Positions 1-64,000 of a stretch of 64,000 bases of DNA are shown here, in pieces. Position 1 is the stretch's first letter; each line of letters begins with the position of its first letter. Location: the NCBI RefSeq assembly GCF_015840915.1, contig NZ_CP060398.1:3348001-3412000 (forward strand). The letters run 5' to 3'. The stretch is from Synechococcus sp. CBW1002. GTDB taxonomy: Bacteria > Cyanobacteriota > Cyanobacteriia > PCC-6307 > Cyanobiaceae. A program made the position numbers and the translations under genes. The notes under the pieces were generated by a model, which ran no database searches, was not told the DNA's origin, and was given only the letters and a program-made list of their open reading frames with translations.

Positions 1-662
1 CCGCGATCCTGACGCTCACCAAGAGCGGCGCCACCGCTCGCAATGTCAGCAAGTTCAGGCCGAGCACACCGATCCTGGCAATCACCGGTGACGTGGCGGT
101 CGCACGGCAACTGCAACTGGTCTGGGGCGTGACGCCCCTGCTGGTGAAGGAGCAGAACTCCAGCACCAGCACCTTCAGCATGGCGATGGGCATCGCCCGC
201 GAGATGGCTCTGCTCAGCGATGGCGATCTGGTGGTCCAGACCGCCGGCACCCTGGCTGGCATCAGTGGCTCCACCGACTTCATCAAGGTGGGGATCGTCT
301 CGGCAGTGCTGGGCAGGGGCACCGGCGTCGGTGGCGGCTCGGTGAGTGGCCGGGTACGGCTGGCCAGAACCCCGGAAGAGGCCGCCATGCTGCAGGTGGG
401 TGAAATTCTGGTGGTGCCGGAAACCTCCGCCGCCTATGTGGATGCGATCCGCAAGGCCAAGGGGATGATCACCGAAACCGAGGGAAGCGACAGCCATGCC
501 GCCGTGATCGCCGAACGGATCGGCATCCCGGCGATCGTGGGTGTGATCAATGCCACCACGGATCTGCGACAGGGGGAGATCGTCACCCTGGATGTTCCGG
601 AGGGGTTGGTGCACCGTGGTGCTCGCAGCCACAACGCCGACGGTTATCGGTCCATCCTGTAG
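1..662 (+). CDS. pyk: Pyruvate kinase, C-terminal part (5' end outside window)
   Basis: The frame is open from base 3 at the window edge and ends with TAG. The first part reads as the C-terminal allosteric domain of pyruvate kinase (TKSGATARNVSKFRP, then QLVWGVTPLL). It is followed by an appended PEP-utiliser 'mobile' domain with the phospho-His type motif SDSHAAVIAERIGIPAIVG. That fusion is known from cyanobacterial and Bacillus-type pyruvate kinases of about 590 residues. The enzyme makes pyruvate and ATP from PEP and ADP in the cytosol. The catalytic barrel lies upstream of the window, so activity cannot be judged. The next gene starts 18 bases downstream on the same strand, so the two may be co-transcribed. 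Confidence 0.93.
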   Translation, partial: AILTLTKSGATARNVSKFRPSTPILAITGDVAVARQLQLVWGVTPLLVKEQNSSTSTFSMAMGIAREMALLSDGDLVVQTAGTLAGISGSTDFIKVGIVSAVLGRGTGVGGGSVSGRVRLARTPEEAAMLQVGEILVVPETSAAYVDAIRKAKGMITETEGSDSHAAVIAERIGIPAIVGVINATTDLRQGEIVTLDVPEGLVHRGARSHNADGYRSIL

Positions 663-680
663 GTCGGCTGCATCCCCTCC

Positions 681-1910
681 ATGGCCTCGAGACTTCCGCT
701 GGCCGAAACGGTCGGGATGGCGCTCACCACCCTGCGCTCCAACCGGCTGCGCAGCCTGCTCACCATGCTCGGCATCGTGATCGGCAATGCCTCGGTGATC
801 AGCCTGGTGGGGGTGGGTCAGGGAGCCCAGAACCTGGCCGAAGGCCAGCTCAGCACCCTCGGAGCCAACGTGCTGTTTGTGGTGCCGGGCAATAACGACA
901 CCCGTCGTCAGGGCATCGACTTCCCCAAAACGCTGGTGCTGGAGGATGCCGAAGCGATCGCCTCCCAGGTGCCGAGCGTGCGGCGGGTCGCCCCCCAGAT
1001 CACCCTCAGCGAAGTCATCCAGGCAGGCGGTCTGAGCACCTCCGCGTCTGTGTCGGGGGTGACGCCGGAATTCCTGACCGTACGCAGCTTTGATCTCGCC
1101 CAGGGCCGGTTCTTCAACAGCGGCGATCTGAGCTCCGCACGCAATGTGGCCGTGATCGGCCCCGATCTGCGTGACAAGCTCCTGCCCACCGGAGGCGCGA
1201 TCGGCCGGCAACTGCGCATCCGCGATCAGTCGTTTGAGGTGATCGGCGTTCTGGGGGCCAAGGGGGCCGTGTTCGGCTCCAATCAGGACGAAGCCGCCTA
1301 CGTACCCCTGACCACCATGGTGAGCAAACTGAGCGGCCGTGATCCCACCTATGGAGTGAGTCTCAACTTCATCAGCGTGGAAGCCCGCGACGACGACAGC
1401 ATCAACGCCGCCAAGTTTCAGATCACCAACCTGCTGCGCCAGCGCCACCGCCTGCTGCGGGAGGACGACTTCGCCGTGCGCACCCAGAAGGATGCCCTGA
1501 CGATCGTGAGCACGATCACTGGTGGGCTGACCCTGATGCTGGCGGCGATCGGGGCCGTCTCTCTGCTCGTGGGCGGCATCGGCATCATGAACATCATGTT
1601 GGTGTCGGTCAGCGAACGCACCCAGGAGATCGGCCTGCGCAAGGCGCTGGGTGCTCGCAGCAGCGACGTGCTGCGTCAGTTTCTGGTGGAATCCCTGGTG
1701 CTCTCCAGCCTCGGCGGCGTGATCGGCAGTGCCGTGGGACTGGCGGCGGTGGCCGCGGTGGCAACCTTCACACCCCTACCGGCGGCTGTGGGCGCTGGAA
1801 CGGTGCTGATCACCGTGGGGTTGTCGGGATCAATCGGCCTGTTCTTCGGCGTCGTCCCGGCCAGGCGGGCAGCACGGCTGGATCCGATCGTGGCGCTTCG
1901 CAGTCTGTAG
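681..1910 (+). CDS. MacB/FtsX-type ABC transporter permease
   Basis: A 409-aa membrane protein. An N-terminal segment (about residues 9-45: LRSNRLRSLLTMLGIVIGNASVISLVGVG) contains the first transmembrane helix. A periplasmic MacB-PCD-like domain follows to about residue 270. The C-terminal FtsX core has three hydrophobic segments, with the conserved ISLLVGGIGIMNIMLVSVSERTQEIGLRKALGA region. Family members pair with a separate LolD/MacB-type ATPase to export peptides, lipoproteins or macrolides, or to act as mechanotransmitters. No ATPase gene is adjacent, so the partner must be elsewhere. The ATG at 681 is the natural start. Confidence 0.9.
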   Translation: MASRLPLAETVGMALTTLRSNRLRSLLTMLGIVIGNASVISLVGVGQGAQNLAEGQLSTLGANVLFVVPGNNDTRRQGIDFPKTLVLEDAEAIASQVPSVRRVAPQITLSEVIQAGGLSTSASVSGVTPEFLTVRSFDLAQGRFFNSGDLSSARNVAVIGPDLRDKLLPTGGAIGRQLRIRDQSFEVIGVLGAKGAVFGSNQDEAAYVPLTTMVSKLSGRDPTYGVSLNFISVEARDDDSINAAKFQITNLLRQRHRLLREDDFAVRTQKDALTIVSTITGGLTLMLAAIGAVSLLVGGIGIMNIMLVSVSERTQEIGLRKALGARSSDVLRQFLVESLVLSSLGGVIGSAVGLAAVAAVATFTPLPAAVGAGTVLITVGLSGSIGLFFGVVPARRAARLDPIVALRSL

Positions 1911-2054
1911 GGCTCCCCTGCCAACCCCGCGGATGCCCGATCAAGACCGAAGAAACTGTTAAACCCGAAAAAGCGTGGCCATGGTCACCAAACCGAGACG
2001 GGGTTAATGGGTTGATGGTTCCAAGAATCCCACCTGTCTCTGGCCTTGGAACTG

Positions 2055-2327
2055 ATGTCCTGTGGATATCGCAACACCACAGAGCGCATGGTGATCGTGC
2101 GCTGCTGTGGACCGGATCAGTTTTACCTGGAACGCGTGGTGTTCCCCTTTGAGCTGCTCAGCTTTCACTGCCCCCCCGAGGGCGACGTGGAAATCTGGAC
2201 CCATGGGCTCGGGGGACCGGAACTTCTGGAGCGTCTTCAGGGTCGTGAACTGCTGATCGAACAGCCCTTCAGCCCAACCACCATGAACCTGACCCCCGCG
2301 CCCACCCCCTGGCTTCAGACCGGCTGA
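2055..2327 (+). CDS. DUF1830 family small protein
   Basis: A roughly 90-aa soluble protein of the cyanobacterial DUF1830 family: CGYRNTTERMVIVRC, then FYLERVVFPFELLSFHCPPEGDVEIWTHG. The function of the family is unknown. The ATG at 2055 is preferred over a TTG nine bases upstream, although neither has a strong ribosome-binding site. It stands alone between the ABC permease and ftsH. Confidence 0.75.
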   Translation: MSCGYRNTTERMVIVRCCGPDQFYLERVVFPFELLSFHCPPEGDVEIWTHGLGGPELLERLQGRELLIEQPFSPTTMNLTPAPTPWLQTG

Positions 2328-2428
2328 TCCAGCTTCAGCGCTGGCCACGCGATGGCAAGGAGCATTTGAAGAACTTTCTCCAGTTGGCGCTGTCGCAGCG
2401 TTACAGTTGGTAAGAATTACTCTCAGGT

Positions 2429-4411
2429 ATGAACCAGCGCTGGCGTCTGATCGCTCTCTGGCTGCTACCGCTGGCTGTGGCCGGCTTTCTCGCCTGGCAA
2501 CTGCTTGGCAGCGGGGTCACTTCCCGGCTCCAGCCCGATGGCACCGCAGCGGCACCCCGAAACACGGCGGTGGCCCGCATGAGTTATGGGCGGTTTCTCG
2601 ACTATGTCGATGCCGGTCGTGTGACGGCCGTCGACATTTTTGATGGAGGCCGCAGTGCCGTGATCGAAGCTGTTGACCCCGACCTTGACAACAGGGTTCA
2701 GCGCCTCAGGGTTGATCTGCCCGGGGTGGCACCTGAGCTGGTGAACAAGCTCAAGGAGCAAGGCATCAGCTTTGACATTCATCCTCCAAAGAATGCTCCT
2801 CCTGTTCTGGGCCTGCTCGGCAATCTGCTCTTTCCGCTCCTCCTGATCGGCTCGCTGATCTTCCTGGCCCGTCGCTCCTCGGGCATGCCTGGTGGTCCTG
2901 GCCAGGCGATGCAGTTCGGCAAGACCAAAGCCCGTTTCGCCATGGAAGCCGAAACCGGCGTCAAATTCGACGATGTGGCCGGTGTGGAAGAAGCCAAACA
3001 GGATCTCCAGGAGGTCGTGACCTTTCTGAAGACCCCTGAACGCTTCACCTCGGTCGGGGCCAAGATTCCCAAGGGTGTGCTTCTGGTGGGCCCTCCCGGC
3101 ACCGGCAAAACTCTGCTCGCCAAGGCGATCGCTGGGGAGGCAGGCGTGCCGTTCTTCTCGCTTTCAGGATCCGAGTTCGTCGAGATGTTCGTTGGCGTCG
3201 GAGCCAGCCGTGTGCGTGACCTCTTCAAGCGCGCCAAGGAAAACAGTCCGTGTCTGATCTTTATCGACGAGATCGATGCGGTGGGTCGTCAGCGCGGCGC
3301 CGGCATCGGAGGCGGCAACGACGAGCGGGAGCAGACCCTCAACCAGCTGCTCACTGAGATGGACGGCTTTGAGGGGAACAGCGGCATCATCATCATCGCT
3401 GCCACCAACCGAGCGGATGTCCTCGATTCAGCCCTGATGCGACCGGGTCGCTTCGACCGTCAGGTTCAGGTGGATGTCCCTGACATCAAAGGTCGTCTCG
3501 CTGTGCTGAAGGTTCACAGCCGCGACAAAACCCTCGCCGATGATGTGAGTCTTGAGACCATTGCCCGCCGCACCCCCGGCTTCTCCGGCGCTGATCTCGC
3601 AAATCTGCTCAATGAGGCTGCCATCCTGACGGCCCGTCGCCGCAAACAGGCCACCGGCCTCGCCGAGATTGACGACGCTGTTGATCGGGTGATTGCCGGT
3701 ATGGAGGGCAAACCACTCACCGATGGGCGCAGCAAACGGCTGATTGCCTACCACGAAGTTGGCCATGCCTTGGTGGGAACCCTTGTCAAAGCCCATGACC
3801 CTGTGCAGAAGGTCACCCTGATCCCTCGCGGTCAGGCCCAGGGGCTCACCTGGTTCTCTCCGGATGAGGAGCAGATGCTGGTAAGCAGGGCACAGCTGCG
3901 GGCCCGCATCATGGGGGCCCTGGGTGGTCGAGCCGCAGAGGATGTGGTGTTCGGCCACTCGGAGGTCACCACGGGAGCCGGTGGTGACATTCAGCAGGTG
4001 GCCTCCATCGCCCGCCAGATGGTGACCCGCTTCGGCATGAGTGATCTGGGCCAGGTGTCGTTTGAGGCCGGTAATCAGGAGGTATTCCTGGGCCGTGACC
4101 TGATGACCCGCAATGATGGCTCCGATCGGCTGGCCAGCAAGATCGATGACGCCGTTCGCCAGATCGTGCAGACGGCTTACGCCGAAACGGTGGCCTTGGT
4201 GGCCCAGCACCGAGACTGCATGGATCGAGTGGTTGAACTTCTGATCGAAAAAGAATCCCTCAATGGTGACGAGTTCCGTGCCATCGTTTCGGAATTTGCT
4301 CAGATTCCCGAGAAAGAGCGCTTCTCTCCACTGCTGCAGAGCGAGGCTCTAAACCAGGACAGCGCTTCTAGCCCTGGAGGTATTGAGCCGGAACCAGCTG
4401 TTCAGGCATGA
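2429..4411 (+). CDS. ftsH: ATP-dependent zinc metalloprotease FtsH
   Basis: A 660-aa membrane-anchored AAA+ protease. It has two N-terminal membrane helices (about residues 7-27 and 127-147) around a lumenal/periplasmic domain. Walker A is GPPGTGKT at 221-228, Walker B LIFIDEID at about 276-283, the second region of homology is near 327-345, and the zinc site is HEVGH at 442-446. In cyanobacteria FtsH hexamers degrade damaged membrane proteins, notably photosystem II D1. Which paralogue (FtsH1-4) this is cannot be settled by eye. The first Ala of the usual HEAGH is Val here, still within HExxH. A strong bidirectional terminator separates it from convergent clpP. Confidence 0.96.
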
Positions 4412-4473
4412 GCATTTTCGGCGGCTGCCTTTGAGGACCAGCTAAGCGACATCAGAATTTGAACGTCACCCAT

Positions 4474-4501
4474 AAAAAGCCCGCCATATGGCGGGCTTTT
4501 T
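4474..4501. terminator. Bidirectional intrinsic terminator between ftsH and clpP
   Basis: A perfect 12-bp stem (AAAAAGCCCGCC / GGCGGGCTTTTT) with an ATAT loop, having an A-tract on one side and a T-tract on the other. It can therefore stop transcripts from both convergent genes. Confidence 0.9.
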
Positions 4502-4646
4502 CGTTGCGATTGGGTGGAAGAAGCCCTGTGTTCAGTACAGCGTCGTAGAGACGCAGAGTGACTCAACGACTCAGGGCGAATCTCGAAGCAGGATCTTCAG
4601 GGCAGCGAGCTGAGCGGGAAGCAGGACCCATCGCCGAAAACAGGGC

Positions 4647-5237
4647 TCAGAGGGCACGGACTGGGCGCTTGTCAATGACCTTGTCGATCAGGCCATAGTC
4701 GACAGCCTCGGCTGGAGACATGAAGAAATCGCGATCCGTGTCTTCCTCAATGCGGGGGAGGGGCTGGCCTGTGCGATCGGAAAGCTCCTGGTTGAGCTTC
4801 TTTTTGAGATAAAGAATTTCATCCGCCTGAATCCGGATGTCACTGGCCTGGCCGCGGGCACCACCCAGGGGCTGGTGAATCATGATCCTGGAATGGGTGA
4901 GGCTGCTGCGCTTGCCCTTGGTGCCAGCGCAGAGCAGGAACGCACCCATCGAGGCCGCCAGGCCAAGACACACGGTCTGCACATCTGGTTTGATGTGCTG
5001 CATCGTGTCGAAGATGCCGAGGCCATCGTAGACGGAACCTCCTGGAGAGTTGATGTAGAGGAAAATGTCCTTGTCCGGGTCCTCGGCTTCGAGGAACAGA
5101 AGCTGGGCCACCACACGGTTGGCAGATTCGGCCGTGACGGGTTCGCCAAGGAAGATGATCCGCTCGCGCAACAGGCGCGAGTAGATGTCAAAGGCGCGCT
5201 CTCCCCGTCCCGACTCTTCGATCACGATCGGGATCAT
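4647..5237 (-). CDS. clpP: ATP-dependent Clp protease proteolytic subunit
   Basis: A 196-aa ClpP. The triad is visible: Ser96 in LAASMGAF, His121 in MIHQPLGG, and the Asp of [11 protein letters not shown] (about residue 170). The N-terminus [23 protein letters not shown] is typical of processed ClpP rings. It forms a tetradecameric protease with ClpX/ClpC. Cyanobacteria carry several clpP paralogues and the number is not assigned here. It converges on ftsH and is divergent from thf1. Confidence 0.96.
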
Positions 5238-5362
5238 GGGCTGGGAACGATGGCTGGCGCGATCCTACTGATCCAGGAGTGGCAACGGAATCGGCAAAGC
5301 ACGAACAGATCCGGGCCCCGCAGGCAGCAGCGCTATGGTCAGAACCACACTGCCCGAGGAGC

Positions 5363-6094
5363 GTGAGCGCCTGCCTCACCGTCGCCGATAGCAAGCGCGT
5401 CTTTCATCGCGCCTTCCCCCATGTGATCGCACCCCTCTACCGGCGCATGGTGGACGAACTGCTGGTGGAGCTGCATCTGCTCAGCCGGCAGAAAGGATTT
5501 CAGGCCGATTCCCTGTTTGCCGCCGGGCTGATGCAGGTGTTTGACGGCTTCTCCAAGGGGTACCGGCCCCCTGAACAGCGCGACAGACTCCTGGAGGCCC
5601 TCTGCACCTCTTCGGGCTTCGACGCCACCCGCCTGCGCGAGCTCCGCGATGGCGCCATGGCCGCCATGGGCGAGCACAGTGTCGACGAGGTCAAGCAATG
5701 GATCGAACAGCAGGGTGCCGGAGCCCCCGAGCCGGTCGCCACGGTGCTGGCCAATGTGAAGCGTGCCGATTTCCATTACTCCCGCCTGATGGCCGTCGGT
5801 CTGCTGAGCCTGCTGGAGAAGGCTCGCGGAGCCGAGTCCCTGGATCCCCAGGCCCTGCGCCAGTCAGCCCACGATGTGGGAGAGGCCATGGGCCTCTTGC
5901 GTGAGCGCCTCGACAAGGACCTGACGCTCTACACCAGCAACCTCGAAAAGATGGCCCAGGCGGTCGAGCTGATGGAGGAGACCGTCGCTGCCGATCGGCG
6001 TCGCCGTGAACGCCAGGCAATCGCCACGGAGCAGGAGCGAGAGATCGCCAGTGAGGTCAAGGGTTCAGATCAAGGTGTCCCGTCAGCAGGCTGA
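5363..6094 (+). CDS. thf1: Thylakoid formation protein Thf1/Psb29
   Basis: About 243 aa. The hallmark start TVADSKRVFHRAFPHVIAPLYRRMVDELLVELHLLSRQKGFQ is characteristic of Psb29/Thf1. The tail is a charged coiled coil (from about LDKDLTLYTSNLEKM to the end). The protein assists photosystem II biogenesis and stability and is linked to FtsH in thylakoids. The GTG at 5363 is chosen because family homology begins right after it. The GAGGAG just upstream is unusually close, and an in-frame GTG at 5279 is an alternative. Its last 38 bases overlap the convergent downstream gene. Confidence 0.9.
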   Translation: MSACLTVADSKRVFHRAFPHVIAPLYRRMVDELLVELHLLSRQKGFQADSLFAAGLMQVFDGFSKGYRPPEQRDRLLEALCTSSGFDATRLRELRDGAMAAMGEHSVDEVKQWIEQQGAGAPEPVATVLANVKRADFHYSRLMAVGLLSLLEKARGAESLDPQALRQSAHDVGEAMGLLRERLDKDLTLYTSNLEKMAQAVELMEETVAADRRRRERQAIATEQEREIASEVKGSDQGVPSAG

Positions 6095-7454
6095 GGGGAT
6101 CTGGGTTGCGTCCCGCCTGATCTGCCAAGGCGGTCACTTCCAGTCGACTGGCCGAGCGGATCACGGCCGGTAATGCAGGAGGAAGCAACCCTCGTTCCTC
6201 CAGCTCGGCAGGTTGCAGACGCAGGCTCAGCTGGCTGAGACGTCTGGCCTCAGGGGGCAGGGCCTCCGCCAGTGCGGACTCCTGGACGGCCGTCTTAGGC
6301 AGCGGGCCAAGAAAGAACTGCAGCTCGGGAGCCGCACCGCGCACACTCACCCAGCGCCAGCCTCCGATCACCACCCCATCCTCTCGGGTCCAGGTGGCCG
6401 TGGGGAGTGGGTCGGCCGTTGCGGTGGCCATGATCTGCAGCCCTTGCTCTTCCAGAGCGCTCCGCAGGGCAGACAGGATCGTGATCCAGGCCTTGCGATC
6501 GGACCCAACCGCCAGCTGCAGTTCCAGGGCGGCCTGGAAGGGGCCTGAGGCGAGAGGACGGACCCGCAGACGGAAGGGAGCCTGACGCAAGAGTGGTAAC
6601 TGGGCCGGGCCCATGCCATAACGAGCGGCCAGCGGATCCCGGATCAGTTGCCGTGCCAGCAGGGACTGCAGCACCAGATCGAGGGACGAGCCCCGCAATT
6701 CCAGCAGCACGTCCGAGGCGAGGGGAAGGGGAGTTGCTGGGCCGCGCTCCGCGCTGGCGGCCACCACAGAACCGGGACCTGAGAGCAGCCCTGTCGCCGC
6801 CGCAGCCTCTCCACTCCATGCCAGGCCGGCTCCAGCCAGGTTGAGATTCAGACAGCCCTCCTGAAAGCGCTGCAGCAGCGGAGCCACGGGTCCAGCGATC
6901 TCCGCCAGGGCGGTGGGAGTCCAGAAGACAGCCTGGGAGGTTTCCAGTCGCTGAAGGCAGACCCTCTCCAGACCCCGCAGGGGGCGGGGACGGCTGCTCA
7001 GCTGCTGGCTCAGCCACTGACGTGTGAGGGGATCGGGCGCGAGCAACAGAAGATCGTCCACCACCAGCATCTGAGCCGGTCTGGACGCAGTCGGGATCCC
7101 AGCAAGGGCTGCAGCCGGCAGGGCCAGCACCACGCCACCGTCACCATTGCGGCTCCAGAGCTGCCACCAGGGAGTGCGCTGCTGCCGCCAGACACGCTCG
7201 GCCAAGGGCTTGCCAAGCCGCTCCTGCCAGAGGGTCGGCACAGGCCGCTGGGGAGTGGCTGAAAAACTCTGGATCAGGGCAGCCAGGGCCATCACCCGCT
7301 CGAGCCCCTGGGCACGGGGACGGGGCTGACGCTGCAGCTGCCAGACAGGTAACAGGATCAGCAACAACAGGGTCAGTGCTGTGATCCGTAGAGGAATCCG
7401 GGGAGATTGAGGCCGGACCCATGGGTAACGGGCCAGCAAGGGAAGCCGGTCCAT
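6057..7454 (-). CDS. Membrane-anchored protein of unknown function
   Basis: About 465 aa from the ATG at 7454; a GTG at 7496 would add 14 residues. There is one N-terminal hydrophobic helix (RITALTLLLLILLPVWQL) followed by a large extracytoplasmic region rich in Leu, Ala and Pro with no motif I recognise. It may be a cyanobacterial DUF3352-like protein, but that is only an impression. It overlaps the 3' end of thf1 by 38 bases and lies 60 bases downstream of a small membrane-protein gene on the same strand. Confidence 0.6.
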   Translation of the reverse strand: MDRLPLLARYPWVRPQSPRIPLRITALTLLLLILLPVWQLQRQPRPRAQGLERVMALAALIQSFSATPQRPVPTLWQERLGKPLAERVWRQQRTPWWQLWSRNGDGGVVLALPAAALAGIPTASRPAQMLVVDDLLLLAPDPLTRQWLSQQLSSRPRPLRGLERVCLQRLETSQAVFWTPTALAEIAGPVAPLLQRFQEGCLNLNLAGAGLAWSGEAAAATGLLSGPGSVVAASAERGPATPLPLASDVLLELRGSSLDLVLQSLLARQLIRDPLAARYGMGPAQLPLLRQAPFRLRVRPLASGPFQAALELQLAVGSDRKAWITILSALRSALEEQGLQIMATATADPLPTATWTREDGVVIGGWRWVSVRGAAPELQFFLGPLPKTAVQESALAEALPPEARRLSQLSLRLQPAELEERGLLPPALPAVIRSASRLEVTALADQAGRNPDPLSLLTGHLDLNP

Positions 7455-7514
7455 CAGGCGCTGGCTTGGTCTACGGCTGGCTTGGTCTGCGGGCACGCTG
7501 CCATAGCGAAGGTG

Positions 7515-7742
7515 TCACCGTGGTGGCTTCGGGGAAGCCGATCGTGCTGGGGCAGCTGCAGACTTGCCTTTGACGCCTCCCCTTCTGTCTTGACCAGCCT
7601 GAACGCGTTCGTGAGCGTAACGCCGGCGACGGTCGCGCCACTCAATCGCCGAGAGATAGATCACCCCAACGCTCACAAAGAGCAACAGAACCACGGCGGT
7701 CAGCGCCAGCAGATTGGAGCCGCCGAAGGTCGCTTCAGGCAC
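7515..7742 (-). CDS. Small single-helix membrane protein, unknown
   Basis: 75 aa. Residues about 9-32 (NLLALTAVVLLLFVSVGVIYLSA) form one membrane helix, followed by a basic cytoplasmic tail (EWRDRRRRYAHERV, then a Lys/Arg/Pro/Ala-rich end). It starts 20 bases after petN on the same strand, so it is probably co-transcribed and may act at the thylakoid. I do not recognise a named family. Confidence 0.55.
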   Translation of the reverse strand: MPEATFGGSNLLALTAVVLLLFVSVGVIYLSAIEWRDRRRRYAHERVQAGQDRRGGVKGKSAAAPARSASPKPPR

Positions 7743-7761
7743 GGGATGTGGAGGGAGAGTT

Positions 7762-7863
7762 TCAGAAATTCAAGGTGCCGTCGCCATTGCGGCCCCACAC
7801 CACCATGGCGATCGAGAAGCTGAAGATGGCAGCAAGCGAAGCCCAGCCCAGGGTGATCAGCAT
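7762..7863 (-). CDS. petN: Cytochrome b6-f complex subunit PetN (33 aa)
   Basis: [33 protein letters not shown] fits the PetN pattern: a single helix with the near-invariant [11 protein letters not shown] ending. PetN is an essential peripheral helix of the b6f dimer that carries electrons between the photosystems. Family length is 29-33 aa, which argues for the ATG at 7863. An upstream in-frame ATG at 7884 would add seven residues. It is divergent from clpS. Confidence 0.9.
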
Positions 7864-8058
7864 CGGATCAGGAATTGTCGTCATCCCACTGTAGCCAGAC
7901 ATGGGGCAGGCCACCGGCACAGCTCGGGGCACTCGCGCCCCACAATGGGGTTCGACTCCCACGCTGCCATCGGTCCAGCCGATTTGCTCGGTCCGGCCGA
8001 CCCGTCGTCACGTCTCCGGCCCGCGTCAGGGGCCCTGCCGTCTCCTCCCGCTCGTTCC

Positions 8059-8430
8059 ATGGCCCACGGTTCCCCTTCGTCCCTCGGCTCTCCTTCGTCT
8101 GACGGTTCCGCCTTGCCCCTCGGTCTGACCCGTGCCACCGTCACGACTCCCGGCACGGCAACACGATCAGCCACGCTGCTGGAGCGGGCTCCCTACCCCG
8201 AAGCGCGGGTGGTTGTGCTCGACGACGACATCAATACCTTCCAGCACGTGGTGGAGTGCCTGGTGCGTCACATTCCCGGCATGCTCACCGATCGAGCCTG
8301 GGACCTGGCGCACCGGATCGACGGTGAGGGTTCGGCGGTGGTCTGGACTGGTCCCCTGGAGCAGGCGGAGCTCTACCACCAGCTGCTCGCCGCCGAGGGC
8401 CTCACCATGGCCCCATTGCAACGGGACTGA
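8059..8430 (+). CDS. clpS: ClpS-like adaptor protein (ClpS2 type)
   Basis: 123 aa. A variable Ser/Pro/Thr-rich N-terminal tail (about 45 residues) precedes the ClpS core RVVVLDDDINTFQHVVECLVRHIPGMLTDRAWDLAHRIDGEGSAVVWTGPLEQAELYHQLL. In ClpS1 the DD-N motif is usually HNDPVN; VLDDDINTFQHV is the form I associate with cyanobacterial ClpS2. The adaptor hands N-degron substrates to ClpC/ClpP. The open frame extends upstream, but conservation does not, so the ATG at 8059 is used. Confidence 0.85.
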   Translation: MAHGSPSSLGSPSSDGSALPLGLTRATVTTPGTATRSATLLERAPYPEARVVVLDDDINTFQHVVECLVRHIPGMLTDRAWDLAHRIDGEGSAVVWTGPLEQAELYHQLLAAEGLTMAPLQRD

Positions 8431-8466
8431 CGCTGGGGACTGAAATCATTCCGGAGGGATCAAGCC

Positions 8467-8742
8467 ATGGGCCGCGTGGTGATCACCCACAGCACCTATG
8501 TGGAAGGGCTGGTCCCGCTGCTGCGACAACTGGCCCGCCAGCCGGGCATCGACACGATCACCCCGGCGGTGATCAGCCGCGTACGGGGGCGAAGCCCTTT
8601 GCTGCGCCTGCGGGTCTCAACGCCGATCACGGGGGGGCACAAGCTGGTGGCCCGCCGCGGCAGCACGGCCCAGGAGGTGTTTGTGGTCACCAGCTGGAGT
8701 CGCGAACGTCTCCAGGAGGCCCTCGACAGCCTGACGGCCTGA
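8467..8742 (+). CDS. DUF2103 domain protein
   Basis: 91 aa, mostly beta/alpha: GRVVITHSTYVEGLVPLLRQL, then ITGGHKLVARRGSTAQEVFVVT. This matches the cyanobacterial DUF2103 family, described as predicted metal-binding; its role is unknown. A GGAGG nine bases before the ATG gives a clear ribosome-binding site. It follows clpS by 36 bases and is probably co-transcribed. Confidence 0.75.
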   Translation: MGRVVITHSTYVEGLVPLLRQLARQPGIDTITPAVISRVRGRSPLLRLRVSTPITGGHKLVARRGSTAQEVFVVTSWSRERLQEALDSLTA

Positions 8743-8758
8743 AACCTGCCGGGAACCG

Positions 8759-9157
8759 TCAGCCATCCGCCATCAGCAGCTCACCGCTGCTGCTGCGTTC
8801 AAACACCGCCGGCGCCGTGAAGCGGGCATAGGCACCTCCCTGCCGGAACCACTCCGCCTCCACCAGCTGCAGCTGCTGGGGCTCGATCTGCCACTGCTCC
8901 GCCAGATAGGCGCTGTAGCTGGCCAGAGGCAGCTGGGCTGCCTGCCAGTGCACCACCGCAAAAGCGAGGGCCCGCACCCGCACCACCCCCTCATTGCTCT
9001 CCTGGATCTCCTCCTCAAGCAGAAAGGTACGGAATCGGCCAACAGCTTCACGGCCCTCGAGGCAGTACTTCCGCAGGTAGAGCTGACGAGCCCTGGGGAA
9101 GACAGGCCCGGGAGCCAGGCCAAGCAACTGATTGAACGCGTTCTGGAACTCACCCAT
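8759..9157 (-). CDS. Conserved-looking cyanobacterial protein, unknown
   Basis: 132 aa from the ATG at 9157, which has CCGGAG eight bases upstream; the frame remains open to 9292. The sequence (EFQNAFNQLLGLAPGPVFPRARQLYLRKYCLEGREAVGRFRTFLLEEEIQESNEGVVRVRALAFAVVHW) looks alpha-helical and well structured but matches no family I can name. It is divergent from the nitroreductase gene. Confidence 0.6.
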   Translation of the reverse strand: MGEFQNAFNQLLGLAPGPVFPRARQLYLRKYCLEGREAVGRFRTFLLEEEIQESNEGVVRVRALAFAVVHWQAAQLPLASYSAYLAEQWQIEPQQLQLVEAEWFRQGGAYARFTAPAVFERSSSGELLMADG

Positions 9158-9237
9158 CACCACACTCCGGGATTCGACCCTCAGAATGATGCGGCCCATC
9201 ACCAACCACGCGGTGAGGGTTGCTGCCCTCCTACCCA

Positions 9238-9885
9238 ATGTCCCTGCCCCCGTCTGAGCTCCTGCAGGCCCTGAACTGGCGCTATGCCACAAAAGTCTTT
9301 GATCGGTCCCGCCGCATCGACGCCCAGACCTGGGCTGCTCTTGAGCAGACTCTGGTGCTGAGCCCGTCCAGCTACGGGCTGCAGCCCTGGAAATTCCTGG
9401 TGATCACAGATCCGGGCTTGCGCCTGCAGTTGCGCCCCCACTCCTGGGATCAGAGTCAGGTCACCGACTGCTCCCACCTTGTTGTGTTCCTGCGCCAGCA
9501 GACCATCGGAGCCGCGGAACTGGACCGACTGATTCAACGGACCAGCGAAGTGCGCGGCGTCCCGGTGGAACAGCTGGCGTTTTATCGAGAAATGATGCAG
9601 AAGGATCTGGTCGACGGGCCCCGCAGCGAGCAGATCGAACGCTGGGCCAGCAATCAGGTCTACATCGCCCTGGGAACCTTCATGACCGCCTCTGCCCTGC
9701 TGGGGGTGGACACCTGTCCGATCGAAGGCTTCAGCCCCACGGACTACGACCGCATCCTGGATCTGGAGACCAGTGGCTACCGCTCCTGTGTGGTCTGCGC
9801 GGCTGGCTATCGCCAGCCAGACGACAAGTACGCCAGGCTGGCCAAGGTGCGCTATCGCGGCAGCAGCCTGATCGAGCGACTCTGA
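9238..9885 (+). CDS. Nitroreductase-family NAD(P)H-dependent oxidoreductase
   Basis: About 215 aa from ATG 9238. It has the NfsB-like start LLQALNWRYATKVFDRSRRID, the FMN-binding stretch LVLSPSSYGLQPWKFLVI, and a C-terminal DTCPIEGF..YRSCVVCAAGYRQPDDKYARLAKVR. Family members are homodimeric flavoproteins that reduce quinones, nitro compounds or flavins. The true substrate is unknown. Confidence 0.88.
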   Translation: MSLPPSELLQALNWRYATKVFDRSRRIDAQTWAALEQTLVLSPSSYGLQPWKFLVITDPGLRLQLRPHSWDQSQVTDCSHLVVFLRQQTIGAAELDRLIQRTSEVRGVPVEQLAFYREMMQKDLVDGPRSEQIERWASNQVYIALGTFMTASALLGVDTCPIEGFSPTDYDRILDLETSGYRSCVVCAAGYRQPDDKYARLAKVRYRGSSLIERL

Positions 9886-9928
9886 ACGCGGTGAACCGTT
9901 CTCAGCCTCTTGATTTCAGCTGACTGGT

Positions 9929-11371
9929 TCAGCTGATGCATTCAGCTAATCGAAGGCTGAGCCGCCGAAACGCCTGATGCAACGGCCAGCTGAGCAGGAT
10001 CAACCCCACGGCCAGCAGGCTGTTGCGCGTATCGGAGACAACCTCCCCCACCAGGAAGGCCAAGGAGGTGATCCCCACCGTGGCTGCGGTGAAGGGATAG
10101 CCCCAGTCGCGAAAGGGCCGAGCCAGCTCTGGATCCCGCCAGCGCAGCACGAACAGGGCCGCGATCCCCGTGGCATAGAGCAACACATAGAAGAAGGCGG
10201 CCATGCCCAGCAGGATGGCGAAGTCGCCCACCAGCAGCAGCGCCGCCGCCGTCAGCGTCGTGATTCCGAGGGCGAACAGTGGTGTTCCTGCAGAGCTGAC
10301 CCCTGCCACGGCATTGAGGAAAAGTCCGTCTCGAGCCAGGCCGTAGAGCACCCGCGGGGCCGCCATGATCACGGCATTGATCAGGCCCAGACAGGAGATC
10401 AAGGCCAGCACCGTGATCAGTTGCGCCCCTCCGCCGCCGAACAACAGCCGGGCCGCATCGGCCAGGGGAAGCCGCGATCCGGCCAGCTCCGGCAGCGACA
10501 GCACCTGCAGCAGCGCCAGGTTGACGAGCAGGTAGAGGCCGGTCACCGCCAGCACGCCACCGACCAGGGATCGGGGCAGGGCAGCGGCGGGATCGGAGAA
10601 CTCCTCCGCGAAATAGATGGGGCTGTGCCAGCCGTCGTAGGTGGTGATCACCGCCTGAAGCGCAAAGACAAGGCCCACGGCCAGAGCTCGCCCCTGCGGC
10701 GGGGTCAGTGAGGCATCGGCCAGGGGCCCGGCGGACGCCGGGGCTGCGCTGCTGGCCGCGTGTGGTGCAAACCAGAAACAGGCGGCGATCAGGATCAGGA
10801 ATGCCCCGGCCTTGGCAAGGCTCAGCAGCTTCTGGCTGAGGCTGCCCGCCGCCAGGCCAAGCAACTGGACCAGGGCGAAGGTCAACAACACCACCAGGCC
10901 GATCGCCTTGCTGCCGACTGGCAGCCAGGGCAACAGCGCTGCGCTGTATTCACCGATCGTGACCGCCACCCAGGCCAGACCGGCGCACTGACCCAGCCAG
11001 TCGATCCAGCCCACCGAGAAGCCGGCCTGATCGCCGGCGGCACGGCGGGCGTAGACGTACCAGCCACCGGCCGAAGGCAAGGCTGCGGCCAGCTCAGCCA
11101 CCGCCAGGGCGCCGAACAGGGAGTAGATCCCACCGCCCAGCCAGACCAGCAGCATCAGGGGAGCACTGCCCAGCTGGGCCGCCACCAGGCCCGGTGTCCG
11201 CAGGATGCCGGCACCGATCGAACTACCCACAGCACCGGCGATGCCAAAGCTGGCGCCGAGGATGTGGAGCAACGAGCCCTGGCTGGGGGGGGACTCAGAT
11301 GGAGAAGGCACCGCGAAGAACTCCCGGTTGAATCCGGGGTTCCGGGAACCCGGAATGGGGTGGACCGCCAT
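9929..11371 (-). CDS. APC-superfamily amino acid permease
   Basis: About 480 aa with roughly 12 membrane helices. The first helix carries the APC signature GAVGSSIGAGILRTPGLVA and the second ALAVAELAAALPSAGGWYVYARR. It is a secondary transporter of the APC (amino acid-polyamine) superfamily in the plasma membrane; substrate unknown. The start is uncertain. ATG 11371 lies inside the 43-bp island repeat. GTG 11311, preceded by a GGGAG nine bases away, is an attractive alternative and would leave the repeat in the leader. The island insertion may therefore have replaced the native promoter region. Confidence 0.85.
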   Translation of the reverse strand: MAVHPIPGSRNPGFNREFFAVPSPSESPPSQGSLLHILGASFGIAGAVGSSIGAGILRTPGLVAAQLGSAPLMLLVWLGGGIYSLFGALAVAELAAALPSAGGWYVYARRAAGDQAGFSVGWIDWLGQCAGLAWVAVTIGEYSAALLPWLPVGSKAIGLVVLLTFALVQLLGLAAGSLSQKLLSLAKAGAFLILIAACFWFAPHAASSAAPASAGPLADASLTPPQGRALAVGLVFALQAVITTYDGWHSPIYFAEEFSDPAAALPRSLVGGVLAVTGLYLLVNLALLQVLSLPELAGSRLPLADAARLLFGGGGAQLITVLALISCLGLINAVIMAAPRVLYGLARDGLFLNAVAGVSSAGTPLFALGITTLTAAALLLVGDFAILLGMAAFFYVLLYATGIAALFVLRWRDPELARPFRDWGYPFTAATVGITSLAFLVGEVVSDTRNSLLAVGLILLSWPLHQAFRRLSLRLAECIS

Positions 11372-11399
11372 GCCGTCTTGCCCCAGTGTTCGACCTGGA
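11357..11399 (+). repeat. Left attachment-site repeat (attL), 43 bp
   Basis: Identical to 51742-51784 over 43 bases, from GGGGTGGACCGCC to CAGTGTTCGACCTGGA. Flanking bases differ on both sides. It contains a small CCAG/CTGG hairpin with a TTCGA loop, but no complete tRNA can be built. It overlaps the annotated 5' end of the APC permease. Confidence 0.8.
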
Positions 11400-11460
11400 G
11401 ACACGAGCAGCAGGGCACCCGGTAGTTAGAGCCTACTTTGCAGGGGTCTTGATGGCAAGA

Positions 11461-11484
11461 TGGGTCTGACAAGTGGGTCTGACA
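11461..11484 (+). repeat. Left arm-type repeat pair (TCTGACA x2)
   Basis: Two TCTGACA copies at 11465-11471 and 11478-11484, 13 bp apart. The surrounding 24 bases match 51681-51704 at 22 positions in the same orientation. The position, between the attachment repeat and the recombinase gene, suggests recombinase or excisionase arm sites. That role is inferred. Confidence 0.55.
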
Positions 11485-12789
11485 GGCGTGACAGAGAGCA
11501 GCGCATGACAAAGCATGAAGTCACGCCGAGCTTCGATTTGTCTCGATCTGTTTTCCAGCCCACCGGACCCAGCACCTCCAACGACACCAGCCACCACACG
11601 TAGAGCCATGGCAAGCGTGTTCACCCGCCCCAAGAGAACCGGCTTTTACTCTCGGATCGCTGTACCTCGGGACCTCTGGCCCAGCTACTCGACTCGCTCC
11701 ATCGTCAGGAAGCTGACCGCCACGAGCAGACGAGCCGCAGAGATTGAAGCTCGCAGCATCCAGGTCGACTTCGACAGAAGCTTCCAGGAGGAACGCTCCC
11801 AGAGCCCTCTGGATGCCCCAGGAAACGACCTCAAGCACCTTCTGCGTGTCATCCAGGCTGATCCAGCCGAAGAACATTCACAGGATGATCTGGACACCGC
11901 TGACGAACTGGTCATCCAGCAGCTGAACATCCACACCGATGGATCGCTCAGTCCCGAGGAGGATCGGCTGTGGGCTCAGCACCAAGCCTGGAAGGAGGGC
12001 CACCAGCCATACACGATTTGGATCGAGAGACGAGCCGAGACGGAAGGGACACGCCTTACGACCCAACGAAACTGGCACACCTACCTAGGACGGCTTGCAA
12101 AGTGGGCGGGCACCGATTACCTGAGCGGTCTCACCAGAAGGGATGCGATCGAGTTCAAGGAATGGCTGCTCAAACAAACGAACGAGAAAACAGGAAAGCC
12201 GAATTCACCCGGTTACCACAAGAACCACTTCAAGGTCTACGGAGCCTTCTGGCGATGGGCGGATGACCATCAACAAGTCTCAGATCCCACTATCTGGGCC
12301 AATCTCGGGCGAAGCATCAAGGAGCATCATCACGATCGAATTCTCCCCGACTTCGCAGAAGCTGACGAGCTTGCCGCTGAAGACCTCCTCTACAACATCC
12401 AACGCTTCACTGGCTGCCGTGGTAGCGAAGCAGCAGGGCTACGGGGTTGTGACTTGGATCTTGAGGGTAGAACGATCCACTTCACCGAATGGAAAGAGGG
12501 GGAAATGGTCCGTCACCTCAAAGGCAAATCGAAGGACCGTCGAACCGTACCAATGCACTCAAAGATTTACTCACTGCTACTGAAGCTGTATCCAGGCGGC
12601 CTGCCAAATGGATCGCTGTTCCCCAAGCAGTACAAGCCCAGTGAAGAGACATGGGGCGACACCTACAAAGAAGGCGTCCTGAGAAGGTATGGCATTCATA
12701 GCCACGATCTACGCAGACGAGTCGTTACTCAGCTTTCCTTGTCCTCATCACCCTTTATACTCTATGCTCTTACGCGCCATCAGATCCCT

Positions 12790-14075
12790 GGCATGAGCAC
12801 AGGGCTGCCTAAAAGTGTGATCAGCCCAAGCTCCCTCGGCTGGCCACGCCGCCAAGTGCCAGCATTCCCTTGATGTCGTAGGCCAACTCCCGCAGGCCTT
12901 GGCGGATCGAGCGGTAGCCGCCCCGCCGCAGCAAGTTCATCACGATGGTTCGCAGGAAGGCGAACACCGGGGCCCCGATCCGGTTGGCGTAGCGATGAGC
13001 GTCCTCACCCAGCTGGACGTCACGGGCCCAGTGCCATTCGTTCTCAATGCTCCAGCGCTGACGGATCAGGCGCAGCAGGGCTTGTGGCGTGGTGCGCACG
13101 CTGGTGAGGAACAGGTGGTGCCTGATCTTGCGCTTGCCCTTGCGGGTGAGGGTGCCTGTGATCACCTCAACGATCCAGGCGCTGCCGGGCCAGTTGGCTT
13201 TGATGTGCTCCGGTGCCTCTCTGGCTCGCAGTTCCCAGACGGTGTCGCGCCCGTGGCGCTTCTCGTGATCTGTTGCAGTGAAAGGGATGTGACGCTTTCC
13301 CTGGAACTGGCAGCCGATCTGGCGGTAGAGGGTCTTCTGGTTCGATTTGACGGTCAGGAGCACGTCGGCCCCCTGGGAGAGGCACCAGCGAAAAACGCCT
13401 GCGTCGTGTGCAGGGCATCCGCCTGGATCAACACGCCATCGAGATCCAGGCTGCTGAGCAGCTCTTTCAGCGCCGCACGCTCACTGGATTCGTGGGTGTC
13501 ATAGGTCGTCTGGGCCAGGGCGACGCCAAGGGCCCGGGCGTACACCGTGACCTGGGCGACAAACCGGTGACTGCCGTCTTCTGTCTCCACGGCAGAGCCG
13601 CGCAGGGTCTTGCCATCACACACCAGCTGATCCAGACCCGTTGCCCCGCTTGGGACCTGGCTGATCATCCAGGCCTGCAGCACCTGGCCAAACTCCTGCA
13701 GGTGGGCCTTGTTGAACAGGTAGAGGAAGGTGGCATCGGAGGGCCAGCGCTTGAAATTCAGGCCCAGCGCCTGGTTGAGTGCCTCACGGTGCCGCCGGGC
13801 AAAGGCCTCCAGATCACGGGAGCTGCGGCAGCCGCTCAGGATCCCGAGCACAGCCACCAGCAGCAGGAACCACTGCGGGTAACGCACCCCGCGGCGGTAA
13901 CGCCCATCCGGGATGGCCTTGAGGAAGCTGATCAGGTCATCCGGTGCGGGCTGATCGACTCCGGTGGAGCGGGTTTCGGGCATTGGGGGCACTGAGACCC
14001 GCCGACCAAACCCAATGCTGGCAGACCTGCCAAGAGCTACCAGGACAGACTTTTAGGCGACCCTGGGCATGAGCA
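12790..14075. mobile_element. ISAs1-family insertion (IS 12800-14065) with 10-bp target duplication
   Basis: The 1266-bp element starts CAGGGCTGCCTAAAAGT and ends with its imperfect inverted complement (CAGGGTCGCCTAAAAGT, 15 of 17). GGCATGAGCA is duplicated at 12790-12799 and 14066-14075. It carries one frameshifted minus-strand transposase. Confidence 0.9.
12821..13992 (-). pseudogene. ISAs1-family transposase, frameshifted
   Basis: Two overlapping frames. The N-terminal half (13354-13992) contains DLISFLKAIPDGRYRRGVRYPQWFLLLVAVLGILSGCRS and DGKTLRGS, ending after LIQADALHTTQAFFAGASPRG. The C-terminal half (12821-13363) starts at LLTVKSNQKTLYRQIG and includes IRQRWSIENEWHWARDV. Homologues read continuously ('ADALHT..F..GADVLLTVKSNQ'), so one G appears to be missing from the G5 run near 13360. 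Alternatively, slippage on that run could restore the protein. The single-base lesion makes this copy probably inactive. Confidence 0.8.
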
Positions 14076-14143
14076 AAGTTGTTGAGCGTTACGTACTACC
14101 TAGCCTCAACGACCTACGCCCATTCGTTGAGAAACTACAGTAA

Positions 14144-14688
14144 GCATGCTAGTCGCAAGAACATCACGGCATTGCTGTTTTTTTAGGGACAGGCTTGCAA
14201 GTGGCTAAAATGGTTGAAGAATCTAGCAACCATCCGCGAATGAGAGGTTGCCTGGCAAGTTCCAATGCCTCGACATGAGCTCGGTCATAGACTCCGCATG
14301 ACGCGCGGAAAGTCTCAAAGTCACTGCAAAGGAAGATGAGCTTAGGTCATTTCTTGGCAAGTACTTATGAAAGCTTGGGGCTCCGATACCAACCCAATTT
14401 GCAAGGGCTCCCACGCCCGGCTCCCCACTGAGCTAATCGGCCTACTGCAGATATCCGCGTGCAACCAGCCACGGAAGTTTTATCTGATTTAGAAAGAATA
14501 ACACTACAAAGCATTAGATTATTGTCTCCCCAAAACGAGTCTAATCCACACATTCCTTGACGGCAAAGCGAACCGCGGCAGTGAAAGATTTAGACAATGA
14601 AGTCGGGATCTGATGATGCCGAGGGATGATGCCATTGCAATGGGAGACTCGCAGGGGAAGAGGGTGGAAACAAGAGCTCATAATTTCC
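14144..14688. other. AT-richer stretch without a recognised gene
   Basis: Between the recombinase stop codon and the lipoprotein promoter there are only short open frames of 60-75 codons on the minus strand. They have no ribosome-binding sites and no recognisable products. It is native island DNA, not IS sequence, judged by lack of repeats elsewhere in the window. Confidence 0.5.
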
Positions 14689-14717
14689 TTGACATATATT
14701 GCGACCTGACTTAGATT
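14689..14717 (+). promoter_or_regulatory. Sigma-70-type promoter for the interrupted lipoprotein
   Basis: TTGACA (14689-14694), a 17-base spacer, then TAGATT (14712-14717). The predicted start lies about 15 bases before the TTG start codon of the lipoprotein gene. Confidence 0.7.
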
Positions 14718-14821
14718 AAAACTAGTTTCACAAAGACATTGAGCAAAATCGCCATTTTGCAAGCAGCGTCGCTGGCTATATTGCTATCAGCCTGTTCTGA
14801 TGGCCCTAGCAATTCTCAATC

Positions 14822-16087
14822 TGAGGTGAGTGCCTTTTATTGGACAGTTCCGGCCCCTGACATCGTTAACCCAGGACGGGTGGAACATGGTTCGGCCTCA
14901 GTGTAGACCGCGTGGGGAGTTTTGCCTCCAAGGGAACTGTGAGGTCTTACATGGCAATACCGCCACAGGAAGCGGGCCAGGCTGATTTCAGCGTCCCAGC
15001 CATCGCTGTATGCCCGTAGGTAGACCTCCTCGTACTTGACAGTCCTCCACAGCCGTTCAACAAGGATGTTGTCGTAGCACCGCTTTCTGCCGGACCAGCT
15101 GATCTGGATCCGCTCCCCTTTGAGTCTGGCCACAAAGTCAGCGGACGTGAACTGACAGCCTTGATCGGAGTGGAAGATCTCTGGCCTACGGCCGCCTCCC
15201 AAGGCCATCTCCAGGGCCTCCAGACAGAACTTCGTGTCAAGGCTGTTGGAGAGCCTCCAGCTGAGCACATGCCTGGAATGGAGATCCATGATCGCCACCA
15301 GATAGAGGAACCCTTTCTGCAGAGGGATGTAGGTGATGTCGGTCGCCCAGACCTGATCCACCGACGTGACCTGCGTGAGGTCCACCAGGCAGGGGAACCG
15401 CACGGACGGATCACCTGGAACCGTCGTCCGGGGCTTCTGGTAGATCGCCCGTAATCCCATGCGCCGCATGAGGTTTCGCACTCGATCTCGGCTGATCGGG
15501 ATACCATCTTGGGCCAGATAGTCCACCATCCGGCGGCTGCCGCTGCAGGGATCCTCCAGGTAGAGAGCATCGATCCTGGCCATGATCCGCAGCGTCGATA
15601 CACGGACCGGTGTCGGCCGGTAGTACAGCGTGGATCGAGGCAGCCCCAGCAGCGCACACTGCCTGCTGATGCTGAGCTCGGGGTGGTCGTGATCGACCAG
15701 CTTGCGCAGTTCACGGGCATCAGAGCAGTTGAGACTTTTTTTTGAGCCACTCCAGCTCCATCTGCAGCCGTCCGATCTGCTGGAACAGCTCCGCCTCCTT
15801 GGCCTGCCCCTCCTCCTTGTCCTTGGTCTTCTTGCCTCGGGTGAAGAGCTCGCTGGCACCGTCCAGGAGCTGCCGCTTCCACTGGCTCACCTGGATCGGG
15901 TGGATGGCGTGGTCGGCGGCGATCTCCTGGATCGTCTTGCGGCCACTGATCGCCTCCATGGCGACCCTGGCCTTGAACTCGGGGCTGTGGGTGCGGCGCT
16001 TGCTCATCGGTGGGAGCCCCTTTCAGGGGCGGTACCCCGCCTCAGAGGTTAACGATGGGGCCTGTCCAGAAAAGCCAGACCACCTCA
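14822..16087 (-). mobile_element. IS3a copy 1 (IS3 family, 1266 bp, complete)
   Basis: Terminal inverted repeats start TGAGGTGNNTGCC / TGAGGTGGTCTGGC. The 3-bp target duplication ATC is at 14819-14821 and 16088-16090. It interrupts the lipoprotein gene in antisense orientation. Confidence 0.93.
14837..16007 (-). CDS. IS3a transposase OrfA + OrfB (copy 1)
   Basis: OrfA (15720-16007, 95 aa) is the helix-turn-helix/leucine-zipper part (MSKRRTHSPEFKARVAMEAISGRKTIQEIAADHAI). OrfB, in a different frame (14837 to about 15735), has the IS3 DDE integrase core: Asp in DQVWATDITYIPLQKG, Asp in FHSDQGCQFTS, Glu in DNILVERLWRTVKYEEVYL. The frames meet at an A8 run ending OrfA. OrfB is in the +1 frame, so removing one A in the transcript gives a fused OrfAB. 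The same A8 occurs in every complete copy, which points to programmed slippage rather than decay. Confidence 0.88.
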
Positions 16088-16466
16088 ATCCTCGGCCTTT
16101 TCCGAAGAGCGCTGGGTCGAAAGCATTACCCCCTCCCCCGAATACAAAGCGGTTTTTATTGGTAAATGCGACCCAACTGGAATCGTTTGCCCTGATGGCA
16201 AGTCAATTAGCCCTGATCTGCTCACGGTTGGCGAAAGCATTAGCGGTTTACGGATCGGTGCAATAAAATGCACGTTGGCAACTAAAGACGTGCGAGGGTG
16301 GACAGGAGGTCCAAAGCTAGCTGCCGTGGCAGGCAAGTGGAATTGCATAGCCTCTGAGAGCCGCAATGCGGTCGAGAATCATGCTGATGACAGTGGCAAA
16401 AGAAATTACCCGTGGATCAGTGCAATTGGAGTGAGCCTTTAGAGCAAGACTAGTTGATCTACTGAC

Positions 16467-17732
16467 TGAGGTGGTCTGGCTTTTCTGGACAGGCCCCATC
16501 GTTAACCTCTGAGGCGGGGTACCGCCCCTGAAAGGGGCTCCCACCGATGAGCAAGCGCCGCACCCACAGCCCCGAGTTCAAGGCCAGGGTCGCCATGGAG
16601 GCGATCAGTGGCCGCAAGACGATCCAGGAGATCGCCGCCGACCACGCCATCCACCCGATCCAGGTGAGCCAGTGGAAGCGGCAGCTCCTGGACGGTGCCA
16701 GCGAGCTCTTCACCCGAGGCAAGAAGACCAAGGACAAGGAGGAGGGGCAGGCCAAGGAGGCGGAGCTGTTCCAGCAGATCGGACGGCTGCAGATGGAGCT
16801 GGAGTGGCTCAAAAAAAAGTCTCAACTGCTCTGATGCCCGTGAACTGCGCAAGCTGGTCGATCACGACCACCCCGAGCTCAGCATCAGCAGGCAGTGTGC
16901 GCTGCTGGGGCTGCCTCGATCCACGCTGTACTACCGGCCGACACCGGTCCGTGTATCGACGCTGCGGATCATGGCCAGGATCGATGCTCTCTACCTGGAG
17001 GATCCCTGCAGCGGCAGCCGCCGGATGGTGGACTATCTGGCCCAAGATGGTATCCCGATCAGCCGAGATCGAGTGCGAAACCTCATGCGGCGCATGGGAT
17101 TACGGGCGATCTACCAGAAGCCCCGGACGACGGTTCCAGGTGATCCGTCCGTGCGGTTCCCCTGCCTGGTGGACCTCACGCAGGTCACGTCGGTGGATCA
17201 GGTCTGGGCGACCGACATCACCTACATCCCTCTGCAGAAAGGGTTCCTCTATCTGGTGGCGATCATGGATCTCCATTCCAGGCATGTGCTCAGCTGGAGG
17301 CTCTCCAACAGCCTTGACACGAAGTTCTGTCTGGAGGCCCTGGAGATGGCCTTGGGAGGCGGCCGTAGGCCAGAGATCTTCCACTCCGATCAAGGCTGTC
17401 AGTTCACGTCCGCTGACTTTGTGGCCAGACTCAAAGGGGAGCGGATCCAGATCAGCTGGTCCGGCAGAAAGCGGTGCTACGACAACATCCTTGTTGAACG
17501 GCTGTGGAGGACTGTCAAGTACGAGGAGGTCTACCTACGGGCATACAGCGATGGCTGGGACGCTGAAATCAGCCTGGCCCGCTTCCTGTGGCGGTATTGC
17601 CATGTAAGACCTCACAGTTCCCTTGGAGGCAAAACTCCCCACGCGGTCTACACTGAGGCCGAACCATGTTCCACCCGTCCTGGGTTAACGATGTCAGGGG
17701 CCGGAACTGTCCAATAAAAGGCACCCACCTCA
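16467..17732 (+). mobile_element. IS3a copy 2 (complete, 1266 bp)
   Basis: Complete copy in inverted orientation to copy 1, with target duplication GAC at 16464-16466 and 17733-17735. It lies just after the lipoprotein stop codon. Confidence 0.93.
16547..17717 (+). CDS. IS3a transposase OrfAB (copy 2)
   Basis: OrfA 16547-16834 and OrfB (open to 17717) translate identically to copy 1, with the same A8 run at the frame junction. With intact ends and intact frames this copy should be mobile and could act in trans on the others. Confidence 0.88.
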
Positions 17733-17991
17733 GACATAAGCTCTGACCCAATCCGAATGCATAGCTTGCCCCATACCCTAACTTCCTTGCCGAGCAGGCT
17801 TGGCGGGGAAAGTCCCACTAGACATAAATGCCACACCACCAAGTAGATCACTTACATAGTGTGGACAACTGAATACATACTCAACAAAGAGCAATCAGCA
17901 ATACATCAGACCACGAGAAGCAGCCCTCGTTCACGCAGATCAAACTTCCGCCACGGCCAAAACCATTGCAGACGTCGCAGCTGGACGTCGC

Positions 17992-18150
17992 ATGAGCAGC
18001 TCCTGGGATTTGTCGGACAGTCAGTTTGTGGAGGGCTCGAAGAGCACAGGCACATTCCTATACAAGGAGTTCTATGGAGGCCAAGAAACGAAAGGCGCTC
18101 AATTTGTGAGGGTTGCCTCGGAGCAGAAAGACCAAGGCCGAGACTACTGA
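17992..18150 (+). CDS. Orphan 52-aa reading frame between IS copies
   Basis: MSSSWDLSDSQFVEGSKSTGTFLYKEFYGG, then QFVRVASEQKDQGRDY-stop. The frame is open back to 17860 without another start codon (about 96 codons in all), so this may be the C-terminal end of a larger protein whose start was lost to rearrangement. No homology recognised. The remainder of 17733-18237 shows nothing else recognisable. Confidence 0.3.
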   Translation: MSSSWDLSDSQFVEGSKSTGTFLYKEFYGGQETKGAQFVRVASEQKDQGRDY

Positions 18151-18237
18151 TCGGGGATTGGTGGAGAGGTGCAAGAAGGCAAACACACACTACACACACG
18201 GGACAGCAAAAGCCCACGGCCTCCCCAAGACCAAGAT

Positions 18238-19442
18238 TGAGGTGGGTGCCTTTTATTGGACAGTTCCGGCCCCTGACATCGTTAACCCAGGACGGGTGGA
18301 ACATGGTTCGGCCTCAGTGTAGACCGCGTGGGGAGTTTTGCCTCCAAGGGAACTGTGAGGTCTTACATGGCAATACCGCCACAGGAAGCGGGCCAGGCTG
18401 ATTTCAGCGTCCCAGCCATCGCTGTATGCCCGTAGGTAGACCTCCTCGTACTTGACAGTCCTCCACAGCCGTTCAACAAGGATGTTGTCGTAGCACCGCT
18501 TTCTGCCGGACCAGCTGATCTGGATCCGCTCCCCTTTGAGTCTGGCCACAAAGTCAGCGGACGTGAACTGACAGCCTTGATCGGAGTGGAAGATCTCTGG
18601 CCTACGGCCGCCTCCCAAGGCCATCTCCAGGGCCTCCAGACAGAACTTCGTGTCAAGGCTGTTGGAGAGCCTCCAGCTGAGCACATGCCTGGAATGGAGA
18701 TCCATGATCGCCACCAGATAGAGAAACCCTTTCTGCAGAGGGATGTAGGTGATGTCGGTCGCCCAGACCTGATCCACCGACGTGACCTGCGTGAGGTCCA
18801 CCAGGCAGGGGAACCGCACGGACGGATCACCTGGAACCGTCGTCCGGGGCTTCTGGTAGATCGCCCGTAATCCCATGCGCCGCATGAGGTTTCGCACTCG
18901 ATCTCGGCTGATCGGGATACCATCTTGGGCCAGATAGTCCACCATCCGGCGGCTGCCGCTGCAGGGATCCTCCAGGTAGAGAGCATCGATCCTGGCCATG
19001 ATCCGCAGCGTCGATACACGGACCGGTGTCGGCCGGTAGTACAGCGTGGATCGAGGCAGCCCCAGCAGCGCACACTGCCTGCTGATGCTGAGCTCGGGGT
19101 GGTCGTGATCGACCAGCTTGCGCAGTTCACGGGCATCAGAGCAGTTGAGACTTTTTTTTGAGCCACTCCAGCTCCATCTGCAGCCGTCCGATCTGCTGGA
19201 ACAGCTCCGCCTCCTTGGCCTGCCCCTCCTCCTTGTCCTTGGTCTTCTTGCCTCGGGTGAAGAGCTCGCTGGCACCGTCCAGGAGCTGCCGCTTCCACTG
19301 GCTCACCTGGATCGGGTGGATGGCGTGGTCGGCGGCGATCTCCTGGATCGTCTTGCGGCCACTGATCGCCTCCATGGCGACCCTGGCCTTGAACTCGGGG
19401 CTGTGGGTGCGGCGCTTGCTCATCGGTGGGAGCCCCTTTCAG
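18238..19442 (-). mobile_element. IS3a copy 3, 5' end removed by an IS256-type element
   Basis: The left end (TGAGGTGGGTGCC) is intact at 18238. The right end is cut about 60 bases short at 19442, where the terminal repeat of IS256 element 1 begins. The transposase frames survive, but the element has lost one terminus and cannot move by itself. Confidence 0.88.
18253..19423 (-). CDS. IS3a transposase OrfAB (copy 3)
   Basis: OrfA 19136-19423 and OrfB down to 18253 match copies 1 and 2. Only a silent-looking change (AGGAAC to AGAAAC) is seen at about 18722. The frames meet at the same A8 run. Confidence 0.85.
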
Positions 19443-19478
19443 CTTGCGTCCCCTGTGTTGGTGTAAATCCCTGGGGAC

Positions 19479-19505
19479 CTCAACCCCGGCGTAGCCGGGG
19501 TTGAG
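19479..19505 (+). repeat. 12-bp perfect hairpin in the IS256 leader
   Basis: CTCAACCCCGGC / GCCGGGGTTGAG with a GTA loop, between the IS end and the transposase start. There is no T-run. It may block readthrough transcription or translation into the transposase, as leader hairpins do in several IS families. Confidence 0.55.
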
Positions 19506-19640
19506 CGCGCACCTCAGACGTTCCGCTCAGCGGCCAGCGTTGCAAGGGGTGGGCAGGCCCGTGACCCTGGTTTGAGCACTACCTCAACCAGACGAACCAT
19601 GTCGAGTCACCCCGGGGAACTTCCCCCCGAGGTGCTCACA

Positions 19641-19674
19641 GAACCGTACGTGACACTCTCGCGTCATACGGCTC
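19641..19674 (-). ncRNA. Group II intron domain V
   Basis: 34 nt, GAGCCGTATG...CACGTACGGTTC, the conserved catalytic hairpin with its AGC/CGT-type base-paired arms. Domain VI follows directly (to about 19603). Confidence 0.85.
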
Positions 19675-19677
19675 CCA

Positions 19678-20928
19678 TCATCCACATGCCACTTCACTGA
19701 CTCGACGCCAGTGCGCGAACAGATCACGATGTCCAGACCTGATCCTGGCAAGTACTCGCCAGCTTTGGAGCCGACGACCCCGCAGCCTTTTGTACTTCTG
19801 CCGTAACCAGGCTGCAATTCTGTCATCCAGGTAGCGATACAACTTCCTGATCAGTTCTGTCCTATAGAAACGACCGTAGTACTGAATCCAGCCACGAATC
19901 ACTGGATTCAGCACTTTAGCGATCTCCTCAAGCGACAGATACACGAGCGATGGAAGCCCTATCGACCTAATCCTCTCCCGCATACGCTGGAGAGCCTGCG
20001 GACTCACTGCCGGCAAAAAGCCTGTGTAGATGACTCCGCGAGAATTGCGAGACACACGTGGCCGAAACGCGAAACCAAGAAACGTGAACGTGACATCAGC
20101 AAACGGTGCCCGGCGGTTGCTATCCCTGCAGTAGACCACCTGGGTCTTCTGGGGATGAAGCTGGAGGCCACAGGACGCAAAGCGATCCTGCAATGCCTCC
20201 AGCAACCGCCGAGCTTCCTTCTCGCTGTGGCAATGACAGATCACATCATCTGCATAGCGCTCAAAGGCAATGGCCGGGTGGCTCCGGCGCATCCACACAT
20301 CAAACGCATAGTGCAGGAACAGATTGGCCAGCAGTGGACTGATGACACCACCTTGCGGTGTGCCCCGGTCCCTGGGATGGAGCGTGCCATCCGGCAACAG
20401 AACCGGTGCCTGCAGCCATCGTTGCAGGTAGAGCACCACCCAGCGCTCGGAGGTATGGGCCTTGATCGCGCGCATCAACAGGTCGTGATCGATAGCATCG
20501 AAAAACCCCTTGATGTCGAGATCGAGAACCCAGTTGGACCTCCAGCAGCGCTGACGGCAGACCTCTACTGCCTGATGCGCTGACTTGCCCGGTCTGTAGC
20601 CGTAGGAATCCTGATCAAAGATCAGCTCCAGCTCTGGCTCCAGCACCTGCTTGACCACCATCTGTGCGATGCGATCAGCAACCGTCGGGATACCCAGCGG
20701 CCTGACGCCTCCACCGGATTTGGGAATCTCCACACGCCGAACTGGTGGCGGAAGATAACTTCCTGATGCCATCCGATTCCAGAGTTTGTAGAGATTATTC
20801 TCCAGATCCTTGTTGAAGTCGTCCAGGCTTTGGCCATCCACACCGGCCGCCTGTCCGTTCCGTTTCACCTGTTGATAGGCCTTCCAGACCATCACCTTGG
20901 TAATCGGTAGCGGCTTGTCTGTTGTCAT
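19678..20928 (-). CDS. ltrA: Group II intron reverse transcriptase/maturase
   Basis: 416 aa from ATG 20928, which has AGGAGG seven bases upstream. Reverse-transcriptase blocks: KSGGGVRPLGIPTVADRIAQ, QDSYGYRPGKSAHQAV, DLDIKGFFDAIDHDLL, GTPQGGVISPLLANLFLHYAFD, the active site RYADDVI, and a C-terminal maturase (X) domain (VIRGWIQYYGRF). No clear C-terminal HNH endonuclease is visible, which fits endonuclease-less bacterial lineages. It promotes splicing and retrohoming of its host intron. Confidence 0.92.
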   Translation of the reverse strand: MTTDKPLPITKVMVWKAYQQVKRNGQAAGVDGQSLDDFNKDLENNLYKLWNRMASGSYLPPPVRRVEIPKSGGGVRPLGIPTVADRIAQMVVKQVLEPELELIFDQDSYGYRPGKSAHQAVEVCRQRCWRSNWVLDLDIKGFFDAIDHDLLMRAIKAHTSERWVVLYLQRWLQAPVLLPDGTLHPRDRGTPQGGVISPLLANLFLHYAFDVWMRRSHPAIAFERYADDVICHCHSEKEARRLLEALQDRFASCGLQLHPQKTQVVYCRDSNRRAPFADVTFTFLGFAFRPRVSRNSRGVIYTGFLPAVSPQALQRMRERIRSIGLPSLVYLSLEEIAKVLNPVIRGWIQYYGRFYRTELIRKLYRYLDDRIAAWLRQKYKRLRGRRLQSWRVLARIRSGHRDLFAHWRRVSEVACG

Positions 20929-23549
20929 CCCATTCCTCCTGCCGTAGGCAGTTGATGGGAGACTCCAAACGGGATGATGCAACCCCTTGGCTCCGAGTCC
21001 GTTACAGACCCATCATCGCTACTACGGGTTGCTCCGCCCCTGCCACAGACATCGGTATTGACCCTCATGGTGGTGACCACTTGGGATGTTCCCTTGGCAT
21101 TCCATGGCAGGTTCTCACGTTCCGCATCAGGGCCTGCGATGAGCTCGTGCCGTCTATACGCCGGCTGCCGTGTGGTCCATAGACAGGCTCTGTCCACACT
21201 GATCCAGGAGATTTGGGCCGCCTCCCGTTTTGGCAGCGTCTGAAATAGATATCGGCGCGTCATCAACGGTTCGCTTGCGCTCACCTTCTCGTCGCACACC
21301 TGACGGATCCAGTCCGCCGTTTCCCCGTCGCTCACCACCACGTCTTTTGAACGCAGCAGCACGGGGTGGTTTGGTACCAGCCCCTGCAGGCCGATCCCGG
21401 GAGGCCACACTCCCATCCCCGATGCAGTTTCATCAGCCTTGGCTTTCACCTGCTGACTCGTGACACACGCCCACGTCCAATCGTGCCGCAATTGAGCTGG
21501 CGCCGCTACTGGATGGCAGCAGCGCCGGTGAGCTGATCCCCGAGCTGGTGCGCCACGGCCTGCAGCAGCTGATCGAGCTGGAGGTCGCTGCCGTGCTCGG
21601 CGCAGAGCGCCATGAGCGCAGCGAGGAGCGGCTCGGCTACCGCAACGGCTACCGGCCGCGCACCCTGGCCACCCAGGTGGGGGACATCGATCTCCGCATC
21701 CCCAAACTGCGCTCCGGCAGCCACCTGCCCTCGATCCTGGAGCCGCGCCGCCGTGTGGACCAGGCCCTCTACGGCGTGGTGATGGAGGCCTATGTCGGCG
21801 GCATCTCAACGCGCAAGGTCGACGCCCTGGTGGCCGCCCTGGGAGTCCAGAGCGGCATCTCCAAATCTCAGGTGAGCCGCATCTGCGCTGACATCGACAT
21901 CCAGGTGCAGGCCTTCCTGAACCGCCCCCTTGAGGCCACCGGCTACGCCTACCTGTACCTCGATGCCACCTATCTCCACGGGCGTCTCGGCAAGGCGATG
22001 CAGGTCTGCTCCAGGGCTGTGGTGGTGGCCATGGGCGTCAATGCCGATGGTCGCCGCGAGCTGCTCGGCATCAAGGTGGGCGACAGCGAAACCGAGAGCT
22101 TCTGGAGCGAGTTCATTGGCTCGCTCAAGGAGCGCGGCCTCACTGGGGTCAAGCTCGTGATCAGCGACGCGCACGTGGGCCTCACCAAGGCGATCCGGCG
22201 GATGCTGCAGGGCAGCTGCTGGCAGCGCTGCAGGGTCCATTTCGCCAGAAACCTGCTCCAACGGGTGCCCAAGGCCCACCAAGGCATGGTCACCGCTGCC
22301 TTGCGCTCGGTGTTCGCCCAGGAGAAAACGGACGAAATCGAGGCCCGCTGGGACGATCTGGCCAGCTCACTGGTGGATCGCTTCCCCAAGGCTGCTGAGC
22401 TCATGCTGCACGCCCGGGAAGACGTGCTCGCCTTCCGTCACTTCCCGCCTCAACACTGGAAAAAGACTTGGAGCACCAACCTGCTCGAGCGCCTCAATGA
22501 GGAGATCAAACGCCGCACTCGGGTGGTTGGCATCTTCCCGAATGACGCCTCGATCACCCGCTTGGTGGGGGCTGTGCTGCTGGAGCAGGACGAGCACTGG
22601 CAGCTGGAGGGCCGGCGCATGTTCTCCGCCGAGAGCATGGCCGCCATCCCCTCACTGGCGGAGCTGCCCACGCAGCCTTCCTTGCAAGAAGCAGCGGCCT
22701 GAGCCTCAGGCCCCAGGAGATCGCGCCGTAGCGCCCCCACAGGGCGCAGCGGCGGCGATCACCGCCCGGGGGCCGGCACCGCAGACGTCACGACCAAGAT
22801 TGCAGGTGTAGCCCACAACCGATCGGCAATCCAGACGAAAGACTTGACAAGTCAATCGTCTGGATTCATCGTGAAATAACGAGGTGCACATGCGCCTCGA
22901 GAATGACAGCCCGTCATTCACCCCTGTTCTCCCTCAGTCCAGGGCAATCGGGCCTCGGGATTTACACCACGCCAAGGGACGCGGCCGCATGCCAGCTTCC
23001 CCTACGTCTACCTCGACGCGACCTACCTTCACGGCCGTCTGGGCCGCAACATGCAGGTGGTCTCCCGGGCGGTGGTGGTGGCGATCGGGATCAATGCCCT
23101 CGGCTACCGCGAGGTACTGGGAATCGCCGTGGGCGACAGCGAAGCCGAGGGCTTCTGGCGCCAGTTCCTGGGCTCACTCAAAGAGCGTGGCCTGACTGGC
23201 ACGCGGCTGGTGATTTCGGATGCCCACCTGGGGCTGACAGCCGCGATCAAGCGCATGTTCCAGGGCAGCAGCTGGCAGCGGTGCCGAGTGCACTTCCTGC
23301 GCAACCTCCTGAGTCATGTCCCAAAGGTTGGCCAGGACATGGTGGCGGCGGCGATGAAAGCGGTGTTCGTGATCCAGAAGCCTGAGCAGGCGGGACCTAT
23401 CAGGGAAGTTGTCCGCTCGGGGTGCTGAGCTGAGCACCGAACTTGAGTGTACTGCGGGTTGAGGTTCAGGGTCGCCGTGGCCGGGGTGTCGTTGTCATCG
23501 ATGGCTGTCTTTGGTCGGGGTTGGGGCGTCCGGCCCCTGTTCGCGGCTG

Positions 23550-23585
23550 TGTCCGATGGCGCCCACCGAGGGGCGCCATCGGACA
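23550..23585. terminator. ISb internal 14-bp hairpin downstream of orfB
   Basis: TGTCCGATGGCGCC paired with GGCGCCATCGGACA around a short loop, just past the orfB stop. There is no long T-run; a terminator or end-protecting structure is possible. It is repeated in ISb copy B near 48066-48101. Confidence 0.5.
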
Positions 23586-23611
23586 GCCACGGGGGCCTGG
23601 ATTGTTGAGGG

Positions 23612-24691
23612 TCAAGTAGCGATAGGTTGCTGCGGACGGGGATGGTTGATGCTCACAACCTGTGGCTGGCTCCAGTCACGGATGTGACGACTCCAGCGCT
23701 GCGGATTCTTCTGCCGAGCTTCTTCGTAGGTCTTCTGCCGGATGGCACAGATCCCATCGGCCTGGCCGTAGTGCCGCTGATTGGGCGTCACGTACTTGAT
23801 GCCGCTGTGCCGGTGCTCAGCGTTGTACCACTCGACAAAGCCATCCACCCAGGCTTTTACCGAGAGCAGTTCCCGGAAGCGCCGTAGCGGATAACTCTGG
23901 TGGTACTTCATGGTACGGAACCATGATTCAGCGTAGGCGTTGTCGTTGCTGACGCGCGGCCTGGAGAACGAGAGCGAAACACCCAGCTCCGCCATCTTGG
24001 CCGCCAAGGCGAATGAGCGCATGGGGGCGCCATTGTCCGAGTGCAGGACCGCAGCAGTCTCCTTGTTGATTCCTTCATCGCGGCAAACGCGATCAAAGAA
24101 TGCGCTGGCGAGCACGCTGCATTCGCGCTCATGCACTTCCACTCCAAGGATGCGGCGGCTCCACACATCCATCACCATGTAGAGGTAGTAGAATTGACCC
24201 TTGACATGGCCGGGCAACAGGGTGATATCCCAGGCCAGCACTTGGTAAACTCCTGTTGCCTCCAGCACCGGGACTGGTCTTGGCTCGCGGGGAGAGCGGG
24301 CCCTGCCACGATGATTCAGCAGGCCTTCCTGCCGCATGATGCGATAGATCGTCGACTCTGAACCCACATACATTCTCTCCTCAGCAAGAATGGCCACGAT
24401 CTGAGCAGGCGCAAGATCGGCAAAGCGCGGATCATTGACGGAGTCAATCACCCGCTGCCGCTCTTTTGCCGTGAATCTGTGAGCCACTTCACGTGGGGCA
24501 CCCTTGCGGTGGTCCACACTGAATCCCTGGCCGCTGATATCAAGCCCCCAGCGCCGCAGAGTGCGTGAACAGATGCCGATCAGATCAGCAACAGCCTTGA
24601 TGGAAGCTCCTGCATTGAGGCCTTCATGGAGAAAGTCCATGGCTTTATTTCTCTGCTCTGACGGAATCAGGACTCCTCTTCTTGCAGCCAA
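23612..24691 (-). CDS. ISb OrfB, integrase-core transposase (copy A)
   Basis: 359 aa. N-terminal helix-turn-helix (LIGICSRTLRRWGLD), then the rve core: Asp in YQVLAWDITLLPGHVKG, Asp in AVLHSDNGAPMRS, Glu in NDNAYAESWFRTMKYHQSYP, and the terminal WYNAEHRHSGIKYVTPNQRH typical of IS3-family OrfB. It overlaps orfA by 25 bases. Confidence 0.9.
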   Translation of the reverse strand: MAARRGVLIPSEQRNKAMDFLHEGLNAGASIKAVADLIGICSRTLRRWGLDISGQGFSVDHRKGAPREVAHRFTAKERQRVIDSVNDPRFADLAPAQIVAILAEERMYVGSESTIYRIMRQEGLLNHRGRARSPREPRPVPVLEATGVYQVLAWDITLLPGHVKGQFYYLYMVMDVWSRRILGVEVHERECSVLASAFFDRVCRDEGINKETAAVLHSDNGAPMRSFALAAKMAELGVSLSFSRPRVSNDNAYAESWFRTMKYHQSYPLRRFRELLSVKAWVDGFVEWYNAEHRHSGIKYVTPNQRHYGQADGICAIRQKTYEEARQKNPQRWSRHIRDWSQPQVVSINHPRPQQPIAT

Positions 24692-25176
24692 AGCTGATCG
24701 AGCTTTTTTGACAGCATCAGCAATGTTGCCGCCTCCGAAAGAGCTTTTTCCTTCTTCTGCAACTCACGTTCAAGGCGCCGGATCTGGCGTGCCTGCTCCT
24801 GGTTTTTGCGCTGTAGATCCCTGTGGTCGGTCATGGTCGGCGCGCTGGGGCCATTGGCATCCTCAGCGGCCTGGCGCCATCGGGCAAGCTGTTTGGGGTA
24901 GAGGCCCCGCTCACGGCAGTAAGCGCCGAGATCGGGGCCGCTGAGGCCTGCGGCCTGGATCACGGCGGCCAGTTTGTCGGATGCGCCCCACTGCTCCGGC
25001 GGCTTGCTGGTGGCCGGCACCAGCTGGCCCTCTTTCTGCCACTGACTGCGCCAGTTGTAGAGGGTCTGGGTAGTGATGCCGGTGGAGCGAGCGATCTCGG
25101 CCACGCTCTCTCGGTTGGGCGGGCTCATGCGATTGCGGATCTCAGCCCGCACGGCCTGGTCATAAATCGGTTTCAT
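24667..25176 (-). CDS. ISb OrfA, DNA-binding transposase subunit (copy A)
   Basis: 169 aa, longer than common IS3 OrfA proteins. Helix-turn-helix near the start (SVAEIARSTGITTQTLYNWRSQWQKEG), a second HTH-like stretch (LGAYCRERGLYPKQLARWRQ), then a coiled coil (LQRKNQEQARQIRRLERELQKKEKALSEA). It probably dimerises and joins OrfB. Confidence 0.85.
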   Translation of the reverse strand: MKPIYDQAVRAEIRNRMSPPNRESVAEIARSTGITTQTLYNWRSQWQKEGQLVPATSKPPEQWGASDKLAAVIQAAGLSGPDLGAYCRERGLYPKQLARWRQAAEDANGPSAPTMTDHRDLQRKNQEQARQIRRLERELQKKEKALSEAATLLMLSKKLDQLWLQEEES

Positions 25177-26104
25177 GGTCCTCGGTTTGGCCCCCTAGTG
25201 GATGGGTCAGACCGAGCGGACTTCTTTCCTGACGCAGGGGGAGGTCAGAGCCCACTGGCAGCAGGTCACCGAGATGCTGCGCAAGCAGTTCCCCGGCGCC
25301 GTGCCCGTGATGGAAGCCGCCCGGGACGACGTGCTGGCCTTCCTGCACTTCCCCCAGGAGCACTGGCGCAAGATCTGGAGTACCAACCCGCTCGAGCGCC
25401 TCAACAAGGAGATCAAACGCCGCACCAACGTGGTCGGCATCTTCCCCAATGACGCCGCGATCGTGCGGTTGGTGGGCAGTCAGCTGCTGGAGCAGCAGGA
25501 GGAATGGCAGCTGGAGCGCCGCCGCTTCTTCTCCGAGGCCACCATGGCCAAAATCCCCGAGCTCGAGGAAATGTTGAAGCCCACCGATGGTGATCCGGCC
25601 AAGCGGGCGGCAGTAGCCATGAGCTGAAACGCACCAACTCCTTCCTCGATCTACACGAATCCCCTCGATCGCTGAGTTGCACATTCAGCGATCAGGGTTC
25701 ATAGTGGAACGATGGAGCTGCGCAATCAGCTCCCAAGCAGTCATCCCCTGACTGCTCCTGATCACCCTCCTGAAAGGGTCACAGGACCTCCTGAGTTACA
25801 CCACTCGCAGGGGCGCTACCCTGAGCGTGCCCCAATTCTTACCTTCTGGCCAGTCTGCCGGTTTGATCAGGCTATCGAGCGAGAGCTGATCGCCGTCGTC
25901 CTTACCATCCCCACTTGAATCGTCATCGTCATGGGACTGAGAAGCAGCAGCCTCAATCAACATCTCCTTGCCTCGCTGAACCACAAGCTCATTGATGTGC
26001 CTCAGGCCTTCATCTGAGAACCGCTTGCGGAAATGAACCATCATTGATGGATCAAATGGCACCTTGCTGGAGTAACCGGAAAATCCAAGGAAGAACTGCA
26101 TGTA

Positions 26105-27871
26105 GGGACTCCTGAAAAAGATTCTCGGCCCATCGGCGCCGGATTCGTCCGTTTGCTTCGCGTTAATCAGGCTGGCAAGCGCGGTGACATCAAGTCGGCC
26201 AGATCTCAAAAGCATGGCTTGCAGATGCCCTCAGGCGCTCTGATCGCTGACCAGGCCATAAAAAAGCTGTAGATCCACCCAAAAAGAAGGACAAAAAAGA
26301 GGCGCAGCAGCCTCAAGACCTTTTCCGCGCACATCACGACAAAGGCCATCGAGATGGAGGATTCGGCACCAGCTGGTAGACGAGCCATGATCAGATCCAG
26401 GGAATACTTGCGCTTTCCAGAGCCAAAGACGCCTTCCACTTCATTGCGTCGAGCTTGATCAGATCGGAGCTGGTGCTTGTGTGCAGTGGTGACATCAGGA
26501 TCCTTGGGCGGGCGACCCAATCGCTTGCCGGAGAGGCGAATACCGTTCCTCGTGCAGAAATGCCTATTCTTGGCCGTGATATAAATCCGGTCGGCGCAGA
26601 TTCGCTCTGGGTAAGATCCTGTATCCAGCTTGTATTTTTCCGCCTGAGCGATAAGGTCTTCTCCTTCGTTGTAGGGGTTCCAGCTTATGCGGTGCAAGAA
26701 CGGAAAGCCGTTTTGAACCGAAACACTGATTTTGGCTCCAAACTCCACCGCAGCACGTGCTTTGCCTCGCACCATTGGGCGGATATGGGTCTGCACAAGA
26801 TTCACCAGGCGGTCTGGAATGCTGTTGGTCTGAGAGGCGAGCAGAAGGCCCTGTTGCCGCTCCAACTCGCTGCAGGCCAACAACTTCTGCCACCAATGCC
26901 TCTTAAGCTCGGAAAGCCTTGCCCCGCAGCCGATCAGAGCATCAATGGCCTTGAGATTCTGCCGCACATAGCCAAGCTGATGTTTAATGGCAGCCTTCAC
27001 TTTGCGGCGACGTGGTCGTTTTTGCTTCGCCACTCTCAGGAAATGAGCACGAGCAAGGCCACGGTCGTAGCGAGGTCGATGTCTCCTGAATCCCGATGAC
27101 TGACTGCACAGATCATCAATGACTCGCTCGGTCGTTGTGCGAGCCTCGTTGAGGAGCTTGAGGTCTCTGGGATAGGTGATGTCGGCTGGAGTGCAACTGG
27201 CATCAATCGTGAGAGTGCCCCAATTCTTTCCTTCTGGCCAGTCAGCAGGCTTGATCAACGCATCAAGTTCTAGCTGAGCGCCTCCTCCACTGGAATCACG
27301 ATCATCATGGTCGTCATCGTCTGCTGCCTGAGCAAGTGCTTCCAGAAGGATCTCTTTGCCGCGCTGCACCACCAGCTCGTTGATACGGCGCAGATCCTCG
27401 TCAGAAAAACGCTTGCGAAAGTGCACCATCATCGAGGCATCAAACGGTGCCTTAGCTGTGTAGCCCGCAAAGCCGAGAAAGAACTGAATATAGGCGTTCT
27501 CTCTGATCTGATGGACTGTCTCTTCGTCGGTGAGCCCTAACTTCTGTTTGATGTAGAGAGCACCAAAGGCCATTCTCACTGATTTGGCTGGAGCGCCAAT
27601 TGTGGCGCTGAATTGAGGGGCATAGGTTTCTTCCAGCTCATCCCATGGGATCAGCCCCTCCAGTTGAACCCAGCGATTCTCGGGATCAAGTGTGCCGCCA
27701 AATGGCAGGTGGAACTCCTTGATTGAGATCTGACCGTTATTGTGCCTCCGGTACATATGGAACGATCAGGAGTAAAGGCAATCACGGATTGCCTGATTCA
27801 CGGCCACTTTAGCGGTTTCTCATGCTTGAGACCAGCTGCGGCGCAATGGATCTGGATTGTTCAGGAGTCCC
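26105..27871 (-). mobile_element. ISc copy 1 (IS5-like, 1767 bp, complete)
   Basis: Ends GGGACTCCTGAA / TTCAGGAGTCCC. Target duplication CATGTA at 26099-26104 and 27872-27877. Inserted in ISd. Confidence 0.92.
26206..27756 (-). CDS. ISc transposase (IS5-like, 516 aa), copy 1
   Basis: The N-terminal domain (MVHFRKRFSDEDLRRINELVVQRGKEILLEAL) is typical of long IS5-type transposases, followed by an acidic linker (ADDDDHDDRDSSGGG). The catalytic part has Asp in WGTLTIDASCTPADITYPRDL, Asp in YPERICADRIYITAKNR, and Glu in RNEVEGVFGSGKRKYSLDLIMARL. The C-terminal hydrophobic tail (VLRLLRLFFVLLFGWIYSFFM) is notable. The frame is intact. Confidence 0.9.
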   Translation of the reverse strand: MYRRHNNGQISIKEFHLPFGGTLDPENRWVQLEGLIPWDELEETYAPQFSATIGAPAKSVRMAFGALYIKQKLGLTDEETVHQIRENAYIQFFLGFAGYTAKAPFDASMMVHFRKRFSDEDLRRINELVVQRGKEILLEALAQAADDDDHDDRDSSGGGAQLELDALIKPADWPEGKNWGTLTIDASCTPADITYPRDLKLLNEARTTTERVIDDLCSQSSGFRRHRPRYDRGLARAHFLRVAKQKRPRRRKVKAAIKHQLGYVRQNLKAIDALIGCGARLSELKRHWWQKLLACSELERQQGLLLASQTNSIPDRLVNLVQTHIRPMVRGKARAAVEFGAKISVSVQNGFPFLHRISWNPYNEGEDLIAQAEKYKLDTGSYPERICADRIYITAKNRHFCTRNGIRLSGKRLGRPPKDPDVTTAHKHQLRSDQARRNEVEGVFGSGKRKYSLDLIMARLPAGAESSISMAFVVMCAEKVLRLLRLFFVLLFGWIYSFFMAWSAIRAPEGICKPCF

Positions 27872-28256
27872 CATGTAGGCATTCTCCTGAATCTGGAGAA
27901 CAGTCTCTTCATCTGTGAGCCCTAAGCGCTGCTTGATGTAGAGCGACCCGAACGCCAGACGCACGGGCTTGGCAGGAGCACCCACAGTTGCACTGAACTG
28001 AGGGGCATAAGCCTCCTCAAGCTCTTGCCAGGGGATAAGCTCTGCAAGCAGCACCCAGCGGTTGTCAGGATCAAGTGTGCCGCAAAAAGGCACGTGAAAT
28101 TCCTTGATTGAAAGCTGACCGTTATGGTGCTTCCGGTACATGTGCGGCCATCGTCAGTGGCGACAATCCGCGATTGCCGCTTTCCCTGCCAGTTTATCGG
28201 CTTCCAACCGCTGAGACCAGCTGCGGCGCAGTTGATTTGCCTTTTTCAGGAGTCCC

Positions 28257-28304
28257 TAAGTGGGGACTCCTGAAAAAGATTGTACCCGTTCAGGAGTCGG
28301 GACA
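28257..28304. repeat. Solo ISc-type end next to a TAAGTG copy
   Basis: TAAGTG (28257-28262) is followed by 19 bases identical to the left ISc end (GGGACTCCTGAAAAAGATT, 28263-28281), then unrelated bases, then TTCAGGAGTC. The same TAAGTG follows the right end of ISc copy 3 at 38867, suggesting the two ends once belonged to one insertion. Confidence 0.6.
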
Positions 28305-28384
28305 GCTCGCAACGAACATCGGGCTTGCTGAACCCTTGACGGTGGCTTGATTCCTGGTTGCATCTCAGTAAGAGACTCCTTGCG

Positions 28385-29793
28385 ATGACCACCCCACCGG
28401 CCGGGATTTCAGAAGCCGATTGGGCCGCCACCCCGGTGGGAGTGAAGGCTGGATTTCTTGAGCTGGTCAGTCAGTGCCAGAGGCAGCAACAGGAGATCGA
28501 GCAGCTCCGCATCCAGCTCACCGCCCTGGCGACCGAACTGGCCCATCTGCGCGAGCGGATCGGCCGCAGCTCCCGAAATTCTTCCAAGCCTCCCTCCAGT
28601 GATGGCCAGGGGTTTAAGCCGCCCGAACGACGCAAGGGCAGTGGCCGCAAGCGCGGCGGCCAGCCGGGCCATCCCGGATCTGGGCCGGAGCTGCTGCCGA
28701 TCGAGCGGGTGGATGAGGTGGTCGAGCACCACCCCCAGGCCTGCCGCCGCTGCGGCACGTTGCTACAGGGTCAGGATCCCGAGCCCTTGAGGCACCAGGT
28801 GATCGAGATTCCACCGATCACGCCTCTGGTGATCGAGCACCGGCTGCACCGCCTGGTCTGCCCCTGCTGTTCCACCAGCACCTGTGCCTCGTTACCGGCG
28901 GAGGTGGAAGTAAGCCATTACGGTCCCCGGCTCAGTGCTCTGGTGGGTCTGCTGGGTAGTGCCTTCCCGTTGAGTTTCAGCAAGACCCAGGCGCTGCTGG
29001 ATCAGCTGCTGGGGGTACAGATCAGCCGGGGAGCGATGGCCACTATCCGCCAGCGCTTGAGTGCAGCACTGGAGCAGCCCATGCAGGAGGCCCTTGCGTT
29101 TGCCCGTCAGCAGTCGGTGGTCTATGTCGATGAAACCGGTGCCCCCACCGGTAATGCCGATGGGGGCAACCCCGATGGCCGGCGCGGCTGGGAGTGGGTC
29201 ATGGTGACCGCCATGGGGGTGACAGTGTTCTTGCAGAGCCTGAGCCGCTCGGCTGCCGCCGCGATCGACCTGCTCGGGAATGCCTTTGGCGGAATTGTGG
29301 TGAGCGATCGCTTCTCCGCCTACAACCATCTCCCGCTGGAGCAGCGCCAGCTGTGCTGGGCGCACGTGATCCGCGATCTCACTGCCATCGCTGACCGTCA
29401 GGGCGCCAGCGGTGAGATTGGAGCGGAGCTGCTGGGCCTGCAGCAGCAGCTGTTTGCCCAGTGGCACCGCTACAAAGACGGAACGATCGACTGGTCCACG
29501 TTGCAGCAGGGCTGTCGGCCGATCCGCCAGGCGTTTGTGGGCACGCTGCAGCGGGTTGTGGAGCTGGGCTGCCAGCGCGGCGAGCGAACGCCGTGGGCCA
29601 AGACGGTGCGTACCTGCCATCAGTTGCTGCAAGTGAGCGATGGCCTCTGGACCTTCCTGGAGATTGAAGGGATCGAGCCCACCAACAACGCAGCCGAGCG
29701 TGCCCTGCGCCATTCGGTGATTCAGCGCAAGATCAGCCATGGCGTCCAATCCCGCCAGGGTGCAATCTGCCGCAGCAGGTTGCTCACGGTCAC
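28385..29793 (+). pseudogene. IS66-family transposase, C-terminus cut by IS3a
   Basis: About 470 aa survive from ATG 28385. N-terminal coiled coil (QQQEIEQLRIQLTALATELAHLRERIG), the IS66 signature SRNSSKPPSSDGQ, a Gly/Lys-rich linker, a zinc-finger-like CRRCGTLL / CPCCSTSTC, and the DDE core (VVYVDETGAPTGNADGG...; SDRFSAYNHLPLEQRQLCWAHVIRDL; EPTNNAAERALRHSVIQRKISHGVQSRQGA). IS3a copy 4 begins at 29794 and no downstream remainder was found, so the last part and the right end are lost. No TnpA/TnpB accompany it. Confidence 0.88.
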
Positions 29794-29942
29794 TGAGGTG
29801 GTCTGGCTTTTCTGGACAGGTCCCATCGTTAACCTCTGAGGCGGGGCACCGCCCCTGAAAGGGGCTCCCACCGATGAGCAAGCGCCGTACCCACAGCCCC
29901 GAGTTCAAGGCCAGGGTCGCCATGGAGGCGATCAGTGGCCTC

Positions 29943-31317
29943 TAGGAGTTTGCGGAAAAACCGCCTGAGAAGCAGCGTTTTTCCCTCCTGAGAGCTGGTG
30001 CAGCTCATTTCGGTCTGGTTTTCAGAGTTTCAGCGGCTCAGAGCTCCCCTTTTGGTGTGTTTTGCCCCTTTGGGGCTCCCTGATCACTGCCGTCTGGGCA
30101 CACTTCTGGGCAACCACCTGTTCACGCCGCCGCCATCGCCGGTTTGAGCAGGTTGCCCAGGCGGATCAGGTTGTAGGCGATCACATTCAGGCCGAACACC
30201 GCACTCACCTTCTCGGTGCCGCGCAGCTTGAACTGGCGCAGACCTCCCCACTGTTTGATCCAGCCAAACACCTTCTCGATGCCGCGGCGGGCATGGATCG
30301 ACTTGGCGTAGCCCACGTGGCGGGTGGTGCGGCCATCGATGGCGGAACCACCAGATCGGGCGGTGTTCTGCACCACGTGCGGCGTCACGCCGATGCGGCG
30401 CATCTCGGCGACAAAGCCCCTGGTGTCGTAGTGCTTGTCGGCACCGATGGTTTTCTGGTGGGCACCGGGACGATCCGCGGCCATGGCTTTGGCGGCATCC
30501 CGCTCCCCGGTGCCCGTGGCTTGCGTGACCTTGCAATCGACGATCAGGGCATGGCGGTTGTCCATGAGCACATGACCCCGGTAGCTCGGTTGAGCCGGGT
30601 GGGCGTTGGATTTCCGGGCCAGCAAGGCGTCGGGATCACTGCCGGAGCGGTGGGTCTTGTTGCTGAGCTTGATGCCTCGGAAATCCCCTTTCGCTCGCTT
30701 CTTGCCGGGCTTTGGAGCGCCAAAACCCTCGCCAGGGCCTGACGGCGGTGGCGGCGGATCGTCCTGCCCATCGATCCGCTCCAGTGAGGCATGGGAGGCC
30801 CAGGCCTGCAGCAAGGTGCCATCGACGGAGAAGTGCTCGTCACTGAGCAGCGGCTTGACCTCCGGAGCACCCATCAGCTTCTCCAGGAACTTCCCCATCA
30901 CCTGCTCGTTCAGCAGCCGCTCCCGGTTTTTTGTGAATGTGGTGGGATGCCAGATCGGATCATCTGGGCTCAGCCCCACAAACCAGCGGAACAGCAGGTT
31001 GTAGTGGAGCTGCTCGAGCAGCAACCGCTCCGAGCGGATGCCGTAGAACGCCTGCAGCAACGAGGCCAGCAGCAGTTGCTCCGGCGGCACTGATGGCCGG
31101 CCTTCTGCGGCGTACAGATCACAGAAGGTGGGATTGAGGCGATCGAGGGCCTGATCGGCCAGCTTGCGGATCCGCCGCAGCGGATGGCCGGCCGGGATCC
31201 GATCCTCAATCGACACGTAGGAGAACAGGGAGCCGCTGCGCTCCCGTTGACCTCGCATCTGGGCTGGACAGCTGGCCCATTCTCGCAGAGATGGCCGGGT
31301 TTTTCAGCAAACTCATA
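29943..31317 (-). mobile_element. ISg (IS5-family type, about 1375 bp)
   Basis: Inverted ends TAGGAGTTTGCGGAAAAACC and TATGAGTTTGCTGAAAAACC. Exact limits are uncertain by a few bases, because flanking IS3a bases are also AT-rich. Confidence 0.75.
30122..31258 (-). CDS. ISg transposase (IS5-like DDE), 378 aa
   Basis: N-terminal domain LNPTFCDLYAAEGRPSVPPEQLLLASLLQAFYGIRSERLLLEQLHYNLLFRWFVGL is typical of IS5-group transposases. Catalytic residues: Asp in DEHFSVDGTLLQAWASH, Asp in KTIGADKHYDTRGFV, Glu in RRGIEKVFGWIKQWGGLRQ. The reading frame is intact; it is only distantly related to ISc. Confidence 0.88.
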   Translation of the reverse strand: MRGQRERSGSLFSYVSIEDRIPAGHPLRRIRKLADQALDRLNPTFCDLYAAEGRPSVPPEQLLLASLLQAFYGIRSERLLLEQLHYNLLFRWFVGLSPDDPIWHPTTFTKNRERLLNEQVMGKFLEKLMGAPEVKPLLSDEHFSVDGTLLQAWASHASLERIDGQDDPPPPPSGPGEGFGAPKPGKKRAKGDFRGIKLSNKTHRSGSDPDALLARKSNAHPAQPSYRGHVLMDNRHALIVDCKVTQATGTGERDAAKAMAADRPGAHQKTIGADKHYDTRGFVAEMRRIGVTPHVVQNTARSGGSAIDGRTTRHVGYAKSIHARRGIEKVFGWIKQWGGLRQFKLRGTEKVSAVFGLNVIAYNLIRLGNLLKPAMAAA

Positions 31318-31333
31318 AAAGGCACCCACCTCA

Positions 31334-31776
31334 AATGCAATGGCTGATCCTTGGGTGGCAGCGAGCTTCTCACGAATCAAACCCAATCCAAATCGCCGCT
31401 TCCCCTGTCCGATTTTGCCTTCTACCGCGTTACGTTGCCGTTGATCATCAAGACACTGTCTCTTCTCTTCTGCCACAAGCTTAGGATCGCTCTTGGGCCG
31501 ACCAAGGCGAGGTCCACTCAGGCGAATCCCATGACGCTGACAGAAAGCGCGGTTCGCTCGAGTCCGATAGATCTGATCGGCACAGATCACTTCTGGATAA
31601 TGACCATGACGACGGCGATAGGCTCTTGCTTGAGCCTTTAGATCTTCTCCTTCATTGTAGGGATCGTAGCTCAGGCGATCTAGGTAGGTGAATCCATCAC
31701 CCGTAACTGAAATTGAGATCTTGGCTCCGAATTCGACATTACATCTGGCTTTGCCACGAACTATGGGCCTGATGTG
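31334..31776 (-). pseudogene. ISh: IS5-like transposase internal fragment
   Basis: Between two IS3a ends. Minus-strand translation HIRPIVRGKARCNVEFGAKISISV..YNEGEDLKAQARAYRRRHGHYPEVICADQIYRTRANRAFCQRHGIRLSGPRLGRPKSDPK..RNAVEGKIGQGKRRFGLGLIREKLA aligns with the catalytic half of ISc but with many substitutions. It may be the missing C-terminal part of an ISd-type element. Both ends are missing. Confidence 0.85.
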
Positions 31777-32953
31777 TGAGGTGGTCTGGCTTTTCTGGAC
31801 AGGCCCCAAGGGGCTCCCACCGATGAGCAAGCGCCGCACCCACAGCCCCGAGTTCAAGGCCAGGGTCGCCATGGAGGCGATCAGTGGCCGCAAGACGATC
31901 CAGGAGATCGCCGCCGACCACGCCATCCACCCGATCCAGGTGAGCCAGTGGAAGCGGCAGCTCCTGGACGGTGCCAGCGAGCTCTTCACCCGAGGCAAGA
32001 AGACCAAGGACAAGGAGGAGGGGCAGGCCAAGGAGGCGGAGCTGTTCCAGCAGATCGGACGGCTGCAGATGGAGCTGGAGTGGCTCAAAAAAAAGTCTCA
32101 ACTGCTCTGATGCCCGTGAACTGCGCAAGCTGGTCGATCACGACCACCCCGAGCTCAGCATCAGCAGGCAGTGTGCGCTGCTGGGGCTGCCTCGATCCAC
32201 GCTGTACTACCGGCCGACACCGGTCCGTGTATCGACGCTGCGGATCATGGCCAGGATCGATGCTCTCTACCTGGAGGATCCCTGCAGCGGCAGCCGCCGG
32301 ATGGTGGACTATCTGGCCCAAGATGGTATCCCGATCAGCCGAGATCGAGTGCGAAACCTCATGCGGCGCATGGGATTACGGGCGATCTACCAGAAGCCCC
32401 GGACGACGGTTCCAGGTGATCCGTCCGTGCGGTTCCCCTGCCTGGTGGACCTCACGCAGGTCACGTCGGTGGATCAGGTCTGGGCGACCGACATCACCTA
32501 CATCCCTCTGCAGAAAGGGTTCCTCTATCTGGTGGCGATCATGGATCTCCATTCCAGGCATGTGCTCAGCTGGAGGCTCTCCAACAGCCTTGACACGAAG
32601 TTCTGTCTGGAGGCCCTGGAGATGGCCTTGGGAGGCGGCCGTAGGCCAGAGATCTTCCACTCCGATCAAGGCTGTCAGTTCACGTCCGCTGACTTTGTGG
32701 CCAGACTCAAAGGGGAGCGGATCCAGATCAGCTGGTCCGGCAGAAAGCGGTGCTACGACAACATCCTTGTTGAACGGCTGTGGAGGACTGTCAAGTACGA
32801 GGAGGTCTACCTACGGGCATACAGCGATGGCTGGGACGCTGAAATCAGCCTGGCCCGCTTCCTGTGGCGGTATTGCCATGTAAGACCTCACAGTTCCCTT
32901 GGAGGCAAAACTCCCCACGCGGTCTACACTGAGGCCGAACCATGTTCCACCCG
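31777..32953 (+). mobile_element. IS3a copy 5, internally deleted leader and right end cut by IS21
   Basis: The left end TGAGGTGG is present at 31777. About 33-36 bases of the leader (the palindromic part before orfA) are missing compared with copy 2. The right end stops at 32953, where the IS21 terminus begins. Confidence 0.88.
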
Positions 32954-32975
32954 TATCCGGCGACAATCTGGTTGA
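31823..32975 (+). CDS. IS3a transposase OrfAB (copy 5), C-terminus altered
   Basis: OrfA 31823-32110 is intact. OrfB reads as in other copies to ...TEAEPCSTR, then runs six codons into IS21 sequence (334 instead of 340 aa). All DDE residues are retained. The A8 frame junction is present. Confidence 0.82.
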
Positions 32976-33049
32976 GGGGCGCGCCAAACAGGTTGACCGC
33001 TCCTGAGGGGCTCTGCTGAATCCGGTTGCCATGCGCAGGGCACCGGCTC

Positions 33050-34645
33050 ATGCCTGCTCCCCTCACCGCTCAACAGATTGCGCTGTACATGTCCAAACGA
33101 CGAGCCGGCAGCCGCCAGGAGGTGGCTGCCGCAGCGGCGGGCATTTCGGTGAGCAGTGCCCACCGCATTGATGCTGGCCGCCTCCAACCCAAAGCCGCCA
33201 AGCCCCGTGGCCGGCGGCGGCCCGATCCATTGGCTGAGGTCTGGGAGCCCCTGTTGCTGCCGCTTCTGGAGCGCCATCCAGCCCTGACGCCCACCACCCT
33301 GCTGGAGCACCTGCAGGAGCAGAAGCCAGATCAAGACTGGAGTTCGCTCAAACGCACCCTGCAGCGGCGGGTGCAGCAGTGGAAGGCCTTGCACGGTCCA
33401 GCGCCGGAGGTGATGTTCCCGCTGGCCTACCAGCCTGGAGAGATCGGCTTCTGCGATTTCACCCGGCTGAAACGGGTGGCGATCACCCTGCGCGGCGAAC
33501 CATTTCCCCACCTGCTGTTCCACTACCGCCTGGCCTGGAGCGGCTGGGCTTATGGGCAACTCATCCATGGTGGCGAGAGCTTTGTCGCCCTTTCAGAAGG
33601 GCTGCAGAACGCCCTGGCCGCCTGCGGTGGGGTGCCCAAGGAGCTGCGCACCGATCGACTGTCGGCCGCCAGCCGCAATCGGGATGGCAGCTACGCCCTC
33701 GACATCACCCCCCGCCACCAGGCGCTCTGCGCCCACTACGGCCTCAGTGCCAGCCGCAATAACCGCGGCGTGGCTCACGAGAACGGCATCATCGAGGCTC
33801 CCCATGGCCATGTGAAACGTCGGCTGGAGCAGAAGCTGATCCTGCGGGGCAGCTGCGATTTCGAGGAGCCCGCCGAATACGCCCAGCTGCTCGCTGAGGT
33901 GTTCTGTGCCCTCAACGCCCCCCGGCAGCAGCGTTACGAGCAGGAGCTGGAGCACCTGGGGCCCCTGCCGGCCTTCCGCTTTGCCGACTACGAGCTGCTC
34001 ACAGTGCGGGTGCGCAGCACCAGCACGATCGAGGTGCGGCAGGTGATCTACTCAGTGCCGCCCACCCTGATCGGCCGCCAGGTCATGGTGCGGCTGCACC
34101 ACGACCGGCTGGTGGTGTTCCTGGGCAGCGACTGGGTCTGCCAGCTCCCCCGCCTCTATGGCGCCTCTGGTGGCAAGCGGGCCTGGTGCATCGATCTGGA
34201 GCACCTGATCGATGCCCTGCGGGCCAAGCCCCGGGCCCTGCTCCATTGCCGCTACCAGCGCTACCTCTTCCCTGATTCCCGCTGGTGGGACTTCTGGCAG
34301 CAACTCCTGGTCGGCGGTGACCGTGACGCCGCTGCCCGGCTGATGGTCGAGGCCCTGTATGTGGCGGTGCGGGTGGCCTCCTATGCGCTGGTGCTCGCCT
34401 TCCTGGAGCAGGCCCAACGCCGCCAGACCCTTTCGCTGTCGGCTCTGCAGCAGCGATTCCGCGTTCCTCCCCGTTGCCAGAGCCTCCCCGATCCCGCCAT
34501 CCCCCAACACCTGCTGGCTACCTATGACCACCTCGTCCCCATGCCCGCGCTCTGCGGCGGTGGAAGCGGCGCTGCCGCTCCTGCTCAAACAGCTGAAACT
34601 GGCGCGCTTCCGCAGTCACTGGCAGCCGCTGGCCGATCAGGCTGA
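33050..34645 (+). CDS. istA: IS21 IstA transposase
   Basis: About 531 aa from ATG 33050. N-terminal helix-turn-helix (QEVAAAAAGISVSSAHRIDAGRLQPK), then LLEHLQEQKPDQDWSSLKRTLQRRVQQWKA, and the integrase core with Asp in PGEIGFCDFTRLKRV, the LRTDRLSAAS region, and Glu in HENGIIEAPHGHVKRRLEQ. The C-terminal beta-barrel VRQVIYSVPPTLIGRQVMVRLHHDRLVVFLG is also present. It overlaps istB by 122 bases, more than is typical. It appears intact, but lacks a working IstB here. Confidence 0.9.
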   Translation: MPAPLTAQQIALYMSKRRAGSRQEVAAAAAGISVSSAHRIDAGRLQPKAAKPRGRRRPDPLAEVWEPLLLPLLERHPALTPTTLLEHLQEQKPDQDWSSLKRTLQRRVQQWKALHGPAPEVMFPLAYQPGEIGFCDFTRLKRVAITLRGEPFPHLLFHYRLAWSGWAYGQLIHGGESFVALSEGLQNALAACGGVPKELRTDRLSAASRNRDGSYALDITPRHQALCAHYGLSASRNNRGVAHENGIIEAPHGHVKRRLEQKLILRGSCDFEEPAEYAQLLAEVFCALNAPRQQRYEQELEHLGPLPAFRFADYELLTVRVRSTSTIEVRQVIYSVPPTLIGRQVMVRLHHDRLVVFLGSDWVCQLPRLYGASGGKRAWCIDLEHLIDALRAKPRALLHCRYQRYLFPDSRWWDFWQQLLVGGDRDAAARLMVEALYVAVRVASYALVLAFLEQAQRRQTLSLSALQQRFRVPPRCQSLPDPAIPQHLLATYDHLVPMPALCGGGSGAAAPAQTAETGALPQSLAAAGRSG

Positions 34646-35075
34646 TGCCCAGGGCTGGAGCCCGGGCCAGTTCCTCTACGCCCTCTGTGAGCAGGAACTG
34701 GAACAACGGCAGATTGCCCGCCAGCAACGCCTGCTGCGCGGTGCCCATCTCCCGTGGCAGAAAGGTCTCGATGGCTTTGACCACCAGCACCTCGAGCCCC
34801 ACCACTGGCAGGAGCTCCAAGGCCTGACGCGGCAGACCACCTGGCTCCTGCAGGCGGAGAACCTGCTGCTGTTTGGTCCCAGCGGTGTGGGCAAGACCCA
34901 CCTGGCCATTGCCATCACGATGGCGATGGCGGCGCAGGACCAGGCCTGCCGCTTCTTCCCGGCCACCACGCTGGTGCAGCTGCTGCAGAAGGCCAAGGCG
35001 GCCTACGACCTGCCGGCGATGCTCCAGAAGCTCGATCGCTATGCCCTGCTGGTGATCGACGACATCTCCTACGTG

Positions 35076-36842
35076 GGGACTCCTGAAAAAGATTCTCGGC
35101 CCATCGGCGCCGGATTCGTCCGTTTGCTTCGCGTTAATCAGGCTGGCAAGCGCGGTGACATCAAGTCGGCCAGATCTCAAAAGCATGGCTTGCAGATGCC
35201 CTCAGGCGCTCTGATCGCTGACCAGGCCATAAAAAAGCTGTAGATCCACCCAAAAAGAAGGACAAAAAAGAGGCGCAGCAGCCTCAAGACCTTTTCCGCG
35301 CACATCACGACAAAGGCCATCGAGATGGAGGATTCGGCACCAGCTGGTAGACGAGCCATGATCAGATCCAGGGAATACTTGCGCTTTCCAGAGCCAAAGA
35401 CGCCTTCCACTTCATTGCGTCGAGCTTGATCAGATCGGAGCTGGTGCTTGTGTGCAGTGGTGACATCAGGATCCTTGGGCGGGCGACCCAATCGCTTGCC
35501 GGAGAGGCGAATACCGTTCCTCGTGCAGAAATGCCTATTCTTGGCCGTGATATAAATCCGGTCGGCGCAGATTCGCTCTGGGTAAGATCCTGTATCCAGC
35601 TTGTATTTTTCCGCCTGAGCGATAAGGTCTTCTCCTTCGTTGTAGGGGTTCCAGCTTATGCGGTGCAAGAACGGAAAGCCGTTTTGAACCGAAACACTGA
35701 TTTTGGCTCCAAACTCCACCGCAGCACGTGCTTTGCCTCGCACCATTGGGCGGATATGGGTCTGCACAAGATTCACCAGGCGGTCTGGAATGCTGTTGGT
35801 CTGAGAGGCGAGCAGAAGGCCCTGTTGCCGCTCCAACTCGCTGCAGGCCAACAACTTCTGCCACCAATGCCTCTTAAGCTCGGAAAGCCTTGCCCCGCAG
35901 CCGATCAGAGCATCAATGGCCTTGAGATTCTGCCGCACATAGCCAAGCTGATGTTTAATGGCAGCCTTCACTTTGCGGCGACGTGGTCGTTTTTGCTTCG
36001 CCACTCTCAGGAAATGAGCACGAGCAAGGCCACGGTCGTAGCGAGGTCGATGTCTCCTGAATCCCGATGACTGACTGCACAGATCATCAATGACTCGCTC
36101 GGTCGTTGTGCGAGCCTCGTTGAGGAGCTTGAGGTCTCTGGGATAGGTGATGTCGGCTGGAGTGCAACTGGCATCAATCGTGAGAGTGCCCCAATTCTTT
36201 CCTTCTGGCCAGTCAGCAGGCTTGATCAACGCATCAAGTTCTAGCTGAGCGCCTCCTCCACTGGAATCACGATCATCATGGTCGTCATCGTCTGCTGCCT
36301 GAGCAAGTGCTTCCAGAAGGATCTCTTTGCCGCGCTGCACCACCAGCTCGTTGATACGGCGCAGATCCTCGTCAGAAAAACGCTTGCGAAAGTGCACCAT
36401 CATCGAGGCATCAAACGGTGCCTTAGCTGTGTAGCCCGCAAAGCCGAGAAAGAACTGAATATAGGCGTTCTCTCTGATCTGATGGACTGTCTCTTCGTCG
36501 GTGAGCCCTAACTTCTGTTTGATGTAGAGAGCACCAAAGGCCATTCTCACTGATTTGGCTGGAGCGCCAATTGTGGCGCTGAATTGAGGGGCATAGGTTT
36601 CTTCCAGCTCATCCCATGGGATCAGCCCCTCCAGTTGAACCCAGCGATTCTCGGGATCAAGTGTGCCGCCAAATGGCAGGTGGAACTCCTTGATTGAGAT
36701 CTGACCGTTATTGTGCCTCCGGTACATATGGAACGATCAGGAGTAAAGGCAATCACGGATTGCCTGATTCACGGCCACTTTAGCGGTTTCTCATGCTTGA
36801 GACCAGCTGCGGCGCAATGGATCTGGATTTTTCAGGAGTCCC
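35076..36842 (-). mobile_element. ISc copy 2 (complete, 1767 bp)
   Basis: Target duplication TACGTG at 35070-35075 and 36843-36848, inside istB. Confidence 0.93.
35177..36727 (-). CDS. ISc transposase, copy 2
   Basis: 516 aa, identical in translation to copy 1, which indicates recent spread. Confidence 0.9.
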   Translation of the reverse strand: MYRRHNNGQISIKEFHLPFGGTLDPENRWVQLEGLIPWDELEETYAPQFSATIGAPAKSVRMAFGALYIKQKLGLTDEETVHQIRENAYIQFFLGFAGYTAKAPFDASMMVHFRKRFSDEDLRRINELVVQRGKEILLEALAQAADDDDHDDRDSSGGGAQLELDALIKPADWPEGKNWGTLTIDASCTPADITYPRDLKLLNEARTTTERVIDDLCSQSSGFRRHRPRYDRGLARAHFLRVAKQKRPRRRKVKAAIKHQLGYVRQNLKAIDALIGCGARLSELKRHWWQKLLACSELERQQGLLLASQTNSIPDRLVNLVQTHIRPMVRGKARAAVEFGAKISVSVQNGFPFLHRISWNPYNEGEDLIAQAEKYKLDTGSYPERICADRIYITAKNRHFCTRNGIRLSGKRLGRPPKDPDVTTAHKHQLRSDQARRNEVEGVFGSGKRKYSLDLIMARLPAGAESSISMAFVVMCAEKVLRLLRLFFVLLFGWIYSFFMAWSAIRAPEGICKPCF

Positions 36843-37099
36843 TACGTGCGCCGCAGCGAACTGGAGACCTCGGTGCTGTTTGAGCTGATCTGCCACCGCT
36901 ACGAGCGGAAATCCCTGCTGGTGACCAGCAACCAGCCGTTCCGGGAGTGGGACGACATCTTCCCGAGCGGATCGATGACCGTGGCCGCGGTGGACCGGTT
37001 GGTGCACCACTGCCACATCATCGGGATCAAGGGCGAGAGCTACCGGCAGAAGGCAGCTGCCGCAAGGGTTTCCAAGGATTCCAGCAACCCGCCAACGTA

Positions 37100-38866
37100 G
37101 GGACTCCTGAAAAAGATTCTCGGCCCATCGGCGCCGGATTCGTCCGTTTGCTTCGCGTTAATCAGGCTGGCAAGCGCGGTGACATCAAGTCGGCCAGATC
37201 TCAAAAGCATGGCTTGCAGATGCCCTCAGGCGCTCTGATCGCTGACCAGGCCATAAAAAAGCTGTAGATCCACCCAAAAAGAAGGACAAAAAAGAGGCGC
37301 AGCAGCCTCAAGACCTTTTCCGCGCACATCACGACAAAGGCCATCGAGATGGAGGATTCGGCACCAGCTGGTAGACGAGCCATGATCAGATCCAGGGAAT
37401 ACTTGCGCTTTCCAGAGCCAAAGACGCCTTCCACTTCATTGCGTCGAGCTTGATCAGATCGGAGCTGGTGCTTGTGTGCAGTGGTGACATCAGGATCCTT
37501 GGGCGGGCGACCCAATCGCTTGCCGGAGAGGCGAATACCGTTCCTCGTGCAGAAATGCCTATTCTTGGCCGTGATATAAATCCGGTCGGCGCAGATTCGC
37601 TCTGGGTAAGATCCTGTATCCAGCTTGTATTTTTCCGCCTGAGCGATAAGGTCTTCTCCTTCGTTGTAGGGGTTCCAGCTTATGCGGTGCAAGAACGGAA
37701 AGCCGTTTTGAACCGAAACACTGATTTTGGCTCCAAACTCCACCGCAGCACGTGCTTTGCCTCGCACCATTGGGCGGATATGGGTCTGCACAAGATTCAC
37801 CAGGCGGTCTGGAATGCTGTTGGTCTGAGAGGCGAGCAGAAGGCCCTGTTGCCGCTCCAACTCGCTGCAGGCCAACAACTTCTGCCACCAATGCCTCTTA
37901 AGCTCGGAAAGCCTTGCCCCGCAGCCGATCAGAGCATCAATGGCCTTGAGATTCTGCCGCACATAGCCAAGCTGATGTTTAATGGCAGCCTTCACTTTGC
38001 GGCGACGTGGTCGTTTTTGCTTCGCCACTCTCAGGAAATGAGCACGAGCAAGGCCACGGTCGTAGCGAGGTCGATGTCTCCTGAATCCCGATGACTGACT
38101 GCACAGATCATCAATGACTCGCTCGGTCGTTGTGCGAGCCTCGTTGAGGAGCTTGAGGTCTCTGGGATAGGTGATGTCGGCTGGAGTGCAACTGGCATCA
38201 ATCGTGAGAGTGCCCCAATTCTTTCCTTCTGGCCAGTCAGCAGGCTTGATCAACGCATCAAGTTCTAGCTGAGCGCCTCCTCCACTGGAATCACGATCAT
38301 CATGGTCGTCATCGTCTGCTGCCTGAGCAAGTGCTTCCAGAAGGATCTCTTTGCCGCGCTGCACCACCAGCTCGTTGATACGGCGCAGATCCTCGTCAGA
38401 AAAACGCTTGCGAAAGTGCACCATCATCGAGGCATCAAACGGTGCCTTAGCTGTGTAGCCCGCAAAGCCGAGAAAGAACTGAATATAGGCGTTCTCTCTG
38501 ATCTCATGGACTGTCTCTTCGTCGGTAAGCCCTAACTTCTGTTTGATGTAGAGAGCACCAAAGGCCATTCTCACTGATTTGGCTGGAGCGCCAATTGTGG
38601 CGCTGAATTGAGGGGCATAGGTTTCTTCCAGCTCATCCCATGGGATCAGCCCCTCCAGTTGAACCCAGCGATTCTCGGGATCAAGTGTGCCGCCAAATGG
38701 CAGGTGGAACTCCTTGATTGAGATCTGACCGTTATTGTGCCTCCGGTACATATTGAGCGATCAGGAGTAAAGGCAATCACGGATTGCCTGATTCACGGCT
38801 ACTTTAGCGGTTTCTCATGCTTGAGACCAGCTGCGGCGCAATGGATCTGGATTTTTCAGGAGACCC
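37100..38866 (-). mobile_element. ISc copy 3 (1767 bp, mismatched flanks)
   Basis: Left flank AACGTA, right flank TAAGTG (38867-38872), so there is no target duplication. One right-end base is changed (GGAGACCC). The right flank matches 28257-28262, pointing to recombination between ISc copies. Confidence 0.88.
37201..38751 (-). CDS. ISc transposase, copy 3
   Basis: 516 aa; differs from copies 1 and 2 by one residue seen (HQIREN to HEIREN near residue 82). Frame intact. Confidence 0.9.
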   Translation of the reverse strand: MYRRHNNGQISIKEFHLPFGGTLDPENRWVQLEGLIPWDELEETYAPQFSATIGAPAKSVRMAFGALYIKQKLGLTDEETVHEIRENAYIQFFLGFAGYTAKAPFDASMMVHFRKRFSDEDLRRINELVVQRGKEILLEALAQAADDDDHDDRDSSGGGAQLELDALIKPADWPEGKNWGTLTIDASCTPADITYPRDLKLLNEARTTTERVIDDLCSQSSGFRRHRPRYDRGLARAHFLRVAKQKRPRRRKVKAAIKHQLGYVRQNLKAIDALIGCGARLSELKRHWWQKLLACSELERQQGLLLASQTNSIPDRLVNLVQTHIRPMVRGKARAAVEFGAKISVSVQNGFPFLHRISWNPYNEGEDLIAQAEKYKLDTGSYPERICADRIYITAKNRHFCTRNGIRLSGKRLGRPPKDPDVTTAHKHQLRSDQARRNEVEGVFGSGKRKYSLDLIMARLPAGAESSISMAFVVMCAEKVLRLLRLFFVLLFGWIYSFFMAWSAIRAPEGICKPCF

Positions 38867-39100
38867 TAAGTGCAGGCATCTGACTCGATCTCAACGCCCA
38901 GTGCCCTGAGCGGCAGAGGGAGTGCCGCCAAGACATCAGGGCTCATGCCCCCACCCATGCGGGGGGGGGGGGGGCTCAGAGCCTCAGCGGTAATGGCATA
39001 GGCAAGAAATGTTGATGTGGTAGAGCCAAAGAGCAGCCTGCAATGCAGCAGGCATTACAGGCAATTGTGCAGATGCAAAAGGGCATTACTCATTCATAGT
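38867..39100. other. Gap downstream of the icfG-like operon with a G14 tract
   Basis: No gene seen. It contains a run of 14 G (38961-38974) just before CTCAGAGCCTC, and a weak GCCTGC/GCAGGC hairpin (39036-39053) without a T-run, too weak to call a terminator. This is the 3' side of the operon ending at 39101. Confidence 0.5.
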
Positions 39101-39664
39101 TCAGTCGGTCTTCAGGAGAGACAGTAGGTTTTGAGAGGCAAAGACATCACGGTAGAAAGTCAGCTGTTCACTCTTGAAGTAGCAGCCTCCCCGATGACCG
39201 CGACGGACCCAACAGACGGTTCCCTTGGCAAGAGTTTCACCGCTCTCATCGTCAAGACAGTGCCATTCAAAATGTACGAACTCACCCCAAAACATGACGA
39301 TGGGCCAGCACATGGTGACGTTTGGCTGTGCGATCAAGGCCCACCAATGGCGTTCACGTTCGGTTTGTTCAGTCAGACCATAAAAAGGACCATCCTGGCA
39401 AAAGTAAACCAAATCTTCACGGTACTCACCACGGAGCAGATCGCCGCGTGCACGCCGCAGCGCCTCACAGTGAGTCGGCCACCATTCCTTATTCTCAGCC
39501 TCAATCTGATCCGCGTCATACTCCGTGCTGATGGCGGGAAGTTCCTGTTCTCTTTTAGCGAGAATGGCTTCAGCCTGCTCAATAAGCTGATCGCCTAATT
39601 GTGTAGAAACAAGACCTGGCCTGGAAAAGTCGGCCGAAAGATGTTCGTAGTACTTGCGTGCCAT
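39101..39664 (-). CDS. Last gene of the icfG-like operon, unknown
   Basis: 187 aa. The N-terminal half is helical and charged (LIEQAEAILAKREQELPAISTEYDADQIEAENKEWW). The C-terminal half is beta-rich with many aromatics and cysteines (VMFWGEFVHFEWHCLDDESGETLAKGTVCWVRRGHRGGCYFKSEQLTFYRDVFA), reminiscent of an NTF2/SnoaL-like fold, which is only an impression. It starts 49 bases after the CMD-like gene. By position it may correspond to the unknown gene that ends the Synechocystis icfG region (slr1852-like), which I cannot confirm. Confidence 0.6.
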   Translation of the reverse strand: MARKYYEHLSADFSRPGLVSTQLGDQLIEQAEAILAKREQELPAISTEYDADQIEAENKEWWPTHCEALRRARGDLLRGEYREDLVYFCQDGPFYGLTEQTERERHWWALIAQPNVTMCWPIVMFWGEFVHFEWHCLDDESGETLAKGTVCWVRRGHRGGCYFKSEQLTFYRDVFASQNLLSLLKTD

Positions 39665-39713
39665 TGCTGATCAGTATTGGTGGGAGGATGGGGGGCGTTT
39701 GTCAGATCACCTC

Positions 39714-40076
39714 TTAAGTCCGGGATCTGATCTCTTTTAGTTTTCCAAAGGCACCGGCCGCTTTATTGAAGCCACAGTAGGCACATGTGAACAGGAGGAG
39801 CTCTTCAATCTCTTCAATGGTTGCACCTTGCTTTAGGGCCATGTTCACATGTGCTTCGAACGGAGTTCCTGGCCCATCCAGAGACTGGTTGGCCACATCC
39901 AAAGCAATTGTAATCAAGCACTTTATCTTTTGAGAGATAATTGGCTTCCCCCAGACTTCTCCACAGACCCTGATGCAGAGCTCACCAAAATCCGGATTGA
40001 TTCCGAGAAGGGCTTGCTGAAGGTCATGGTCATCGGTGACAGCATTATTCATGGTGGGGTTGGTGTCTGCGGTCAT
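39714..40076 (-). CDS. Carboxymuconolactone decarboxylase (CMD)/AhpD-like protein
   Basis: 120 aa. CMD core EAHVNMALKQGATIEEIEELLLFTCAYCGFNKAAGAFGKLKE. A Cys98-x-x-Cys101 pair and nearby Glu74/His76 resemble the AhpD-type redox and proton-relay residues, so a thiol redox role is possible. The pathway decarboxylase activity itself is not implied. A CMD-family gene (slr1853) belongs to the Synechocystis icfG region. It lies 40 bases after the kinase gene. Confidence 0.8.
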   Translation of the reverse strand: MTADTNPTMNNAVTDDHDLQQALLGINPDFGELCIRVCGEVWGKPIISQKIKCLITIALDVANQSLDGPGTPFEAHVNMALKQGATIEEIEELLLFTCAYCGFNKAAGAFGKLKEIRSRT

Positions 40077-40116
40077 GGCTTCATGGAGTGGATTTTGCAG
40101 GAGGGACGCGAGGGTC

Positions 40117-40602
40117 TCACGGTTGCTTAACTACCTCGGGGTTGCAGGCCATACAGAGCTCATACACATTATTCCCATTAATCCAGTCGTATGAGACCTT
40201 GTCGACGGACTGTTCAATGAGAAAGATGCCTAGCCCACCGATCTTCCTCTCATGGACGGGTTGATTCGTATCGAATGGAGGCCCTTGATTGAAATTAGGA
40301 TTAAACTGAATTCCCGTATCGCTCGTGCGAAGCACAAGCCAGGGTTCTCCATCCTCATTTCGTAGCATCAGAGAAACTGCCAGCTTGGCGTCCTTATCTG
40401 CGACAGATTTGTTGGCGTTAGCAGCTCGAATGATGTTTGAGATGAGCTCTTCGTAGGCGAGCTTGAGCTTGTAAGCGCGTGACTCATCTGCGATGACACG
40501 GTGGATATGCTCGGTAGCAAAATCAATGAAATGATCCCATTGATCCATTGATGCAGGAGCCTCAATACTGCCAAGTTCTTTACCGCCGATAGAATCTCTC
40601 AT
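40117..40602 (-). CDS. RsbW/SpoIIAB-like serine kinase / anti-sigma factor
   Basis: 161 aa, a single GHKL ATPase domain (HATPase_c_2). N-box LAYEELISNIIRAANA (Glu51/52, Asn56), G1-box position TSDTGIQFNP (Asp95), G2-box IGGLGIFLIEQSVD (122-134). Such proteins bind a target (classically a sigma factor) and phosphorylate STAS antagonists on Ser. It resembles Slr1861 of the icfG cluster. Its start is six bases after the upstream STAS gene; in Synechocystis the phosphatase gene icfG lies between these two, and here it is missing. Confidence 0.87.
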   Translation of the reverse strand: MRDSIGGKELGSIEAPASMDQWDHFIDFATEHIHRVIADESRAYKLKLAYEELISNIIRAANANKSVADKDAKLAVSLMLRNEDGEPWLVLRTSDTGIQFNPNFNQGPPFDTNQPVHERKIGGLGIFLIEQSVDKVSYDWINGNNVYELCMACNPEVVKQP

Positions 40603-40608
40603 TACATT

Positions 40609-40932
40609 CTAAATCTCCTCCTCACTGTCGACAATCACGACAGCCTGAGCCAGGCCTGTCTTCGTGACTGTGTCGATAATCTGCTCGGATGCACCCACCA
40701 GGTAAAGGCGGGATGTATGGGGCATTTTCTGCTTGGCAAAAACAATAGCTCTGAGTCCGGCACTGCTGACAAAACCAACATCCAGAAGATTCAGGCGAAG
40801 CTGCTCTAACGCATGAAGTTCCAGTGAAGTCAGCTGGCTGAGTAGGTCTGGGGCTGTTTTTGTGTCGATATCTCCTGAGAGCACCAGGGTTGCATGGATG
40901 TCGCCTTGGACGATGTCAATTGTCAGAGACAT
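40609..40932 (-). CDS. STAS-domain anti-sigma antagonist 2
   Basis: 107 aa, one STAS domain (IDIVQGDIHATLVLSGDIDTKTAPDLLSQL..). The phospho-site loop is DVGFVSSAGLRAI, with Ser57 in the place of SpoIIAA Ser58. It resembles Slr1859. It is expected to cycle between phosphorylated and free forms under the downstream kinase and an unlinked phosphatase. Confidence 0.88.
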   Translation of the reverse strand: MSLTIDIVQGDIHATLVLSGDIDTKTAPDLLSQLTSLELHALEQLRLNLLDVGFVSSAGLRAIVFAKQKMPHTSRLYLVGASEQIIDTVTKTGLAQAVVIVDSEEEI

Positions 40933-40973
40933 AGTTGTGGAGTGAAGTGGTGAAAGTGAGCAATTGTTGGAGA

Positions 40974-43091
40974 CTACGTCTCAAGCGGAGACGCGGAAAA
41001 GATGACGACAGATCTTTCTCCTACCAAAATGCCATGATTAGCATAAGCAATGGCTTGAGTCAGATTGGGTGATTGCGTGTCACCAGTGTTGAAATGCAAT
41101 TGCCAACCATAGCCCGAAGGCAGTGGAGGTAAATCGAACCAGCTGGCATAGTGAGCCGTGTTAGTGGCGACATAAACCGCATCCATGACGTCTGAATCAG
41201 CCTGATCACAGCTCATCAGCCATGCGAGTTGCCTGGATTCATCTGACCAGTTCACTTGCCATGGGGTTGTGCCATGAAAGCTGCAGCTAGGCAGATGCCT
41301 GCTGCCGCCATGCGTAAAGCTGTTAATACGCAAGCAGGGATGCTGTTGCCTGAAATGAATCAGTGCTTGCGTATACTCAAACAGTGCACGGTTGCTTTCA
41401 AGCAGAGCCCAATCGACCCATGACACAGGTGAGTCAATGCAATAAGCATTGTTATTGCCATGCTGTGAGCGTCCAAACTCATCACCCATCAGCAGCATGG
41501 GTGTACCTCGGCTTGTCATCAGCATGCTCAATGCATTCATGCATTGCCTTATTCGCAAGGCCAGAATGTTGCTGTTATCAGTCCAGCCTTCGGCGCCACA
41601 GTTCCAGCTGTAATTGTCATCACCGCCATCACGGTTGTTTTCGCCATTTGCTTCATTGTGCTTCTCATTAAAGGAGACAAGATCCGCCAATGTGAAGCCG
41701 TCATGGCAGGTGATGAAGTTGATGGATGTCGCTGGTGAGCGACCATTCCATTGATAGAGGTCGGGTGAACCCTGAACCCTTTGTGCCATTTCGCCGACTT
41801 GCCCTTGATCCCCTTTCAGATAACGCCTGGCAGTGTCTCTATATTTACCATTCCACTCAGACCATCGACCAAAGGCAGGAAATGTACCTACTTGGTAGAG
41901 ACCTCCGGCATCCCACGCTTCGGCGATTAGCTTGCATGATGAGAGGATGGGATCAAAAGCAAGCGATTCCAGCAAGGGAGGATTGTTGAGTGGTGCTCCC
42001 CAGGGATCACGTCCTAGGATGCTGGCCAAGTCAAATCTGAAGCCATCAATGTGGTATTCAGATGCCCAATATCGCAAGCAGTCTAGAACAAGGTTCCTGA
42101 CAACCGGATTGTTGCAGTTAAGAGTATTGCCTGTCCCGCTGAAGTTAAAATAGTATCCTTCAGGCGTCAGCATATAGTAAATCTTGTTGTCCAGTCCCTT
42201 AAACGAGATCGAGGGGCCGCGCTCATTGCCTTCAGCCGTGTGGTTGAATACGACATCAAGGATGACCTCTATACCGGCCTTGTGGAGCTGCTTGACAAGT
42301 TGCTTGAACTCGTCAACCTGCATCCCAAACCGACCGGATGCCGCAAAACCAGCCTTGGGTGCGAAAAAGGCTACAGTGCTATAGCCCCAATAGTTATACA
42401 GCTTTTCGCTGGTATCCGGATGTGTTTTTGAGTTTTCGAATTCATCGAATTCGAAAACTGGCATTAACTCTACAGCATTGACGCCAAGCGATTGCAAGTA
42501 TGGGATTTTTTCGGCAATGCCTGCGTACGTTCCCTTAAACTTGACGCCCGAAGACTCGCTCTTGGTGAAAGAGCGCACATGTAATTCATATATTATAAGA
42601 TCGGCGTCATTGATCTCGAGGGGAGAGTCTCCTTCCCAGTCAAAGTCATCGAACGCCACTCGGGATCGATACTGGTACTGTTTGTTCCAATCGGGCTCAA
42701 CTCCCCATTCATCTCGTCCCGAAATAACCCGGGCATAGGGATCCATGAGAATGTTATCTGGATTGAAGCGATGCCCTTCTTCAGGCAAGTAGGGGCCGTC
42801 TATCTTAAAGCCGTACTCAACATCTTCATAGTCGAGGTCGTATACTACGATGGAGTAGACGTCACCAATACGGTAGTGATCCGGAATCTTGATTTCGGCT
42901 AATAAGGACCCTTCTGATCGGCTGAATAATACAAGCGCGCAGGATGTTCCCGCCGATGTATAGACAGAAAAATTAAGTCCGCCCGGCACTGAGGACACAC
43001 CGAATGGCAAAGGTTTTCCAGTTCGTATGCGATAACCTGCAAGCGTATCCGTGGGTAGATTGTCAATTCTTTCAAGGTCCATCACAGTCAT
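40974..43091 (-). CDS. glgX: Glycogen debranching enzyme / isoamylase (GlgX type)
   Basis: 705 aa. N-terminal CBM48-like domain (TGKPLPFGVSSVPGGLNFSVYTSAGTSCALVLF). GH13 barrel motifs: DVVFNHTAEG (279-288), GFRFDLASILG with nucleophile Asp354, KLIAEAWDAGG with acid/base Glu391, and FITCHDGFTLADLV with His463/Asp464. It hydrolyses alpha-1,6 branches of glycogen in the cytosol. Its placement between two STAS genes, with a 4-base overlap at its start, makes it the metabolic partner of the switch, as slr1857 is in the icfG cluster. The chromosome probably has another glgX. Confidence 0.93.
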   Translation of the reverse strand: MTVMDLERIDNLPTDTLAGYRIRTGKPLPFGVSSVPGGLNFSVYTSAGTSCALVLFSRSEGSLLAEIKIPDHYRIGDVYSIVVYDLDYEDVEYGFKIDGPYLPEEGHRFNPDNILMDPYARVISGRDEWGVEPDWNKQYQYRSRVAFDDFDWEGDSPLEINDADLIIYELHVRSFTKSESSGVKFKGTYAGIAEKIPYLQSLGVNAVELMPVFEFDEFENSKTHPDTSEKLYNYWGYSTVAFFAPKAGFAASGRFGMQVDEFKQLVKQLHKAGIEVILDVVFNHTAEGNERGPSISFKGLDNKIYYMLTPEGYYFNFSGTGNTLNCNNPVVRNLVLDCLRYWASEYHIDGFRFDLASILGRDPWGAPLNNPPLLESLAFDPILSSCKLIAEAWDAGGLYQVGTFPAFGRWSEWNGKYRDTARRYLKGDQGQVGEMAQRVQGSPDLYQWNGRSPATSINFITCHDGFTLADLVSFNEKHNEANGENNRDGGDDNYSWNCGAEGWTDNSNILALRIRQCMNALSMLMTSRGTPMLLMGDEFGRSQHGNNNAYCIDSPVSWVDWALLESNRALFEYTQALIHFRQQHPCLRINSFTHGGSRHLPSCSFHGTTPWQVNWSDESRQLAWLMSCDQADSDVMDAVYVATNTAHYASWFDLPPLPSGYGWQLHFNTGDTQSPNLTQAIAYANHGILVGERSVVIFSASPLET

Positions 43092-43414
43092 GCTCCTGGA
43101 ATGGCTTGCAGTGAATCATAGACCGTAAAGAATTGATAGAAGCCAGTGACTTTCATCGTGTCAGCAATGTCATCTGCGACGCCAATAAGGACAAGATCGA
43201 CACCCATATCTTGAGTTTTCCGTTGTAGGGTCAGCAACGTTCTTAAGCCAGCACTCGACATGAATGGCACGTCTGTTAACTCAAGGGCGACAGGCTGAGA
43301 TGGCTTGAGTTCGGTGTCGATGAAGTCACGCAGTTCACCGACAGTCTTTGAATCGATCTGACCACTGACTCGGATCACCTGCCAGTGGCCGTAAGCTTCA
43401 AGTTGTACTTGCAT
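43088..43414 (-). CDS. STAS-domain anti-sigma antagonist 1
   Basis: 108 aa, one STAS domain with phospho-loop DVPFMSSAGLRTLL (Ser54). It resembles Slr1856. Its stop overlaps the GlgX start (ATGA), suggesting translational coupling. Only about 30% similar by eye to antagonist 2, so the two have separate ancestry or roles. Confidence 0.88.
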   Translation of the reverse strand: MQVQLEAYGHWQVIRVSGQIDSKTVGELRDFIDTELKPSQPVALELTDVPFMSSAGLRTLLTLQRKTQDMGVDLVLIGVADDIADTMKVTGFYQFFTVYDSLQAIPGA

Positions 43415-43428
43415 GATTCAGCTCTCCT

Positions 43429-45258
43429 TCACTTCGGTGAAACGGTTACTTTGACCTGGAGCCGATGCTCCGATTCTGGCAGCTTAACTGTCAGTGCATT
43501 TGCATCAAAATCCGTATAGGCCTGACCATCAATTTCACAGCTACTGATATAGACAGATCCCTTGGGGAGGATGTCTGGCTCTACCCTGAGAATTCCATCC
43601 TTGAAGCCGCCAGGTATGGGCTTGAAGAACAAATCCAAAGGCCGCTTCTTGATCAACAGATCGATATAAACAGTAGACAAGAAGCAAAGCTCGGTGGAAT
43701 GATACGCACTCATGGAGTGGCTGCCCTTGAATCGTTCTGTGCCTACCAAGTAAGGAATGCCGTTCGCTAGGACATTGAAGTAGACACCCCCGTCATTGTT
43801 GTCTAGGAAGAAAGCATTGTAGAAAGCCGCCGATTCTTCGGCATACTTCTTGTATTCAGTGCTGTCAGGCATGTGCCCTTGTAGAATTAGATAGGCTAGA
43901 ATTCCCTGTTCTTGTTGCCACCAAGCTTTGCGGTCATGCCATGCATAGCGGTGGAACTTCTCATTGGGATCGAGGACACGCTCGACAACGTCATACCAGC
44001 CGAAGCGCTGATTATCATAACCCACCTTGGGCATTAAGAAAGCAATCTTCTTGGCAATATCGAGGTATTTATCTTTACCCATCTCTGCATAGAATCTCAT
44101 GAGATTCCACGCGATTTTGAGATTATGGCCAACGACCGCGCGGTTTTGCTGCCATCCCCATGATTGGTCCTTGCTCCAATTGTCAAAGAACTTCTCTTGC
44201 ACGAAAGGGCTGTTGTCGTAGTCAGGGAAATGTTTGCTAATTGTATCGAAAGTATCCTCAAGCATCTTCTTATAACGCTCTTCGCCCGTTGCAAGCCAGA
44301 GATTGATTAGATACGCGGGAGCGTGATCGCCCACCGAGTTCCAATTCTTCTTGGCTTTGTTGCGGCCCAGGCTTTCCTCATGGGCACTCAGGGTTACAGC
44401 ATGGATGTGTGAATAATAGCCGCCTTTTTCATGGTCTTTAAAGCACTCGTCAAATAGATCGACAGTCTTTTCCGCATCATCGAGGATGCGGGGATCACCC
44501 GTGAGTCTGTAGGTTTGTACGGGCCCTGCGAGTGCATAGATCTGCTCGTAGGCGGGGATGCAATCGTAGTCATCTCCGAACTCCGACACCAACAGTTTTT
44601 GTTCTTCCCCACCACTGCCGACTTTTTGGCCGTGATACCAGTAGATGAGACCGGTATCTGTATCCGTAAATCTCATCTTATCGCGCAAATACTCGGTACC
44701 CTTTTCAGCTGCATCAAGGTACATTTCTTTGCCCGTAAGCATGTAGGCGCAGGCCATGCCGTATACCATTCTGGAGATGGTATCCGTCTCTTGCAGGTAA
44801 TCCTCTTGCTTTTTCCCGCCCGTAAGGCTGATCAGTGTCCGGTAGTGATGGTAATCAATGGCTGATTCCGGTGCATTGAACTGCCATTTGCAGTACGAGG
44901 CTGCAATCTGATCAATTTGCTTGACCCACCAGCCTTTTTCATCTGCATAGCGATACTCATCCTTCGCGTCACCAGCGAAGATGATGTAGTTCGCTTCAAA
45001 CTTAACTCTGTCTTCTGGGAAGAAGGTGCCATAGACAAAGACCATCTGACCAGGCACCAGCAGCTTTTGGAGATCACCGGACCGGTCTGGCCATCCCTCG
45101 CCCAGATTCTGGGTCTGCTTGGCATAGGTGTTGCCGGTTAGCTTTGCTTCATAGTTTCTGTCATCAGAAGTTTTGATGCCAATTAGCTTATTGCCTTCGT
45201 CGTAGCTGGTGACATAGCCTGAGATCAGATCCGAGAATGTGAAGGTGAGATCATTCAT
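43429..45258 (-). CDS. AGE-family epimerase-like (alpha/alpha)6 barrel protein
   Basis: 609 aa. An N-terminal beta domain of about 100 residues (FSDLISGYVTSYDEGNKLIGIKTSDDRNYEAKL) is followed by a long N-acylglucosamine 2-epimerase-like helical barrel (GMACAYMLTGKEMYLDAAEKGTEYLRDKM; VGHNLKIAWNLMRFYAEMGKDKYLDIAKKI; WWQQEQGILAYLILQG) and a C-terminal beta tail. Typical AGE enzymes are about 400 aa, so the extra domains set this family apart. The substrate is unknown; a sugar or oligosaccharide is likely given GlgX. The same type (slr1855) is in the Synechocystis icfG region. The next gene starts 14 bases later. Confidence 0.82.
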   Translation of the reverse strand: MNDLTFTFSDLISGYVTSYDEGNKLIGIKTSDDRNYEAKLTGNTYAKQTQNLGEGWPDRSGDLQKLLVPGQMVFVYGTFFPEDRVKFEANYIIFAGDAKDEYRYADEKGWWVKQIDQIAASYCKWQFNAPESAIDYHHYRTLISLTGGKKQEDYLQETDTISRMVYGMACAYMLTGKEMYLDAAEKGTEYLRDKMRFTDTDTGLIYWYHGQKVGSGGEEQKLLVSEFGDDYDCIPAYEQIYALAGPVQTYRLTGDPRILDDAEKTVDLFDECFKDHEKGGYYSHIHAVTLSAHEESLGRNKAKKNWNSVGDHAPAYLINLWLATGEERYKKMLEDTFDTISKHFPDYDNSPFVQEKFFDNWSKDQSWGWQQNRAVVGHNLKIAWNLMRFYAEMGKDKYLDIAKKIAFLMPKVGYDNQRFGWYDVVERVLDPNEKFHRYAWHDRKAWWQQEQGILAYLILQGHMPDSTEYKKYAEESAAFYNAFFLDNNDGGVYFNVLANGIPYLVGTERFKGSHSMSAYHSTELCFLSTVYIDLLIKKRPLDLFFKPIPGGFKDGILRVEPDILPKGSVYISSCEIDGQAYTDFDANALTVKLPESEHRLQVKVTVSPK

Positions 45259-45303
45259 GATGACTGTGATACGTGTCTAATAGTGTGTAGTAAATGCCCC
45301 TGA

Positions 45304-45885
45304 TTAGAGGCTTTGCACCGCCGTTTTGAATCGCTCTACAAAAATATCAACGCAGCCTGGATGCTTACCTGTGATCAGGAGACCTTGCTGATGCAGTTCG
45401 ACGGTGCTACCTGCATTGACCATGATGTTTCCGCCTGCATTGGCCACATCACAGACAATATTATGGGCGCAGGTGACTTCTCGGCCCTTGATCAAACTTG
45501 GATCTGCGCAGAAGAGCCAAAGCGAATGGCAGATTGTACCGACAGCCAAAGTGCCTTGATCCATTAAGGCTACAGCTTTGCGGAGAAGCTGGACGGCAGG
45601 AGCTTGATTGGTCGCACCGAGTGTTTCCTCGTAACGCAGCCTATCCATCGCATAGCCACCTATCAGAATCAGTCCCTGGTAATCGGCCAGATCAATCTTG
45701 CTGACACAAAGACTCACCTCTACGTTGCTGGTTTTATCGTTGCCCTCAAAGTTCAGCGTATCATTACCCCAAAGGTAGGAAGCATACTCAACCTCAATGT
45801 CAACGCGAGGGAAGAACTCGTTGAAGACGTTGTATTCGGTTTCGTCGTAGTGCTCTTCAATGAGCACAAGCACTTTTTTGTGCAT
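45304..45885 (-). CDS. DJ-1/PfpI-family protein, first gene of the operon
   Basis: 193 aa. Flavodoxin-like DJ-1/PfpI fold with the nucleophile elbow GTICHSLWLF (Cys119-His120), LILIGGYAMDRLR, and the terminal LLITGKHPGCVDIFVERF. Members are proteases, glyoxalases, deglycases or chaperones; this one is not assigned. It starts 26 bases downstream of the -10 element. AGE follows after 45 bases. Confidence 0.85.
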   Translation of the reverse strand: MHKKVLVLIEEHYDETEYNVFNEFFPRVDIEVEYASYLWGNDTLNFEGNDKTSNVEVSLCVSKIDLADYQGLILIGGYAMDRLRYEETLGATNQAPAVQLLRKAVALMDQGTLAVGTICHSLWLFCADPSLIKGREVTCAHNIVCDVANAGGNIMVNAGSTVELHQQGLLITGKHPGCVDIFVERFKTAVQSL

Positions 45886-45910
45886 TCACTTTGTCCATAA
45901 TATCATTTAA

Positions 45911-45939
45911 ACTATAATGGAAAAATCGAGGTTCGGCAA
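45911..45939 (-). promoter_or_regulatory. Promoter of the icfG-like operon
   Basis: Minus strand: TTGCCG (45934-45939), 17-base spacer, TATAGT (45911-45916), placed about 26 bases before the DJ-1 start codon. The IS3a remnant ends 24 bases upstream of the -35. Confidence 0.7.
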
Positions 45940-45962
45940 CCTTTTGCGCTTTTTCTCCATAT

Positions 45963-46049
45963 TGAGGTGGTCTGGCGTTTCTGGACAGCCCCCATCGTTA
46001 ACCTCTGGGCGGGGCACTGCCCCTGATCGGGGCTCCCACCTGTCCGCCG
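45963..46049 (+). mobile_element. IS3a remnant (copy 6, diverged left end)
   Basis: About 87 bases match the IS3a left end (TGAGGTGGTCTGG...CATCGTTAACCTCT) with several changes (GCGTTTCTGGACAGC, GGGCGGGGCACTG). It is cut off before orfA by the ISi terminus. It has more differences than the other copies, so it is probably older. Confidence 0.82.
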
Positions 46050-46474
46050 ACAATGAAGTTGGCCGGCGCTTTGCATCAACAACTTGTTACCCATTTCAAT
46101 TGACGCCTGGTAACACTGGCTTCTGCACGCTTTCACCTTCCTGCAGGCTTGGAGGCCCGGCCACCGCCAGAGCGGCCATCTCGTTCTCGATCCATTGCAG
46201 CCGGTAACCGCGCAGGCGCCGCTGCAGGGTGCGCAGGTGGCGTGGGCTGTAGCGCTCCGGGTTGTGATCGATCAGCCGCTCCAGCAGCGTCTTGGCCCTG
46301 AGCTGGGGCTCGGCCTGCAGCCATAGCTCGATCCGCTCCACATCCGGTTCAAACGGATCGGGCCTGCTGCGTTTGCCGATGCGTGGCTTGGGTTTGCGAC
46401 GCCTGGGCTCCCCCTGCGTCAGGAAAGAAGTCCGCTCGGTCTGACCCATCCACTAGGGGGCCAAACCGAGGACC

Positions 46475-46984
46475 ATGAAACCGATTTATGACCAGGCCGT
46501 GCGGGCTGAGATCCGCAATCGCATGAGCCCGCCCAACCGAGAGAGCGTGGCCGAGATCGCTCGCTCCACCGGCATCACTACCCAGACCCTCTACAACTGG
46601 CGCAGTCAGTGGCAGAAAGAGGGCCAGCTGGTGCCGGCCACCAGCAAGCCGCCGGAGCAGTGGGGCGCATCCGACAAACTGGCCGCCGTGATCCAGGCCG
46701 CAGGCCTCAGCGGCCCCGATCTCGGCGCTTACTGCCGTGAGCGGGGCCTCTACCCCAAACAGCTTGCCCGCTGGCGCCAGGCCGCTGAGGATGCCAATGG
46801 CCCCAGCGCGCCGACCATGACCGACCACAGGGATCTACAGCGCAAAAACCAGGAGCAGGCACGCCAGATCCGGCGCCTTGAACGTGAGTTGCAGAAGAAG
46901 GAAAAAGCTCTTTCGGAGGCGGCAACATTGCTGATGCTGTCAAAAAAGCTCGATCAGCTTTGGCTGCAAGAAGAGGAGTCCTGA
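46475..46984 (+). CDS. ISb OrfA (copy B)
   Basis: 169 aa, identical in translation to the copy at 24667-25176. It overlaps orfB by 25 bases. Confidence 0.87.
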   Translation: MKPIYDQAVRAEIRNRMSPPNRESVAEIARSTGITTQTLYNWRSQWQKEGQLVPATSKPPEQWGASDKLAAVIQAAGLSGPDLGAYCRERGLYPKQLARWRQAAEDANGPSAPTMTDHRDLQRKNQEQARQIRRLERELQKKEKALSEAATLLMLSKKLDQLWLQEEES

Positions 46985-48039
46985 TTCCGTCAGAGCAGAG
47001 AAATAAAGCCATGGACTTTCTCCATGAAGGCCTCAATGCAGGAGCTTCCATCAAGGCTGTTGCTGATCTGATCGGCATCTGTTCACGCACTCTGCGGCGC
47101 TGGGGGCTTGATATCAGCGGCCAGGGATTCAGTGTGGACCGCCGCAAGGGTGCCCCACGTGAAGTGGCTCACAGATTCACGGCAAAAGGGCGGCAGCGGG
47201 TGATTGACTCCGTCAATGATCCGCGCTTTGCCGATCTTGCGCCTGCTCAGATCGTGGCCATTCTTGCTGAGGAGAGAATGTATGTGGGTTCAGAGTCGAC
47301 GATCTATCGCATCATGCGGCAGGAAGGCCTGCTGAATCATCGTGGCAGGGCCCGCTCTCCCCGCGAGCCAAGACCAGTCCCGGTGCTGGAGGCAACAGGA
47401 GTTTACCAAGTGCTGGCCTGGGATATCACCCTGTTGCCCGGCCATGTCAAGGGTCAATTCTACTACCTCTACATGGTGATGGATGTGTGGAGCCGCCGCA
47501 TCCTTGGAGTGGAAGTGCATGAGCGCGAATGCAGCGTGCTCGCCAGCGCATTCTTTGATCGCGTCTGCCGCGATGAAGGAATCAACAAGGAGACTGCTGC
47601 GGTCCTGCACTCGGACAATGGCGCCCCCATGCGCTCATTCGCCTTGGCGGCCAAGATGGCGGAGCTGGGTGTTTCGCTCTCGTTCTCCAGGCCGCGCGTC
47701 AGCAACGACAACGCCTACGCTGAATCATGGTTCCGTACCATGAAGTACCACCAGAGTTATCCGCTACGGCGCTTCCGGGAACTGCTCTCGGTAAAAGCCT
47801 GGGTGGATGGCTTTGTCGAGTGGTACAACGCTGAGCACCGGCACAGCGGCATCAAGTACGTGACGCCCAATCAGCGGCACTACGGCCAGGCCGATGGGAT
47901 CTGTGCCATCCGGCAGAAGACCTACGAAGAAGCTCGGCAGAAGAATCCGCAGCGCTGGAGTCGTCACATCCGTGACTGGAGCCAGCCACAGGTTGTGAGC
48001 ATCAACCATCCCCGTCCGCAGCAACCTATCGCTACTTGA
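46960..48039 (+). CDS. ISb OrfB (copy B)
   Basis: 359 aa; differs from copy A at two residues seen (VDRRKG for VDHRKG, AKGRQR for AKERQR). DDE residues intact. Confidence 0.9.
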   Translation: MAARRGVLIPSEQRNKAMDFLHEGLNAGASIKAVADLIGICSRTLRRWGLDISGQGFSVDRRKGAPREVAHRFTAKGRQRVIDSVNDPRFADLAPAQIVAILAEERMYVGSESTIYRIMRQEGLLNHRGRARSPREPRPVPVLEATGVYQVLAWDITLLPGHVKGQFYYLYMVMDVWSRRILGVEVHERECSVLASAFFDRVCRDEGINKETAAVLHSDNGAPMRSFALAAKMAELGVSLSFSRPRVSNDNAYAESWFRTMKYHQSYPLRRFRELLSVKAWVDGFVEWYNAEHRHSGIKYVTPNQRHYGQADGICAIRQKTYEEARQKNPQRWSRHIRDWSQPQVVSINHPRPQQPIAT

Positions 48040-49411
48040 CCCTCAACAATCCAGGCCCCCGTGGCTGTCCGATGGCGCCCCTCGGTGGGCGCCATCGGAC
48101 ACAGCCGCGAACAGGGGCCGGACGCCCCAACCCCGACCAAAGACAGCCATCGATGACAACGACACCCCGGCCACGGCGACCCTGAACCTCAACCCGCAGT
48201 ACACTCAAGTTCGGTGCTCAGCTCAGCACCCCGAGCGGACAACTTCCCTGATAGGTCCCGGCTGGTTGTTCTGCCAGAGGTCCTGCAGGCCGCCCAGGAA
48301 CACCTCCAGCGATCGGTTCTCCGCAGCCAGATCCCTCTCCGTTCGGCTGGCTTGCAAGGCAGAGCCCTCCTCAGCGCTGCCCAGCACCGCCAACTGGCCC
48401 TGGCAGCGGCGAATCGTGGCGAGCAAGGCCACCGGGTCACTGCGGCGCCGTAGCTCCCGCCAGGGTTCGGCCGTCTCCTCGCTCAGCACGCCACTGGCCA
48501 GCAACCGCTGCAGGGGCGTTCGCGGTGGGTGGTGCTGCCGCTTGATCCGGCCGCCGTCGCGCTCACTGCTTTTGAGCTTGAACGATGGCTGGAACAGGTT
48601 GGTGAACAGCCGCAGCGCGCCGTACAGCTCGCCCAGCACCTGGGCCGCCTCCAAACCCTCCAGCCGCTGGTAGCCCACCACCCGGCGCACCAGCATCCCG
48701 TTCTTCTGCTCCACCCAGGCCTGGTCATTGCTCTGGTACGCCCGCGATCGGGTGAGCACGATCTGGTGGCCCGGCCGGTCACACCAGGCCTCCATCAGGC
48801 TGTTCATGAACACCGGGTCGTTGTCGGCATCGATCCCACGTAGTGGAAACGGCAGTTGCCGGCGGATCAGCTGCAGGGCCGTGAGCACCACCGCGCCATC
48901 GCGCACCAGGATCGGCAGGCTTTCGCTCCAGCCCGTGGCGATATCCGTGGCCATCAGAGTCCAAAGAAAGGGGCCCTGCATGCGGCCGCCGCAATGGGCC
49001 ACCAGATCGATTTCCAGCCAGCCAGGCTCCCTGTGATTGCTCCAGCCCTTGAACGTGCGCACCGGCACCCGCCGCCGCACGGCGCTGTAGGCCCGCGGCG
49101 GCCGCCGCCAGTTGTTGGCAGCGCTGGTCTTGCGGATCGGTGCCAGTAGCCGATCGATCGTGGCGCTACTCATCGCCAGCACCTGCTCACGCACCGCAGG
49201 CTCCAGGTTCAGGTGGCCGTGTTGCTCCAGCGACTCCACCAGCAGCGGTAGCAGGGCCGCCAGGCGCTTACCGCACAACCGATCACTGGCCTCCCACAAC
49301 GGCACGAGCGCCGCTGCCGCCTCGGGGCCATAGCGGCGCCGTGGATGGGGCTTGAGGGCCGCCTGATCGAGCGGCCCTTCTGATTCGGCGGGGGCAACAG
49401 CCTGGCGGGCC

Positions 49412-49846
49412 GCGTCCCTTGGCGTGGTGTGGTGTAAATCCCGAGGCCCGATTGCCCTGGACTGAGGGAGAACAGGGGTGAATGACGGGCTGTCATTCTC
49501 GAGGCGCATGTGCACCTCGTTATTTCACGATGAATCCAGACGATTGACTTGTCAAGTCTTTCGTCTGGATTGCCGATCGGTTGTGGGCTACACCTGCAAT
49601 CTTGGTCGTGACGTCTGCGGTGCCGGCCCCCGGGCGGTGATCGCCGCCGCTGCGCCCTGTGGGGGCGCTACGGCGCGATCTCCTGGGGCCTGAGGCTCAG
49701 GCCGCTGCTTCTTGCAAGGAAGGCTGCGTGGGCAGCTCCGCCAGTGAGGGGATGGCGGCCATGCTCTCGGCGGAGAACATGCGCCGGCCCTCCAGCTGCC
49801 AGTGCTCGTCCTGCTCCAGCAGCACAGCCCCCACCAAGCGGGTGAT
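49412..49846 (-). mobile_element. IS256 element 1, 3' fragment (inverted)
   Basis: Matches 22553-22982 in reverse: the last about 50 codons of the transposase (ITRLVGAVLLEQDEHWQLEGRRMFSAESMAAIPSLAELPTQPSLQEAAA) plus the about 280-base tail and terminal repeat. It has five extra bases (ACACC doubled) near the end. It is cut at 49847 by IS3a copy 7. Confidence 0.87.
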
Positions 49847-51112
49847 TGAGGTGGTCTGGCTTTTCTGGACAGGCCCCATCGTTAACCTCTGAGGCGGGGT
49901 ACCGCCCCTGAAAGGGGCTCCCACCGATGAGCAAGCGCCGCACCCACAGCCCCGAGTTCAAGGCCAGGGTCGCCATGGAGGCGATCAGTGGCCGCAAGAC
50001 GATCCAGGAGATCGCCGCCGACCACGCCATCCACCCGATCCAGGTGAGCCAGTGGAAGCGGCAGCTCCTGGACGGTGCCAGCGAGCTCTTCACCCGAGGC
50101 AAGAAGACCAAGGACAAGGAGGAGGGGCAGGCCAAGGAGGCGGAGCTGTTCCAGCAGATCGGACGGCTGCAGATGGAGCTGGAGTGGCTCAAAAAAAAGT
50201 CTCAACTGCTCTGATGCCCGTGAACTGCGCAAGCTGGTCGATCACGACCACCCCGAGCTCAGCATCAGCAGGCAGTGTGCGCTGCTGGGGCTGCCTCGAT
50301 CCACGCTGTACTACCGGCCGACACCGGTCCGTGTATCGACGCTGCGGATCATGGCCAGGATCGATGCTCTCTACCTGGAGGATCCCTGCAGCGGCAGCCG
50401 CCGGATGGTGGACTATCTGGCCCAAGATGGTATCCCGATCAGCCGAGATCGAGTGCGAAACCTCATGCGGCGCATGGGATTACGGGCGATCTACCAGAAG
50501 CCCCGGACGACGGTTCCAGGTGATCCGTCCGTGCGGTTCCCCTGCCTGGTGGACCTCACGCAGGTCACGTCGGTGGATCAGGTCTGGGCGACCGACATCA
50601 CCTACATCCCTCTGCAGAAAGGGTTCCTCTATCTGGTGGCGATCATGGATCTCCATTCCAGGCATGTGCTCAGCTGGAGGCTCTCCAACAGCCTTGACAC
50701 GAAGTTCTGTCTGGAGGCCCTGGAGATGGCCTTGGGAGGCGGCCGTAGGCCAGAGATCTTCCACTCCGATCAAGGCTGTCAGTTCACGTCCGCTGACTTT
50801 GTGGCCAGACTCAAAGGGGAGCGGATCCAGATCAGCTGGTCCGGCAGAAAGCGGTGCTACGACAACATCCTTGTTGAACGGCTGTGGAGGACTGTCAAGT
50901 ACGAGGAGGTCTACCTACGGGCATACAGCGATGGCTGGGACGCTGAAATCAGCCTGGCCCGCTTCCTGTGGCGGTATTGCCATGTAAGACCTCACAGTTC
51001 CCTTGGAGGCAAAACTCCCCACGCGGTCTACACTGAGGCCGAACCATGTTCCACCCGTCCTGGGTTAACGATGTCAGGGGCCGGAACTGTCCAATAAAAG
51101 GCACCCACCTCA
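49847..51112 (+). mobile_element. IS3a copy 7 (complete, 1266 bp)
   Basis: Both ends intact; flanks GAT and ACA do not match, so one side has recombined. Confidence 0.92.
49927..51097 (+). CDS. IS3a transposase OrfAB (copy 7)
   Basis: OrfA 49927-50214; OrfB to 51097. Translations are identical to copies 1 and 2; same A8 junction. Confidence 0.88.
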
Positions 51113-51156
51113 ACAGGAGGGTCGCTGTGCTTCCCTTGATCGCTTAGCGATCAACA

Positions 51157-51273
51157 TAAGGGCACCTCGAAAAGTCGTCCTTTCCGGGACTTCCAGGCCG
51201 GGATGACTCAGGCTGGGGAATGAGTCTCACTCGGCTCATCCACGAGGAATTGGGATTTTTCGAGGTGCCCTTA
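51157..51273. repeat. MITE-like 117-bp element with 17-bp inverted ends
   Basis: TAAGGGCACCTCGAAAA at 51157-51173 and its exact complement at 51257-51273. No coding capacity. Ends of the AGGGCACCTCGAAAA kind suggest mobilisation by a full IS elsewhere. A separate TTGATCGC/GCGATCAA palindrome lies just before it (51136-51154). Confidence 0.65.
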
Positions 51274-51680
51274 ATGACTTCGTACTTGCCAGAAGAACGT
51301 TTGACGCCGAAAGGTCTTGATGAAAGTTCTCCTGCTTCGCCAGAGGCTCCTCCCTTGAACAGTGATGGGCATTTTCGAAGCGACTCTGTAAGAGCTTCCC
51401 CCTCACCGCCTGAGGCTCAATCTTTCGGAACTCAGACTGGCGTGGAGCTTCAGACAGTTCAATAACCGTCACAACTGGCTTTACATTTCGTCGCAGATTT
51501 TTCTGGCGGCTTTAGCGATGCATCAAGTGGCCCAAGCCCCCCCCCATGCCCTACCTGGATGTGCCGCTGCACCATCCGCAAACACGTGGGGAACTCCCAT
51601 GCCAGGACCGCAGCCTATGAACTGAGCCCTTCAGGCCAGCAAGTCCGCAACTCAACCGGAGGCGCAATCACACGCCCTCT
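51274..51680. other. Island right-end stretch without a recognised gene
   Basis: Short open frames on both strands (about 80 codons) have no ribosome-binding sites and mutually overlap; none looks like a real protein. It contains a C-rich stretch near 51535. Confidence 0.45.
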
Positions 51681-51718
51681 TGGCTCTGACAAGTGGTTCT
51701 GACATCTCAGGTCTGACA
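51681..51718 (+). repeat. Right arm-type repeats (TCTGACA x3)
   Basis: TCTGACA at 51685-51691, 51698-51704 and 51712-51718. The first two have the same 13-bp spacing and context as the pair at 11461-11484. Confidence 0.55.
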
Positions 51719-51741
51719 GCCCGAGACTCATGTCGTAGAAA

Positions 51742-51784
51742 GGGGTGGACCGCCATGCCGTCTTGCCCCAGTGTTCGACCTGGA
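51742..51784 (+). repeat. Right attachment-site repeat (attR), 43 bp
   Basis: Perfect copy of 11357-11399 in the same orientation, about 150 bases before the purK stop codon. Confidence 0.8.
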
Positions 51785-51930
51785 AGAACCAGGAGGGGGG
51801 TCAAAGGCGGGGCTTCGTTTCCGGCTCGAGACCGGTTTACGTTGCCGTCGCTGCAGACCCCCCATATCGAAAGGGAGTCAGATCAGAAAACTGTGAAAGG
51901 CAGTCACCAACACAGCAGCCCAAACCCACC

Positions 51931-53274
51931 TTAAGCGGAAATCGGTGCCCTTCGAGCGTCCTCCAGCCCATCCGGCTGCGCCGCAGGCAGGGGCCAGATC
52001 GTGCGCACCTCGGCCAGGCGCCGCTCGGCCTCGGTGGCCCGGGCCTCATGGCTGGCTCCCTTCAGCAACAGGGTGACGTGACCCAGCTTGCGCCCCAGGC
52101 TGCTGCCGGTCTTGTCATACCAATGCACATGGGCTGCAGGCAGCTGGGCCAGGGCAGCGCGCTGGGGACCGTAGTCGGCGTTGCCCTGCTCGAATCCGAG
52201 CAGGTTCACCATCAGGGCACCGGGCACCGTCAGGTCGGGGGAGGCGATCGGCAGGTCGGCCACGATGCGCACCTGCTGGGCGAACTGGCTGGTGCGTGCC
52301 GCCTCGATCGTGTAGTGGCCGGAATTGTGGGTCCGGGGCGCGATCTCATTGATCAACAACCCGGCGGGTCCGTAGAAGAACTCGATCGAGAGCACCCCCA
52401 CGTAGTCCAGGGCCGTGAGCAGGGAGGAGGCCACATTGCGGGCGTAGGCCTGCACCGCATGGGGTACGGCCGCTGGGGCGAGCACCCAGTCGCACACCTG
52501 CTGATGCTGGTGGGTCTGCACCACCGGGTAGCAAAGCACCCGGCCATGCCGGTCGCGGCAGGCCACCACCGAGAGCTCCTGTTCAAAGGCGACGAACTCC
52601 TCCACGATCCAGGTGGCCGGATCGACACGCTCCAGCAGCTCCTCAAGATCTTCAGGACCCTGGAGCAGGGCGGTGCCCTTGCCGTCGTAGCCGCCGCGAG
52701 CCGCCTTGGCCATCAGGGGGTAGCTGAACCCCTGCGGCAGCCTGGGAGCACGGCGATCGCTCGTCGCGGACCCGATGCCATCGGTGTCGGCTGAGGGCAG
52801 AGCGGCATCAGCAGAGCCGGCCGGCACGCCGGCGGGGCCTGCAACCGCGGCAGCCGGCACTGGCAAGAGCGGCGGCAAGGCCAGATCCATCGAAAACCAG
52901 CGGGGGGACGGCAACTGAAGCCGCTGCTGAAGCTCCCGCTGGCTGCGCTTGCTGATCAGGGGCTGCAGGGCCTCCAGGCTGGGAATGAAGCGGATTCCTT
53001 CGGCCGCCAGGGGTGCGAGGGCCTCGAGGTCGAGCCACTCGTTCTCAAAGCTGATCGCGGCGCAATCCTCTGCCAGGCGCCGGGTGGCGGCCGCATCGCT
53101 GAGATCGGCCAGCACCAGTTCTGCGGCCAGGGGTGCAGCCGGATCGCTGGCCGAGGGGGTCTGCACATGCAGGGGCACCCCCAGCTCCGCCGCAGCCTGG
53201 GCCAGCATCCGGGCCAACTGGCCACCGCCCACCACGCCGATCGCGGCAGCTTTGGAGTCGTCCAGTGGGGTCAT
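51931..53274 (-). CDS. purK: N5-carboxyaminoimidazole ribonucleotide synthase
   Basis: 447 aa ATP-grasp enzyme of purine synthesis: carboxylates AIR with bicarbonate and ATP. It has IGVVGGGQLARMLAQAA at the N-terminus, FENEWLDLEAL, LMAKAARGGYDGKG, WIVEEFVAFEQELSVVACRD and LLINEIAPRTHNSGHYTIEA (metal-binding Glu and Asn). About 45 extra Ala/Pro-rich residues (about 139-184) lie between the central and ATP-binding parts, where most PurK proteins (about 355-390 aa) have a short loop. It is the first housekeeping gene right of the island; its stop is close to attR. Confidence 0.93.
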   Translation of the reverse strand: MTPLDDSKAAAIGVVGGGQLARMLAQAAAELGVPLHVQTPSASDPAAPLAAELVLADLSDAAATRRLAEDCAAISFENEWLDLEALAPLAAEGIRFIPSLEALQPLISKRSQRELQQRLQLPSPRWFSMDLALPPLLPVPAAAVAGPAGVPAGSADAALPSADTDGIGSATSDRRAPRLPQGFSYPLMAKAARGGYDGKGTALLQGPEDLEELLERVDPATWIVEEFVAFEQELSVVACRDRHGRVLCYPVVQTHQHQQVCDWVLAPAAVPHAVQAYARNVASSLLTALDYVGVLSIEFFYGPAGLLINEIAPRTHNSGHYTIEAARTSQFAQQVRIVADLPIASPDLTVPGALMVNLLGFEQGNADYGPQRAALAQLPAAHVHWYDKTGSSLGRKLGHVTLLLKGASHEARATEAERRLAEVRTIWPLPAAQPDGLEDARRAPISA

Positions 53275-53347
53275 CGCACCTCGGTGGGATCGGGGCTGCC
53301 GGATCAGGGCGGCGGGATCGGGCCAATCGACGATCCTGCCACTCCGC

Positions 53348-54274
53348 TCAGGTGAACCCCCGATCGCCGGCGAACAGGTAGCGCAGCAGGCTGAGCAGCA
53401 GCACCGCCAGGAAGAGGGCCAGACCCACCGTGCAGGCGTAGCTGATCTCCAGCTCGGCGAAGGCCTGGTCGTAGACGTAATACACCAGGGTTCGGGTGGA
53501 ATCGGCCGGACCTCCCTGGGTCATCAGATACACCTCCTCGAACACCTTGGTGGCGGCGATCGCCGAAATCACCGCCACGAGGGTGAGGTAGGGGCGCAGC
53601 AGCGGCAGGGTGATGTCGAGATGCTTGCGCCAGCCGCTGCTGCCATCGAGTTCGGCGGCCTCGTAGAGGTCGGTGGGGATGCCCTGCAGACCGGCCAGAA
53701 AGATCACCATGTAGTAACCGAGGCCCTTCCAGAGGGTCACGAGCATCACCGAGGGCAGGGCCAGCGCGGGCGACGACAGAAAGGCGATCGGCGAGAAGCG
53801 CTCCCCCAGCAGGGCCACCAGCCAGCCATTGATCAGGCCGTTCTCGGCATAGAGCCAGCGGAAGGCGATCGCCGCCACCACGATCGACACCAGCACCGGT
53901 GTGTAGAAGGCGGCGCGAAACCAGTGGATGCCGGGCAAGGACTGGTTGACCAGCACGGCCAGGGCGAGGGCACCGAGCACGATCGGAGGCACTACCCCCA
54001 CCAGATAGAGGAAGGTGGTGCCGCTCACCCGGAAGAACATCGGATCGGCGAGCAGGCGGCGCAGGTTGGCCAGGCCGATGAACCGCAGCGGCTCGTTCAC
54101 GTCCAGCCCCGACTGGGTGAAGCTCATCAGCAGTGCCATCGCCGCTGGGATCAGCACCGACAACGCCAGCAGCAGCAGCGCCGGCGCCAGGAAGGTCCAG
54201 GCGCTGCGGGCACCGGTCCCCGGAGCGGCGGCGGCCGGCGGCCTTGGGGAATCCTGGGAGGAAGACCGTGTCAT
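53348..54274 (-). CDS. Sugar-type ABC transporter permease (MalF/UgpA-like)
   Basis: 308 aa from ATG 54274 with about six membrane helices and the permease EAA loop EAAELDGSSGWRKHLDITLPLLRP, which docks the ATPase. It begins AWTFLAPALLLLALSVLIPAAMALLMSFT. The partner permease, ATPase and binding protein are not in the window; substrate unknown (sugars, glucosylglycerol or glycerol-3-phosphate types are usual). Divergent from recQ; the starts are about 60 bases apart. Confidence 0.88.
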   Translation of the reverse strand: MTRSSSQDSPRPPAAAAPGTGARSAWTFLAPALLLLALSVLIPAAMALLMSFTQSGLDVNEPLRFIGLANLRRLLADPMFFRVSGTTFLYLVGVVPPIVLGALALAVLVNQSLPGIHWFRAAFYTPVLVSIVVAAIAFRWLYAENGLINGWLVALLGERFSPIAFLSSPALALPSVMLVTLWKGLGYYMVIFLAGLQGIPTDLYEAAELDGSSGWRKHLDITLPLLRPYLTLVAVISAIAATKVFEEVYLMTQGGPADSTRTLVYYVYDQAFAELEISYACTVGLALFLAVLLLSLLRYLFAGDRGFT

Positions 54275-54334
54275 GGCGCCATTGTGGAAGAGAGCAACGG
54301 ACTGACCACAAGCGTGTCGCAGGGCAACGACAGG

Positions 54335-56179
54335 GTGGAGGGTGCTATCAACGATCCGCTGCAGGTGCTGCGGCAGGTGTTCGGCTATGCCAGCTTCCGC
54401 GGGCCCCAGGAGTCGATCGTGCGCCACGTGATCGACGGCGGCTCGGCCCTGGTGCTGATGCCGACCGGCGGTGGCAAGTCGCTCTGCTTCCAGATTCCGG
54501 CCCTGTGCCGGCCCGGGCTGGCGGTGGTGGTCTCACCCCTGATCGCCCTGATGCAGGACCAGGTGGAGGCGCTGCGTCAGGCCGGTGTGGCGGCGGCGGC
54601 GCTCCACTCCGCCCTCGATCCGCAGGAGAGTGCCTCCCTCTGGCGCCAGCTGAACGAGGGGGCGTTGGATCTGCTGTACGTCTCGCCGGAGCGACTGCTG
54701 GCCGGCGACCTGCTGGAGCGGCTGGCGGAACGGCAACTGGCCCTGTTCGCCATCGATGAAGCCCACTGCGTCTCCCAGTGGGGACACGACTTCCGGCCCG
54801 AGTACATCCAGCTGGGAATCCTGGCGGACCGCTTCCCGCAGGTGCCCAGGCTGGCCCTCACAGCCACAGCCGATCCCCGCACCCGTGACGAGATCGTCGA
54901 CCGGCTGGGCCTGCAGCAGGGTCGGGTGTTCCTGGCCAGCTTCGACCGGCCCAACATCCGCTATCTGCTGCGGGGCAAGGAGGAGCCGAAGGCCCAGCTG
55001 CTGCGGTTTCTGGAGGAGCACCGCGGCGATTCCGGCATCGTCTACGCCCGCTCGCGCAGCCGGGTGGACCAGCTGGCGGCGGCGCTGCAGGGGGCCGGCT
55101 ACAACGCCGTGGGCTATCACGCCGGCATGGAGGCCGCAGAGCGCAGCAGGGCCCTGGATCGTTTCCGCCGCGGCAGCGGTGTGGTGGTGGTGGCCACGAT
55201 TGCCTTCGGCATGGGCATCGACAAACCGGATGTGCGCTTCGTGGCCCACGTGGACCTGCCCAAGAGCCTGGAGGCGTACTACCAGGAGACGGGCCGGGCC
55301 GGCCGCGACGGCCTGCCGGCGGTGGCCTGGATGATCCACGGCCCGGGCGATGTACCCCAGCTGCGCCGCTTCATCGACGACTCCGAGGCCCCCTTGGCCC
55401 AGAAGCGGATCGAGCACGGCAAGCTCGACGCCCTGATCGGCTTCACCGAGGCCGCCAGCTGCCGCCGCCAGGTGCTGCTGCGCCACTTCGGCGAAGCGCT
55501 GGATCAGCCCTGCGGCAATTGCGACGCCTGCCTCGAACCCCAGAGCCGCCATGACGTGACGGTGGCGGCCCAGAAACTGCTCTCGGCGGTGCACCGCACC
55601 GGCCACCGTTTCGGCGCTGCCCATCTGGTCGATGTGCTGCTTGGAGCCAGCACCGAACGGATCCGCAGCCTCGGCCACGACGCCCTGAGCGTGTACGGCA
55701 TCGGCACGGAGCTCGACAAGGAGCAGTGGCGGGCCCTCATCCGCCAGCTCTGCGCCCTGGGCCTGCTGGAGCCGGTGCCGGAGGGCCATGGCGGCCTGCG
55801 CTGGGGAGCCGAGGCCGCCGTGCGGCCGGTCCTGCGCGGTGAGACGCCGCTGGAGTTGCCCCTGCCGCCGCCGCGCAGGGAGCGGCGGCGCAGCAGCGGT
55901 CGCAGCAGCTCGGCGGCGGCGGCCGCTTCCACGGACTGGGGCGAGGCCGATCCGCAACTGACGGCGGCCCTGAAGAGCTGGCGCACCGACCAGGCCCGCC
56001 AGCAGGGAGTGCCCCCCTACGTGGTGTTCCACGACCGCACCCTGCTGGAGCTCGCCGCCCGCCGGCCCAGCACCCTGGCGGAACTGGGCAGCGTCGGCGG
56101 CATCGGCGCCGCCAAGCTGGAGCGTTACGGCACCGACCTGCTGGAGCTGCTCGCCTCCAGCGCCAGTCCGTCGCCGTAG
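54335..56179 (+). CDS. recQ: ATP-dependent DNA helicase RecQ
   Basis: About 614 aa from the GTG at 54335 (other GTGs at 54314 and 54284 are possible). Helicase motifs: [16 protein letters not shown] (Q-like motif 0), [17 protein letters not shown] (I), [17 protein letters not shown] (II with aromatic-rich loop), ALTATA (III), [18 protein letters not shown] (VI). The zinc-binding cysteines of the RecQ-Ct domain are seen ([21 protein letters not shown]), and a C-terminal HRDC domain ([40 protein letters not shown]). It unwinds recombination and replication intermediates. Confidence 0.95.
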
Positions 56180-56208
56180 CCTCAGGGCCTATCAGCCGCG
56201 CCACAGCG

Positions 56209-57393
56209 ATGAGCACCGCCCTCCAGCCCCTGCGCACGATCGAGGTGGCCCTGGAGCAGAACGGCTATCCGGTGGTGATCGGCGCAGGCGCCCTGGAGCG
56301 TCTGGGGGAGCAGATCCGTGACCGTGGGGTCAGGGCCGGCACCAAGGTGCTGGTGGTGACCAATCCGGTGGTGCAGGAGCACTACGGCGCCACCACCCTG
56401 GCGAGCCTGTCGGCCGCCGGCTTCGAGGCCAGCACCCTGGTGATCGAAGCCGGCGAAGACCAGAAGACTCCAGCCACCGTGGCCCTGATCCACGACGCCG
56501 CCTTCGCCCGCAAGCTGGAGCGCGGCTCGCTGATCGTGGCCCTCGGTGGCGGCGTGGTGGGCGACATGGCCGGCTTCGCCGCCGCCACCTGGCTGCGGGG
56601 CATCGCCGTGGTGCAGGTGCCCACCACCCTGCTGGCGATGGTGGATGCGGCGATCGGCGGCAAGACCGGCGTGAACCACGCCGGCGGTAAGAACCTGATC
56701 GGCGCCTTCCACCAGCCGAAGCTGGTGCTGATCGATCCGCTCACCCTGGCCACCCTGCCCGAGCGGGAGTTCCGGGCGGGCATGGCCGAGGTGATCAAGT
56801 ACGGCGTGATCGGCGATCCCGAGTTGTTCGGGGCCCTGGAAGCCGCCGCCACCTCCCCAGTCGGTATTGCACACGCCGGTCTGGCCAGCCGCGAGGCGGT
56901 GGGTCCGGCCCTGCTCGACACGCTGCTGCTGCGCTCCGCCGCCGCCAAAGCGCGCGTGGTGGCCGCCGACGAACGGGAAGGGGGCCTGCGGGCGATCCTC
57001 AACTACGGCCACACCCTCGGCCATGTGGTGGAGACCCTCAGCGGCTACGGCACCTACCTGCACGGCGAGGCGGTGGGGCTGGGGATGCTGGCCGCCGGCG
57101 CCATTGCCGTGGAACGGGGTCTGTGGAGCCAAGACGACCAGGAGCGGCAGCGCCGCCTGATCGCCGCCGCCCAGCTTCCCCTGGCCTGGCCGCCGCTGGA
57201 GCCGCAGGCGGTGCTCGCCTGCCTGCAGGGCGACAAGAAGGTGAAGCAGGGCAGGGTGCGCTTCGTGCTGCCCACGGCGATCGGCACGGTGGAGATCCGC
57301 GACGACGTGGACACCGCCACGATCCTGGCGGCCCTGGATCGGATCACAGCGCCGGATCGGGTGGATTCCCCGGAGCTGATCAGTGCCGTTTGA
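56209..57393 (+). CDS. aroB: 3-dehydroquinate synthase
   Basis: 394 aa. NAD-binding [23 protein letters not shown], catalytic [34 protein letters not shown], zinc ligands Glu in GMAEVIKYG and His in [11 protein letters not shown] and HGEAVGLGM. It makes 3-dehydroquinate from DAHP in the shikimate pathway (chorismate, aromatic amino acids, quinones). It lies 30 bases after recQ, same strand. Confidence 0.96.
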
Positions 57394-57518
57394 TCAACTC
57401 AGCTTGCGCAGTGCTGCCTGATCAGGCCCCCTGGATCGGGATCGGCTGATCGGTACGGTTGATCGAAGCAGCTGGATATGGGCTGGCCTTTTTAGGGTCA
57501 GGCAAAACGATCAGAACC

Positions 57519-58178
57519 ATGACTCTGGCGGTGAGCGGCGCCTCCGGCAAGACCGGCTGGCGGGTGGTGCAGGAGGCCCTGAAGCGCGGCCAGGCGGTGC
57601 GGGCGATCGTGCGCCCCGAGTCCCAGTTGCCGGCTGGTCTTGAGGGAGCGAAGGTGGTGCGACTGCAGCTCCACGATCAGGTCGCCCTTGCGGCGGCCCT
57701 GAGCGGCTGCGATGCTCTGGTGATCGCCACCGGCGCCCGGCCCTCGGTGGATCTGCTCGGCCCCTTGAAGGTGGATGCCCTGGCGATCCGGCACCAGATC
57801 GCCGCCTGCCGTGACGCCGGCGTGCAACGGGTGGTGCTGGTGAGTTCACTCTGCGCCGGTCGCTGGCTGCACCCCCTCAACCTGTTCGGTCTGATCCTGG
57901 TGTGGAAACGGCTGGGTGAGACCTGGCTGGAGAGCAGCGGCCTCGACTGGACCGTGATCCGGCCCGGGGGACTGAGCGAGCGGGAGGAGGGTCTGGAGAG
58001 CGAGGGTGTGCGGTTCAGCGGCCCCGACGAGCAGGAGAGCGACAGCATTCCCCGGCGGCTGGTGGCCCAGGTGTGCCTGGAGGCCCTCGAGACCCCGGCC
58101 AGCATCGGCCACATCGTGGAGATCACCAGCAGCGATGCTCTGCCGCCCCAGAGCCTGGGCACCTGGCTGGGGGCCTGA
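57519..58178 (+). CDS. NAD(P)-binding SDR/NmrA-like protein
   Basis: 219 aa from ATG 57519. Rossmann start TLAVSGASGKTGWRVVQEALKRG, then CDALVIATGARP, QRVVLVSSLCAGRW, DWTVIRPGGLSEREEG. An atypical short-chain dehydrogenase of the Ycf39/NmrA sort common in cyanobacteria and plants; its substrate or assembly role is unknown. Confidence 0.85.
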   Translation: MTLAVSGASGKTGWRVVQEALKRGQAVRAIVRPESQLPAGLEGAKVVRLQLHDQVALAAALSGCDALVIATGARPSVDLLGPLKVDALAIRHQIAACRDAGVQRVVLVSSLCAGRWLHPLNLFGLILVWKRLGETWLESSGLDWTVIRPGGLSEREEGLESEGVRFSGPDEQESDSIPRRLVAQVCLEALETPASIGHIVEITSSDALPPQSLGTWLGA

Positions 58179-58241
58179 GCTCACCACCGATCCCGCAGGC
58201 TCAGCCCGCGGGCGGTGTGGGCAGCTCAGGGCTGCTTCGGC

Positions 58242-59486
58242 TCAGGGCTGGCGCAGAAAGGCTGGGGTGGACAAGGAACCTGGCTCGCCTTTGCTGAAGG
58301 CCAACCAGCGGAAATCGCCGAGGGCATGGGGATCGACCAGCCGCAGCAAGGCCTCGCGGCGGGCCAGTAAGGCGGCCAGATCGGCGCCGCTGCCCTGCTG
58401 CAGGCCATGCAGCCGTTGGGCCAGCCCCAGAGCCAGCAGCGCCTCACCCTGGCGGCACTGTCCCAGGGGCTGCCATCCCTCCGCCAGGGCCGCCGCCTCG
58501 AGGCTCTCCAGGCAGATGTGGGCGGTGAGATCCCAGTGGCCAGGGTCCCGCAGGGGATCGGCGCTGGCCGTCTGGTCGCGGTAGGCCATCAGGGTGCCGT
58601 CCTGGCGCTGGGGGGCGTAGTAGCGGCGGGCTTCGAGGGCGTAATCGATCACCAGCAGCCGGCCCCGACTCAGCCCGGCGGCACAGCTGCGCAGCCAGGG
58701 GGCCAGCTCGGGATGCAGCTCCGTGCACCAACCCGCAGGCAGCGGCGGAACGGCGGGGCCGGCAGCGGCCTCGCTGGCCCTGGGCGGGAGCCCCAGGGCT
58801 GCGAGTTGCGCCAGGGCCTCAGGTTCCAGGGGTTTGCCGGGCTCCAGCCGCAGCGCGAGCCCGGCGCTGCCCCCCTCGTGCAGGGCCACCACCTGCTGGC
58901 GCCAGAGGGCCCCGTCCCAGACGATCCGCTCCACCGCCAGGGCATCGAGCACCTCGTGGGCCAGCACCACCCCCCGCAGCGGCTGCGCCGCCAGCTGCTC
59001 GAAGCTGGCCCAGCGCAGCGGCAGGCTGAGGCCCTCGAGCTGGCGCCGCTGGCGTTCGGCCATGCCGGCATTGGGCTCCACCAGCACCAGTTCGGTGCGA
59101 GCCGCCAGCTGGGGCCAGTGCTGCTGCAGGGCTTCGGCCAGCTGGCGGGCCAGCTGACCTTCGCCGGGGCCCGTTTCCACCAGGGCCAGGGGCCCGCTGC
59201 CCTGGGCCGCCAGCTCCTCCAGCCAGGCGGCCAGCTGGGGAGCCAGCAGAGCCGCGAATTCGCCCCCCAGGGAGGGGGCGGTGGCGAAATCACCGCGGGG
59301 GCCGATGCGGAGATAGCCGCTGCCATAGGCCCCGTGCTCGGGATCGTGCAGCGCCCAGGCCATGAAGGTTCGGAAGGGCACCGAACCACCGGCGCTGCGC
59401 AGCCGCTCCAGCAGCCAGGCCGGCGGCGTGGAGGCCTCTGGAGCGAAACTGGCGGGGGCCGGCCGGGGAGCAGGGGGGCGGGTCAC
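58242..59486 (-). CDS. MidA/NDUFAF7-type SAM-dependent methyltransferase
   Basis: About 414 aa from a GTG at 59486; the frame remains open to 59627 but would then overlap the divergent TPM gene. Core: VPFRTFMAWALHDPEHGAYGSGYLRIGPRGDFATAPSLGGEFAALLA (family start), SAM motif LALVETGPGEGQLARQLAEAL, VVLAHEVLDALAVERIV, LLVIDYALEARRYYAPQR, DLTAHICLESL. NDUFAF7 methylates an arginine of a complex I subunit; the bacterial target is not established. Confidence 0.87.
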   Translation of the reverse strand: MTRPPAPRPAPASFAPEASTPPAWLLERLRSAGGSVPFRTFMAWALHDPEHGAYGSGYLRIGPRGDFATAPSLGGEFAALLAPQLAAWLEELAAQGSGPLALVETGPGEGQLARQLAEALQQHWPQLAARTELVLVEPNAGMAERQRRQLEGLSLPLRWASFEQLAAQPLRGVVLAHEVLDALAVERIVWDGALWRQQVVALHEGGSAGLALRLEPGKPLEPEALAQLAALGLPPRASEAAAGPAVPPLPAGWCTELHPELAPWLRSCAAGLSRGRLLVIDYALEARRYYAPQRQDGTLMAYRDQTASADPLRDPGHWDLTAHICLESLEAAALAEGWQPLGQCRQGEALLALGLAQRLHGLQQGSGADLAALLARREALLRLVDPHALGDFRWLAFSKGEPGSLSTPAFLRQP

Positions 59487-59534
59487 GTCAGCCGGCCTGG
59501 ACGGAGAGAATGCAGAGCTACTGAAGCAGTCGGC

Positions 59535-60476
59535 ATGGGCAGCATCGAGACGATCGGGGCTGAGGGGATCGGGGCCAAGCAGATCAGGCCTGACAGCCTC
59601 GGCCCGAACAGGAGCTCTGGACTGCAACAGAACCGTGCAACCTTTCGGCAGCGGCTGGCGGGGTTGGCCCTGGGCCTGATGCTGCTGCTGGGGGGCCTGG
59701 GATTCGCCGGCCTGGCCGCAGCGCCGGCCTTTGCCTACGACAACCCGGAGCTACTGCCGGATCACCCCACCCCGGTGATCGATCTGGCCAAGGCCCTCAC
59801 TGACCAGCAGCGCAACAGCCTCGAGCAGCAGCTCGAGGGCTTCGAGCAGAGCAGCGGCTGGAAGCTGCGGGTGCTGACCCAGTACGAACGCACCCCGGGG
59901 CTGGCGGTGCGGGATTTCTGGGATCTGGATGAGCGCAGCCTGCTGCTGGTGGCCGATCCCCGCGGTGGCAACCTGCTCAACTTCAATGTGGGAGAAGCCC
60001 TGTTCGCCCTGATGCCGCGCACCTTCTGGGTGGAGCTGCAGACGCGTTACGGCAACCAGTACTACGTGCGTGATCATGGCGAAGACGGTGCCATCGTGGC
60101 TGCACTCACCGCAGTGGAGGGCTGCCTGGAACGGGGCGGTTGTCAGGTGGTGCCAGGCCTGCCCCGCGAGCAATGGCTGCTCACCCTCTCCACCTCCATC
60201 CTTGGCGGCGTGATCGCGGGGATCGCGGCCTATCCCCGCAAGGAGGGGCGCCGGGTGGAGTGGGCCTGGGTGATGCTGCTCTCCCCTCTGTGGCTGATCC
60301 TGTTCGGCGCCCTGGGGCTGGGACCGGTGGTGACCCGTACCAGTGATCTGCTGCCGGTGGTCCGCAACTCCCTGGCCTTTCTCGGCGCCGCCCTGGCTGC
60401 CTATCAGATTGCAGGCGCCACGATCGGTCGCCACAAGTTGCCAGCGGAAGGGTCGGATCCAGGCTCAAACTCCTGA
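59535..60476 (+). CDS. TPM-domain membrane protein (Psb32-like)
   Basis: 313 aa from ATG 59535. A cleavable signal (LAGLALGLMLLLGGLGFAGLAAAPAFA, cut before YDNPE) leads to a lumenal TPM phosphatase-like domain (LLPDHPTPVIDLAKALTDQQRNSLEQQLEGFEQSSGWKLRVLTQY, then YYVRDHGEDGAIVAALTAVEGCL) and two to three C-terminal membrane helices. This matches cyanobacterial Psb32 type proteins, linked to photosystem II protection and repair. Divergent from the methyltransferase. Confidence 0.85.
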   Translation: MGSIETIGAEGIGAKQIRPDSLGPNRSSGLQQNRATFRQRLAGLALGLMLLLGGLGFAGLAAAPAFAYDNPELLPDHPTPVIDLAKALTDQQRNSLEQQLEGFEQSSGWKLRVLTQYERTPGLAVRDFWDLDERSLLLVADPRGGNLLNFNVGEALFALMPRTFWVELQTRYGNQYYVRDHGEDGAIVAALTAVEGCLERGGCQVVPGLPREQWLLTLSTSILGGVIAGIAAYPRKEGRRVEWAWVMLLSPLWLILFGALGLGPVVTRTSDLLPVVRNSLAFLGAALAAYQIAGATIGRHKLPAEGSDPGSNS

Positions 60477-60599
60477 ACCCGAATTCAGCCTCAGATCCAA
60501 GAAAGGGACCGGAAACGCCAGTGGTCTGGTGCTGCCGGTCCTGACAGGAACTAGACCAGTCGATTCAGCGCCCGACACTGGGGCGAAGAGGCCTGAACC

Positions 60600-61355
60600 T
60601 CAACGCGCCGATCCCACGGCCTCAAGACGGCACTTCAGGGAGTCGTCATCGCAGGCTGGGCGGGCTGGAACCGAAGCCAGTTGCAATTCACGCTGCAACT
60701 CGCCACGGAGCCGGGCCAGATTTTCCTCGTAGAAGCGCCTCAGGTCGTTGTAGCGCTTCACGGGTTGGCCATAGAAGCTGGAGCCCGCCAGGGTAGGGAA
60801 GGAGGCCCATTCCGGAGCGAGCTTTGCCACGAGTTGGGGCGTGAGTTCCCCTTGATCAGCCAAGGCCAGAGCACCGCGACGCTGGACAAGGAAAATGGCT
60901 GCCTGGTCCTGAGCGTGGGCATTGAAGCCCACGAGGCCCAGGGCCTGACTGGCCATCGTCCAGGTGAAGGGCATGAACTGGTAAGCACCGGCTGCGGCAC
61001 TGGCATAGCGGGCCGAGCGCACCACTCGGTTGGGGTGGCGTTCGAGGCTGTCCATCAGGCCACCACCGAACATGATCCAGTACCCGAGGTCACCACCGTT
61101 GGCCCAGGTGCCCTCCGCGTAGCGAATCGTGTTGAGCAGGGCACGACGCTCGGGGGTGATGGCGAAGGTGGCCGGAGCAGGCGGTGGCGTGGAAGGCTGG
61201 ACCATCCGGGTGGAAACTCGGGGGGCCGGAGCCTGCGGCAGGGAACTCCAGGGATCAGTGGCTTCGGCGGCTCCGGCCGGAGCTGCCAGGACAGAGGCAC
61301 TGGCGGAGCCCAGCAATGAGAGGGCCGAAATCAGTGAAAAGGAGCGACGAAGCAA
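60600..61355 (-). CDS. Secreted lysozyme-like protein (GH104 type)
   Basis: 251 aa. Signal peptide (LISALSLLGSASASVLAAPAGAAEA) and a catalytic part RALLNTIRYAEGTWANGGDLGYWIMFGGGLMDSLERHPNRVV..SAAAGAYQFMPFTWTMASQALGL, as in phage-lambda-type lysozyme (lytic transglycosylase); catalytic Glu in YAEGT. It would act on periplasmic peptidoglycan. Confidence 0.85.
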   Translation of the reverse strand: MLRRSFSLISALSLLGSASASVLAAPAGAAEATDPWSSLPQAPAPRVSTRMVQPSTPPPAPATFAITPERRALLNTIRYAEGTWANGGDLGYWIMFGGGLMDSLERHPNRVVRSARYASAAAGAYQFMPFTWTMASQALGLVGFNAHAQDQAAIFLVQRRGALALADQGELTPQLVAKLAPEWASFPTLAGSSFYGQPVKRYNDLRRFYEENLARLRGELQRELQLASVPARPACDDDSLKCRLEAVGSAR

Positions 61356-61719
61356 AACGGATGCAGCGAAGGACAGGTCAAGGCAGGGCTAGGAAACAAA
61401 TCCCATTAGCCGTGGAATGGCGCAGTCCGCATGACGCATCACGCGGAAATCAAAAGGAATGTAGAAGGAGTTGTAAAAAACTGAACCTTACTTGCTCGAT
61501 GATTGACCGAATCGGAGAGAAAGCACCGATCCATCGCCGGCGGAATTCTTCGACATCAACCTGGAAGCATGAGTCTCAATGCGGGGCCAATTTGGCTAAC
61601 GAGGGCACCCGACGCGATCTTGACCGTGACGGTCGCACGAGTGTCCACTCGCATCAAAAATGGAACTGCGGCATTCAAACCACCGTCCCGACAGGATTTC
61701 GAGGGATTTTGGGTACAGA
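61356..61719. other. 364-bp gap, no gene recognised
   Basis: Between the lysozyme start and the glycosyltransferase stop. AT-richer than the neighbours; short open frames have no support. It must hold the lysozyme promoter, but no clear -35/-10 pair stands out. Confidence 0.4.
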
Positions 61720-62853
61720 TCATCCAATTGTGCGCCGCAGATACATCGGCACTGCTGATCTTTCCTCAGCAAGGGTAACGATTGCTGCAGCGGCCTCAGC
61801 AGCCCCTTGGGTCGGGAGTGGAGTTCCGGTTGGGGGCAGCAAGGGCTGATCCAGTTGCCAGTCGCCGCGTCGCAGCTGCTCCTGGCTGAGCAGCCGATGC
61901 CAGCCGATCCGCTGCAGATCCGCCTCCAGCACCGCCGCCTCGGCAAAACCCTCGCGATGCACCAGGTGGATGCCCACGTCCTGGCTGAGGGCCTCGCAGA
62001 AACTGCTGTACCCCGGTTTGGTGATCAACCGACCGATCAGGGGCATTGCATCGAGGGGTCGCACCCCAGGCGGCAGGAGCCGGCCATTGGGTGCGGCCGT
62101 CATGGCGAGATCGGGCCCAAGGAACACATGGTCGGGCCAGTGCGCCAGCAAGGCCGGATCGAGCGGGAAGCCCATGCCGCCGAAACTGATCAGCACACAG
62201 CTCTGCCGATCAGGCGGTAGCTGCAGCCGCTGCGCCAGATCAGCCAGATCGAGCCGGGGGCTGCTGCTGGTGAGGCCGATCGCCTGTTCGGGCAGATCCC
62301 AGGGCATCGGCAGGGCCAGCGGACAGCGCAGCAGCAGATCCCCGCAGCGGTACAGGGTGCGGCAGTGCTCGGCCCAGTCTGCGAAACGCTTGGCCTGATC
62401 CGGTTCCAGCTGGGGATCGGCGGCCATCGGCCCGTAGATCGCATCCCACCCAAAGCTGGCCAACCAGACCAGGGGCAGTCCCGTACGGCCGGCTAACTGG
62501 GCAGCCGCCGGCGGCACATCGCCCAGCACCAGGGCAGGCTCCCCCTGCTCCACCAACCAGGACGCCTCCCGCTCCAGCTGATCCGGCAAGGACCGCTCCA
62601 ACTCCTCAAGCGCCTCGAGGGTGGCGGCCGGATCGGCGCCAAGGGCATCGGCCTGAATCACCCCCACATCCCAGCGGCAAGGCCGCTGCTCATGGGGAAC
62701 AGGCCCAAGAGCCAGCTCCAGGAACGAGGCAGGCAGAGCCGTGCTGAGCACCAGCCGCCAGCCGGGCCGCAGCTTGACGAGTTCGGCCAGCACGGAGGCC
62801 GTTCGGGATCCATGCCCGAAACCGTGGGCACTGACGCAGGCCAGGATCAACAT
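61720..62853 (-). CDS. Glycosyltransferase-like protein (UGT/arabinokinase N-terminal type)
   Basis: About 377 aa from ATG 62853. N-terminal SAHGFGHGSRTASVLAELVKLRPGWRLVLST and C-terminal SCVLISFGGMG..LITKPGYSSFCEALSQDVGIHLVHREGFAEA resemble GT-B nucleotide-sugar transferases and the first domain of L-arabinokinase. The sugar donor is unknown. Its start overlaps the end of the upstream phosphoesterase by 7 bases, suggesting coupling. Confidence 0.75.
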   Translation of the reverse strand: MLILACVSAHGFGHGSRTASVLAELVKLRPGWRLVLSTALPASFLELALGPVPHEQRPCRWDVGVIQADALGADPAATLEALEELERSLPDQLEREASWLVEQGEPALVLGDVPPAAAQLAGRTGLPLVWLASFGWDAIYGPMAADPQLEPDQAKRFADWAEHCRTLYRCGDLLLRCPLALPMPWDLPEQAIGLTSSSPRLDLADLAQRLQLPPDRQSCVLISFGGMGFPLDPALLAHWPDHVFLGPDLAMTAAPNGRLLPPGVRPLDAMPLIGRLITKPGYSSFCEALSQDVGIHLVHREGFAEAAVLEADLQRIGWHRLLSQEQLRRGDWQLDQPLLPPTGTPLPTQGAAEAAAAIVTLAEERSAVPMYLRRTIG

Positions 62854-63860
62854 GAGGAACAGGCCGTGCTGTCGGTAACGGCTGCGGAGCATGCCGCGGC
62901 AGGGGGAGCCAGCGGAGCCGGGCCTGGGGCTGGCTCAGACCGCCAGAGCTTCTGCTCGTAATGCAGGGAGCCATCCAGGCCATACCAGCGGTGGCTCACG
63001 GCCGCCAGCTCCACTCCCCGGAATTCCACCCAGCTGAAGTGGCGCAGGGTGCGGCCGGCCTGATCCTCTCCATGGCGGGGCACACAGGCGGTGTTGAGGT
63101 AGGCGGTGCCACTGCGATCGCGGCAGAAGCTCCGCCGCTCCCCCTGTCCACGCCTGAGGGCATGGTGCATGTGGCCAAACACCACCAGAGGAACGGACCG
63201 CTGACGGCGGATCCCTTCCAGGGCCAGGGCCAGATCCTGATCGCCCCAGTCGCCGGCGGAGGCCTTCCAGTCGCGGCCACAGGGATCGCCCGGTTCACTG
63301 CCCAGGCCACTCGGACCGCAGTGGGAGAGCACCAGCAGCGGCAGGGAGGGATCGGCGGACAACGCCGCCTCACAGATGCGCCGGGCCGATTCCCGCATCT
63401 CCACCGGTCCGAACACAGCTCGCACGGCGCGGGACAGGTGAAAACCGCCGCCGGCACTGCCGGGTCGTGCCCCCACCACCGCCAGGCCGGGGGGAGAGAG
63501 CTGCCGCAGATCCCAGCCGCAGTGGAGATCACCGAGCAGGTCCAGCTGGCGTTGCAGGGTGCGACCGCTGGAATCGTGGCCGCTGTCGTGGTTCCCGAGA
63601 ATGCAGGCGAGCGGCAGCTCCAGGCGGCGCAGCAGGGAGGGGATGCGGGGCTTGCCGTCGCTGAAATCCCCCACCAGCAGCAGGGCATCGGGCCGGATCA
63701 GCTCCAGCAGAGCGTGATCGCTCTGGTCCCACTGATCATGGGGATCACCGGCGATCGCGATCCTCAGCAGCGTGCCGCAGGACGCTCCGGATGAGGGACC
63801 GCCCGACGGGGAGCCACCTGAGCGGGAAAGGCCTGCTGCGGAGACCGATCGTTCAGCCAA
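62847..63860 (-). CDS. Metallophosphoesterase (calcineurin-like, TIGR04168 type)
   Basis: 337 aa. Metal ligands in order: IAGDPHDQWDQSD, LLVGDFSDG, ILGNHDSGHD, LSHCGPSGLG, VVFGHMHHALRR. It belongs to the cyanobacterial/plant subfamily of calcineurin-like phosphoesterases; the substrate is unknown. The Ser/Gly-rich N-terminus (MAERSVSAAGLSRSGGSPSGGPSSGAS) before the fold may be mis-started. Confidence 0.88.
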   Translation of the reverse strand: MAERSVSAAGLSRSGGSPSGGPSSGASCGTLLRIAIAGDPHDQWDQSDHALLELIRPDALLLVGDFSDGKPRIPSLLRRLELPLACILGNHDSGHDSSGRTLQRQLDLLGDLHCGWDLRQLSPPGLAVVGARPGSAGGGFHLSRAVRAVFGPVEMRESARRICEAALSADPSLPLLVLSHCGPSGLGSEPGDPCGRDWKASAGDWGDQDLALALEGIRRQRSVPLVVFGHMHHALRRGQGERRSFCRDRSGTAYLNTACVPRHGEDQAGRTLRHFSWVEFRGVELAAVSHRWYGLDGSLHYEQKLWRSEPAPGPAPLAPPAAACSAAVTDSTACSSC

Positions 63861-63906
63861 TACGGATCCCTAGGCTGGGATCATCCTGCCTGCCCCGAGG
63901 TTCCGG

Positions 63907-64000
63907 TTGGTTTCAGCCGCCCAGCTCACCAACGCAACCGACACCCTGGAGGTGCCCAGGGATCTGGCGGCGGCGATCCGCGAGCTCAGCCGCGAGCGGC
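63907..64000 (+). CDS. Start of a gene running off the window (unknown)
   Basis: An open frame from a TTG at 63907 to the end: VSAAQLTNATDTLEVPRDLAAAIRELSRER. Codon use fits the neighbourhood, but the piece is too short to name, and the start may be different. Confidence 0.35.
   Translation, partial: MVSAAQLTNATDTLEVPRDLAAAIRELSRER

Follow-up and report, generated by a model that had tools for sequence, protein, structure and literature searches.

An icfG-type partner-switch operon on an integrative island, with an unlinked PP2C as its candidate phosphatase

The stretch of DNA analysed here (the window; 64,000 nucleotides, positions 3,348,001-3,412,000 of the 3.85-Mb single-contig genome G000) contains, in the region 39101-45939, eight co-directed minus-strand open reading frames (ORFs), on the strand and at the place where they had been predicted (Table 1). 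The seven recomputed intergenic gaps (45, 14, -4, 41, 6, 40 and 49 bases) reproduce the predicted ones, and the Pfam and NCBIfam domains agree with the predicted content, as does the SSAGLR motif found in both STAS proteins; it holds the putative phosphoacceptor Ser, the position of which we take to be that of SpoIIAA. The kinase is a HATPase by Pfam, with ATP-site motifs that were read from the alignment at positions which we assume to be those of the ATP site. For the AGE protein no relative was found in the PDB by sequence (E up to 0.001), and its structural model (mean pLDDT 83.7) matches the folds of glucose 2-epimerase (8h1l, E 5.8e-18), cellobiose 2-epimerase and mannose isomerase. The 187-aa product of the last gene belongs to no Pfam family and matches nothing in the PDB by sequence (E up to 1); its model (mean pLDDT 86.6) has a SnoaL-like fold as its top match (7e85, E 9.7e-07).

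The AGE, STAS, GlgX, STAS and kinase genes follow one another on a single strand, which is the order of an icfG-type operon. In Synechocystis sp. PCC 6803 the icfG cluster (slr1852-slr1862), as described in the available portions of PMC12329169 and PMC8670252, is one operon that encodes the epimerase Slr1855, the STAS protein Slr1856, the isoamylase/GlgX1 Slr1857, the STAS protein Slr1859, the PP2C phosphatase IcfG (Slr1860) and the kinase Slr1861. The same kinds of gene (epimerase, two STAS, GlgX, kinase) are present in the window, as had been claimed, the two sets being likened by description and not by sequence; the window operon differs in that it has no PP2C, is carried on an island and has its candidate PP2C at an unlinked place. 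The predicted absence of a PP2C from the operon holds, as an iterated profile found no match among the window ORFs of at least 60 aa.

Table 1. Features of the operon, of the island that carries it and of the unlinked phosphatase (window coordinates, except for the last line, which gives genome coordinates)
Feature	Position	Strand	Basis or remark
Left 43-bp direct repeat (attL-like)	11357..11399		identical to 51742-51784; just these two plus-strand copies in the window
Integrative island, 40.3 kb, absent from same-genus genome G023	11400..51741		comparison with G023
Tyrosine (phage-type) integrase, 452 aa, inside left repeat	11515..12873	+	Pfam Phage_integrase 31.1 bits, cut-off 27.1
rve-type IS transposase, copy left of operon	31971..32975	+	Pfam rve/HTH_21
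IS transposase (DDE_Tnp_1_2, DUF772)	35177..36727	-	Pfam; near-identical copies at 26206-27756, 37201-38751
Second copy of DDE_Tnp_1_2/DUF772 transposase, directly downstream of operon	37201..38751	-	translation
Terminator-like stem, 11 pairs, past last gene	39036..39062	-	9 such sites in region vs 6.3 +/- 2.8 in shuffles, weak alone
187-aa protein, NTF2/SnoaL-like fold by model, last gene	39101..39664	-	predicted structure
CMD-family protein	39714..40076	-	Pfam CMD 1.4e-12
RsbW/SpoIIAB-like serine kinase (anti-sigma type)	40117..40602	-	Pfam HATPase_c_2 1.1e-14 and alignment
Second STAS (RsbV-like) protein, SSAGLR	40609..40932	-	Pfam STAS 1.4e-12
GlgX glycogen debranching enzyme	40974..43091	-	NCBIfam TIGR02100 695 bits, cut-off 641; Pfam GH13/CBM48
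First STAS (RsbV-like) protein, SSAGLR	43088..43414	-	Pfam STAS 1.1e-19
AGE-family sugar 2-epimerase/isomerase, extra N- and C-terminal parts	43429..45258	-	Pfam GlcNAc_2-epim 9.6e-15
DJ-1/PfpI family protein, gene 1 of operon	45304..45885	-	Pfam 2.3e-13
IS transposase (rve), upstream of operon	46960..48039	+	Pfam rve_3/rve
rve-type IS transposase, copy right of operon	50075..51097	+	Pfam and sequence match to other copies
Right 43-bp direct repeat (attR-like)	51742..51784		identical to left repeat
HAMP-PP2C, 687 aa	850,563-852,623		HAMP and SpoIIE domains

The island combines the 43-bp direct repeats and an integrase with an empty site in one relative, G023, and the original prediction of carriage on a mobile island is borne out and sharpened by these features together with the insertion sequence (IS) copies. 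On its two sides the window matches G023 (1-11399 with G023:C6:342089-353563, and 51738-64000 with G023:C6:353517-365983), and one copy of the repeat is present at the G023 junction, which marks an empty orthologous site; the comparison covers this one relative, the sole other same-genus genome examined. Given the repeat and the integrase, insertion in G000 is preferred over deletion in G023. The element of the rve-type IS to the left of the operon recurs at 14837, 16695, 18253 and 50075, the last being the copy to the right, so that this IS type lies on both sides of the operon, possibly a composite-transposon layout. Among the Pfam-matched island ORFs nothing but the operon is recognised as non-mobile cargo, the remaining matches being transposases and the reverse transcriptase of a group II intron; several ORFs are matchless, and the scan passed over some short ones. 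No conjugation genes were found among the island ORFs with a Pfam match.

One may ask if such an operon is a silent passenger, stranded among insertion sequences. IS copies do flank it on both sides and its promoter is not distinctive: the site 5' of the DJ-1 gene matches the consensus at 9/12 positions, and the 12 consensus sites counted, vs 8.2 +/- 3.2 in shuffles, are not above background, hence the "one good promoter" claimed before is not upheld. However, none of the eight frames is interrupted, all are conserved in comparison with relatives, and the kinase and STAS motifs are kept, which makes a silent passenger highly improbable.

The survey of the family (taken to be Cyanobiaceae from its named relatives) included 251 genomes, with G000 among them. 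An AGE gene at E 1e-60 or better is present in 17 of these, nine of which (G000 included) have a window-type copy (74-100% identity) and eight only a copy of about 52% identity. At this threshold G023 gave no match, and together with its empty orthologous site this identifies a close relative from the same genus that lacks the island. In the pyrG tree G000 groups with G023, and G176 with its congeners G064 and G009, neither of which is among the 17; the distribution of the operon is therefore patchy. The island operon is close kin of the operons of G176, G212, G140 and G061, with which G000 is grouped at 100/100 in the AGE+GlgX tree. In the STAS+kinase tree the nearest rows of G000 are unchanged, but G061 falls outside the others (82/90), no starred set holds G000, and the two trees disagree on G061. 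Joint transfer of the five core genes, for which gene trees had been proposed as a test, is therefore plausible, the trees resolving it only in part. Synonymous sites are saturated in all pairs with G000 except one STAS pair. Special decay of the G000 kinase was considered and rejected, G176 and G212 diverging from each other as much.

A second, native copy of the module in G000 was also looked for and rejected. The genome has one AGE copy only, and no other adjacent STAS-kinase set occurs among the matches; what it does have is two further GlgX-like genes, one at 48%, where a stop interrupts the match, and one at 41%.

More widely, a scan of genome contigs gave at least 579 confirmed relatives, the best 80 of which were kept, so that the counts below concern close relatives. 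Fifty-nine of the 80 loci reach 8 kb or more to either side (the other 21, short of 8 kb on one side, were left uncounted), and AGE, GlgX, at least two STAS and the kinase are all present in 50 of the 59. These complete loci belong to Bacteroidota (23), Cyanobacteriota (19), Chloroflexota (3), Thermodesulfobacteriota (3) and Pseudomonadota (2). By annotation, a Streptomyces plasmid has the identical order with a PP2C after the kinase, and a Deinococcus plasmid a similar set in which no kinase is annotated. Hence the epimerase-STAS-GlgX-STAS-kinase core, with loci in five phyla among the best 80 of at least 579 relatives, is found on plasmids as well as on the island.

The place of the phosphatase gene varies. 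The order known from icfG, with the PP2C between the second STAS and the kinase, is seen in just 8 of the 50 complete loci, all cyanobacterial by label; in 11 of the 50 the PP2C lies between AGE and kinase, and in 32 it lies anywhere in the fetched locus (L157 being counted as positive on its whole fetched locus). A tight STAS-kinase junction occurs in 30 loci, 13 of which still have a PP2C nearby, and none of the nine window-type operons examined in the family has one at the junction. The loss of a phosphatase, which had been read from the six bases between second STAS and kinase, was accordingly rejected, given these junction counts and the unlinked PP2C of the operon-linked class that the genome keeps. 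The 18 complete loci without PP2C come from Spirosomataceae (15), Hymenobacteraceae (2) and Cytophagaceae (1), and five other Bacteroidota loci do have it. A relative of a Runella nSTAND1+WD40 protein (called by phmmer at E 1e-50 or better, the domains of the Runella reference by Pfam) follows the kinase in all 18 PP2C-less loci and in none of the 32 with PP2C. As the 18 loci are related to each other, the pattern may reflect one event.

The search for an IcfG/RsbU-type phosphatase elsewhere in G000 revealed three SpoIIE-type PP2Cs, one of them in the operon-linked class; the phosphatase that seemed lost is probably kept here, away from the operon. The protein in question is the HAMP-PP2C encoded at 0.85 Mb, about 2.5 Mb away from the operon. 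Relatives of this long PP2C, counted at E under 1e-40 and with the PP2C domain covered, are present in G080, G123, G143, G126, G176, G212, G140 and G061, and five further genomes match by the sensor only. Long PP2Cs thus occur in 8/9 genomes with a window-type operon (G000 counted) vs 1/242 others (Fisher p 2.3e-13, kinship ignored). The sole long-PP2C genome outside the nine, G143, is 73% complete and of the 52% AGE type, and the exception within the nine, G030, encodes instead a PP2C of the GAF type that adjoins the operon in G123.

The catalytic domain of the 0.85-Mb PP2C groups with operon-linked PP2Cs. In the PP2C-domain tree it falls with the family's long PP2Cs, its neighbours being operon-linked PP2Cs from other cyanobacteria and from Chloroflexota, and this placement persists after dropping 5/53 long-branch rows, with its exact position inside the clade unsupported (67/52). 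Grouping with the housekeeping PP2Cs is disfavoured by the AU test (p 0.037, near the line), in which the same 5/53 rows were dropped and the group was defined with the tree already in view. The motif DVCDKG is present in it as in 13/13 family long PP2Cs and 15/18 PP2Cs from 16 chosen operon loci, and in 0/16 background sequences, 0/3 of GAF or other types and 1/3 of the PP2Cs of G000 itself; it is not universal for operon neighbours, being found in 32/51 PP2C ORFs of the best 80 loci (of at least 579 relatives).

It could be argued that the operon has no dedicated phosphatase, so that the housekeeping PP2C at 1.11 Mb, which is widespread in the family, acts on its STAS proteins, or these stay phosphorylated, as the original prediction had it. 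A PP2C is indeed missing from operon and window, and the genome offers three SpoIIE-type PP2Cs, the domain of one being 90% identical to PP2Cs of other family genomes. Yet the operon-linked class goes with the operon and G000 retains a member, so that the alternative appears quite unlikely. The 1.11-Mb protein, which is not of the operon-linked class, may by its wide spread be the counterpart of HltA, a cyanobacterial GAF-PP2C reported as ubiquitous in the available part of PMC9430166; in its 614-aa ORF Pfam finds no GAF.

In G176, G212 and G140 gcvT and aspS flank the operon, upstream of which a PP2C gene and a GH13-like gene are divergently oriented, and G212 and G140 have an additional PP2C after the kinase. 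In G061 the window order from DJ-1 to the NTF2-like gene is followed by a PP2C, in G080 some 8 kb separate the long PP2C from the operon, and in G123 a GH13 gene and a related PP2C lie at aspS, with the operon on another contig beside its own upstream GAF-PP2C. The layout of G023 is gcvT, a few genes, aspS and pyrG. G000 has this layout plus an insertion that comprises a second aspS, five genes (encoding a 338-aa protein, a 471-aa protein, a transporter, a Lar_N protein and the PP2C), IS copies, aspS scraps and a sigma-gene piece (its first quarter) that is 98% identical in protein to that of G176. Compared with G176, the second aspS has 94.6% protein identity and the other copy 92.6%; at the DNA level the second copy is 91.5% identical to G176 and 90.9% to G023, a slight difference only. 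Judged from gene neighbourhoods, the surroundings of aspS would be one home of operon and phosphatase, which can apparently separate.

The sensor half of the 0.85-Mb PP2C has other kin than its catalytic domain. It groups at 100/99 with sensors fused to cyclases, four of five such sensors being used (L166, a truncated sequence, was left out of the tree), and Pfam finds the cyclase domain in 5/5 of these proteins. The AU test does not reject placing it with PP2C-linked sensors instead (p 0.138), and a sensor swap is suggested. Four of the five cyclase-sensor genes adjoin relatives of the 471- and 338-aa genes and the fifth that of the 471-aa gene only (the loci are short); in G068 the whole cluster is found. 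This raises another explanation, that the PP2C regulates only the adjoining lactate-racemase-like/transporter cluster and that its likeness to operon PP2Cs reflects ancestry without present function. In its favour, the PP2C gene runs into the gene that follows it in the cluster, and the sensor is similar to those of the cyclases beside relatives of the same cluster; the output domain in the five sensor loci, which come from genomes without window-type operon, is however a cyclase, so that in G000 the PP2C is the unusual partner. We consider this explanation unlikely and infer that the 0.85-Mb PP2C serves the island operon, its input having perhaps changed. The probable reading of the locus is a transferable icfG-type partner switch with a complete-looking operon and an unlinked, possibly rewired PP2C. 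Of the earlier view, a transferable module wired to a host phosphatase or locked in the phosphorylated state, the icfG-type content and the island carriage stand, phosphatase loss from the junction does not, and the locked state becomes less likely because one member of the operon-linked PP2C class persists in G000.

A broader and more tentative view, which we hold possible while doubting it, is that the operon is a plug-in with exchangeable input: the detached operon-class PP2C would read a new signal through a sensor like that of a lactate-racemase-like uptake cluster, and in Spirosomataceae and their kin the nSTAND1-WD40 NTPase would replace the PP2C. If true, the STAS/RsbW partner switch would have, in nSTAND1-WD40, an input of a new kind. 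Where the dephosphorylating component lies and which sensor it carries differ between loci, and one Bacteroidota group lacks it, having a STAND NTPase instead; which phosphatase acts when the operon has none, and whether the STAND NTPase is a substitute, become testable questions.

Classical partner switches are RsbU-RsbV-RsbW and SpoIIE-SpoIIAA-SpoIIAB. The operon shares with these the GHKL kinase and STAS proteins with a conserved Ser, to which the unlinked SpoIIE-type PP2C would be the candidate third part, and differs in having two STAS genes amid metabolic enzymes and no sigma gene in the operon. Of the named NCBIfam models, SiaA of the Pseudomonas SiaABCD system comes closest to the unlinked PP2C, far below cut-off (55 of 700 bits), and the likeness is confined to this phosphatase. 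The literature searched, as far as its available text goes and with older subscription papers on icfG outside it, returned the Synechocystis operon and described no such island, module spread or nSTAND1-WD40 replacement; the available part of PMC7159879 does not mention epimerase, glycogen or nSTAND1. Within that literature the icfG switch was previously known from one model cyanobacterium.

By analogy with Synechocystis, the following mechanism may be proposed. According to the available part of PMC12329169, Slr1861 phosphorylates Slr1856, Slr1859 and Ssr1600, IcfG dephosphorylates Slr1856 and not Slr1859, and Slr1861 is proposed to hold SigC. Because of its homology to the Slr1861 system, the island kinase is expected to phosphorylate both island STAS proteins. 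On perceiving its signal a sensor PP2C, like IcfG, would strip the phosphate off again; for at least one of the two STAS proteins the foremost candidate for this role is the unlinked PP2C. Unphosphorylated STAS would then bind the kinase, which would release its client, such as the group-2 sigma factor SigC in Synechocystis, and carbon use would be adjusted in concert with GlgX and the sugar epimerase encoded alongside. The aspS-linked sigma gene and six picked sigma genes of G000 yielded no sigma client. The former was rejected as a dedicated target, matches with an E of 1e-115 or lower occurring in 94/251 family genomes, and the six others have their counterparts in G023. The genome also encodes further STAS and HATPase_c_2 proteins, which leaves room for cross-talk.

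Among the best 80 of at least 579 confirmed relatives of the module, the kinase gene is followed by a gene for an nSTAND1-WD40 protein in all 18 complete loci that lack the PP2C phosphatase gene, and this protein is found in none of the 32 complete loci that possess the phosphatase. The domain reading by Pfam refers to the L005 copy only.

Coordinates and loci of the features discussed
Feature	Position or loci	Basis
nSTAND1-WD40 protein, reference copy	L005:14298-17489	Pfam
nSTAND1-WD40 protein, 18 loci besides L005	L100, L102, L103, L108, L111, L114, L116, L119, L123, L129, L131, L132, L133, L138, L143, L146, L150, L154	
aspS, two genes in the genome of the window (G000)	G000:C1:843247-845133; G000:C1:857453-859435	
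Recurrent enzyme genes around the module	L006, L010, L050, L053, L100, L107, L126	

The genome of the window carries two aspS genes, and in protein comparison the copy away from pyrG is nearer than the other to aspS of G176, a relative in which the operon and PP2C lie between gcvT and aspS. A sigma gene near the same copy is broken and shares 98% identity with the one in G176.

Genes of GAT1-type amidotransferase, TPP-dependent enzyme, VOC, GMC oxidoreductase or ester-cyclase-like proteins recur around the module, which suggests a larger pathway. A second AGE type (about 720 aa, about 52% identical), paired with GlgX, occurs at L051-L056, with no STAS or kinase gene beside the pair within the stretches examined. 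In a variant found at L004, L095, L096, L099 and L109, the order DJ1-AGE-STAS-GlgX is continued by MinD/ParA and a CHAT protein, and neither a kinase nor another STAS gene occupies its customary position; at L096 and L109 both are located further along, on the opposite strand.
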